A DNA stretch of 36,374 nt from Candidatus Desulfolinea nitratireducens (lineage in GTDB: Bacteria; Chloroflexota; Anaerolineae; Anaerolineales; Villigracilaceae): contig JACNJN010000091.1 in NCBI GenBank assembly GCA_014382535.1, forward strand, positions 1-36,374, written 5' to 3'. Positions 1-36,374 of the stretch are shown here, one piece after another (position 1 is the stretch's first letter; each line of letters opens with the position of its first letter). The notes beneath the pieces are model-generated. The model made no database searches and had not been told where the DNA came from. It saw only the letters and a list, made by a program, of their open reading frames with translations. A program made the translations under genes and the position numbers.

Positions 1-55
1 CAAAAGGGGACATTTTAACTTGTCGGAAATAGGACATTACTACTTATCGCTAACA
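1..55. mobile_element. Right-hand terminal repeats of an insertion sequence (body outside window)
   Basis: Two imperfect tandem units of about 25 nt lie here, each with a GGACATT core followed by ACTTGTCG or ACTTATCG. Read on the minus strand from base 55 the sequence starts TGTTAGCGATAAGTAG. That resembles TGTCAACGACAATTAG at 36285 near the other end of the window, with 16 of the first 24 positions identical by eye. Multiple terminal repeats beginning TGT are typical of IS21/IS481-type ends. No transposase is visible because the body would lie left of base 1. The inferred tip at base 55 is only 7 bp upstream of the rplS -35 box. Confidence 0.45.
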
Positions 56-61
56 TTAGTC

Positions 62-90
62 TTTACGCACACCTTGTCGCGTGATATAAT
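62..90 (+). promoter_or_regulatory. rplS promoter (sigma-70 type)
   Basis: The -10 box TATAAT at 85-90 is a perfect consensus. It is preceded by a 17-nt spacer and a -35-like TTTACG at 62-67, which matches the TTGACA consensus at 4 of 6 positions. The predicted start is near base 97, leaving a leader of about 50 nt before the rplS ATG at 150. The proposed IS end stops just upstream of the -35 box. Confidence 0.6.
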
Positions 91-149
91 CTGCCCTTGC
101 GTTAGGCAAGATAGATGCAATTATAAAATACAGTTTGAAGGAAAAGAAC

Positions 150-497
150 ATGAGCGATATATTGAAATCACTTGAAGCACCAGTCAATGAAAACATCCCG
201 GAGTTGCGATCTGGTGATATAGTCAGCGTCCACGCCCTTGTCAAGGAAGGCGACCGTGAGCGTATCCAGGAATTTAAAGGAACAGTAATTAGAATCAGAA
301 ATAGCGGCAACAATGCCAACTTTACTGTTCGGCGTACAGCCAGCAATGGGATTGGCGTAGAACGTACATTTCTAACCCGCTCTCCCCGCGTACAAAAAGT
401 TGTCGTTGAGAGACACTCCAAAGTACGTCGTGCAAACCTTTACTTTCTGCGTGACCGCACAGGTAAAAGTGCGCGCCTTAAACAGAAATTCAACTAA
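150..497 (+). CDS. rplS: 50S ribosomal protein L19
   Basis: This is the large-subunit ribosomal protein L19, which sits at the 30S-50S interface near the aminoacyl site. The 115-residue product has the family length and landmarks: RSGDIVSVHALVKEG, a basic RIQEFKGTVIRIRN stretch, GIGVERTFLTRSPRV, and the C-terminal VRRANLYFLRDRTGKSARLK. An upstream in-frame TTG at 135 exists. The ATG at 150 is preferred because the Shine-Dalgarno GAAGGA ends about 8 nt upstream and the protein then starts MSDIL as in homologues. It is a single-gene transcript with its own promoter and a strong terminator immediately after. The usual rplS neighbours (rpsP, rimM, trmD) are not next to it here, and the proposed IS end cuts off whatever lay upstream. 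Confidence 0.97.
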   Translation: MSDILKSLEAPVNENIPELRSGDIVSVHALVKEGDRERIQEFKGTVIRIRNSGNNANFTVRRTASNGIGVERTFLTRSPRVQKVVVERHSKVRRANLYFLRDRTGKSARLKQKFN

Positions 498-514
498 CCC
501 CCTCGCAATATCTC

Positions 515-549
515 AAAAGGGTACAGCTCAATACTGCTGTGCCCTTTTT
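515..549 (+). terminator. Rho-independent terminator of rplS
   Basis: A 13-bp stem pairs 515-527 (AAAAGGGTACAGC) with 536-548, with one G-T wobble and an 8-nt loop, ending in a T run at 545-549. It begins 17 nt after the rplS stop codon. Confidence 0.85.
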
Positions 550-566
550 CTTTTCTAGGATGTAAG

Positions 567-1292
567 ATGTCTTTACCATTAATAGGCATTACTGCCGGTC
601 ACTCAAAAAACCCCCATGGGCTGCCCATAATCCACCTTCTGCGAACCTATGTAGATTCGACCATAGCTGCCGGGGGTGTTCCCGTCATCATTCCCTCGGA
701 ACTATCAGAGGAGGGCTGGAGACTCCTCTATACCAAACTAGATGGCGTAATCTTTTCTGGTGGTGCGGATATTGACCCTCAGCTTTTTGGCGGAGTACCT
801 CACCCTGCCATCTATGGCATTGATAGCGAGCGAGATGCACTTGAAATCCCTCTTATCCACCATATGGCTGATGACAATAAGCCTTTTTTGGCAATTTGTC
901 GTGGTTTCCAGGTATTAAATGTCGCCCTGGGAGGGACATTATATACACATGTCAGCGATCAAATTCCCAACAGCGCCCAACATGATACACCAAATGACCA
1001 ACCCCGCGACAGCCATGCTCACGATATTCAAATAATGGAAGATAGTCGTTTAGCTGAAATTCTTAAAAAACCCATCTTGAGCGTAAACAGCTGGCATCAT
1101 CAAGGCGTCAAGGAAGTTTCGCCACGCCTTAAAGTAACCGCACATTCCCCAGATGGATTGGTTGAAGGAATGGAATTGGAAGATCATCCATTTGGGATAG
1201 CTGTTCAATGGCATCCGGAATGGATGCCGGAAGACGCCTCCATGAAAAACCTCTTCAAAGCCTTTGTAGACGCTGCGAAAAAAAACAGCTAG
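567..1292 (+). CDS. Class I glutamine amidotransferase, gamma-glutamyl-GABA hydrolase (PuuD/peptidase C26) family
   Basis: The 241-residue protein has the full glutamine amidotransferase class I triad. The nucleophile is Cys111 in the elbow AICRGFQVLN, and His216 and Glu218 lie in AVQWHPEWMP. The oxyanion-side motif GVIFSGGADIDP at residues 60-71 is typical of the PuuD/C26 subgroup, which hydrolyses gamma-glutamyl amides such as gamma-glutamyl-GABA in putrescine breakdown. No other putrescine genes are nearby, so the true substrate is unknown. The start ATG follows AGGA at 557-560 with 6-nt spacing. It lies just after the rplS terminator, so it either reads through or uses a weak promoter not clearly seen. 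A stand-alone soluble hydrolase is the safest call. Confidence 0.85.
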   Translation: MSLPLIGITAGHSKNPHGLPIIHLLRTYVDSTIAAGGVPVIIPSELSEEGWRLLYTKLDGVIFSGGADIDPQLFGGVPHPAIYGIDSERDALEIPLIHHMADDNKPFLAICRGFQVLNVALGGTLYTHVSDQIPNSAQHDTPNDQPRDSHAHDIQIMEDSRLAEILKKPILSVNSWHHQGVKEVSPRLKVTAHSPDGLVEGMELEDHPFGIAVQWHPEWMPEDASMKNLFKAFVDAAKKNS

Positions 1293-1343
1293 ATCTTATA
1301 ATCCCCTTTTTGAAAGAAAGCGGAATTCTTCATTTCCAAGCGT

Positions 1344-1359
1344 TATAATCTCTTCCATG
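1344..1359 (+). promoter_or_regulatory. -10 box abutting the murI start (leaderless arrangement)
   Basis: A perfect TATAAT at 1344-1349 ends only 7 nt before the murI ATG at 1357. A transcript started at the usual distance would begin at or within a base of the A of the ATG. No Shine-Dalgarno-like sequence lies in the preceding 20 nt. No good -35 box is seen at 16-18 nt spacing, so the promoter call rests on the -10 box alone. Confidence 0.45.
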
Positions 1360-2196
1360 CAACTCCCATCTTTAACAGCCCCATTGGGCATCTTCGACTC
1401 CGGCGTTGGCGGTCTCTCTGTTTTGCGTGCCATCCGTGCGCAAATGCCGCACGAAAACCTGCTCTACTTTGCCGATCAGGGACACGTCCCGTATGGGTCA
1501 CGCAGTCTTGAGGAGGTCCGTCATTTCTCTGAGGCGATCACCCATTTTTTACTGGGGCAGGGAGCAAAACTGATCGTGGTGGCCTGCAACACCGCTTCTG
1601 CCGCAGCGCTGCATTATCTGCGGAAAACTTTCCCCGATATTCCGTTCATAGGAATGGAACCAGCTATAAAACCTGCTGCAGAGCACACCAATTCGGGCGT
1701 GGTTGGCGTTCTGGCAACCCCGGCCACTTTCCAGGGGAAATTATATGCTTCGGTTGTGGAGCGCTTTGCAAAGGATGTGGACGTCCTGCAAGACACGTGC
1801 CAGGGACTGGTGGAAGAAATTGAGCGCGGCGCATTGGAGGCAGATTCTACGCGAAAAATTTTAGTTGCCGCGCTCCGTCCCATGCTCGACAAAGGGCTGG
1901 ATACCGTTGTTTTAGGCTGTACCCATTACCCCTTTGTGATTCCGTTAATCGAAGAGATCGTCGGTGAGAGCGTTCGGGTTATTGACCCAGCTCCGGCGGT
2001 GGCCCGGCAAGTTGAACGTCGGCTTGATGCGCTTAATCTCCGTCAACGGGAAGAAATACAAGGGGAGGTCCAAATATTTACCTCAGGGGAAAAAGCAGCT
2101 CTCGAGTCTATCATCCCCAAACTTAGAGAGAAGATTTATCTCATTCAGGAAGTAAAATGGGAATCAGGAAAACCGGAAATAAAAGGGGTGTCTTAA
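1357..2196 (+). CDS. murI: Glutamate racemase
   Basis: This enzyme interconverts L- and D-glutamate to supply D-Glu for peptidoglycan. At 279 residues it has the family length. Two-base racemisation motifs are intact: GIFDSGVGGLSVLRAI with Asp14 and Ser15, VVACNTASAAAL with catalytic Cys77, and LGCTHYPFVIPLI with catalytic Cys188 and His190. The substrate-binding YGSRS loop is at residues 46-50. The presence of murI implies a peptidoglycan-type wall. The start codon has no ribosome binding site and sits 7 nt after a TATAAT box, so translation may be leaderless. It converges with the CyaB-like gene; the 60-bp gap holds no convincing terminator hairpin. Confidence 0.95.
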   Translation: MQLPSLTAPLGIFDSGVGGLSVLRAIRAQMPHENLLYFADQGHVPYGSRSLEEVRHFSEAITHFLLGQGAKLIVVACNTASAAALHYLRKTFPDIPFIGMEPAIKPAAEHTNSGVVGVLATPATFQGKLYASVVERFAKDVDVLQDTCQGLVEEIERGALEADSTRKILVAALRPMLDKGLDTVVLGCTHYPFVIPLIEEIVGESVRVIDPAPAVARQVERRLDALNLRQREEIQGEVQIFTSGEKAALESIIPKLREKIYLIQEVKWESGKPEIKGVS

Positions 2197-2256
2197 ATCG
2201 TGCCTTTTTCACTTCAAAATAAATTGTGATAGTTCGCATAATACAAATCCGGAATC

Positions 2257-2868
2257 TTATATATCTGCACTCCGAATTGAAATATCCTCTAAATTAAAAT
2301 TGCTCTCTTTTAAAGCCTCGAAGGTCAGAAAAGTTTCATCCAATTCACGCCCATCACAAAGTCGTCTAAGGATGCCCAAATAACCCACTTTAACGGCAGC
2401 CCTCCAGTTCAGATGAAGCTCGCGGGCAACTTTTTGGATACTCGCCACATCAGGGCCTTCAATTTCAAGAAAGGTTCCAAAAGGTAATTTATCCATCATA
2501 AAAAGAAGATCACCAAGTTTGTATTCGGTTCTAATTTTTTCATAGACAGCGACTACTTCATAGCCCAATGCCTCAAGAAATTTTCGAGCAGATTCAAAAT
2601 CCCCAACCGTAAATTCAATCTCTTCACGGCTGAGTACACCATCCAGATTTTTGGACTTTCCCTTAAAGGTCAGGTGCGATTTTGAATCACGTCGGAGACG
2701 TAAAACAGAACTTTTCCTGTATATATCACCGGCTTGTGTGTCAAAGCGGAGGTTGTACTCATGAATTGCTGGAGATACCAATTCTGCGCCGATATCCTTT
2801 AAACGTTTTGCCAGCCCGTCCACATCGGCAATATGAAATTTAACCTCAGTTTCTGTTGTTGGTTTCAT
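2257..2868 (-). CDS. CYTH-domain protein, class IV adenylate cyclase (CyaB)-like
   Basis: The 203-residue protein has the CYTH tunnel-fold signatures. ETEVKF at residues 6-11 supplies the ExExK metal and triphosphate motif. Then come VLRLRRD, LTFKGKSK, SREEIEF, KIRTEYKL and GTFLEIEGP, each contributing the alternating charged residues of the tunnel. Class IV cyclases make cAMP from ATP, but close relatives hydrolyse thiamine or inorganic triphosphate, so the product cannot be settled from sequence. It is the last gene of the minus-strand run, 72 nt downstream of the biotin carrier gene. The gap contains a small GCTTT/AAAGC hairpin at 2891-2904. A role linked to the carboxylase is not indicated. 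Confidence 0.8.
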   Translation of the reverse strand: MKPTTETEVKFHIADVDGLAKRLKDIGAELVSPAIHEYNLRFDTQAGDIYRKSSVLRLRRDSKSHLTFKGKSKNLDGVLSREEIEFTVGDFESARKFLEALGYEVVAVYEKIRTEYKLGDLLFMMDKLPFGTFLEIEGPDVASIQKVARELHLNWRAAVKVGYLGILRRLCDGRELDETFLTFEALKESNFNLEDISIRSADI

Positions 2869-2940
2869 TCTTTATAATAAATCAGTGGATGCTTTCCACA
2901 AAGCACTCAGCAAGGGATGAACCACCGAGTGTGACAAGAA

Positions 2941-3438
2941 TTATTCTACACTCAAAAGTTTTTGGCGTTGCTCAACGCTATCGCCCGCTTTAATCTGAAT
3001 TCGACCGATCACTCCATCGCGCGGAGATTTGAGTTCATTCTGCATCTTCATTGATTCGAGGATAAGTAATACATCTCCTTGTTTTACCTCCTGCTTTTCT
3101 TCAACGACAACGCTTACAACAAGCCCAGGCATCGGGGCCTTGAGGTGATATGGCCCAGATTGAACGACTAAGCCGCCTGAGGCTGCCCTGAGACGGCGCT
3201 CACGTTCATCTTCCACCCGGCTGTGATAAAGCTTTCCCTTTACCAAAATTTCAAGATCTTCGCCTCCCTCATAAACATAGGCCTCATAAGATTTGCCATC
3301 TACGATCAGGGAAAAAACCGGTTGCGATTCAACCGATTCAAAATCCACTTTAACAATTTTGCCATCCAGGGAAATATGGCGATCATCAATGATCTCAACT
3401 AGAAATTCTTTACCATCTATCGTGGTTATATACTTCAT
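2941..3438 (-). CDS. Biotin carboxyl carrier subunit of acyl-CoA carboxylase
   Basis: This 165-residue protein carries the biotin that shuttles CO2 between the biotin carboxylase and the carboxyltransferase. The C-terminal biotinyl domain (about 97-165) holds the attachment motif LESMKMQNEL, with Lys131 as the predicted biotinylated residue and APMPGLV at 101-107 as the matching strand. The N-terminal 90 residues form a separate beta-rich, acidic segment, as in carrier subunits of propionyl-CoA carboxylase and decarboxylase systems, and lack the Ala/Pro-rich linker of E. coli AccB. It follows the biotin carboxylase gene by 51 nt on the same strand and closes the three-gene carboxylase set. 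Confidence 0.92.
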   Translation of the reverse strand: MKYITTIDGKEFLVEIIDDRHISLDGKIVKVDFESVESQPVFSLIVDGKSYEAYVYEGGEDLEILVKGKLYHSRVEDERERRLRAASGGLVVQSGPYHLKAPMPGLVVSVVVEEKQEVKQGDVLLILESMKMQNELKSPRDGVIGRIQIKAGDSVEQRQKLLSVE

Positions 3439-3489
3439 AATATAGTCTCGTGATATTGTATTCTGTGGGCTTTTTGCCCTGTTCCCTAA

Positions 3490-4998
3490 CTACTTGGTCA
3501 GCCTCTCCCAGCGAGAAACCCATTTCCAGTTGCTCGTATCGCGCTCATTGCGTCGCACAACATGGGCAGCTCGCTCAGTTTGTTCGTGCTTGACAAGCGT
3601 GGCAATTATGGCGGCAACATCCGGATGAGTTACTTTATCCTCCGATATACTTTCCATTGAAAATTCTTCCTCTACAAAACGCGTATCGTATTGCCCGGCC
3701 ATAAAGCGATGCGAATCCATCATGGTTTGATGGAAAGGTATATTGGTCCGAACGCCAACAATTTTATACTCTTCCAGTGCACGCCGCATCCGCAATATGG
3801 CCTGGGCACGGGTTTCTCCCCAGACAATCAATTTTGAGATCATTGGATCATAATACGGAGTTATTTCAAAGCCAGGATAAACACCCGTGTCTACACGAAT
3901 ACCCGGGCCAGTCGGCAAGACACTATGAGTAATGCGTCCGGTCGAGGGCATAAAATTATTATGCGGGTCTTCGGCGTTAATGCGACATTCAATCGCGGCA
4001 CCGTTAATCTGGACATCGTCCTGTGTGAAGGAGAGCTTCCGTCCACGAGCAATCCGAATCTGCTCTTTAACGATATCCACGCCGGTCACCAACTCGGTGA
4101 TCGGGTGCTCCACCTGCAAACGGGTATTCATTTCAAGAAAGTAAAAATTTTTATCCTTGTCGACCAAAAACTCAATTGTGCCCGCGCTTTCGTACTCTAC
4201 CGCTTTTGCTGCTTTAACAGCCACTGCACCCATCCGCTGACGTAAACCTTCATCTATAAATGGGGACGGAGATTCTTCGAGCAATTTTTGATGACGTCGC
4301 TGAAGTGAACATTCACGCTCATTCAGGTGGACGACGTTTCCGTGCTTGTCGGCCAAAATCTGAATTTCGATATGCCTCGCTCCGAGAATCAATTTCTCCA
4401 AATAAACATTATCCTCCCCAAAGGCAGATTTGGCCTCACGCCGTGCTGACTTGAGCAATAACGGCATCTCATCCAAATTTGTTACCTCTCTCATCCCCTT
4501 ACCGCCGCCTCCAGCAGTTGCTTTGATCAATAACGGGAAGCCGATCTGGGGTGCAAGCTTGAGCAACTCATCATCACTCAAATTGCCAGTTCCCTCTGTG
4601 CCAGGAACCACAGGGACACCCGCATTCGTCACGGTCTCGCGGGCAACCAGTTTATCTCCCATGGCAACAATTGCGGAGGGTTTCGGACCGATGAACTCCA
4701 GTCCGGCATCCTCAACAGCCTGGGCAAAATCAGATCGTTCTGCAAGAAATCCATACCCTGGATGAATTGCACCTGCCCCGCTCTCCAACGCGATCTGGAT
4801 AATTTTTTCACCCCTTAAATAAGATTCGCTGGATGGCGCAGGACCTAGCAAATAGGCTTCGGTCGCATAACGGACATGCATTGCCTGGCGGTCAGCTTCA
4901 GAATAGACCGCCACCGTTTGTATTCCCAACTCGCGACAGGCCCGTAAAATACGGACGGAGATTTCGCCACGATTGGCGATCAAAACTTTAGTCAACAT
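3490..4998 (-). CDS. accC: Biotin carboxylase subunit of acyl-CoA carboxylase
   Basis: This subunit uses ATP and bicarbonate to carboxylate biotin on the carrier protein. The 502-residue protein follows the AccC fold. Its N-terminal domain starts KVLIANRGEISVRILRAC, the ATP-grasp glycine loop is KATAGGGGKGM at 159-169, and the metal/biotin residues lie in RECSLQRRHQKLLEESP and FLEMNTRLQVEHPITE (about 228-302). The last 50 residues, after the usual AccC end, are a charged tail. The start is supported by the Shine-Dalgarno GGGGAGGAG, which lies in the 14-nt gap after the carboxyltransferase stop and indicates tight coupling. With its neighbours it forms a complete acyl-CoA carboxylase. Confidence 0.95.
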   Translation of the reverse strand: MLTKVLIANRGEISVRILRACRELGIQTVAVYSEADRQAMHVRYATEAYLLGPAPSSESYLRGEKIIQIALESGAGAIHPGYGFLAERSDFAQAVEDAGLEFIGPKPSAIVAMGDKLVARETVTNAGVPVVPGTEGTGNLSDDELLKLAPQIGFPLLIKATAGGGGKGMREVTNLDEMPLLLKSARREAKSAFGEDNVYLEKLILGARHIEIQILADKHGNVVHLNERECSLQRRHQKLLEESPSPFIDEGLRQRMGAVAVKAAKAVEYESAGTIEFLVDKDKNFYFLEMNTRLQVEHPITELVTGVDIVKEQIRIARGRKLSFTQDDVQINGAAIECRINAEDPHNNFMPSTGRITHSVLPTGPGIRVDTGVYPGFEITPYYDPMISKLIVWGETRAQAILRMRRALEEYKIVGVRTNIPFHQTMMDSHRFMAGQYDTRFVEEEFSMESISEDKVTHPDVAAIIATLVKHEQTERAAHVVRRNERDTSNWKWVSRWERLTK

Positions 4999-5012
4999 AA
5001 ATTTCTCCTCCC

Positions 5013-6563
5013 CTACAGCGGGATATTCCCATGCTTTTTGGGCGGATTTGAATCACGCTTATTGCTCAACATCTCCAGCGCGTTGATCAATCGTGGACGA
5101 GTATCGCGAGGCTCAATAACGTCATCGATAAAACCTCGTCCAGCTGCAACGTATGGGTTGGCAAATTTCTCGCGATATTCCTCGACCAACTCTGCCTTGC
5201 GCACTACGGGATTTTCCGCTTCAGCTAATTCTTTCCGGAAGATTATATTCACCGCGCCTTCAGGACCCATTACTGCGATCTCAGCGGATGGCCAGGCAAG
5301 GTTCAAATCACCACGAATATGCTTGGAAGACATCACATCGTATGCGCCCCCATAGGCCTTGCGCGTGACCACCGTCAACTTGGGCACAGTCGCTTCGCAA
5401 TAGGCGAAAAGTAGTTTCGCTCCAGATCGAATGATCCCTCCATGCTCTTGCACGGTACCCGGCAAAAATCCGGGTACGTCTACGAAGGTAATGATCGGAA
5501 TATTGAATGAGTCGCAGAAGCGAATAAATCTGCCAGCTTTCTCAGATGATTCGATATCCAAAACACCTGCCAAAACAGCAGGTTGGTTCGCTACAATTCC
5601 TACCGAGTGCCCGCCCAATCGAGCAAATCCAACCACAATATTCATTGCATAACTCGGGTGAATTTCAAAGAATTCCCCATTATCCATTACCCGCGTAATA
5701 ACCTCTTTAATATCGTAGGGTTTGCCAGGATCATCGGGGATGAGTGTATCAAGCTCCTCATCGCGGCGCAGGGGGTCATCGCCCGTATCAACAAAGAGCG
5801 GGTCTTCCATATTATTCTGTGGCAGATAACCCAGGAGCTTGCGGACAAGAAAGAGAGTATCCGCTTCGCTGTCAGCAGCAACATGACAGATCCCAGATAT
5901 CTCCGAGTGGACGCTTGCTCCACCCAAATCTTCAAAGGAGACTATTTCGTTGGTAACCGCTTTAACAACATCCGGACCCGTAACAAACATGTAGGAAGAG
6001 TCACGCACCATGAAAATAAAATCAGTCAATGCCGGGGAGTAAACTGCGCCACCCGCACAAGGCCCCAAGATCGCAGAAAGCTGCGGGATGACGCCACTGG
6101 CCAGGGTGTTGCGCAAGAAAATATCAGCATACCCACCAAGAGAGACAACACCCTCCTGGATGCGTGCGCCACCTGAATCATTTAAACCAATAACGGGCGC
6201 GCCATTTTTCATCGCCATATCCATCAGCTTGACGATCTTTTCTGCGTGAACTTCCCCCAGGCTGCCTCCTAAAACAGTGAAATCCTGAGAAAAAACGTAC
6301 ACCAGCCTTTCGTCAATCGTCCCCCACCCTGTGACCACACTATCTGCCATAAATTTTTTCTCGTCCAAACCAAAATCAGATGTACGGTGGACAACAAACG
6401 GGTCAAGCTCGCGGAACGACCCTTTATCAAGCAGGAGGTCCAGGCGTTCACGAGCAGTTAGCCGGCCCTTTTTGTGTTGAACCTCAATGCGAGCATTGCC
6501 GCCCCCAACACGGGTTTGGGCTTTCATCTCTCGTAGATGTTGAATTTTCGGATTATCGGTCAT
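5013..6563 (-). CDS. Acyl-CoA carboxylase carboxyltransferase subunit, propionyl-CoA carboxylase beta type
   Basis: This subunit transfers CO2 from carboxybiotin to an acyl-CoA. The 516-residue protein has both crotonase-fold halves. In the N half, the acyl-CoA oxyanion region is [13 protein letters not shown] (127-139) with [13 protein letters not shown] (166-178). In the C half, [19 protein letters not shown] (361-379) and [15 protein letters not shown] (401-415) follow. Asp409 in the GGAYD motif is the residue that in characterised PccB proteins favours propionyl-CoA over acetyl-CoA, so methylmalonyl-CoA is the likely product. A methylmalonyl-CoA decarboxylase alpha subunit is an alternative, but no membrane beta subunit is nearby. 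Its start codon overlaps the stop of the upstream membrane protein gene by 4 nt (ATGA). Confidence 0.93.
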
Positions 6564-6988
6564 TGCACTCTCTTTGTCTGAAAATATTTTCGACTGCCGG
6601 GAAGAATCAATATAATAGCAGTTGAAGTCAGGAAAAAAATAGTAACGCTCAAGGAAAAAGAAAGGTTCTTGCGCGCTACCTCAGAATGATAGATCAATTG
6701 ATCAATCCAATAATAGGTACTATATAAAATTGCCATACTCAATGCAATCTGACGTGCCCACCTCGAGCCAAACCAGAGGCCTAGGAAAACGATCAGCCAA
6801 CCAAGTGCCCATATCAGCCCTGTGACAGCGATATAGATGGGTCCAGGGCGTTCCATGAAGCTAACGATCCTATCCCATTCAGCAACGGCAGACCCAAAGC
6901 GGACTGCATTGAACATCGTAAGGATTAACACGCCCCATGCAAGCAAGGTTACGGGAATTGGGCGACGTATCTCGTCATTTTTCATCAT
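6560..6988 (-). CDS. Small four-helix membrane protein, unknown function
   Basis: The 142-residue protein shows about four hydrophobic helices, near residues 12-30, 50-72, 78-98 and 108-128, separated by short loops. The C-terminal tail is basic. No catalytic or binding motif is recognised. The sequence begins MMKN, so either Met could be the start. The gene overlaps the upstream membrane protein gene by 14 nt and the downstream carboxyltransferase gene by 4 nt, so it is probably translated as part of the carboxylase transcript. Its presence at the head of a carboxylase operon may be incidental. Confidence 0.75.
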
Positions 6989-7373
6989 ATCGAGAAACCA
7001 GAAGGCCCGCAGAAATCAACGGAGGGAGTAAAATGAGTAGCCCCCACATCAGGGGAGGAAAAAAATCCAGGTGTAAAGGAGCGGAAAGAAAGATCACGCC
7101 AAACAACCCAGTCAACGCACCGAGAAAAGCCCGGGAAAATGCACTGGGCGGGTGTGGCCTAAAATGGAGCATAAATGCTCCCGCCCCCACGCCAAGACCA
7201 TAGCCATAGATCAGGCCTGACAAAAGGTTAGGAATTTCGCTCCATCCTGTAGGATCATTATTGCGGGCTGAGAGAATACCAATTGAGCCACCAATTAACG
7301 CTCCAAGAAGACCGCCCAGAAAGCTGTAGAGAACTGTTTTTCCATACCGTGCCACTATTATTTTTGGCATCAT
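6975..7373 (-). CDS. Small Gly-rich multi-spanning membrane protein, unknown function
   Basis: The 132-residue protein has about four hydrophobic segments (about 14-34, 50-70, 82-100, 106-126). The first is glycine-rich, with small-residue spacing as in SFLGGLLGALIGGSIGI, which favours tight helix packing. No family is recognised. Its ATG shares one base with the TAA stop of the metallopeptidase-like lipoprotein gene upstream (TAATG), and its end overlaps the next membrane protein gene by 14 nt. The three genes therefore look translationally coupled. A role in anchoring or assisting the lipoproteins is possible but unsupported. Confidence 0.75.
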   Translation of the reverse strand: MMPKIIVARYGKTVLYSFLGGLLGALIGGSIGILSARNNDPTGWSEIPNLLSGLIYGYGLGVGAGAFMLHFRPHPPSAFSRAFLGALTGLFGVIFLSAPLHLDFFPPLMWGLLILLPPLISAGLLVSRYDEK

Positions 7374-8488
7374 TATTGAATACGAATCAGTCGCGAATAT
7401 GTACGCGCAATTATTTCTTCACGCAGGGCCACCAATTCCGGGAATTGATAAAAGAATAATATTTTGTCCTCTGCAATTGTGTTTCCAGCCGGTTTTGACG
7501 AAATAATGAAAAAAGCCCACGATTCCGCGATATCTTCCTCGGGATTTGTGACCGCATAATCCGTTAGAAACTCATCCTCATAGTCAAAATAAAAATCATC
7601 CAATGCATCATAATATTGATCGTCATCTTCAATATATTGAATCTCAGACCATTCATCGAAAATTTCTTCCCAAAATTCTAGGTAAAATTCGTAAAGATAA
7701 GCCGATCTCTTGGCACAACCTTCTCCGGGGAAATAGGTCGAGCAACTATCTTCGGCATCAGAATAAGCATCCTCGTCATCAGGGTTGTAGTATAGATACT
7801 CATCAATATCCACTTGACCGCCCCCAAGGGTAAGTAAGTGACCGTATTCATGGATCAGGGTAAAAGTCAATTCCTGAAGATCGTCCGTATCAGCAATATC
7901 AACACTCAGCATCCACAGCACCGGGTCCTCAGGTGATTGTTCCACTGCGGCCAATGTCCCACCCAGGCCATCTGTCATAATAATATAATTTGTCAACAAG
8001 CTGCGCGATTCAGCCGGGATCATGCCAGTGTAATAATCCCAAATAAATTCCTGTGTTTGGCTATCATCCTGAAAAGATTCCAGATCACTGCTGACATCAA
8101 AATAATCTGGCGAATAAATATCATCACCATCTATTGTGTAAGTCACCAGGACAACCTCGTTATCAAGTAATTCTTCGTTATCATCACCACCAGATTCTAT
8201 TACACCCTCCATCAGGGCAATGAAATGCGGCGTGGCGCTGCCATCATTGCGATAACAAAGGCCTTCGCCAGGATGATAAGACTCGCCTTCCAGGCACGCT
8301 TCCATCTGTCCTTCTGCATTGAATAGGTCCGGATCTTCCTCTGGTTGGATGGATGTCCGCGGCTCGCTCTCCGGGAAACTTGGTTCCGGCATATCATCGT
8401 CGGGGGAGCCCAGCACTGTGCTACAGGCAAGCGTGGCGGCTGCCAATGTCATTATAATAACTTTAAGTTGCCAGGGCGTTTTTTTCAC
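7373..8488 (-). CDS. Acidic lipoprotein with HEXXH zinc-metallopeptidase motif
   Basis: The 371-residue product has an N-terminal lipoprotein signal: basic start, hydrophobic core and lipobox TLAC with Cys22. It should therefore be anchored on the outer face of the membrane. Residues 213-217 read HEYGH, a zincin HEXXH, and the downstream NPEEDIAESWAFF (315-327) supplies a probable third zinc ligand, Glu322, in the gluzincin manner. The mature protein is extremely acidic, with Asp/Glu runs around 230-245 and 275-312. Cys249 and Cys258, in a Gly-Glu-Gly context, may form a disulfide. It starts with GTG preceded by AGAGG at good spacing. The substrate is unknown. It lies between another lipoprotein and two membrane proteins and overlaps the next gene by 1 nt. 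Confidence 0.75.
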   Translation of the reverse strand: MKKTPWQLKVIIMTLAAATLACSTVLGSPDDDMPEPSFPESEPRTSIQPEEDPDLFNAEGQMEACLEGESYHPGEGLCYRNDGSATPHFIALMEGVIESGGDDNEELLDNEVVLVTYTIDGDDIYSPDYFDVSSDLESFQDDSQTQEFIWDYYTGMIPAESRSLLTNYIIMTDGLGGTLAAVEQSPEDPVLWMLSVDIADTDDLQELTFTLIHEYGHLLTLGGGQVDIDEYLYYNPDDEDAYSDAEDSCSTYFPGEGCAKRSAYLYEFYLEFWEEIFDEWSEIQYIEDDDQYYDALDDFYFDYEDEFLTDYAVTNPEEDIAESWAFFIISSKPAGNTIAEDKILFFYQFPELVALREEIIARTYSRLIRIQ

Positions 8489-8505
8489 TTCAATACCTCT
8501 ACTAT

Positions 8506-9663
8506 TTACGGCACGGGAACTATTGGCGGCTTTTCAGGACGAAAAGCTGTTCCTCCACATTTCCAATTCCAATCAGCAATAATAATATTTTCTACACGTT
8601 CATTCGGCGTAACTTCAACCACCCTGAGCGGTTGCCCGCATGATGGGTTTTGACCTGTATACCCAGCAGTAACATAGGGTTCTCCACCAACACCTCGTGC
8701 GTACGCAACCACCTCATACCGTCCTGGCGGGATGGTCATCTGATAGTTTGGATGCCCGGTCAACAATGTTTGGATATACCAATAGGTGCTATCATCAAGA
8801 TTGAAAAAGGTTACCACAACGGGCATACCCTGGGGATTGGAAACCGGATCGGTTAAATAAGGCGGCGACGTGCTCATATCTACCTTGCCGGAAATCACCC
8901 CTGGTGTTTTATCTGTCAATTCTGGCGTAGAAGTGGGGACAACCATTGGTGCTGGCAGTGCCTGTGGATCTCTACTGATATGGGGGCGAATGAGCAAGAA
9001 CCAGTTATTTTTAGCTGAGCCTTTTTCACGCATAACAAGCATCAATTCAACTGTTTGGCCAGCAAGGGAACTTAGATCAACTGACAGCTCCTCTAGACTA
9101 TCTCCGGCCTGATGCGTCCAGGACCAATCGGTATCTGTGTAGTTACCGTTCTGGTCGAAGTATTCCAATGCTAACTCCGCATTACAAGAAGAATCTCCGT
9201 GGCATGCGAGAGTCGCTTGAAAGAAATCTCCAGGATAAATTGTCAATGGAGGATAGCGACCAAAAAGCCCAATACCATTTCCATCTCCCTGGCCGGGGAG
9301 CATGGAAATCAATGGGGCTTCTACAGATACCATCCCTTCGGCAACAGCATGGTCAGAATATTCGACATAGCCTCGCTCTATTTCATCCAGATGTCCCGGG
9401 CACGGAAGGTGATAGGCATTGTTTGACCATTTTGCGCTACATGTCAGGGCGACGAAATCGAGTGCAACCGTTTCAGGAGCTGGCAGTGAAAATGCTATTG
9501 GTGTCGGCGTCGGAGCTATCTCTGTTGGAGTGGGGGCTGATGTATTTGCAGGCAGAGGTACTATTGTCGCACTGGGCTCGACGGCCGGGGGCATATTACA
9601 TGAGGGTAAAAATATGATCGTGAATATAAAAACGCTCAAATGAAAATAAACTCTTCTTCTCAA
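8506..9663 (-). CDS. Secreted lipoprotein with Pro/Thr-rich spacer, unknown function
   Basis: The 385-residue protein begins with a basic, hydrophobic signal and the lipobox-like FLPSC, Cys22 being the lipidation site. A low-complexity Pro/Thr/Ser spacer (about 28-63) follows, as is common in Chloroflexota lipoproteins and likely to span the cell surface layer. The rest is beta-rich. A jelly-roll-like segment occurs around 80-230, a second Pro/Thr linker about 235-252, and a C-terminal segment (255-375) contains the TIPPGRYEVVAYARG style of carboxypeptidase-regulatory or prealbumin-like domains. The start is TTG, chosen because AGGAG precedes it by 8 nt. A scaffold or ligand-binding surface protein is the best guess. 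Confidence 0.7.
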   Translation of the reverse strand: MRRRVYFHLSVFIFTIIFLPSCNMPPAVEPSATIVPLPANTSAPTPTEIAPTPTPIAFSLPAPETVALDFVALTCSAKWSNNAYHLPCPGHLDEIERGYVEYSDHAVAEGMVSVEAPLISMLPGQGDGNGIGLFGRYPPLTIYPGDFFQATLACHGDSSCNAELALEYFDQNGNYTDTDWSWTHQAGDSLEELSVDLSSLAGQTVELMLVMREKGSAKNNWFLLIRPHISRDPQALPAPMVVPTSTPELTDKTPGVISGKVDMSTSPPYLTDPVSNPQGMPVVVTFFNLDDSTYWYIQTLLTGHPNYQMTIPPGRYEVVAYARGVGGEPYVTAGYTGQNPSCGQPLRVVEVTPNERVENIIIADWNWKCGGTAFRPEKPPIVPVP

Positions 9664-9674
9664 CCTGTTTTCTC

Positions 9675-11750
9675 CTAAGGTAAAGTTTTTTTTATCCGGA
9701 AAAACTCGATCACCGCTTTTTTATTGTATTCAGCTATCGGCTCTCCCAATCGTCCTTCAAATTCGCCTCTATAAGGAATATCTTCCAGTAAGACTGGATT
9801 TACAAACACATAATCCAGTCCCATCTCGGACAGAAAATCCCCACCTCGTCCTGACTTGTGGGCCTGAAAGTATTCATAACTATTGATTAATCCATCCATA
9901 TTAACGATAGTGCGATCAGCGATAAAGTAGCCCAGATTTCCACCACCAGTCATCCCGATCAGAGAACCAGATTCTGTGTTTTCTTCAACTACTGCAAGGA
10001 TTTCCATATATTGATGTCCACTGTGTTCAACACCATAAGGCATCAGATTTGCGGTTCGGAGATAGAAAATTCGCCCCCAAAGAATGATCAATAGAACGGC
10101 CCCAACCCAAGATATGTAATGGATTAAGGGATGAATCTGACGAATGGCTCGGAAAAATATATCAAGCAGAAGGGCTGCAAGTAATAAGGTAAAAATGATC
10201 TGGCTAACCCAGTACCATTCTTTGGCAGCAGAGTAGCCCATCGCATTATAAGAGAGGACCTGGACCACCGATCCAACAAATAATGGAAGCAGTCCAAATT
10301 TCACGCTCGCTCGAATTGTCCGCCCGGAATTTATGATTAATATAATCAGAATGGCGATGACTAATATGAGATATAACTGCCAGTAAGCGGCATCTTTATC
10401 TGAGAATCCCACCAAACGAACAAGAGTATCCCTTACCCCTGCAACAAATTTTGTCGCTAATCCCCAGGCATTGAAATCAGAATTAGCGCTTGTATCAAGC
10501 CCGAAGAAAGTATAAATCCGCTTGGCAGGGCCACCGTATACGCGCCCAGACAAGCTGCCCCACCATCGTTTGATCTGTCCGCTAACGGGAGAGGAAACAC
10601 CAAAGACCAGCTTGTTGAAGAGCATGTAGATAGCCAATGCTCCCCCCACAATGCCATAATAAACAGTCCCCTCGGTGAGCCATGCCTTCCAGTTTTCCCG
10701 AAAAAGCTGTACTGGCGAAAGAGAATTTCGTTTTTCTTTTCCTGAAAGGTAACGAACACAATAACGGGTAAACCCTACCCAGAGGAGGAGAATACCCCAG
10801 TAAAGAAGCATTACACTGCGAGGAATACTCTCAATTAGGTTTAGCTTTCCAAGAACAAAGAATAAGGCAAAAATAATACCGGTTGAAAATGAAACGGCAA
10901 GCACAATCCGCTTTAGCAAAGTTTTATTATCTACACCTTGGGGATGTTGGTACAACCCTGAGAAATAATTAATTGGCAATATGATCGCAAAAGACAATAA
11001 AACCAAAATAAGGGCCGTTTCCCCATAAGCATAATAATTTTTCATGCCTACGCGAAACACAAAACTGGCAAAACCCAGAAATGCTATTCCAAATATATCT
11101 GTAAGTAATAAATAACGCAGGGGGAAGGCACGAAAGACCACGTATAAGCCAAAAAACACAACAAGAAAAATAGTATCCAGGCGACTGAAAAGTACCATAA
11201 CCGCGATCAGCGCAATTCTGATAATTTCCATTTTGGTAAGTGGTTCTGTGCGCCATTTACGTTCCAAGCGCTCAAAAGTGTAGAGAAAAAGAAGGATCGA
11301 AAAAGCTGTAACCCCTGTCTCAAGACCATATTGTGTCACCGTAGAATGGATATAGAGATTAAATCCCCAAAATGCAGCAACCAATATCCCAACTAAGCGC
11401 GAGAAGACCTTCGCTGCCAATCTGTAAAGCATCACACTTGTCGCTGAACTGAGGGCGCCCATTACCAAAATCAGGATGCGCAGAGGCAGAATTAAATCAA
11501 AACGTGCCAGGGAAAAGATGGGGATACAAATCAGCATCCAGAGCGGATGATAGCCATTTGCCAGGTTGATCCCATCAAAGCTGCTCCCATTTCCCTCGCT
11601 GATATTTTGGGCTACCTTGAAATAATAAAAGGCATCATCACGCGTAAACCAACGGTTCGGGAAATTGTGCGTATCTGAAAACGCCGCATAGAATGCTCCC
11701 GCCATGACCGCAAGCACCAGTATAATTTCAATCCAACGCCAGTTTTTCAC
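9675..11750 (-). CDS. GT-C type integral membrane glycosyltransferase-like protein
   Basis: The 691-residue polytopic protein has roughly a dozen hydrophobic helices. The first extracytoplasmic loop contains FTRDDAFYYFKVAQNI and the ANGYHPLW segment. This carries the paired acidic residues (Asp-Asp near residue 38) used by GT-C enzymes of the PMT/ArnT/GT39 type, which transfer sugars from polyprenyl-phosphate donors. The C-terminal 100 residues form a soluble domain ending in basic residues. The start is GTG, sharing one base with the TAG stop of the reductase gene upstream and lacking a clear Shine-Dalgarno, so translation is likely coupled. Together with the GT2 enzyme and the second large membrane protein it suggests lipid-linked sugar transfer onto envelope components. 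Confidence 0.75.
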   Translation of the reverse strand: MKNWRWIEIILVLAVMAGAFYAAFSDTHNFPNRWFTRDDAFYYFKVAQNISEGNGSSFDGINLANGYHPLWMLICIPIFSLARFDLILPLRILILVMGALSSATSVMLYRLAAKVFSRLVGILVAAFWGFNLYIHSTVTQYGLETGVTAFSILLFLYTFERLERKWRTEPLTKMEIIRIALIAVMVLFSRLDTIFLVVFFGLYVVFRAFPLRYLLLTDIFGIAFLGFASFVFRVGMKNYYAYGETALILVLLSFAIILPINYFSGLYQHPQGVDNKTLLKRIVLAVSFSTGIIFALFFVLGKLNLIESIPRSVMLLYWGILLLWVGFTRYCVRYLSGKEKRNSLSPVQLFRENWKAWLTEGTVYYGIVGGALAIYMLFNKLVFGVSSPVSGQIKRWWGSLSGRVYGGPAKRIYTFFGLDTSANSDFNAWGLATKFVAGVRDTLVRLVGFSDKDAAYWQLYLILVIAILIILIINSGRTIRASVKFGLLPLFVGSVVQVLSYNAMGYSAAKEWYWVSQIIFTLLLAALLLDIFFRAIRQIHPLIHYISWVGAVLLIILWGRIFYLRTANLMPYGVEHSGHQYMEILAVVEENTESGSLIGMTGGGNLGYFIADRTIVNMDGLINSYEYFQAHKSGRGGDFLSEMGLDYVFVNPVLLEDIPYRGEFEGRLGEPIAEYNKKAVIEFFRIKKTLP

Positions 11751-12784
11751 TATTTTTTGATGCTCAAGGTAATCTTGCCAAATTGTTTATTTCGCTCCAG
11801 ACGTTCGTGCGCCAGACGAGCTTCTTTCAGGGAAAATGTTTTGTCCATGACAGGGTTCAACTTCCCTGTCACGACCAAAGACATAACCTCATCAAAATCT
11901 TTCAATGTGCCCATAGTTGAACCAATGATTGTAATATGTTTTGCGAAAATATAGCGATTATCAATCTCAAACTTCGGAGCGGCGGTATTTCCCACAGTCA
12001 GCAGCCGCCCACCCTTACGCAAGGACCGAATACTAAGAGGGAAAGTTGTACCAACATTATCAACAACTACATCCACGCCGGTCCGATTTGTCAGCATGAA
12101 AGCGTCAGTCGACCAATTCTCTGATTTTGAGCGATCGATCAGGATATCTGCCCCGATCGACTCGGCAAGTTCAAGTTTTTTTGATTCGGAACCAACGACG
12201 AGTACATTTGCTCCCGCTAATTTGGCAATCTGAATGCTGGCAGTATTGACTCCACCCGAAGCACCAACGATCAACACATTTTCTCCGGGGCGCAGATTCC
12301 CACGTGTAATGAGAGAGTGCCAGGCCGTCTGATACACAAGGGAGGCGGCTGCGGCTACGTGGTAATCGAACCTTTCCGGTAGGCGGAAAAGCTGTCGAGG
12401 TGGAAGCAGGATAAACTCCGTGTATGTGCCATTCACCGTTTCGCCAAGCAAATGCCAATTTCGGCAACGATTATCCTGTCCCGCGAGACAATAATCGCAG
12501 GTACCACATCCCAAATTAGCATTAGCGACCACACGGTCGCCAATATGCCAGCCAGATACGCCCTCTCCCACGGCGATAATCTCACCTGCGCCATCGGCAC
12601 CGGGAATATGAGGCAAGGCCAGATTGAGACCGGGCCAGCCTGTGCGAACAAATAAATCCATCCGATTGAGCGCTGCTGCGTGGAGCTTAATCAATACCTG
12701 GCTCGCACCCGGCACTGGCATTGGAAGATCAGCGTACTCCAATACACTTGAAGGGCCATGTTCGTTAAAGTGGATCGCCTTCAT
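11750..12784 (-). CDS. Medium-chain dehydrogenase/reductase (zinc-type alcohol dehydrogenase or quinone reductase family)
   Basis: The 344-residue protein has the MDR two-domain plan: a GroES-like N half and a Rossmann half with NVLIVGASGGVNTASIQIAK (169-188) for NAD(P)H. The structural-zinc lobe is complete, with Cys93, Cys96, Cys99 and Cys107 in the C-x2-C-x2-C-x7-C pattern. The usual catalytic-zinc ligands are not seen. The expected Cys region reads LNRMDLF and the expected GHE reads GADGAGE. It may therefore act as a zinc-independent enone or quinone reductase rather than an alcohol dehydrogenase. It abuts the methyltransferase gene (TAA then ATG) and overlaps the GT-C gene by 1 nt, so a role in making a lipid or sugar intermediate of this locus is plausible. 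Confidence 0.85.
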   Translation of the reverse strand: MKAIHFNEHGPSSVLEYADLPMPVPGASQVLIKLHAAALNRMDLFVRTGWPGLNLALPHIPGADGAGEIIAVGEGVSGWHIGDRVVANANLGCGTCDYCLAGQDNRCRNWHLLGETVNGTYTEFILLPPRQLFRLPERFDYHVAAAASLVYQTAWHSLITRGNLRPGENVLIVGASGGVNTASIQIAKLAGANVLVVGSESKKLELAESIGADILIDRSKSENWSTDAFMLTNRTGVDVVVDNVGTTFPLSIRSLRKGGRLLTVGNTAAPKFEIDNRYIFAKHITIIGSTMGTLKDFDEVMSLVVTGKLNPVMDKTFSLKEARLAHERLERNKQFGKITLSIKK

Positions 12785-13672
12785 TTATTTCTTTCTCGCA
12801 ATAATCGTCATTGAACCATTATCCGCATAAAGATTGATCGTTTTGAGGAGGTCAAGAAATTTTTTGATTACGCCCTTCGTTTCAGTATTAATCTGAAACA
12901 GCCTTCGAAACAGGAAGCTTCCAGTTGCAAATTGTCCTGCACGGCGAATATCAAGAATTTCAAACTTTTCATCCAACACTTTTCTGGCTGTATCTGGTGC
13001 CCAATAAAATACATGTTCTGGCATTTTAAAAGAAACCCATTGCCTGCCAAAAATACGCGCCAGTGCACTTTTAGGGTTGGGGGTCGTAAAGGCAAGGATT
13101 CCGTCATCCTTAAGCAGTTCATGAGCGCGATTTACAAAGTCAACTGGGCGATATATGTGCTCAAAAACATCAAATGCTGTGAGCAGATCAAAGCTATCTG
13201 GCTCTAACTCGTTGCTTTCAATTGTGCCCTGCAAAATATTTTTTCCAAATTTCTTACGAGCTACATCAACAATATAGTCCGAGGGATCAATTCCCCAAAG
13301 ATCAGAATATCCCATTTTTGTAGCAGCTTCAAGAAAGAAGCCTGGCCCACAGCCAATATCCAAAATACGACCCTTATTCTTATATGTTGAGATTATTTTC
13401 AGGCGCCTACTGAATGTTTTAATCCAGGCCTCACGCAGATCAAGATAGTCATCATATCCTTGCCTAGCATGTGAGGACGCATAATAATCTTGCCCTTGAT
13501 AAAATTTCAGAATATCATCCTCTTTGAAACGAGGAGAGAGGAAAGCCAAATCACAATTGAGACATTTTACAACTTGGAAAGGGTCAAATTTATAATGCAA
13601 TACCTGCTTTGCTTCTGGTCCGCATAAGGGACAATAGGCTTCTTCAAACTCAAAATTTTTCCACATTGTCAT
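12785..13672 (-). CDS. Class I SAM-dependent methyltransferase with N-terminal zinc ribbon
   Basis: The 295-residue protein starts with a zinc-ribbon-like pair, CPLC at 14-17 and CLNC at 37-40. SAM-binding motif I is GRILDIGCGPGFFLEAA (101-117). Post-motifs include the acidic WGIDPS loop and FDLLTAFDVFEHI (161-173), typical of UbiE/Coq3-like enzymes. Such zinc-ribbon methyltransferases often modify sugars or lipids in polysaccharide loci, and the neighbours here are glycosyltransferases. Its ATG overlaps the stop of the GT2 gene (ATGA), which selects the start MTMW. The methyl acceptor cannot be told from sequence. Confidence 0.85.
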   Translation of the reverse strand: MTMWKNFEFEEAYCPLCGPEAKQVLHYKFDPFQVVKCLNCDLAFLSPRFKEDDILKFYQGQDYYASSHARQGYDDYLDLREAWIKTFSRRLKIISTYKNKGRILDIGCGPGFFLEAATKMGYSDLWGIDPSDYIVDVARKKFGKNILQGTIESNELEPDSFDLLTAFDVFEHIYRPVDFVNRAHELLKDDGILAFTTPNPKSALARIFGRQWVSFKMPEHVFYWAPDTARKVLDEKFEILDIRRAGQFATGSFLFRRLFQINTETKGVIKKFLDLLKTINLYADNGSMTIIARKK

Positions 13673-14685
13673 TTTCTAAAAATCCCGGCCAAGTCGTCTC
13701 CACGATCTCGACGAACTAAGGCTTCCAATAATTTTTTATTTAATTGTATCGAGGCGAACATAATGAGGAAAAATCCGCCAATCAATAATAACCAATCCCG
13801 CAGATTGGTCGGTAAAAATTGCAATGCTATAATCCGAAAAATTTGCTTAACAGGCCCCTGAAGAATGACAGGCGTAAGGAGCTTCCCGACACCAACTCCA
13901 AACAGGAAAACCCCAACCGCAAATAAAAGCATCCATATCTGCATCACCAAACTCGGCTCCAACCAACGCCAAAAACTTGCCCGCCAGTAAATTGAAAGTG
14001 TATCAAAAAATGAACCGAAGATATTGCGCGAATTCATTCGGCCCAGGCTGCCGGTACGTTGGTATGCAATTTTGACGGGAACCTCAACAATTCTATACCC
14101 AAACCGTGATGCTGCAACCAGCAATTCGATATCAAAGGCGAAACGGCTTACCCGTAAGCGAGGTACAGTTGCTTCAAGAACTTCCCGTTTGAATAGCTTG
14201 ATGCCAGTCTGAGTGTCAGTAATTGCAAGACCAAACAGAAATGCGACGCTGTCGCGGTAGACTCTGCTCATCATCCGTCGCGCCCAGGGGAATTGGTTAT
14301 CGCTCATATCTTTCACACCAGCAACGACGTCCGCACCGGTATCGTCCATGACTTTGAGCAGGCTGAGGAGATATTCAGGCACGATCTCCAAATCAGCATC
14401 TAGAAAAGCAATCCGGGCTCCTTTTGAATACGCCACGCCATTAAAAAGTGTGGCTCCCTTCCCGCGATTCATTTCCTGGTGGATCACCTGAACAGGATAA
14501 CCATCATCTACAGCGCGACCAGCTTCCTGAGAAGTATTATCCTCACTGCCATCGTCAACAACGATCAATTCAAATTCATAGTCAAGCAAGGTTTTGCAGA
14601 TACGCAAGATATTGGCATAAATATTATCACCTTCGTTATAAGCAGGAAGGATGACGGAAAGGGTTAAGGGTTTTTGCAGGGCCAT
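13669..14685 (-). CDS. GT2 family glycosyltransferase, dolichyl/polyprenyl-phosphate glucosyltransferase-like
   Basis: The 338-residue protein has a GT-A domain: LSVILPAYNEGDNI (9-22), VVDDGSEDNT (42-51) and the metal-binding DADLE (96-100). A conserved DTQTGIKLF segment follows, as in dolichyl-phosphate glucose/mannose synthases. Such enzymes load a sugar from UDP- or GDP-sugar onto polyprenyl phosphate, the donor for GT-C enzymes. Two hydrophobic helices near 245-265 and 299-318 anchor it to the membrane. The start has no Shine-Dalgarno, and a TATAAT box (minus strand, 14697-14692) ends 6 nt before the ATG. It overlaps the methyltransferase gene by 4 nt. Confidence 0.88.
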   Translation of the reverse strand: MALQKPLTLSVILPAYNEGDNIYANILRICKTLLDYEFELIVVDDGSEDNTSQEAGRAVDDGYPVQVIHQEMNRGKGATLFNGVAYSKGARIAFLDADLEIVPEYLLSLLKVMDDTGADVVAGVKDMSDNQFPWARRMMSRVYRDSVAFLFGLAITDTQTGIKLFKREVLEATVPRLRVSRFAFDIELLVAASRFGYRIVEVPVKIAYQRTGSLGRMNSRNIFGSFFDTLSIYWRASFWRWLEPSLVMQIWMLLFAVGVFLFGVGVGKLLTPVILQGPVKQIFRIIALQFLPTNLRDWLLLIGGFFLIMFASIQLNKKLLEALVRRDRGDDLAGIFRK

Positions 14686-14691
14686 AATACC

Positions 14692-14697
14692 ATTATA
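14692..14697 (-). promoter_or_regulatory. -10 box directly before the GT2 start codon
   Basis: A perfect TATAAT reads on the minus strand from 14697 to 14692, 6 nt before the ATG at 14685 and just after the TAA of the upstream gene. As at murI, a transcript from here would be leaderless. The -35 region is poor, so this may be an internal promoter or a chance match in AT-rich sequence. Confidence 0.3.
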
Positions 14698-14699
14698 GT

Positions 14700-16850
14700 T
14701 TAAATATCAGATTCAGAAGGGGGATTATCTCCTTCAGATGATATTTCTTCTTCATGATTACGGTACCACATCTGAATACAAAGAAATACCCCTACAAATG
14801 ACAGGGAAATACCCACAGGGACATCCCAGGGTTGATATCGAAATTCGTAAGTGTGCTCCCCGGGCGGGGCCTCTACTTCCAGCCATTGCTCGCCAAGTAA
14901 TGGCGTAGGTTCTCCGTCCATCCAGGCTTTCCAACCTGTAAACATATTCTCCTTGACTATCAAACGACCTGGCATAGAGGTTTCACAAACCACTTCCAGC
15001 TCTCCCCCAGAGCCAGTTGCCACGCAAGGAGAAAACCCGTGCCAATCAGATGAATCCTTATCTTCCGAAACAGCAGCGTAAAATTCGCCAACACGTCCAT
15101 AAATTGGAACACCATCAAGCGTGTCCATTATTTCAACTGCACCTGGAGGTGGTCCAGCACGATTAGCTTCCAACACCGGGATGGGATATTCACGATCTCT
15201 CCATCTCCAAGTCATAACGCCTGGACTAAGTTTCATCCCCATACGAATAGCTGGTTCAATATAACGATGTTCTCCGAAGGGTGGCTCCACCCACTGTAAC
15301 GTATCGGTTTTTAAGCCCACCAATAATTCAAAAATACCATCACCCTGCTTCTCTACAAGAATCCAATGTTCGGTAAACTGGTAGGCACTTTTTAGGCTCA
15401 AGAAAAGAGGAATAAGCAAGAGCCATTTAAGAGAAAGACTCCACTGCCAAGCAAGAGACTTCCTGGGAAAAGACAGAGATAATTTAGGCCAATTGATTCT
15501 CAACATTCGTTCCAATCCGTAGGCTGATAACCCTAAGATTAATGGGATTGCTAGCCCAGCAATTTGTGGAGGGTGGCGAATTCCTCCTAATGACGGGAAG
15601 AATTTTATCAGCCATTTCAACAAAAGGGCACTTCCAATAAGAAATTCAATCACAATAGCCGTTGCCATAAACCAGAGTAGACGCTTATTTTTCTTCTTTG
15701 AATTACTTAAACCAACGACTGCCAGTATAACCGGTACCCAGCCAATATATAGTGTATATAAATACGGGTATGGAAATTTGCCCAATATTTCACTTTTATA
15801 ATAATGCCAATCGTTAATAACCAAATTCAGCGGTAAATAAGCCAGGGACTGGGCCGATAAAAACGATGAGTCAGAATCTTTTGTGTAATTTGGCATAAAA
15901 TTGGCAACTGGCACTAAAAAAGGTGCAGCCAGGAGAAGGGCTAGTCCAAAAGCGGTAAAGTAATCTTTCCAATGGCTCATCAATTTTTGCTCATCATCAA
16001 AGATCAGAAAGATCATCGCTGGCAGGATAACAGGAAGCCCAACCAGCATATACCCCTGACCAGACACAATTGCGGATGCCGTAACCACGGCCAGCAAGAC
16101 CAGAGAGCGCTTCCCCCCGCCATTCGACACTGAAATAACCCCAGCGAAGACCAGACTGCACATTGCGGTGGAGAGCACTACCCCCAAAACGCCCAGTTCC
16201 ATGCGCCCAGCCAGGTGGCCTCCAACAATAGCAATTCCTGCACTCCACATTCGAGGCAACCAACTAACCTTTAGCTCACGAGCAAGCCACCATTGAGCCA
16301 CCCCTGCAAACCATAACGAGATCACCAAAGTTATTTTTGCACCGCTGAGAACCCCCCAAGCCAAAGTAGTGATCATCACGATGGGATGTAACATGCTTCC
16401 GTGAATATCTGCAAAGGCAGGGTAGCCTCCGCGCTCAGAACCATTCCAAACAGCGCACCATCCACAATTCTGAAACTGTGTCCATAAATGATGCGTCTGA
16501 ATTGCAGAGAAGAATTCGTGACCTGATGGAATGATTAGTGGGTCGAAATCAAGGTAAACTCTCCCGACCCAAATAGCCCACAGAGCCAGCAATCCAAGTT
16601 CAAGGGCGATTATTAATTTTTGACGGCCTTTATCATCTTCCCAAAATCGGTTTTTTAAATATTTCCCAACCCCATTAAAAGGATTATAAAAAACAATTCG
16701 TGTCATCATCCTTCGTATCGAGGTCCAAATTATCTTAACCACTTTCTCCAACCTTGGACTCATCTTCCAATGATGCCGCAGACCCCAGACAAGATAAATA
16801 TCTAGAATCACTGCAATTATTATTACCCACAAGAGTTGCATTCTAGTCAT
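14700..16850 (-). CDS. Large polytopic membrane protein, YfhO/GT-C-like
   Basis: The 716-residue protein has around a dozen transmembrane helices, a large outer loop around residues 105-150, and a soluble C-terminal part. That part includes the Trp/Gly-rich ENMFTGWKAWMDGEPTP and PPGEHTYEFRYQPWDVP, then a last helix. This layout (membrane core, C-terminal beta domain with the F.GW.A...G pattern) is characteristic of YfhO-like proteins, a GT-C-related family implicated in lipid-linked glycosylation. The start follows AAAGGA with 7-nt spacing. A small AATCCT/AGGATT hairpin at 16855-16873 overlaps that ribosome binding site. It heads the envelope block, 15 nt before the GT2 start. Confidence 0.7.
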   Translation of the reverse strand: MTRMQLLWVIIIAVILDIYLVWGLRHHWKMSPRLEKVVKIIWTSIRRMMTRIVFYNPFNGVGKYLKNRFWEDDKGRQKLIIALELGLLALWAIWVGRVYLDFDPLIIPSGHEFFSAIQTHHLWTQFQNCGWCAVWNGSERGGYPAFADIHGSMLHPIVMITTLAWGVLSGAKITLVISLWFAGVAQWWLARELKVSWLPRMWSAGIAIVGGHLAGRMELGVLGVVLSTAMCSLVFAGVISVSNGGGKRSLVLLAVVTASAIVSGQGYMLVGLPVILPAMIFLIFDDEQKLMSHWKDYFTAFGLALLLAAPFLVPVANFMPNYTKDSDSSFLSAQSLAYLPLNLVINDWHYYKSEILGKFPYPYLYTLYIGWVPVILAVVGLSNSKKKNKRLLWFMATAIVIEFLIGSALLLKWLIKFFPSLGGIRHPPQIAGLAIPLILGLSAYGLERMLRINWPKLSLSFPRKSLAWQWSLSLKWLLLIPLFLSLKSAYQFTEHWILVEKQGDGIFELLVGLKTDTLQWVEPPFGEHRYIEPAIRMGMKLSPGVMTWRWRDREYPIPVLEANRAGPPPGAVEIMDTLDGVPIYGRVGEFYAAVSEDKDSSDWHGFSPCVATGSGGELEVVCETSMPGRLIVKENMFTGWKAWMDGEPTPLLGEQWLEVEAPPGEHTYEFRYQPWDVPVGISLSFVGVFLCIQMWYRNHEEEISSEGDNPPSESDI

Positions 16851-16888
16851 GGTAAATCCTTTTTATCAGGATTAAGCATAGCTTATTT

Positions 16889-18058
16889 TTATCGCAATCC
16901 TGTTTCCAACCTAGATATTACGAGTCGTTGAATCTCACTTGTGCCCTCATAGATTTCAGTGATCTTGGCATCCCGAAAATAACGCTCAACAGGATATTCT
17001 TTGCTATATCCCATTGCGCCATGAATTTGAACGGAGGCATGTGCACAAAACATCGCTGTTTCAGAAGCGAAAAGCTTTGCCGTTGAGGTAGCCAAAGTAA
17101 AGCGTTCATTTGTAGTTTTCGAGCGTTCTTTTGCCATCGCCGCGTTATACACAAGTAATCTCGACGCCTCAATGCGTGTTTTCATATCAGCCAACTTAAA
17201 CGAAACGCCCTGAAATTGACCAATTTTCTTCCCAAAAGCATCCCGCTCTCTTGAATAATTTAATGCAGCCTCATAAGATGCTTCTGCAATACCCAATGCC
17301 TGAGCAGCGATGCCAAGACGTCCAACATCCAGGACAGCCATCGCGATCTTAAATCCATCCCCTTCATTGCTCAGGCGGTTCTCGGCTGGGATGCGACAAT
17401 CTTCAAAAAGCAATTCGTTTGTAGCTGATGCCCGGATTCCCAGCTTGGGTTCCTTTTTGCCTCGAATAAAGCCAGGTGTATCTGATGGGACAATAAAGGA
17501 AGTAATCCCTTTTTGCTTTTTATCTGGATCAGTCATCACAAATACAACAACAAAATCAGCTACCGGCCCACTCGTGACCCAGGACTTGCGACCGTTTAAG
17601 ATATATTCATCTCCATCCCGGATTGCACGTGTTCGCATTGAAGCTGAGTCAGACCCCGACATTGGTTCTGTTAAGGAGTACGCACCAACAGATGCTCCGG
17701 AGGCAACCGGCACCAGGAATGTTTGTTTTTGTTCTTCTGTCCCAAACATCAGGATTCCATGGCAATACAAAGAGTTATTCACTGACATGATCACGCCATG
17801 CGAAGCGTCTGCCTTGCTGATCTCTTCCACAGCTAATACGTAAGAGAGCGTATCCATTTCTGCGCCCCCGTATTTTTCAGGCACCTCAATTCCCATGAAC
17901 CCCATCTCGCCCATTTTCATAATTGTTTCCCTGGGAAATTCCCCACTCTCGTCAAATTCTGCAGCAATAGGTGCAATCTCATTTTGGGCAAAATTACGAG
18001 CTGCGTCAAGGATCATTTTGTGTTCATCACTTAGTGGAAATAACGCCGTATTGCTCAT
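16889..18058 (-). CDS. Acyl-CoA dehydrogenase
   Basis: This FAD flavoprotein oxidises acyl-CoA to 2-enoyl-CoA and passes electrons to ETF. The 389-residue protein has the N-terminal helical domain with PEKYGGAEMD, the FAD/substrate segment AYSLTEPMSGSD with TSGPVADF, and the C-terminal segment AMGYSKEYPVERYFRDAK. The catalytic glutamate lies in EIYEGTSEIQR. An upstream in-frame ATG at 18088 would add 10 hydrophobic residues. The ATG at 18058 is preferred because TGGAGGAAG precedes it and family members start here. It has its own extended -10 promoter. Short- or branched-chain acyl-CoA is the likely substrate, which fits the carboxylase operon downstream. Confidence 0.94.
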   Translation of the reverse strand: MSNTALFPLSDEHKMILDAARNFAQNEIAPIAAEFDESGEFPRETIMKMGEMGFMGIEVPEKYGGAEMDTLSYVLAVEEISKADASHGVIMSVNNSLYCHGILMFGTEEQKQTFLVPVASGASVGAYSLTEPMSGSDSASMRTRAIRDGDEYILNGRKSWVTSGPVADFVVVFVMTDPDKKQKGITSFIVPSDTPGFIRGKKEPKLGIRASATNELLFEDCRIPAENRLSNEGDGFKIAMAVLDVGRLGIAAQALGIAEASYEAALNYSRERDAFGKKIGQFQGVSFKLADMKTRIEASRLLVYNAAMAKERSKTTNERFTLATSTAKLFASETAMFCAHASVQIHGAMGYSKEYPVERYFRDAKITEIYEGTSEIQRLVISRLETGLR

Positions 18059-18093
18059 TTCTTCCTCCAGTAGCAGAAAAATACGCAAGACTG

Positions 18094-18102
18094 ATTATAG
18101 CA
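18094..18102 (-). promoter_or_regulatory. Extended -10 promoter of acyl-CoA dehydrogenase gene
   Basis: The minus strand reads TGCTATAAT, a perfect -10 with the TGN extension, about 36 nt before the chosen ATG. The predicted start near 18087 leaves a leader of about 29 nt carrying the GGAGG ribosome binding site. No good -35 is present, as often with extended -10 promoters. Upstream sequence is the terminator of the permease gene. Confidence 0.55.
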
Positions 18103-18111
18103 TGATGACAT

Positions 18112-18150
18112 AAAAAAGCACCCATTTTAGTTTAAAATGGGTGCTTTTTT
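18112..18150 (-). terminator. Strong Rho-independent terminator after the permease-Usp gene
   Basis: A perfect 18-bp inverted repeat has arms 18112-18129 and 18133-18150 with a 3-nt loop. The GC core is AGCACCC, flanked by A and T runs on both sides. It begins 20 nt after the stop codon of the minus-strand permease gene and is symmetric, so it could stop transcription in both directions. Confidence 0.9.
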
Positions 18151-18170
18151 ATGTTGTTTTATTTGTTTTA

Positions 18171-20564
18171 TTAAGGCCTATCTCGGATTGGGATCATAAA
18201 GACATTCTTGTCGGATTTTTCGACAATTCGTTGAGCCTCACTGCCAAGCATGAATAAGGCCAAACCGCCTCGTCCTCTTGATGTGCTCATAATTAAATCG
18301 ACGTCTTCATCGTGACCAACGTTGACAATGGTACGTGCAGGAAGGGTCCCTGCGACCATCGTGCGAACACGTATGCCACTTTCGCTCAGAGAACGGGCAA
18401 CAGCTTCAAGGAAGTTTTCAATTTCTACCTCCGCATTGTGGCGTATATTTTCGATCAACTCAGAGGGGGCATGGTAGTCATCCGGTTCCGGAACGGCTGG
18501 AACGGTGAGTAATATCAGTTCTGCATCAAAGACCTGGGCCAGTACCCGCGCATAAGGAAGAACGCGCTCTGAAAATATCGAGCCATCAAGGGGGACGAGA
18601 ATTCTCTCAAGTTTTGGTGGTGCAGCAACACCATCTTCTGAAGTTTGAATAAGAAGAATAGGTTGATTAATTTTTTGGATAAGCTTCTGGGAGACACCAC
18701 CACTTGTCCAGTTGAGGTTGCCCGATTTCCCGCGAGTACTTGTAATAACGATATCGATATGCTTTTCATGAACAAGAATTTGTGTGGCATCAGCAATAAA
18801 ACCAGAGCGAATAACCACATCTACTTCAATGCCATCGGCTATAAGTTCTTTTTGCACTCTATCGAGATAAGCTTTGCGCTCAGCAAACTTAGTTTCAAAA
18901 TCGTTATTTTCATCCGGGTATTTGGTCTTAATGGATGAGAGAATTGTCAGGTGTGCACCTTTCTTTTGGCAATACATCTTTGCCCATGGAATAGCCTGGG
19001 CTGCATAGTCAGATCCATCAAGTAATACGGCAACCTTATTCAGTTTAAATTCCTGATATCGCCACCTGCTCTCTGCAATTGGAGCCGGTTCCCAGCGCAA
19101 TTCCTCCGGGGTTGCGGGTTTGGCGGTTACCGCCCCAGAGGCCGGACTCATCTGTCCAAAACCGAAGCCAGCCAAACTGGTCGCATCGAGGCGTCCAAGG
19201 TAATCTAGGGCTGCAGAAGGAGCACCCATCTGCTGACGGGTATATCCAAAAATTGCATAGAGCAATGGGATAAAAATAAAGTATGTCCAGGCTCCCTCAG
19301 CGAAGCGTTCGACAAAAATAATGATCGTTGCCCCTGTCGTTAAGATCGAAGCAAGGATCGTGCCACCAATGAGGAGAGCCGTGCCGATCGCAAAATTTTT
19401 TCGCACCTGGCGCAAGAGACGCTTGGTGACTGCCCAACCCGTCATACTAAGAAGAACAAAAACACCGGCGGCGTATATGGCGAGGTATGTCTCTTCGTGC
19501 GTGCCAAAAAGAAGGAAGGTAATGCCTACAATAAATACTTGCAGCCAAACAGGCTTATCAGCGACCTGGTAATCGTTACGTTTCCCAAAAAAAGGAGGGA
19601 CATATCGTCTCTCAGAAAGACCAAGGGAGAGATTTTGCAATCCCTGTGCTGCGGCCGCTGAAGCTGACATCAGAACAGCGATGCCGACGAGGGTCCCCAA
19701 ATAAGGCAGGGGAGCGGGAAGAAGTTGATCCATCGTCTGGGTGAAAACAGAAACATCCTCGAGAAGGGGATTTGAAAGCTGGTGAATGACAGGCCCAACA
19801 ATGAGCATGGTCGCAGCAGTTGTGCCCATGATGATGATTAAAGAATTAAATGCTATTTTGCCTTTTTGAGATTCTGTACCAGAATATGCGGCGACCATAT
19901 TTGCAAATACTTCAATACCAGTCATTACAGCCAGAATACGAACATAACCGCCAAGGGTATAAGGCAAATTCTCAGGAGAAAAAGCTTGAAGATTAAAATC
20001 AGGAAGATGAAAGCCATATTTGATAATTGTAGCAATTATCATTACCCACAGGAGTACTAAAACGCCGGCAGTAGCAGGCCCAAAGGTGCGTGCCGCCATC
20101 TTGGGGCCACGATTGACCAACCATCCCGTCAGGATGCTGAGGGCGATTGCTGCCAATGTACGATATTGGATTCCAAAAACCAGCTCATTATTGAGAACCG
20201 GAATACGATCTGCGATAAATGTGACCATCGCGGCCATGCTTACCAGGAAAGTTAAGGTATATTCAACAAAAGTGATTGCCGCGTTGATTTTTGCCGCCCA
20301 CGGGCCAAATTCTTCCTCGCTTAAACCGCTGCCGCCGCTACCATCCGTAACCCATTGCATGACCAGCCTGTACATTGCCGAAACAACGGCCACAGTTAGC
20401 ACCACCAGCCAAACTGAAGCTCCGAAGGTTACTTGAGCAACACCCGCTACGACGATTAATTTTAAAAAAGGGCCAAAAACATATAGTGGTGATGTTGCCG
20501 GATCGCCACCGCCAGCCAAGGCCCCCTCAAAAGCATTATTAAGTTTATGAGAAACGTGTCCCAT
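18171..20564 (-). CDS. APC-family permease fused to two universal stress protein domains
   Basis: The 797-residue protein joins an amino acid/polyamine/organocation-type membrane transporter (about residues 1-445, around 11-12 helices) to two cytoplasmic Usp domains. Usp1 is about 508-640, starting VAVLLDGSDYAAQAIPWAK. Usp2 is about 652-795, starting RILVPLDGSIFSERVLPYAR. Both have Gly-rich nucleotide-loop regions (STRGKSG, TSRGRGG). Usp domains usually bind ATP or other adenine nucleotides, so transport may be gated by energy or stress state. The transported substrate is not evident. The start follows AAGGAAAG. A hairpin at 20590-20619 lies in the leader. It is a single-gene transcript ended by the 18112-18150 terminator. 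Confidence 0.85.
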   Translation of the reverse strand: MGHVSHKLNNAFEGALAGGGDPATSPLYVFGPFLKLIVVAGVAQVTFGASVWLVVLTVAVVSAMYRLVMQWVTDGSGGSGLSEEEFGPWAAKINAAITFVEYTLTFLVSMAAMVTFIADRIPVLNNELVFGIQYRTLAAIALSILTGWLVNRGPKMAARTFGPATAGVLVLLWVMIIATIIKYGFHLPDFNLQAFSPENLPYTLGGYVRILAVMTGIEVFANMVAAYSGTESQKGKIAFNSLIIIMGTTAATMLIVGPVIHQLSNPLLEDVSVFTQTMDQLLPAPLPYLGTLVGIAVLMSASAAAAQGLQNLSLGLSERRYVPPFFGKRNDYQVADKPVWLQVFIVGITFLLFGTHEETYLAIYAAGVFVLLSMTGWAVTKRLLRQVRKNFAIGTALLIGGTILASILTTGATIIIFVERFAEGAWTYFIFIPLLYAIFGYTRQQMGAPSAALDYLGRLDATSLAGFGFGQMSPASGAVTAKPATPEELRWEPAPIAESRWRYQEFKLNKVAVLLDGSDYAAQAIPWAKMYCQKKGAHLTILSSIKTKYPDENNDFETKFAERKAYLDRVQKELIADGIEVDVVIRSGFIADATQILVHEKHIDIVITSTRGKSGNLNWTSGGVSQKLIQKINQPILLIQTSEDGVAAPPKLERILVPLDGSIFSERVLPYARVLAQVFDAELILLTVPAVPEPDDYHAPSELIENIRHNAEVEIENFLEAVARSLSESGIRVRTMVAGTLPARTIVNVGHDEDVDLIMSTSRGRGGLALFMLGSEAQRIVEKSDKNVFMIPIRDRP

Positions 20565-20589
20565 GTTCTTTCCTTTCGTGCAGTAGAAA

Positions 20590-20619
20590 CTCCCCTACTG
20601 ATAAATGCAGACAGGGGAG
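20590..20619 (-). promoter_or_regulatory. Hairpin in the leader of the permease-Usp gene
   Basis: CTCCCCT at 20590-20596 pairs with AGGGGAG at 20613-20619, and an inner CTG pairs with CAG across an ATAAATG loop. The element lies 26-55 nt before the start codon and outside the ribosome binding site. No U run follows, so it is not an ordinary terminator. It does not match a riboswitch class I recognise. Confidence 0.35.
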
Positions 20620-20780
20620 AAGCTTGCGGTTTCTTCAGATTTTTTGTAAGCAAATTGTACCTGATTTTAATCCAATAATAAATTATTTTCCTAGATCATT
20701 AAAGAATATGATAAATTGGGAAGCAAATCGAAGCCACCCTACCTGCCATCAAATTTCGGTAATAAAAGATCGCTATTCCA

Positions 20781-22205
20781 TTATCCGGTTATATGATCCA
20801 ACACGCATTTAGCGGAATAGCTGCGATTTCCTGCTTTGAAGAACTTCCCGTTAAATGGTAGCCCATCCCCGGAGGTAACAAGTGGTTGCTCAACAAATCC
20901 ATCGGAACGTTGCTGGGGGAAACCTGCGCTAGCGCACAAGTTATTACACAAGCAGCCCCTACCCTCCAAATCTTCCTGCTTCCCTTCTTTTTTCAGGTAT
21001 TGATCTTCAGGTTCAGCAGAGCAGCGGTAACCAATTTTATTATCCTTACCCTTATATGGTTCACGCAGCAAACCAATATCACAAAGGCGAACCCGATCGC
21101 TATAAACCTCTGGATCGGACATGGTTCCTTCAAGCTGGACCACTTTGAAGGGATAACCGGTAGGGGAAACGCGAGGCGCTGTATGCACTATCACTTCCTC
21201 ATCAACAACTTTTTTAATTACTCGATGCTTTGTAGAATCTTCCATCCCCGATTCATTACAAAAGGCAAAAGCAGTCCCTACTTGTATGCCTGCTGCACCA
21301 GCCTCCTGGGCCTGCTTTAGCATCTCAGGAGAATCGTAGCCTCCAGCCAACCAAAATGGCAAACCGAGTTCTTTGATTTTTGCGAGATCAGGCGTATCTT
21401 TCTCTCCATAAATTGGTTCACCCTTACTGTCCAATTGCATGGCCCCTCTAGGCGGAGCGTTGTGGCCTCCAGCGATATGTCCTTCCACTATAAATCCATC
21501 AACCTTTCCGGTTGATCTGCGAATAAGGGTTTTTGCTAGAACAACAGAAGAAATGATTGGCAAAAAATAGGGGCGAGTTAATTCTTTTGTTTTTTCTACT
21601 GCTTCCGAAAAAATCTTTCGTGGGTCAAATCCCAAACGAAAATCATCATCTGACGAGGCCCCCTTCACATCAATCCGATAACTGACCTCTCGATGTTTGG
21701 ATAATTTATCAAGAATACCCGGGATTTGAACCGGAATCCCAGCTCCCATGATCACATAATCGACTCCGGCAAGCATTGCTCCATAAAGGGAGGCCATCGT
21801 CGGCATTTGGATTTTTTCCAACAGGTTGAGCCCGACCGGATTCTGATGCCCTTCCTTTGCCAGAAATACTTCAACAAAATTCGAAATAGCTGTCAGTTCG
21901 TTGAGTGCCTTTGATGGTTTCAAAGTCCACATCGGTGGGCGTTTATAGGGTGAGCGTGACGCTTTGGGATTTGCGACAAAATATTTCCTCAAAATACGCT
22001 GTACGGGTTCCTGAAATGGAAATTGACTTAAAGCTCGCCGAACATGACCCCCGATATCTCCTTCCATCAAACGCGCAATCATAATTAAGTGAATCCCGGT
22101 TCCCGAGACAACACCCAATTGTCCCTGCGCAGATACCGTCTGAGCCAATTTCCAATCAGAAATCGCAACCCCCATACCACCTTGGATAACATCGAATAAT
22201 TTCAT
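20781..22205 (-). CDS. Nitronate monooxygenase / 2-nitropropane dioxygenase family protein
   Basis: This FMN-dependent TIM-barrel protein has 474 residues from the chosen start. It begins FDVIQGGMGVAISDWKLA, the family's N-terminal FMN-contact strand. GHIAGGHNAPPRG (242-254) holds the conserved glycine/His motif, and AGAAGIQVGTAFAF is the phosphate-binding strand. The open frame extends 69 residues further upstream to 22412. That part is Ile/Arg-rich and unlike the family, so the ATG at 22205 is preferred although no Shine-Dalgarno is adjacent. The C-terminal 60 residues form a Cys-containing tail with GRGCLCNNLC (Cys418, 420, 424). The family also includes enoyl reductases, so nitronate as substrate is unproven. 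Confidence 0.85.
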   Translation of the reverse strand: MKLFDVIQGGMGVAISDWKLAQTVSAQGQLGVVSGTGIHLIMIARLMEGDIGGHVRRALSQFPFQEPVQRILRKYFVANPKASRSPYKRPPMWTLKPSKALNELTAISNFVEVFLAKEGHQNPVGLNLLEKIQMPTMASLYGAMLAGVDYVIMGAGIPVQIPGILDKLSKHREVSYRIDVKGASSDDDFRLGFDPRKIFSEAVEKTKELTRPYFLPIISSVVLAKTLIRRSTGKVDGFIVEGHIAGGHNAPPRGAMQLDSKGEPIYGEKDTPDLAKIKELGLPFWLAGGYDSPEMLKQAQEAGAAGIQVGTAFAFCNESGMEDSTKHRVIKKVVDEEVIVHTAPRVSPTGYPFKVVQLEGTMSDPEVYSDRVRLCDIGLLREPYKGKDNKIGYRCSAEPEDQYLKKEGKQEDLEGRGCLCNNLCASAGFPQQRSDGFVEQPLVTSGDGLPFNGKFFKAGNRSYSAKCVLDHITG

Positions 22206-22214
22206 ATGTTTATT

Positions 22215-22276
22215 GGCACACCAGTGCCTTATCTCCTTCTCGTATTGGTTTATATATAAAAGGGCTTGAATTACAA
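22215..22276 (-). promoter_or_regulatory. Promoter and leader of the nitronate monooxygenase-type gene
   Basis: On the minus strand, TTGTAA (22276-22271) and TATAAA (22254-22249) are separated by 16 nt. The predicted leader is about 38 nt. It contains AAGGAG at 22238-22233, then a GGCAC-TGGT-GTGCC hairpin (22228-22215), then the ATG at 22205. The ribosome binding site is thus 27 nt from the start unless the hairpin brings them together. Confidence 0.4.
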
Positions 22277-22388
22277 AGACCAAGCGCCTCGAAGGGTTAT
22301 AACACAAAATAACTCTGATAGGCACGCTAGAACTTACATCATTGAAGATCGCTCTAAGGATTTGGTAAAAATTCCCAACAGATTGCTT

Positions 22389-22394
22389 TATAAT
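22389..22394 (+). promoter_or_regulatory. -10 box of the DUF255 gene
   Basis: TATAAT lies 37 nt before the ATG at 22432, in the divergent gap with the nitronate monooxygenase gene. No convincing -35 is found at 16-18 nt. The leader has only a weak ribosome binding site, CAGG, about 9 nt before the start. Confidence 0.4.
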
Positions 22395-22431
22395 TAGACA
22401 AATAATGTCCATAAATCACAGGTATTAAAAT

Positions 22432-24465
22432 ATGAATCTCCTCTCAAAATCCGCTTCTCCCTACCTTCTTCAACATGCCGAGAACCCGGTCCACTGGCAT
22501 GAATGGAACGATGAATCCATCTCCAAAGCCAAAGCCGAAGATAAACCCATCTTTCTCTCAATCGGCTATGCTGCTTGCCACTGGTGCCATGTGATGGCGC
22601 ACGAGTCCTTCGAAGATGAAGAGACTGCCGCGATCATGAACAAATATTTCATCAACATCAAAGTAGATCGAGAAGAGCGTCCAGATATTGACAGCATTTA
22701 CATGAAGGCCGTGGTCGCCTTGACCCAGCAAGGCGGCTGGCCCATGTCCGTTTTTCTGACACCCGATCTAAAACCCTTCTATGGTGGCACTTACTTCCCG
22801 CCCGAGCCGCGCTACCAGATGCCTTCCTTCCAGCAGGTGCTAAATGGAGTTGCTGCGTCTTGGCACGATGACCGTGCCCAAATCGACAGCGTTGGCGACC
22901 AGCTTACACGCCAGATCCAGACCGAAGCAGGAATGACTAGTAATCAAAAAAGTATCGCGCCCGAACAGGTCCAAACTGCCCGGGAACGACTGACGGAGGT
23001 CTATGACTGGCAAGACGGTGGCTGGGGGGCTGCGCCTAAATTCCCACAGGCAATGACCATCGATTTCCTGCTACGTGATACTGAAGCCCATGCGGAAAAA
23101 TCCCCCGCCCTGCACGCCCTCGACGCCATGGCACGCGGCGGCATCTACGATGTGGTCGGCGGCGGCTTTGCTCGCTACAGCACTGATGCCAAATGGTTTC
23201 TCCCGCATTTTGAAAAGATGGCTTACGATAATGCCCTGCTCGCCCGCGCCTACCTGCACGCTTGGCAGATCACAGGCAAACCCCATTACCGCCAGATCTG
23301 CGAAGAAACACTTTCCTTTTTTTCGCGTGAAATGCGCGATGAACAAGGCGGATTTTATTCATCACTTGATGCCGACTCCGAAGGTGTTGAAGGCAAATTT
23401 TACGTTTGGACAAAAGAAGAGCTTGTAAGCGTCCTGAAAGATGACTATACGCTATTTGAAGCAGCGTATGGGATCACCCCACAAGGAAATTGGGAAGGGA
23501 AAATCGTATTGCAACGCACACTGGATGATAAAACCCTTGCCGCCCGCTTCGCGCTTGCACCAGAAGAGATTCCCATAAAATTAGCACAATGCCATCAAGA
23601 ATTATTGGTCGTACGAGACAAACGCATCCGCCCCGGCACAGACGACAAAGTCCTGACCGAATGGAATGGCTTGATGTTGATCGCCTATGCTGAGGCCGCC
23701 CGCGTACTCGATAATGGACACTACCTGGACATCGCGCAGAAGAATGCAAACTTCCTGCTCACAGCCCTGCGCCCAGACGGAGAACTGCGCCGCGCATGGC
23801 GCAAAGGTAGAGTTGGCAGCGAAGTTTTCCTTGCCGACTACGCCGCCTTGATCCTCGGCTTGCTTGAGCTTTACCAAACGGATTTCGATAATCGTTGGTT
23901 TGTGGCAGCACAAGAACTCGCAGATGAGATGATCGGGAAGTTCAGCGACCCGGAAGGTGGTTTTTTCGACACCACGAACGAAGCAGCAAAAAAGAGTGAT
24001 TTACCCATCCGTCCGAAAGAATTGCAGGATAACGCTATTCCGTCAGGGAATGCTCTAGCAGTTGAAGCCTTGCTCAAGCTGGATGCTTTCACGGGGAATG
24101 CTGATTATCGCCAACGAGCAGAAGAATCGCTAGGGCTAGTGAGCGAATTCGTAACCATGTATCCAAGCTCCTTTGCCCAATGGTTATCAGGCACAGATTT
24201 TGCATTTCAGCAAATCAAGCAGATTGCTATTATTGGAGACCTTGATAGCGATGGAACACAGGCACTTATTGAAGAAACACGGTTAAAATATCGACCAAAT
24301 ACAGTCATAGCAGCAACACCACATCCTATCCCCGAAGAAGCGCCGGCTTTATTAAATAACAGAACACTCAAAAACGATCTTCCAACAGCTTATGTATGCG
24401 AAGGCTTCGCTTGCAAATTTCCAGTAAATACTTTAGAAGAGTTACGTGGACAGTTAGATCATTAG
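22432..24465 (+). CDS. Thioredoxin-fold DUF255 protein (YyaL / SSP411 family)
   Basis: The 677-residue protein matches the YyaL/spermatogenesis-associated protein 20 family in length and order. An N-terminal thioredoxin-like domain carries AACHWCHVMAHESF, with a CxxC pair at Cys49 and Cys52, followed by IKVDREERPDIDS. A long (alpha/alpha) barrel region follows with GGWPMSVFLTPDLKPFYGG, FPQAMTIDFLLRD, GGGFARYSTDAKWFLPHFEKM and LDADSEGVEGKFYVW. The C-terminal part ends in the conserved AYVCEGFACKFPV. The biochemical role is unsettled in the literature; redox or sugar-epimerase-like activity has been suggested. It is transcribed away from the nitronate monooxygenase gene and ends 83 nt before the first tRNA-like sequence. 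Confidence 0.9.
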   Translation: MNLLSKSASPYLLQHAENPVHWHEWNDESISKAKAEDKPIFLSIGYAACHWCHVMAHESFEDEETAAIMNKYFINIKVDREERPDIDSIYMKAVVALTQQGGWPMSVFLTPDLKPFYGGTYFPPEPRYQMPSFQQVLNGVAASWHDDRAQIDSVGDQLTRQIQTEAGMTSNQKSIAPEQVQTARERLTEVYDWQDGGWGAAPKFPQAMTIDFLLRDTEAHAEKSPALHALDAMARGGIYDVVGGGFARYSTDAKWFLPHFEKMAYDNALLARAYLHAWQITGKPHYRQICEETLSFFSREMRDEQGGFYSSLDADSEGVEGKFYVWTKEELVSVLKDDYTLFEAAYGITPQGNWEGKIVLQRTLDDKTLAARFALAPEEIPIKLAQCHQELLVVRDKRIRPGTDDKVLTEWNGLMLIAYAEAARVLDNGHYLDIAQKNANFLLTALRPDGELRRAWRKGRVGSEVFLADYAALILGLLELYQTDFDNRWFVAAQELADEMIGKFSDPEGGFFDTTNEAAKKSDLPIRPKELQDNAIPSGNALAVEALLKLDAFTGNADYRQRAEESLGLVSEFVTMYPSSFAQWLSGTDFAFQQIKQIAIIGDLDSDGTQALIEETRLKYRPNTVIAATPHPIPEEAPALLNNRTLKNDLPTAYVCEGFACKFPVNTLEELRGQLDH

Positions 24466-24547
24466 AAGTTGAACTCAATAGACGATTTTCTATTTTACAG
24501 CATCAACACCCGGGGATCATAAGTTTATGTGCACGACAGATAGATCG

Positions 24548-24594
24548 TCGGGCTCATAACCCGGAGGTCGCAGGTTCGAGTCCTGCCCCCGCTA
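24548..24594 (+). pseudogene. 3' half of a tRNA-Met(CAU)-like gene, locus A
   Basis: The anticodon arm (TCGGG-CTCATAA-CCCGG, anticodon CAT at 24555-24557), the variable region, the T arm (GCAGG-TTCGAGT-CCTGC) and the 3' acceptor strand CCCCGCT plus discriminator A are all intact. The 5' acceptor strand should be AGCGGGG but is not found upstream. The best local match, CCCGGGG, pairs at only 5 of 7 positions, and there is no normal D arm. I therefore call it a displaced 3' half, an att-like remnant, not a working tRNA. Bases 24553-24594 are identical to 29714-29755. Confidence 0.7.
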
Positions 24595-24595
24595 T

Positions 24596-24622
24596 AAAAA
24601 GGCACCCAATCGGGTGCTTTTT
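24596..24622 (+). terminator. Terminator hairpin after tRNA-like sequence A
   Basis: GCACCC (24602-24607) pairs with GGGTGC (24612-24617), flanked by an A run and a T run, 2 nt after the tRNA-like 3' end. This is the usual position of a tRNA terminator and suggests that the 3' half was carried together with its native downstream sequence. Confidence 0.75.
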
Positions 24623-24634
24623 CCTTTAATATCT

Positions 24635-24695
24635 GGAGTCTACAGGACTGGGGCTCATAACCTTTTGGTCGCAGGTCCCAGTCTTGTAGAAGCCA
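24635..24695 (+). repeat. 61-nt tRNA-Met-like sequence lacking a D arm, with inverted arms (A')
   Basis: The order is 7-nt 5' strand GGAGTCT, 7-nt ACAGGAC, anticodon-like TGGGG-CTCATAA-CCTTT, GCAGG-TCCCAGT-CTTGT as a degenerate T arm, then AGAAGCC and A. The length and layout equal those of the 29695-29755 copy. The same bases can fold differently. TCTACAGGACTGGG (24639-24652) is the reverse complement of 24677-24690 apart from one wobble, giving a 14-bp helix around a 24-nt loop. Confidence 0.5.
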
Positions 24696-24819
24696 TTTCC
24701 TAAAAATACAGTTTTTCATGAACCTTAGATCGTAGGGTTCGATGACGTAATAAAAATTCCCTCGCGGGGTTTATCAGCTTCGTGTATTAATCCCAAGTTG
24801 GAGATATTGGGGAGAAGAA

Positions 24820-24860
24820 CAGGCTGGTAATAAGGAGTCTCTTAGAAGCCTGCCCTTTTT
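24820..24860 (+). terminator. Possible hairpin terminator at the left border of cassette 1
   Basis: CAGGCT (24820-24825) pairs with AGCCTG (24847-24852), with an inner AAGG/TCTT helix, followed by CCCTTTTT. It would act on plus-strand transcripts entering from the tRNA-like locus and meets the minus-strand moaD-like gene end 52 nt away. Confidence 0.3.
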
Positions 24861-24912
24861 GTCCCGTTTCTTCTGATGACGTACAACAAGCCCTTCAGGG
24901 GAGTTTGCTTTA

Positions 24913-25203
24913 TTAGCCACCTGCCCCAGGCGGGAACACAGCGATCTCATCCTGGTCTTGCAGCACGGTGTTTAATCTTTCGGGGAGGTGGTTATAGTGA
25001 ATTCCGTTGAGCATAATTGCCACTGACTGCCCAACAGTGCGTGAATTTTCGTCAAATAAGGCACAGCCGTGCTCACCACCAATCCTGGTTGCCAGCTCGC
25101 GGATAAAGTCAAGAAACAAGACCGGCGTGTTGTCACGCTGCTCAACCTCTCGTTGCCCGATTACGTCCCTGTACGTCAGATAACCCTTTACTTTGATGAT
25201 CAA
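24913..25203 (-). CDS. MoaD/ThiS-family small sulfur-carrier-like protein
   Basis: The 96-residue protein has the ubiquitin-like beta-grasp pattern and ends in the diagnostic Gly-Gly (VFPPGAGG) that is adenylated and thiocarboxylated in MoaD proteins. MoaD donates sulfur to make the dithiolene of molybdopterin, the cofactor that binds W or Mo. Its place at the end of an operon headed by an aldehyde:ferredoxin oxidoreductase, which needs a tungsto-bispterin, fits a dedicated cofactor role. The start is TTG at 25203, chosen because GAGG precedes it by 7 nt and the strand begins MIIKVKG. It lies 21 nt after the SCP2-like gene. No MoaE or MoeB is seen here, so partners must be elsewhere. Confidence 0.85.
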   Translation of the reverse strand: MIIKVKGYLTYRDVIGQREVEQRDNTPVLFLDFIRELATRIGGEHGCALFDENSRTVGQSVAIMLNGIHYNHLPERLNTVLQDQDEIAVFPPGAGG

Positions 25204-25224
25204 ACCTTATACCTCAAGAACATT

Positions 25225-25716
25225 TCATACGCTGGTTTTCTCCCGGAACTCAGACAGGTCAGCCCGGTAGGCTTCCAGTTCCTCTGCAGACATCTCGTCA
25301 GGGAATTGAAGCTCGAACTGGGTCAGAGCATCAACGAAGTGATTGGCATACGGGGTGATCTTCAGCAGGCCGGGTTTGCTGCCTGACTCCAAAGCGATCT
25401 TCCCCAGCATGAATTCCGAGATGAACTTCTTGTCTTTTCGTAGGATGCTTTTCCAAACCTGGGGGGTGGCTGCCAGGATGAAGTCGGCCCTGTTTTGTGA
25501 TTCTGTTTCATTGTAGAAGGACAGTTCCAGCAATTTTCCAGCTTCGACCTCGGCGCCAAATATGATGTCCTTTTCGATGCCCCAGTCGGGTTCAGCGGTG
25601 ATGCGATAAAAGATCTTCGTGGTCACCTTCTTGAGCGCGTTTTCAAAGCGGTCAGTGGCGCGGTACAGCTTTGCGCCCTCTTCCAGCCATTCCGGCGAGC
25701 AGTATCGGATTGTCAT
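25225..25716 (-). CDS. SCP2 sterol-carrier-like domain protein
   Basis: The 163-residue protein resembles the SCP2 fold. It has an N-terminal helix with YCSPEWLEEGAKLYRA, a beta-sheet segment FYRITAEPDWGIEKDIIFG, then ADFILAATPQVWKSIL and FMLGKIALESGSKPGLLK. These are typical of a lipid-binding tunnel that accepts fatty acids or acyl-CoA. The C-terminal 35 residues are acidic and helical. It is read from ATG with AGGAG upstream and lies between the acyl-CoA synthetase and MoaD-like genes. A role in presenting a hydrophobic aldehyde, acid or acyl-CoA to its operon partners is inferred from context. Confidence 0.7.
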   Translation of the reverse strand: MTIRYCSPEWLEEGAKLYRATDRFENALKKVTTKIFYRITAEPDWGIEKDIIFGAEVEAGKLLELSFYNETESQNRADFILAATPQVWKSILRKDKKFISEFMLGKIALESGSKPGLLKITPYANHFVDALTQFELQFPDEMSAEELEAYRADLSEFREKTSV

Positions 25717-25742
25717 TTGTCTCTCCTTGTTTTCTTCAAACC

Positions 25743-27428
25743 TTATTTCTCAGATTGGGCCTGGGTCTTTTCAATCACCTCGTCCCTCAATACTTTTTTG
25801 AACACTTTCTCTGTCACTGTCAGTGGTAGCTCCTCACGCAACTCGATGGTTTTTGGTATGGCGTAGGGTGCAAGTTTACTCTTGCAGAACTGGATAATCT
25901 CTGCCTCAAACACCTTGCCCTTGTATTCTTCCTTCAATTGAATGACCGCCATAACCCGCTCGCTGCCGGGCACATCTGGGTCTGGTACCCCGAAGGCGGC
26001 TGCCATCAGAATCGCAGGGTGAGCGAACAACACCTCATCGACTGTAGTAGTGTACACTTTCATGCCCGAGATGTTGACCATATCCTTGATCCGGTCAACA
26101 AGCTGCATGTAGCCATCTTCATCCATCACAGCGATATCCCCAGTGTGCAACCAGCCGGTTTCCGTCAACCCGGAGCCGACTTTAGGCCAGTAGCCTTTCA
26201 TCACCTGCGGGCCACGCAGCACGATCTCTCCCGGCTCACCCAGCGGCACTTCCTCGCCTGTATCCGGGTCGACCAGCTTGCACTCGGTATCCGGGGTAGG
26301 AATCCCGATCCCGGGCTTTTCCTTTTGCATGAACCCGGTGATCTTGGAGAAGGCGGAAACGTTCATGGAGGCTACGGTCGATGTTTCCGTGAGTCCATAG
26401 CCTTCTGAGATCGGCACACCCGTCTTTTGTTGGACTGCCCTGGAAACTTCCACTGGCAGGGGAGCAGAGCCGCTCAGGAACATGGAGTTCAATCGGGGCA
26501 GCGGCTCCTGTGCGATGCGCATGAACTGGGTAGGTACGCCTGTGATCAGAAACGGGCGGAACTCCTGGATGGTTCTAGCCATCAGGGTAGTATCTCGTGG
26601 GTCTGGCAGTACGATCGCGCGCATACCAAGATAAGCGGCTGATTGGTAAACGTAGTGACCATATGTATGAAACAGCGGAACTGCGACCAGAACTGATGCT
26701 TTGCCAGCGAAACCGCGTAGCATCGGCTCCATCAGCCAAGGCAAACCCTGTCTGATACAGTTATAGCGGTTCGCGTGGGTTATCATGACTCCCTTGGGTA
26801 CACCGGTGGCGCCCCCAGTAAAGCCCAGCTCACACAGATCATGTTCCGGGTCAATTTCTACTTGCGGAGGAGTGTCTTCTCCCTGCTCCAGGATATCGGT
26901 GAGCGCATGTACGCCCTCAGGAAGCGAGGCCTGCCTTAGGGGTTCTCCGTAGCCATTCTGGGAAGTAAGCAGGATATGCTCCAACTCCGTCTGGTTTCGG
27001 ATTCCCAAGACTCTTTCCAGTTGCGTTTCTGAGCAGATGATTACCCGGCTATTCGAGCTTCCGACCTCGTGTTGCAGACCTTCGTCGGTGCGCAGGATGC
27101 TGGTGGGAACAACCGCAGCCCCGGTCTTCATCACCGCCCAATCGCCCAGGATGAATTCGATGCAGTTGGGCAGGAACAGACAAACGCGATCGCCTTTCTC
27201 AACCCCCAGTTTGGCCAAGCCAGATGCCAGCCGGTCCACCAAAGCCTTCAACTGACGATACTTGATCTCCTTCCCTTCAAACAAAACAGCCGTTTGCCCA
27301 GGGTAGTTCTTGGCGGCATCCTCCAGTGCCTTGAAGACCGGTTCTTTTGGATATGGCTTTAGGCTTTCCTTTAGCTTATACGGCCCTAGTTTGTAGCTCT
27401 TCAGCCAGGGCTTTTCCGAATAGATCAT
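25743..27428 (-). CDS. AMP-forming acyl-CoA synthetase (fatty-acid or aryl-acid:CoA ligase)
   Basis: This ANL-superfamily enzyme activates a carboxylic acid with ATP to acyl-AMP and then acyl-CoA. The 561-residue protein has the A3 loop TGGATGVPKGVM (204-215), the A5 motif GYGLTETST (343-351), TGD (429-431) and the hinge DRIKDMVNISGMKVY (445-459). The A10 lysine is Lys541 in TVTEKVFKKVLR. The A3 loop has Ala where Ser or Thr is usual, a mild departure. Between the aldehyde oxidoreductase and SCP2-like genes it would capture the acid product as CoA thioester. Chain length cannot be judged. Gaps to both neighbours are under 30 nt, so it is one operon. Confidence 0.9.
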   Translation of the reverse strand: MIYSEKPWLKSYKLGPYKLKESLKPYPKEPVFKALEDAAKNYPGQTAVLFEGKEIKYRQLKALVDRLASGLAKLGVEKGDRVCLFLPNCIEFILGDWAVMKTGAAVVPTSILRTDEGLQHEVGSSNSRVIICSETQLERVLGIRNQTELEHILLTSQNGYGEPLRQASLPEGVHALTDILEQGEDTPPQVEIDPEHDLCELGFTGGATGVPKGVMITHANRYNCIRQGLPWLMEPMLRGFAGKASVLVAVPLFHTYGHYVYQSAAYLGMRAIVLPDPRDTTLMARTIQEFRPFLITGVPTQFMRIAQEPLPRLNSMFLSGSAPLPVEVSRAVQQKTGVPISEGYGLTETSTVASMNVSAFSKITGFMQKEKPGIGIPTPDTECKLVDPDTGEEVPLGEPGEIVLRGPQVMKGYWPKVGSGLTETGWLHTGDIAVMDEDGYMQLVDRIKDMVNISGMKVYTTTVDEVLFAHPAILMAAAFGVPDPDVPGSERVMAVIQLKEEYKGKVFEAEIIQFCKSKLAPYAIPKTIELREELPLTVTEKVFKKVLRDEVIEKTQAQSEK

Positions 27429-27455
27429 GTTGCCCTCACTCCACTTTCTTGTGCA

Positions 27456-29330
27456 TCAGCCCCATAGATCAGGGATCAGATCCTCAAGATCCAATTCCCG
27501 CAGTTTTTCCTGGGTAGGGATACCCGTGGCAGAGTCCCATCCCCGGAAGTCATAATAGGCATCTTTCATCAGTTCGAGCATCTCCGGGTCATTGACCATC
27601 CCTTCGGCCGGGCCGCCCGGTATCGGTTGTGCCATCAACCGCTCTGGCAGCACATCGTCCTCGCGAGAAGCGCCTTCTCGAACGCAAGCAGCCCGGGTCA
27701 GGTTGTAGATCCGTTCTCCTGCTTTACGGAAGTCCTCGACCGTGGTTGACCAGCCTGTAGCTTTCACATAAAGGTCAAGCAGTTCATCAGCAGGCAGCAG
27801 CATGCCCATAAACTTGCACCCCCCAAAAGCGTCCAGGACCGTCAAGGCGTTCTCCATGTCGACCAGCACATGGGCTTCCTCCGGGTTGGCCTGGAATGGG
27901 TCTCGAATGCTACTATCATCTACGATTAGGAAGGGAATGTCCATGAAGGTTGGTCCTTGGATATAGCCGGTCATGTGGTCACCGCCGCGGTTGGCGGTCA
28001 CGTAGCCCAACCCAGTGATTTTGGCAGCGCGTGAGTCATAGGCTGGCAATTCCAAGCCCTTGACATGCATGGCAAACTTCTCACTACCCTGGCCAAGTTT
28101 TTCTGCGACAGCCTTCGTTCCCTTTGCAAGCAGATCGCCGATTCCCTCGCGAATGGCGATCTTTTTTACCAGAGCTACCACCATGTCTCCATCACCAAAA
28201 GTGATCTCAAGACCATCAGTCTGTTCTTTGGTGATGATTCCTTTTTCAAAGCACTCCATTGCAAAGGCGATGGTTGCGCCAGTGCTGATCGTATCTAGCC
28301 CGTATTCGTTACACAGGTAATTGGATTTGGTGATAGCGTTAATGTCTGAAACACCGCACATGCTACCCAGTGTGTTAGTTGACTCGTATTCCGGTCCTTC
28401 GCCCTTATCCCCTTTCCATTTGCCTTCTTTGATCTCGGTTCCCCGTCCGCAGGTGATCGGGCAGGCAAAACAACGGGTTCCTTCCACAAACACAGTATCC
28501 ATGATCGCCTGGGCATTGACATCGTCAATACCATCGAAAACTCCCTGCTGCCAATTCATGGTGGGATAGCCGCCCCGGACATGTACGAAATCTGCCACCA
28601 TATTGGTCCCGAAAGCATCAAATCCGACCTTGAGCATCGATTCGTCGATCAAGTCGAATTGCTTGGTGGCGGCATCATGAAATCCTTTTTTGTCCGCCAG
28701 TTGGACCGGTTGCGATCCGACACAGGCGATTGCTTTGAGTTTTTTGGAGCCCATCACTGCCCCGAGCCCGCAGCGTCCGGCAGCGCGATGTTTGTTGTTC
28801 ATAATCGCGGCGTAGGTCACCAGGTTCTCACCAGCCTGCCCTATAGCAGCCACGGTCAGCTTTTGAGAGATGCTATCCTGCAAAGCATCCTCTGTGTCTG
28901 GTACAGTCTTTCCCCAGAGGTGAGAGGCGTCAAGCAACTCGGCCTTGCCGTCAATGATTTGCAGTGCAACTGGTGTAGGGGAGACACCTTCAAAGATAAT
29001 CCCGTCATAGCCGCTCTTTTTCAGAACCGGGCCGAAACTGCCACCGGAATTTGCCTGTCCCCACAGGTTGGTCTGTGGAGATTTGGCCACCACCGAATAC
29101 CGGCTGGCGCTGGCCGATGCAGTTCCAGTCAGCGGTCCGGTCATGAAGATCAGTTTATTTTCTGGTCCCAGTGGATCAATTCCGCTTGGAACCTCCTCAT
29201 AGAAGTATTTTGTAGCTAATCCAGTTCCCCCCAGGTATTGTTTTGCCCACGTTTGGTTTATCTCTTCGACTGTGATTGTATGGTTGGTAAGGTCTACGCG
29301 TAGCAGCTGACCCATGAAACCGTAGCTCAT
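27456..29330 (-). CDS. Aldehyde:ferredoxin oxidoreductase, tungsten/pterin family
   Basis: This enzyme oxidises aldehydes to acids with ferredoxin, or the reverse with low-potential electrons. It should bind one [4Fe-4S] cluster and a W or Mo bispterin. The 624-residue protein starts at MSYGFMG, with GGAG 6 nt upstream; the in-frame TTG at 29342 overlaps that ribosome binding site and is rejected. Cluster ligands are CFACPITC (Cys287, 290, 294) and Cys505 in DAFGGCKFMG, closely matching the spacing of Pyrococcus AOR. The pterin-binding segments RYSVVAKSP, AAGRCGLGAVMGSKKLKAI and ELPAYDSRAAKITGLGY are present. It is the first gene of the cassette 1 operon. Confidence 0.95.
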   Translation of the reverse strand: MSYGFMGQLLRVDLTNHTITVEEINQTWAKQYLGGTGLATKYFYEEVPSGIDPLGPENKLIFMTGPLTGTASASASRYSVVAKSPQTNLWGQANSGGSFGPVLKKSGYDGIIFEGVSPTPVALQIIDGKAELLDASHLWGKTVPDTEDALQDSISQKLTVAAIGQAGENLVTYAAIMNNKHRAAGRCGLGAVMGSKKLKAIACVGSQPVQLADKKGFHDAATKQFDLIDESMLKVGFDAFGTNMVADFVHVRGGYPTMNWQQGVFDGIDDVNAQAIMDTVFVEGTRCFACPITCGRGTEIKEGKWKGDKGEGPEYESTNTLGSMCGVSDINAITKSNYLCNEYGLDTISTGATIAFAMECFEKGIITKEQTDGLEITFGDGDMVVALVKKIAIREGIGDLLAKGTKAVAEKLGQGSEKFAMHVKGLELPAYDSRAAKITGLGYVTANRGGDHMTGYIQGPTFMDIPFLIVDDSSIRDPFQANPEEAHVLVDMENALTVLDAFGGCKFMGMLLPADELLDLYVKATGWSTTVEDFRKAGERIYNLTRAACVREGASREDDVLPERLMAQPIPGGPAEGMVNDPEMLELMKDAYYDFRGWDSATGIPTQEKLRELDLEDLIPDLWG

Positions 29331-29471
29331 ATCTTTCTCCAATCTTGTGATTACAGGTAGCTGATTGTTTACGCTGGCAAATGTGAGAGCTTAGATAAAT
29401 CCTTATTGATGTACCCTGGCAGAATGTTCTACGCTTGCATGGAGGATGGCTGGCAATGTTGTTGTTTAATT

Positions 29472-29500
29472 ATCTTACATCTATCTGAAATAATTTACAA
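29472..29500 (-). promoter_or_regulatory. Candidate promoter of the AOR operon
   Basis: On the minus strand, TTGTAA (29500-29495) and TAAGAT (29477-29472) are separated by 17 nt, each matching consensus at 4 of 6 positions. The leader to the AOR start would be about 135 nt. A second -35-like TTGACA (29595-29590) lacks a good -10. Confidence 0.3.
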
Positions 29501-29611
29501 GTAAATTCCTGAAGTTTAAAAATTAGTTCGGGTATCGACAACGAAAAAGGAGAAACAAGGGAGGGCAATAGGCAGACTCTGAACAATAATGTCAATATGG
29601 TAAAATGCAAT

Positions 29612-29633
29612 TTAGGTTTTACCCTAAACCTAA
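29612..29633. promoter_or_regulatory. Inverted repeat upstream of the AOR operon (possible operator)
   Basis: TTAGGTTT (29612-29619) and AAACCTAA (29626-29633) form a perfect 8-bp dyad around TACCCT. No U run follows on the minus strand, and it lies about 110 nt upstream of the candidate promoter. It could be a regulator site or a border structure of the cassette. Confidence 0.3.
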
Positions 29634-29694
29634 AAACCTCAATAAGCTGTAGACTGTCGGGTTAGCTCGTAAGCAAAGTTTTTCCTTCAAAGAT

Positions 29695-29755
29695 GGCTTC
29701 CACAAGACTGGAACTCATAACCCGGAGGTCGCAGGTTCGAGTCCTGCCCCCGCTA
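29695..29755 (+). pseudogene. Chimeric 61-nt tRNA-Met-like sequence, locus B
   Basis: The 5' part (GGCTTCC-ACAAGAC-TGGAA) matches the D-arm-less A' sequence. From CTCATAA onward (29714-29755) it is identical for 42 nt to tRNA-like A. The two halves do not pair. TGGAA cannot pair fully with CCCGG in the anticodon stem, and GGCTTCC cannot pair with CCCCGCT in the acceptor stem. It therefore cannot be a working tRNA and looks like a recombinant junction. Confidence 0.65.
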
Positions 29756-29763
29756 CTCAAAAC

Positions 29764-29800
29764 AAAGAAACCGCCAACACTTGATGTTGAGCGGTTTCTT
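29764..29800 (+). terminator. Terminator hairpin after tRNA-like sequence B
   Basis: The arms AAGAAACCGCCAACA and TGTTGAGCGGTTTCTT pair over 15 bp with one bulged A and a 5-nt loop. The same stem with a different loop recurs at 35250-35285, which marks the two loci as copies. Confidence 0.75.
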
Positions 29801-29860
29801 GCTGTTTATACGATGTTTTAAGGGATAAAGTGTCGAAAACAAGTTTTATTTGCTAAATAG

Positions 29861-29891
29861 CGGTTCGAGTCCTTTACCTTGTTAACAAGGT
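29861..29891 (+). repeat. Second tRNA 3'-end-like fragment and 16-bp palindrome, locus B
   Basis: CGGTTCGAGTCCT (29861-29873) repeats a tRNA T-arm sequence 60 nt after the terminator, as at 35368-35380. It is followed at 29876-29891 by the perfect palindrome ACCTTGTTAACAAGGT. Confidence 0.5.
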
Positions 29892-30009
29892 TTTCGATTC
29901 CAATACTACCTCTCAAATAACACAATTGAGTGTCTTTTTTGTTCAGGTTCATGTTTTAGAACAGTAGCTTCCAACCCTAGGGTTACAGAATATAGCTTTG
30001 TAATGAAAC
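29892..30009. other. Gap with no recognisable gene between locus B and cassette 2
   Basis: The stretch is AT-rich with no convincing ORF, ribosome binding site or promoter. With the neighbouring tRNA-like elements it makes up the gene-free region 29331-30023. Confidence 0.4.
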
Positions 30010-30037
30010 TTAGATTGCCTGGCTCATGGCAATCTAA
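30010..30037 (-). terminator. Hairpin spanning the stop codon of the cytochrome gene
   Basis: TTAGATTGCC (30010-30019) pairs perfectly with GGCAATCTAA (30028-30037), and the TGA stop of the cytochrome gene (30026-30024) sits in the 8-nt loop. Only a short T-rich tract follows on the minus strand, so termination may be weak. Confidence 0.45.
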
Positions 30038-31709
30038 CATTTTCTGCTTTCATCACGATGTCTGGCACATCCCAGCTTTTTTGATCCATTAGTTCGATAA
30101 AGGCGCGGCGGAAGAGTAAGGTCACTGAGACTTCCGAAGTTTCTGAAACTTCGGAAGTCTTAAATATATAAGTCGTCGTATCACTTCCCATCGCCGGGAT
30201 GCGGTTATCACTGACAATGCGGGTAGGATTCCAATAAGCTCCACTCGGGGAAATTTCTGTCCACAATTCCATCAGGATTTTGGCATAGGCTGTACCTGGC
30301 GCGCCAGCAAAATACCCATCAGCGTATTCGCCAACACCACCCCAGTCTGGCACAAGAGGTCCCTCGAGTTGTTGGAGCTTTTCACCATTTTCATCTATAA
30401 CTTCCACTAACAAGATGAGATGACGGAGCGGCGAATCGGTGGGGATATGATGCCCCGTCTGGTCGTTTATAAGTTCTACTTCAACGATAACCTTGTCGTC
30501 TTTTCGATGCGTATCTACGTTCATTGTGACAGCATTTTGGAGGATTTCCTCGTCCGCAGCGCCTGGCATACGATGGCTGAAGATCGAAGACGGATCACGC
30601 GCCTGTCCACCTGCTTCCGGAAGAGCAAAACGTGTCACGTCGATAGGCCGCATGTGGCAATCCTGACAGGTTTGCCCGGTCTTGGGATCACTATAAGGAC
30701 TCTCCAGCCACTCTCCAAAGGAATTGTAGATCAACGTATCCCAGAATACACCAAAATGACAGGGAGCACAAAATTGGCTTTGCTGCTGCAATGGGGAATA
30801 GGTATCTTCGCCTGGTGCGACATCATCAAAGGGGCCCGCAAAAAACTGGTGTCCGTCCGGTGGGCGGCGAAACTCATACGACAAGACTCCCGGCATATTG
30901 GGGCGAGGCAGGCCGGAGGTCGAGTCAAGACGCACGCCCCATACCTTGTGACAGAAGTCACAAGGAACACCTTCGGCGGGAACATCGTTCACAGTCGTCG
31001 GGTCTACACTATAGGGATCATTAACAGAAGCGGCTGGCGTATGACAGGCTGCGCAGTTGCCAGCCGTATCCGGGAAATCAAGCTTATAGCCGGGACCGAA
31101 GTATGGTTGATCTGGGTCAGGTCCCAACGGGAAGCGACCATAATCACGGCTACTCCCATAAAGGGTAAGAGGACTCTGGTTTCCATGCATATCGGTACCT
31201 GAATACATACTGACAAAGCGCGGATTTATTGCTGCTTGGGAATGCGCATCTTGTAGCCATTCATCGACGGGGAGGGTAAAAGAAAGCTCTGAATTTGCAT
31301 TGCTGTGGCACTCCGCACAGCCCTGATCTTCACCCTGGCCAGGATGATACTGAGATGGCAGCCATTCATAAGCTGGATTGTCAGAATCAGTGTGTGCTTC
31401 AAGGTGTATTTCGACATCACTTATCCCCGGCACAACATCCTGCGCGCCCGCGATATAGTAACCGGATTTCCAGGCCGTGACAGTGATGGCCTCGCCTGAA
31501 GCCAATCCAGAAAGCGAGAAATGTCCTTCGCTATCGGAGATTGTATAGTTCTCGGTGGTTTGCACACGCACTACAGCTTCAGCTACTGGGCCATATTCAT
31601 CAAGTATTATGCCCGAGGTTGTATCCGGCCCTTTACAGGATGTTATAAGAATCCCAAAAGATAATATCCCCACTAATAGGTGCAGAAATGCTTTCTTTAT
31701 GCGGTGCAT
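30024..31709 (-). CDS. Pentaheme cytochrome c lipoprotein with N-terminal carboxypeptidase-regulatory-like domain
   Basis: The 561-residue protein starts with a signal and lipobox LITSC (Cys25). A beta-sandwich like carboxypeptidase regulatory domains follows at about residues 31-105 (IILDEYGPVAEAVVRV, GHFSLSGLASGE). Five CxxCH heme c sites come next at about residues 131, 219, 250, 314 and 348: CAECH, CAACH, CDFCH, CAPCH, CQDCH. Many His, Met and Tyr residues could be distal ligands. Such proteins carry electrons at the cell surface. The ATG at 31709 is chosen because it is 4 nt after the stop of the propeller gene and gives a clean signal peptide; a longer frame to 31748 overlaps that gene. 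A perfect 33-bp palindrome lies inside the coding sequence at 30128-30160. Confidence 0.88.
   Translation of the reverse strand: MHRIKKAFLHLLVGILSFGILITSCKGPDTTSGIILDEYGPVAEAVVRVQTTENYTISDSEGHFSLSGLASGEAITVTAWKSGYYIAGAQDVVPGISDVEIHLEAHTDSDNPAYEWLPSQYHPGQGEDQGCAECHSNANSELSFTLPVDEWLQDAHSQAAINPRFVSMYSGTDMHGNQSPLTLYGSSRDYGRFPLGPDPDQPYFGPGYKLDFPDTAGNCAACHTPAASVNDPYSVDPTTVNDVPAEGVPCDFCHKVWGVRLDSTSGLPRPNMPGVLSYEFRRPPDGHQFFAGPFDDVAPGEDTYSPLQQQSQFCAPCHFGVFWDTLIYNSFGEWLESPYSDPKTGQTCQDCHMRPIDVTRFALPEAGGQARDPSSIFSHRMPGAADEEILQNAVTMNVDTHRKDDKVIVEVELINDQTGHHIPTDSPLRHLILLVEVIDENGEKLQQLEGPLVPDWGGVGEYADGYFAGAPGTAYAKILMELWTEISPSGAYWNPTRIVSDNRIPAMGSDTTTYIFKTSEVSETSEVSVTLLFRRAFIELMDQKSWDVPDIVMKAENVRLP
30128..30160. 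repeat. 33-bp perfect palindrome within the cytochrome coding sequence
   Basis: The arms 30128-30143 (AGACTTCCGAAGTTTC) and 30145-30160 are exact reverse complements around a single central base. The length is 11 codons, so the frame is kept, and it encodes the repetitive TSEVSETSEVS. A partial match ACTTCGGAAG occurs at about 35539-35548. It looks like a small palindromic repeat inserted in frame. Confidence 0.7.
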
Positions 31710-31713
31710 GATC

Positions 31714-34677
31714 TTACTTCTTGCGGCGCGAAATCCAAACCAAACCAATCAAAGCTAGAGGAGCAAGTCCACCCAGGCAAGGTACATTCGATGCTGGCTT
31801 TTCTGTGGGCTCACCAGGATGCGGTTCTGGTTCTCCCGGGAGAGCGGGCTCGTCTTGTGGAGGTGATTCGGGCTGCATTGGAGGCTGAGCAGAGACTTCA
31901 GGTGGCTGACCGTTAAAATCTAAGCGAAACACTCCTCCTCCGCTAGTTCCAGCGTATAAATGCTGTCCATCCGATGAAATTGAAAGGCTAGTCACAGCAC
32001 GGTTGCTAAGTCCTTGGGTAATCTTAATCCAGCTTTCACCTGCGTCTGTGGATTGATAGATACCACTTGTGATGTCACCAACATACACGACATTCGGATT
32101 TGTACGATCAAACACAATATCGCGATGGATGCCGTTAGGCTCCAGGCCTGCTGCGAGTTGTCTCCAAGTATCGCCTCCATCTTCGCTTGTAAACAATCCC
32201 TGGTATTGGACACCAGCAATAAGTTTATTCGGATTTCCCGGACTCACAGCAACTGTACGTACTGGTTGACCCTGGGATAAACCCGTAAGGGAATCCCAAC
32301 TTCCACCACCGTCTTTGGATTTGAACAACCCGATTTGTGAAGCAACATAAACTATGTTCGCATTTGTGTAGTCGACCGAAACATCGGTCAAAATCGCATC
32401 ATTAAACTGCGCCCCGGTTATATCACTCCAACTAGAGCCACCATCGCGTGAAACAACGATACCTTTTCCACTTTCATACACATCGGCGTGAACCATTGAG
32501 TTGTGGTTGGCAGAAACGGAATAAACGATTTTTGGATCAGAGGGGGCAAACTCAATCTCGCTGGTTTCAGGGAAGTAATTTGGTGGGGGGATATGATGCG
32601 CCCAGCGATTTTCGTCAGAAACCCATTCCAGGAAACCATGTTGCCCTCCTAAAATGATGTGGTCTTTACGGACAGGATCAAAAGCAACGCCGCCCCATTC
32701 CCCTCCTGCCAAAGGCTGGTGTTCACCGGGGTTATGGATACCGTGCCACGTCAGTCCACCATCATTGCTGTACCAAACCCCGCTGCGCCCAGCCGCGAAT
32801 ACACGTGCAGGGTCAAAAGGATCTACAGCAACACCAATGATCTGAGCCCCGGAATAACCTGTGCTGGCATTCTTCCACGTTTTTCCACCATCTTCACTCA
32901 AGAAATTGCCACCACCATAGTTGTTTGCAAAAACTCGGTCCGGATTGCGGGGGTCGCATTGCATATCAATGGGCCATCCGGCACCAACTCCTGGTGGTCC
33001 CCAGCTTTGCAGGCCACCAGCCATCAGAGCCCAGTTGCTACCACCATCCTCACTGCGATAAATGGCCACATCACTGCCAGCATATATAATATTTGAATTG
33101 GATGGGCATATCTCAACCGAACTGAAGACCTGCACGAAAAAATCACCTTCAGGCTCAAGGACTTGCTGCCAGTTCTCACCGCCATTCGTTGTGCGATAAA
33201 TGCCAAGTGGACTGTGACCTTGATCCCGATAATACTGAAATGCCGGATCAGGGACAACATGTCCCGCAGCGGCAAAGAGTACATCAGGATTTTCCGGATG
33301 CATGTACAGGCTGCCGATATAACGGAAATCCAACCCGCTCTCAGCCCCCAACACACGCCATGAACCACCACCATCGGTAGATTTAAGCACGCCCAACCCG
33401 CCAAACGGATCTGGGTTTGTCTCAATATCTGTTTCCCCTACAGCACCACGATCAAAAATACCTGTAGATACGTAGAGCGCATCCGGATTCTGCGGATTGA
33501 TCCACATATAACGCGCAAGGCTGGATGGAATTGCACCATTCCAGATGCGCGTCCAGTGCTCACCGCCATCGACGGTTTTGTAGATAACACCACCAACCCC
33601 CAAACCCCAAACATTGTTTCCAGGGCGTTGCAATTCACCCATGGCATAAACAACATCGGATGTGCGCGGATCAACTGTAAAGCCACGAAAGCTCAAAATG
33701 GTTTCATGTTCGTGAATAATCCCCTCCGCTTTTTTTAGCCATGTGCGGCCACCATCCATCGATTTATAGATATCGCCCGTTTTGTCTGTTCCTATCCAGA
33801 TAATTTGGGGATCATGCGGATCAACAGTTAGCGAGAAAACTGGGATACCATCGCCTGCTGGGCCACCAATCGTTTCAATCCCCTGGTTGCTTTGCTCCCA
33901 TGTCAGACCATTATCTGTGCTGATGTGGACTCCAGCATTAGCATCAGTTACATACCAGATATCCGGATTGTCAAATTTATAGCGGATGTCATACCCGAGG
34001 CCGCCGGGAGGTCCGCCCAGACGAACCCAGCTAAGCTCTCCGCTGGATGGGACTTCCGCTATCGGAACGGGAACAGAGCCCACTCCCCATATCTCAACAT
34101 CATCAATCAGAACCTGTGATTCTGCCAGGGATTCAAAGGCGACCCCACCACTTACTAAAGGTTCCGGATCGGTATAAGTCATCACAACCTGCTCTCCCAC
34201 TATTACCGTAATGGTTGGCCCATAGCCAGTGATTTCAACAGTTTTCCAGCCATCTCCAAGCCCACCTGCATTTGCCAGGCTTTCTGTAAAACTATCTGGC
34301 CCTGTTTGCTTAATAAGATAGGAACCTTCGGGGCCCAGGCCAATAAAATAACGACTTGGTCCAGCCGCCATGCGAAAGTTAGCATGCAGGGTGGCATCGC
34401 CGGTTAATTTGACCCTAAAGCGCAAGCGATAATCGCTCCAAGAGCCGCTTGTCAGGGAAGCCCAAACATGACCCTGCCCCGCAAGGACATGACTGGTATC
34501 ACTTTCGATAACATCCCATCCGGGGTCTAGTTCCCACTCTTCGGGCCGCCCAGTTTCGAAATCTTGAGAATAGAGCAAAACATCTTCTTGAGCTAGCACG
34601 CCCCCTGTAGATAAAATTAGTAAAACAAAGACAACCCCTACGAGAACACTTCGGTGAGAAGGTTTTATAACCATCAT
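31714..34677 (-). CDS. Secreted Asp-box (BNR) beta-propeller protein with C-terminal membrane/sorting tail
   Basis: The 987-residue protein has a signal peptide (about 1-29, cut near GVLA). A jelly-roll-like domain (about 33-200, SQDFETGRPEEWE and LIDDVEIWG) follows. A long propeller region comes next with 12 Asp-box-type motifs such as STDNGLTW, SMDGGRTW, TVDGGEHW, SEDGGKTW and STDAGESW, as in sortilin/VPS10-like and xyloglucanase-type propellers. A Pro/Glu-rich linker (about 922-966) leads to Cys967, a hydrophobic helix GLAPLALIGLVWI and the basic end SRRKK. No sialidase catalytic residues are recognised, so binding or scaffolding is likelier than hydrolysis. The start follows AAGGA. It is 4 nt upstream of the pentaheme gene, so the two form an operon. 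Confidence 0.85.
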   Translation of the reverse strand: MMVIKPSHRSVLVGVVFVLLILSTGGVLAQEDVLLYSQDFETGRPEEWELDPGWDVIESDTSHVLAGQGHVWASLTSGSWSDYRLRFRVKLTGDATLHANFRMAAGPSRYFIGLGPEGSYLIKQTGPDSFTESLANAGGLGDGWKTVEITGYGPTITVIVGEQVVMTYTDPEPLVSGGVAFESLAESQVLIDDVEIWGVGSVPVPIAEVPSSGELSWVRLGGPPGGLGYDIRYKFDNPDIWYVTDANAGVHISTDNGLTWEQSNQGIETIGGPAGDGIPVFSLTVDPHDPQIIWIGTDKTGDIYKSMDGGRTWLKKAEGIIHEHETILSFRGFTVDPRTSDVVYAMGELQRPGNNVWGLGVGGVIYKTVDGGEHWTRIWNGAIPSSLARYMWINPQNPDALYVSTGIFDRGAVGETDIETNPDPFGGLGVLKSTDGGGSWRVLGAESGLDFRYIGSLYMHPENPDVLFAAAGHVVPDPAFQYYRDQGHSPLGIYRTTNGGENWQQVLEPEGDFFVQVFSSVEICPSNSNIIYAGSDVAIYRSEDGGSNWALMAGGLQSWGPPGVGAGWPIDMQCDPRNPDRVFANNYGGGNFLSEDGGKTWKNASTGYSGAQIIGVAVDPFDPARVFAAGRSGVWYSNDGGLTWHGIHNPGEHQPLAGGEWGGVAFDPVRKDHIILGGQHGFLEWVSDENRWAHHIPPPNYFPETSEIEFAPSDPKIVYSVSANHNSMVHADVYESGKGIVVSRDGGSSWSDITGAQFNDAILTDVSVDYTNANIVYVASQIGLFKSKDGGGSWDSLTGLSQGQPVRTVAVSPGNPNKLIAGVQYQGLFTSEDGGDTWRQLAAGLEPNGIHRDIVFDRTNPNVVYVGDITSGIYQSTDAGESWIKITQGLSNRAVTSLSISSDGQHLYAGTSGGGVFRLDFNGQPPEVSAQPPMQPESPPQDEPALPGEPEPHPGEPTEKPASNVPCLGGLAPLALIGLVWISRRKK

Positions 34678-34699
34678 TTCATCCTTTCAAGATTATGAT

Positions 34700-34801
34700 T
34701 TACTCTTTCCATTCAAGCACGCCAATATAAAAGATCGCATTCCCATCATTGCCGCCATATGCAGGCCAGGGATTACCAAGGGCATCCTTGGCAGGACAAG
34801 A
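34700..34801 (-). pseudogene. Possible 3' remnant of a lost gene
   Basis: On the minus strand an open stretch of 33 codons with no start codon ends at a TAA (34702-34700). It reads protein-like as KDALGNPWPAYGGNDGNAIF followed by YIGVLEWKE. It lies just before the propeller gene's ribosome binding site. The composition looks like the C-terminus of a secreted protein, possibly a deleted upstream gene of this cassette. The evidence is only sequence character. Confidence 0.3.
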
Positions 34802-34802
34802 G

Positions 34803-35213
34803 GGCTATTTCTTTGTTAGCTGCGAAGATGATTGTTCCAATATCCACTGTCGAGGAAGTTGTAGATCTGATTTGTAGGAGATTCTTCACTCCCATTCTAC
34901 AGCTTTGCGCGTCAGGTTTCAACAGTGAGTCTTTTGGATCACGAACTTCTTGTGCTCTCCCGTTTAGCCATTCTCATTGATTCAGGTGAGTTTAAAAATT
35001 TGAACAACAATATTTCTGATTATTTGCACTAAATCCCCTATTTGAGCGCTGGAATTTACATTGAACTATGATTAGCGCGATTGTATGAGGAAAAAATTCT
35101 TTGTTCAAAGATAAGTAACACTGATGTTGCTTGACGATTCTCTATATTTCCATTAGATTCGTGAAAAAATGACACAGTTTTATTGTATTTTCCCCAAAAA
35201 TAAGGCGAAAAGT
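34803..35213. other. Gene-free stretch between cassette 2 and locus C
   Basis: No ORF here has a ribosome binding site or family character; a plus-strand frame at 34759-34980 looks random. A sequence near 34878-34905 (GGAGATTCTTCACTCC) resembles dispersed intergenic repeat sequence but cannot be confirmed from one copy. No clear promoter for the propeller gene was found. Confidence 0.4.
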
Positions 35214-35240
35214 GGTTCGGAACAGGTCCGCCAGGGGCTA
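35214..35240 (+). repeat. Degenerate tRNA 3'-end-like sequence, locus C
   Basis: GGTTCGG...GGGGCTA followed by CTAAGAA aligns with the T arm, acceptor end and flank of tRNA-like B, with several substitutions and small insertions. On its own the match is weak. The terminator 10 nt downstream, shared with locus B, and the second fragment at 35368 make it credible. Confidence 0.4.
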
Positions 35241-35249
35241 CTAAGAAAT

Positions 35250-35285
35250 AAGAAACCGCCAACATGCAATGTTGAGCGGTTTCTT
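35250..35285 (+). terminator. Terminator hairpin of locus C (copy of that in locus B)
   Basis: The arms AAGAAACCGCCAACA and TGTTGAGCGGTTTCTT are the same as at 29764-29800, with loop TGCAA in place of CTTGA. Stem conservation with loop change suggests an old duplication kept by structure. Confidence 0.7.
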
Positions 35286-35367
35286 GCTATATACTGCTGT
35301 GTTTCAAAGGAAAAAATGCTGAAAATGTACATTTGACTTTGAAAATTGGCATGTGTTTCTTGAAAAA

Positions 35368-35402
35368 CGGTTCGAGTCCTGTAGCTCGTTTTAAAGCCAT
35401 GG
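35368..35402 (+). repeat. Second tRNA 3'-end-like fragment, locus C
   Basis: CGGTTCGAGTCCT (35368-35380) is identical to 29861-29873. It continues GTAG, then about 10 foreign bases, then AAGCCA. That matches the CTTGTAGAAGCCA end of the A' sequence (24683-24695) with an insertion in the acceptor strand. Confidence 0.45.
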
Positions 35403-35472
35403 TTCCAAATATTACTCTTGAAAAAATACAAAACATGTCATTTTTCTGCTAGGTTACTGCCCTGTACTCGCA

Positions 35473-35516
35473 CTATTTACTAACCGTAGATCTGATGACC
35501 TACGGTTAGTAAATAG
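35473..35516. repeat. 17-bp perfect inverted repeat
   Basis: CTATTTACTAACCGTAG (35473-35489) and its exact reverse complement (35500-35516) flank a 10-nt loop. No T run follows on either strand, so it does not look like a terminator. It may be a structured RNA, a MITE-like remnant or a protein site. Confidence 0.6.
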
Positions 35517-35560
35517 CCTTACGCTCTGTGGTTCATTACTTCGGAAGGGATGTGTATTTT

Positions 35561-35584
35561 ATATTGTTCAAAAAGGAACAATAT
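35561..35584. promoter_or_regulatory. 9-bp inverted repeat upstream of the DsrE-like gene (possible operator)
   Basis: ATATTGTTC (35561-35569) and GAACAATAT (35576-35584) form a perfect dyad around AAAAAG. A TTGACT at 35584-35589 overlaps its end but has only a weak -10 (AAGAAT, 17-nt spacer). Size and symmetry suit a dimeric repressor. Confidence 0.35.
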
Positions 35585-35719
35585 TGACTAATAGGATGAA
35601 TTATGCAAGAATATTATGAGCGAAAGTGCATTGGGCTTGAGCATAAAAAATAGAAAATACCACAATATCCTATATTACTTTCAACTGATTGGATTCACTG
35701 ATTTGCATAAGGAGGAAAA

Positions 35720-35881
35720 ATGACAACTTCAACATTTATTCGTTGGGGTGGAATCGCACCCATTGTCACCGGATTAAACACAGCAGGTGCCACAATCATG
35801 CAGGGAAATAAAGGACAAATTTTGATCTGGATCAAAGTCAAAATTACAGTTAATACCCGATTTATATTTTCTAATATTTGA
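35720..35881 (+). pseudogene. 53-residue ORF, probably a truncated membrane-protein gene
   Basis: The ATG at 35720 has an excellent ribosome binding site, AAGGAGG, ending 5 nt upstream, so it is translated or once was. The first 23 residues, MTTSTFIRWGGIAPIVTGLN and following, look like the start of small membrane proteins that begin xxSTxIRWGGxAAxxAG. After residue 24 the resemblance is lost and the frame ends at 53. I read it as the 5' stub of a deleted gene fused to unrelated sequence. A genuine small protein is the alternative. It ends 11 nt before the DsrE-like ATG, so its translation could feed the downstream gene. Confidence 0.45.
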
Positions 35882-35892
35882 AGAAGAGCGAA

Positions 35893-36255
35893 ATGGCAAA
35901 AATTCTAGTTCATATTACACATGGCCCCGAACACCCGACAAGAGCAGCCCTTGGTTTTCATGTGGCGAAGGCAGCCATCGAAGAAGGCCACTCGGTAACT
36001 ATGTTCCTTGCTGGAGACGGTGTCCAGTTAATGCGAGATGGCGCTATTGATCACTTGAACGGACTTGGAACAGGCAACATGCGAGAACTCTATGATGTGG
36101 TTGTTGCAAGCGGCGTAAAGATCTATCTGTCTGGGATGTCCTCAAAGACAAGAGGACTACTCAAAGAAGAGTTGGAAGGGAAACCGTATGAGTTTGCTAC
36201 CCCAAAGCAACTCGTCCAACTGGCAGTTGAACACGATCAGTTGTTCACATATTAG
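35893..36255 (+). CDS. DsrE/DsrF-like family protein without cysteine
   Basis: The 120-residue protein has the DsrE-type alpha/beta pattern. It runs KILVHITHGPEHPTRAALGF, then EEGHSVTMFLAGDGVQLM, then GVKIYLSGMSSKTRG, as in small intracellular sulfur-relay relatives. DsrE and TusD transfer sulfur through a cysteine near the CGMS position. Here the segment reads LSGMSS, and no cysteine occurs anywhere in the protein, so persulfide transfer is unlikely and the role is unknown. The ATG at 35893 is chosen over a TTG at 35878 that overlaps the preceding stop. The gene ends 29 nt before the proposed IS end at 36285. Confidence 0.8.
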   Translation: MAKILVHITHGPEHPTRAALGFHVAKAAIEEGHSVTMFLAGDGVQLMRDGAIDHLNGLGTGNMRELYDVVVASGVKIYLSGMSSKTRGLLKEELEGKPYEFATPKQLVQLAVEHDQLFTY

Positions 36256-36284
36256 TAATGAAACCCAAAGTGGTGGATTACACC

Positions 36285-36332
36285 TGTCAACGACAATTAG
36301 AATTACCCATGAACGACAACTAGAAATGCCCA
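36285..36332. mobile_element. Left terminal repeats of an insertion sequence continuing past the window
   Basis: Two imperfect direct repeats, AACGACAATTAGAATTACCC (36289-36308) and AACGACAACTAGAAATGCCC (36312-36331), follow a TGT tip at 36285. The array mirrors the one at 1-55 in inverted orientation. Multiple short terminal repeats beginning TGT suggest an IS21/IS481-type end. No transposase lies within the window. Confidence 0.5.
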
Positions 36333-36374
36333 TAGTTATTGTCATAGGGAAGCTCATGCTTCCTGTGGGTTGGG

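Follow-up and report, generated by a model that had tools for sequence, protein, structure and literature searches.

The window, by which is meant the whole stretch of 36,374 nt analysed here (contig C12 of G000, a draft genome of 3.65 Mb in 223 contigs, 98% complete), raises the question of how three tRNA-derived borders came to bracket two gene cassettes, and of which kind of element left them there. The first-pass annotation had proposed serial insertion at a tRNA 3' end, in the manner of tycheposons or tRNA-site islands. Ribosomal protein L19 of G000 shows 69% identity to its counterparts in two complete Chloroflexota MAG genomes, against 44-49% for two Deltaproteobacteria, so that the host most probably belongs to the Chloroflexota. 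Related genomes (G002, G004, G008 and others) were used for comparison, with G004 representing the sister species. ARAGORN detected no tRNA in the 36,374 nt, in agreement with the earlier statement that a complete one is absent, and the Rfam scan of the window gave no match. Of the window ORFs searched, none gave a Pfam match to a recombinase, and PF00589 had no match on the window's contig, as the reported lack of a recombinase would have it, but the start relic of an integrase gene in border 1 (Table 1) had been missed.

The 42-nt segment previously described as identical between borders 1 and 2 is exactly so (24553-24594 and 29714-29755, 42/42 nt, chance expectation 0), and it equals the 3' half of the intact tRNA-fMet gene, running from CTCATAA in the anticodon loop through the last tRNA base. 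The intact gene, a search for which had been suggested, was found on a contig other than the window's (C213:10638-10710, minus strand). A 31-nt probe of the tRNA half matched two places in the window, namely borders 1 and 2, and none in 100 shuffles; other halves of tRNA-fMet are located in G000 on C79, C1 and C207, together with a fragmented one on C184. Past the half in border 1, the region 24630-24705 folds as single-strand DNA with -15 kcal/mol (z -4.2), and 0/200 shuffles were as good. The second tRNA-like fragment, which had been taken as equivalent in all borders, is this hairpin in border 1 and a common T-loop-like CGGTTCGAGTCC fragment (family D4) in borders 2 and 3. In several lineages, the left end has a hairpin, located 60-120 nt past the tRNA half, that holds a copy, often inverted, of the anticodon-loop core (L092 7615-7815, L098, L099, L090 11241-11441 and the window at 24639-24690).

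Table 1 Coordinates of the array, its borders and its left flank in the window
Feature	Position	Strand	Basis
dsbH-like gene, complete (DUF255 thioredoxin); flanks the array on the left	22432..24465	+	Pfam PF03190
TAGATCGTCGGG, presumed integrase half-site (copy), directly adjoining the border 1 tRNA half	24541..24552	+	Motif scan
Border 1, tRNA-fMet 3' half, anticodon loop to tRNA end	24553..24594	+	Identity to border 2 and to intact tRNA-fMet
Border 1, terminator hairpin	24596..24622	+	Fold
Border 1, strong hairpin with anticodon-core copy (second fragment of the first-pass annotation)	24639..24690	+	Fold
Unit 1, 19-nt inverted arm, left copy	24678..24696	-	18/19 match to inverted 29693-29711
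Start relic of the tRNA-fMet integrase gene (ATGAACCTTAGATCGTAGGGTTCG)	24718..24741	+	3/24 mismatches to related integrase gene starts; expected 0
Unit 1 cargo: AFOR, acyl-CoA ligase, 163-aa protein, ThiS/MoaD-like protein	24913..29342	-	Pfam
Unit 1 right end: conserved module, motif 29650-29663, arm 29693-29711	29580..29713	+	Alignment, 8 loci in 5 genomes
Border 2, identical tRNA-fMet 3' half	29714..29755	+	Identity to border 1
Border 2, terminator of the second border family (GAAACCGCCAACA..TGTTGAGCGGTTTC)	29767..29798	+	Common to border 3, C45 (twice), G002, G007
Border 2, T-loop-like second fragment	29849..29883	+	77% identical to 35356-35390
Unit 2 cargo: multihaem-cytochrome-like protein and Vps10/BNR repeat protein	30024..34677	-	Pfam, NCBIfam
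Border 3, right-end module of the second family, ending in AAAGTGGTTCGGAACAGGTCC	35120..35229	+	Alignment with 5 further loci
Border 3, degenerate tRNA 3' tail	35230..35245	+	Alignment
Border 3, terminator	35252..35283	+	Fold and likeness to border 2
Border 3, T-loop-like second fragment	35356..35390	+	Comparison with border 2

The segment between the outer edges of the two tRNA halves (unit 1, 24553-29755) behaves as one decayed element, with the 42-nt direct att repeats outside and a 19-nt inverted arm inside. For the 18/19 match of the arm pair, 0/381 and 0/373 random pairs were equally good; the left arm is located in and beside the core-copy hairpin, and the right one lies two bases off the core. 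The right end, overlooked in the first-pass annotation, comprises about 110 nt left of border 2 that are kept in 8 loci of 5 genomes, most of which stop where CTCATAA begins. It contains TAGACTGTCGGGTT at 29650-29663, and the left end contains TAGATCGTAGGGTT at 24726, inside the integrase-start relic. The common motif (TAGAYCGTCGGGYT) would be an integrase arm site, and the motif and the 19-nt arm are candidate arm-binding sites of the integrase. Three matches to the motif occur in the window, all at borders, against 0.43 expected; as 3/100 shuffles likewise reach three, this count is weak evidence alone. A longer integrase pseudogene was sought at border 1, and none was detectable past the relic. 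Among the ORFs of units 1 and 2, the Pfam scan gave no recombination, conjugation or mobilization genes, which leaves only the 24-nt integrase start.

The minus strand carries both cassettes, as had been described. The AFOR operon of unit 1 has an identical gene order in other Chloroflexota and in Desulfobacterota, and a DNA search of positions 20600-36374 against eight other genomes of the genus returned only one weak 115-nt match to it. A tRNA-Met half was present beside 0/80 AFOR loci elsewhere; carriage of this operon by the present element type is therefore not general.

Border 3 is built differently. One order of parts had been claimed for all three borders, and each does have a terminator hairpin, but border 3 is without the tRNA-Met 3' half and has instead another module, which ends in AAAGTGGTTCGGAACAGGTCC and is followed by a tRNA-like tail of about 12 nt. 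This end module also occurs in G002, G007, G008 and on C45 of G000, and partly in G004. The terminator stem said to be common to the last two borders was confirmed, with 82% identity over 57 nt. The GAAACCGCCAACA...TGTTGAGCGGTTTC terminator of borders 2 and 3 is found twice on C45, a contig that shares a 55-base overlap with the contig of an intact tRNA-Val(TAC) gene, and, slightly altered, after tRNA-Val(CAC) in G007; it therefore marks a second border family. The cargo of the C45 unit and of the G002 unit consists of sigma factor/MscS and GH3/TetR sets. Unit 2 with border 3 would belong to this second family, seen also beside tRNA-Val, although this assignment is less certain than that of unit 1. 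Paired arms in unit 2 were considered and rejected, neither orientation being above chance, and unit 2 is no more than a candidate for a single element.

The sister species provides a locus with one border. On contig C99 of G004, dsbH is followed by a single tRNA half and then by the sequence that follows the half on C207 in G000, the site of the fourth border. The left part, with the dsbH 3' end, is 85% identical to the border 1 flank, and the right part is 80% identical to the C207 flank. A relative with the same gene order and no borders had been named as a refuting observation; what was found is exactly one border between both flanks. Since G004 has a single scar at the dsbH locus, G000 carries at least 11.8 kb of extra units there, and the one-border state fits serial insertion. 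The link between the window and C207 itself rests on the logic of the flanks and on a common insertion-sequence (IS) end, which is multi-copy, in a draft assembly. Additionally, arrays that begin at the intact gene were observed in G048 (tRNA-fMet, 14.1-kb unit, half, 11.1-kb unit, half) and in G004 (tRNA-fMet, 9.4-kb unit, half, with the same arm of about 20 nt at both unit ends). Five genus members have kept the gene that lies upstream of the native tRNA-fMet, and the genes downstream of this tRNA in G000 had no match in the other native-site loci. A size constraint, suggested by several units of 5.2-5.7 kb, was dropped because other units measure 9-14 kb. The 11.1-kb unit of G048, integrase-less and placed between two tRNA-fMet halves, contains a complete Wadjet defence set (JetA-D; L098 4478-11285).

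Integrases are linked to the same tRNA site in relatives of the same taxonomic order. In G036 and G038, the intact tRNA-fMet has a terminator and then a tyrosine integrase gene directly downstream; in G058 these two come after a displaced tRNA half, and in G042 the contig starts inside the tRNA with the integrase downstream. These four site-linked enzymes are PF00589 tyrosine recombinases with 50-63% identity among themselves. In G024, a version of the integrase is cut off after about 46 codons, and a second integrase ends near the core on the opposite side. A search for a tyrosine recombinase elsewhere in the genome, also suggested earlier, was successful only in part: no close member of the site-linked family was found in G000, and the best match is a solitary tyrosine recombinase on C158 (L103 12196-13176), about 28% identical to that family, which has homologues in several genus members and is a candidate for action in trans. 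The integrase-bearing elements of G038, G042 and G058 (L134, L135, L136) have in common a second, divergent PF00589 protein and a DUF5679/HTH-like protein whose gene is on the opposite strand. When viral contigs were searched with the integrase, one relative at 35% identity emerged and no clear phage link.

Several further observations concern the surroundings. Positions 1-55 and 36287-36332 of the window hold short repeats resembling IS ends, common to C213, C207, C65 and C179. In G004, a large serine recombinase element (L115, contig C51, 2280-3946) has dsbH as its target too, with insertion at the codons for PHFE|KML, and dsbH fragments as part of the tRNA borders were dropped from consideration. 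In several genomes, the other side of this element is marked by C-terminal dsbH fragments that come after a conserved peptide on the reverse strand (SVSKRFSLG..GN..LNGY); at the serine-element dsbH loci L042 1715-3137, L118 2760-4126, L119 1-1543 and L120 4532-5985, the open frames are still intact. Fragments of the comM 3' end adjoin tRNA-fMet halves in several genus members (L087 5851-6376 and 12302-12817, L043 1-86, L093 14880-15266, L089 10594-10757), and two copies, 92% identical, surround the G002 unit.

In our judgment, the borders are quite probably attachment-site scars of integrative elements that inserted serially, lost their integrase and now form tandem cis-mobilizable elements (CIMEs). 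A tyrosine integrase of the tRNA-fMet-linked family would recombine the element with the anticodon loop, with the crossover at or near CTCATAA, so that a tRNA 3' half would be left behind, displaced to the element's far end. In this genus, one such half may have become fixed beside a dsbH gene, where it, or its copies in the array, could act as the site for later insertions, so that units would stack head to tail with a tRNA-derived scar bounding each. The integrase gene would have been lost later, save for its first 24 nt or so in border 1, and the operon-sized cargo remaining between att sites would constitute CIMEs. We infer the action of the enzyme, the use of the displaced half as the target and the state of present-day mobility, which without a helper is probably nil. 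What was observed comprises the scars, the conservation of the ends, the link of integrases to the site in relatives and the locus with one border. Counting in its favour are the origin of the 42-nt repeats in the anticodon loop, the arms and relic of unit 1, the right end at eight loci, G004:C99, the integrases of G036, G038, G042 and G058, the arrays in G048 and G004, and the patchy distribution of the unit 1 operon. Against it count an array that adjoins no intact tRNA, units that lack an integrase or, for unit 2, paired arms, the lack of a close-family integrase in G000, the joining of C207 by flank logic and the 0/80 AFOR loci. The initial proposal is thus retained as to serial insertion and a unit devoid of integrase, but the crossover is placed at the anticodon loop and not at the tRNA 3' end; the one-border locus, the arrays and the integrases of relatives support serial site-specific insertion at a tRNA-derived site, which here is a displaced half beside dsbH, with no intact tRNA adjoining the array.

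Other histories have been weighed against this one. That the tRNA-like pieces reflect chance similarity or ordinary terminators with no mobile history is highly improbable: border 3 is indeed short and degenerate, as are the second fragments of borders 2 and 3, but zero matches are expected for the 31-nt probe and the integrase-start motif, and the flanking modules are kept across species. Spread of the borders between old islands, through IS activity and homologous recombination and with no repeated site-specific insertion at this place, would account for the dsbH and comM 3' fragments duplicated beside tRNA halves in G000, G002, G004 and G008, for the IS ends at both window ends and for a unit 2 devoid of paired arms. 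However, the break of type-A right ends is in most cases exactly at CTCATAA, the inverted arms of unit 1 match, and homologous recombination alone would not put ends at the anticodon loop; this course of events appears unlikely.

The units could also be active cassettes on which an integrase from another locus acts in trans, much as cassettes without mobility genes are moved by an integron integrase; to this view we attach little weight. No recombinase was found in any examined unit of the genus, yet the ends are conserved between species, and the C158 enzyme with its homologues would be available; at the same time, that enzyme is only about 28% identical to the site-linked family, the ends are partly decayed, and border 1 keeps an integrase-start relic of its own, which points to loss and not to original absence. 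A tRNA-scar counterpart of the integron array, in which operon-sized, integrase-less cassettes with conserved ends would be shuffled among the displaced tRNA-fMet halves of this genus by the trans integrase, is an unlikely proposition as well.

If the borders are scars of serial insertion, site-specific recombination can stack whole operons for catabolism and electron transfer in a genome, where decay of the integrase then fixes them. Units of this sort escape island finders that require an intact tRNA and an integrase, both of which are filters stated for Islander: its islands must carry an integrase and be bounded by an intact tRNA and the fragment of that tRNA (PMC4383910). Islander-type islands resemble the window in the anticodon-loop crossover class, the displaced 3' tRNA fragment and the tandem arrays (PMC4383910), but the window has neither the intact tRNA nor the integrase, and the tRNA-integrase side is seen in G036 and G038. 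The tRNA half, the arm motif and the integrase-start relic offer paired-end signatures for finding similar units. Tycheposons share with the window a tRNA-Met at the border and metabolic cargo; in their description, the border tRNA is complete and the element has a tyrosine recombinase (PMC10872708), and since the window contains neither, the name tycheposon is not supported. The ssrA islands of Dehalococcoides, probably of the same phylum, are also tandem, bounded by RNA-gene 3'-end repeats and loaded with metabolic cargo, and 15 of them, with no integration module, have been proposed as CIMEs (PMC3146451). They differ in using the tmRNA T-loop and the serine recombinase DsiB, and their repeats lie downstream of an intact ssrA (PMC3146451), whereas the window repeats derive from tRNA-fMet from its anticodon loop onward, lie beside dsbH and are associated with PF00589 tyrosine integrases.

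Tandem CIMEs fit better than tycheposons as the closest known kind. The CIMEs of Streptococcus salivarius are att-flanked, have lost their recombination genes and occur in tandem, the small classical ones being 1.2-13 kb with metabolic cargo; their sites are the 3' ends of the genes rpmG, rpsI, fda or rplL, and all those detected had an ICE or IME as neighbour (PMC7563491). The window has the tandem order, the att flanks and the loss of recombination genes in common with them, but its scars are tRNA-fMet halves and no intact element adjoins. For unit 1, the CIME label fits by its att-flanked cargo (42-nt repeats, inverted arms) and by the mobility genes missing from it, as they are from unit 2; descent from an ICE or IME is putative, and the integrase relic in border 1 and the integrase-bearing relatives bear on it. 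Compared with these systems, the anticodon-loop scars, the operon-sized cargo and the proposed use of a displaced tRNA half next to dsbH as insertion site are the new points.
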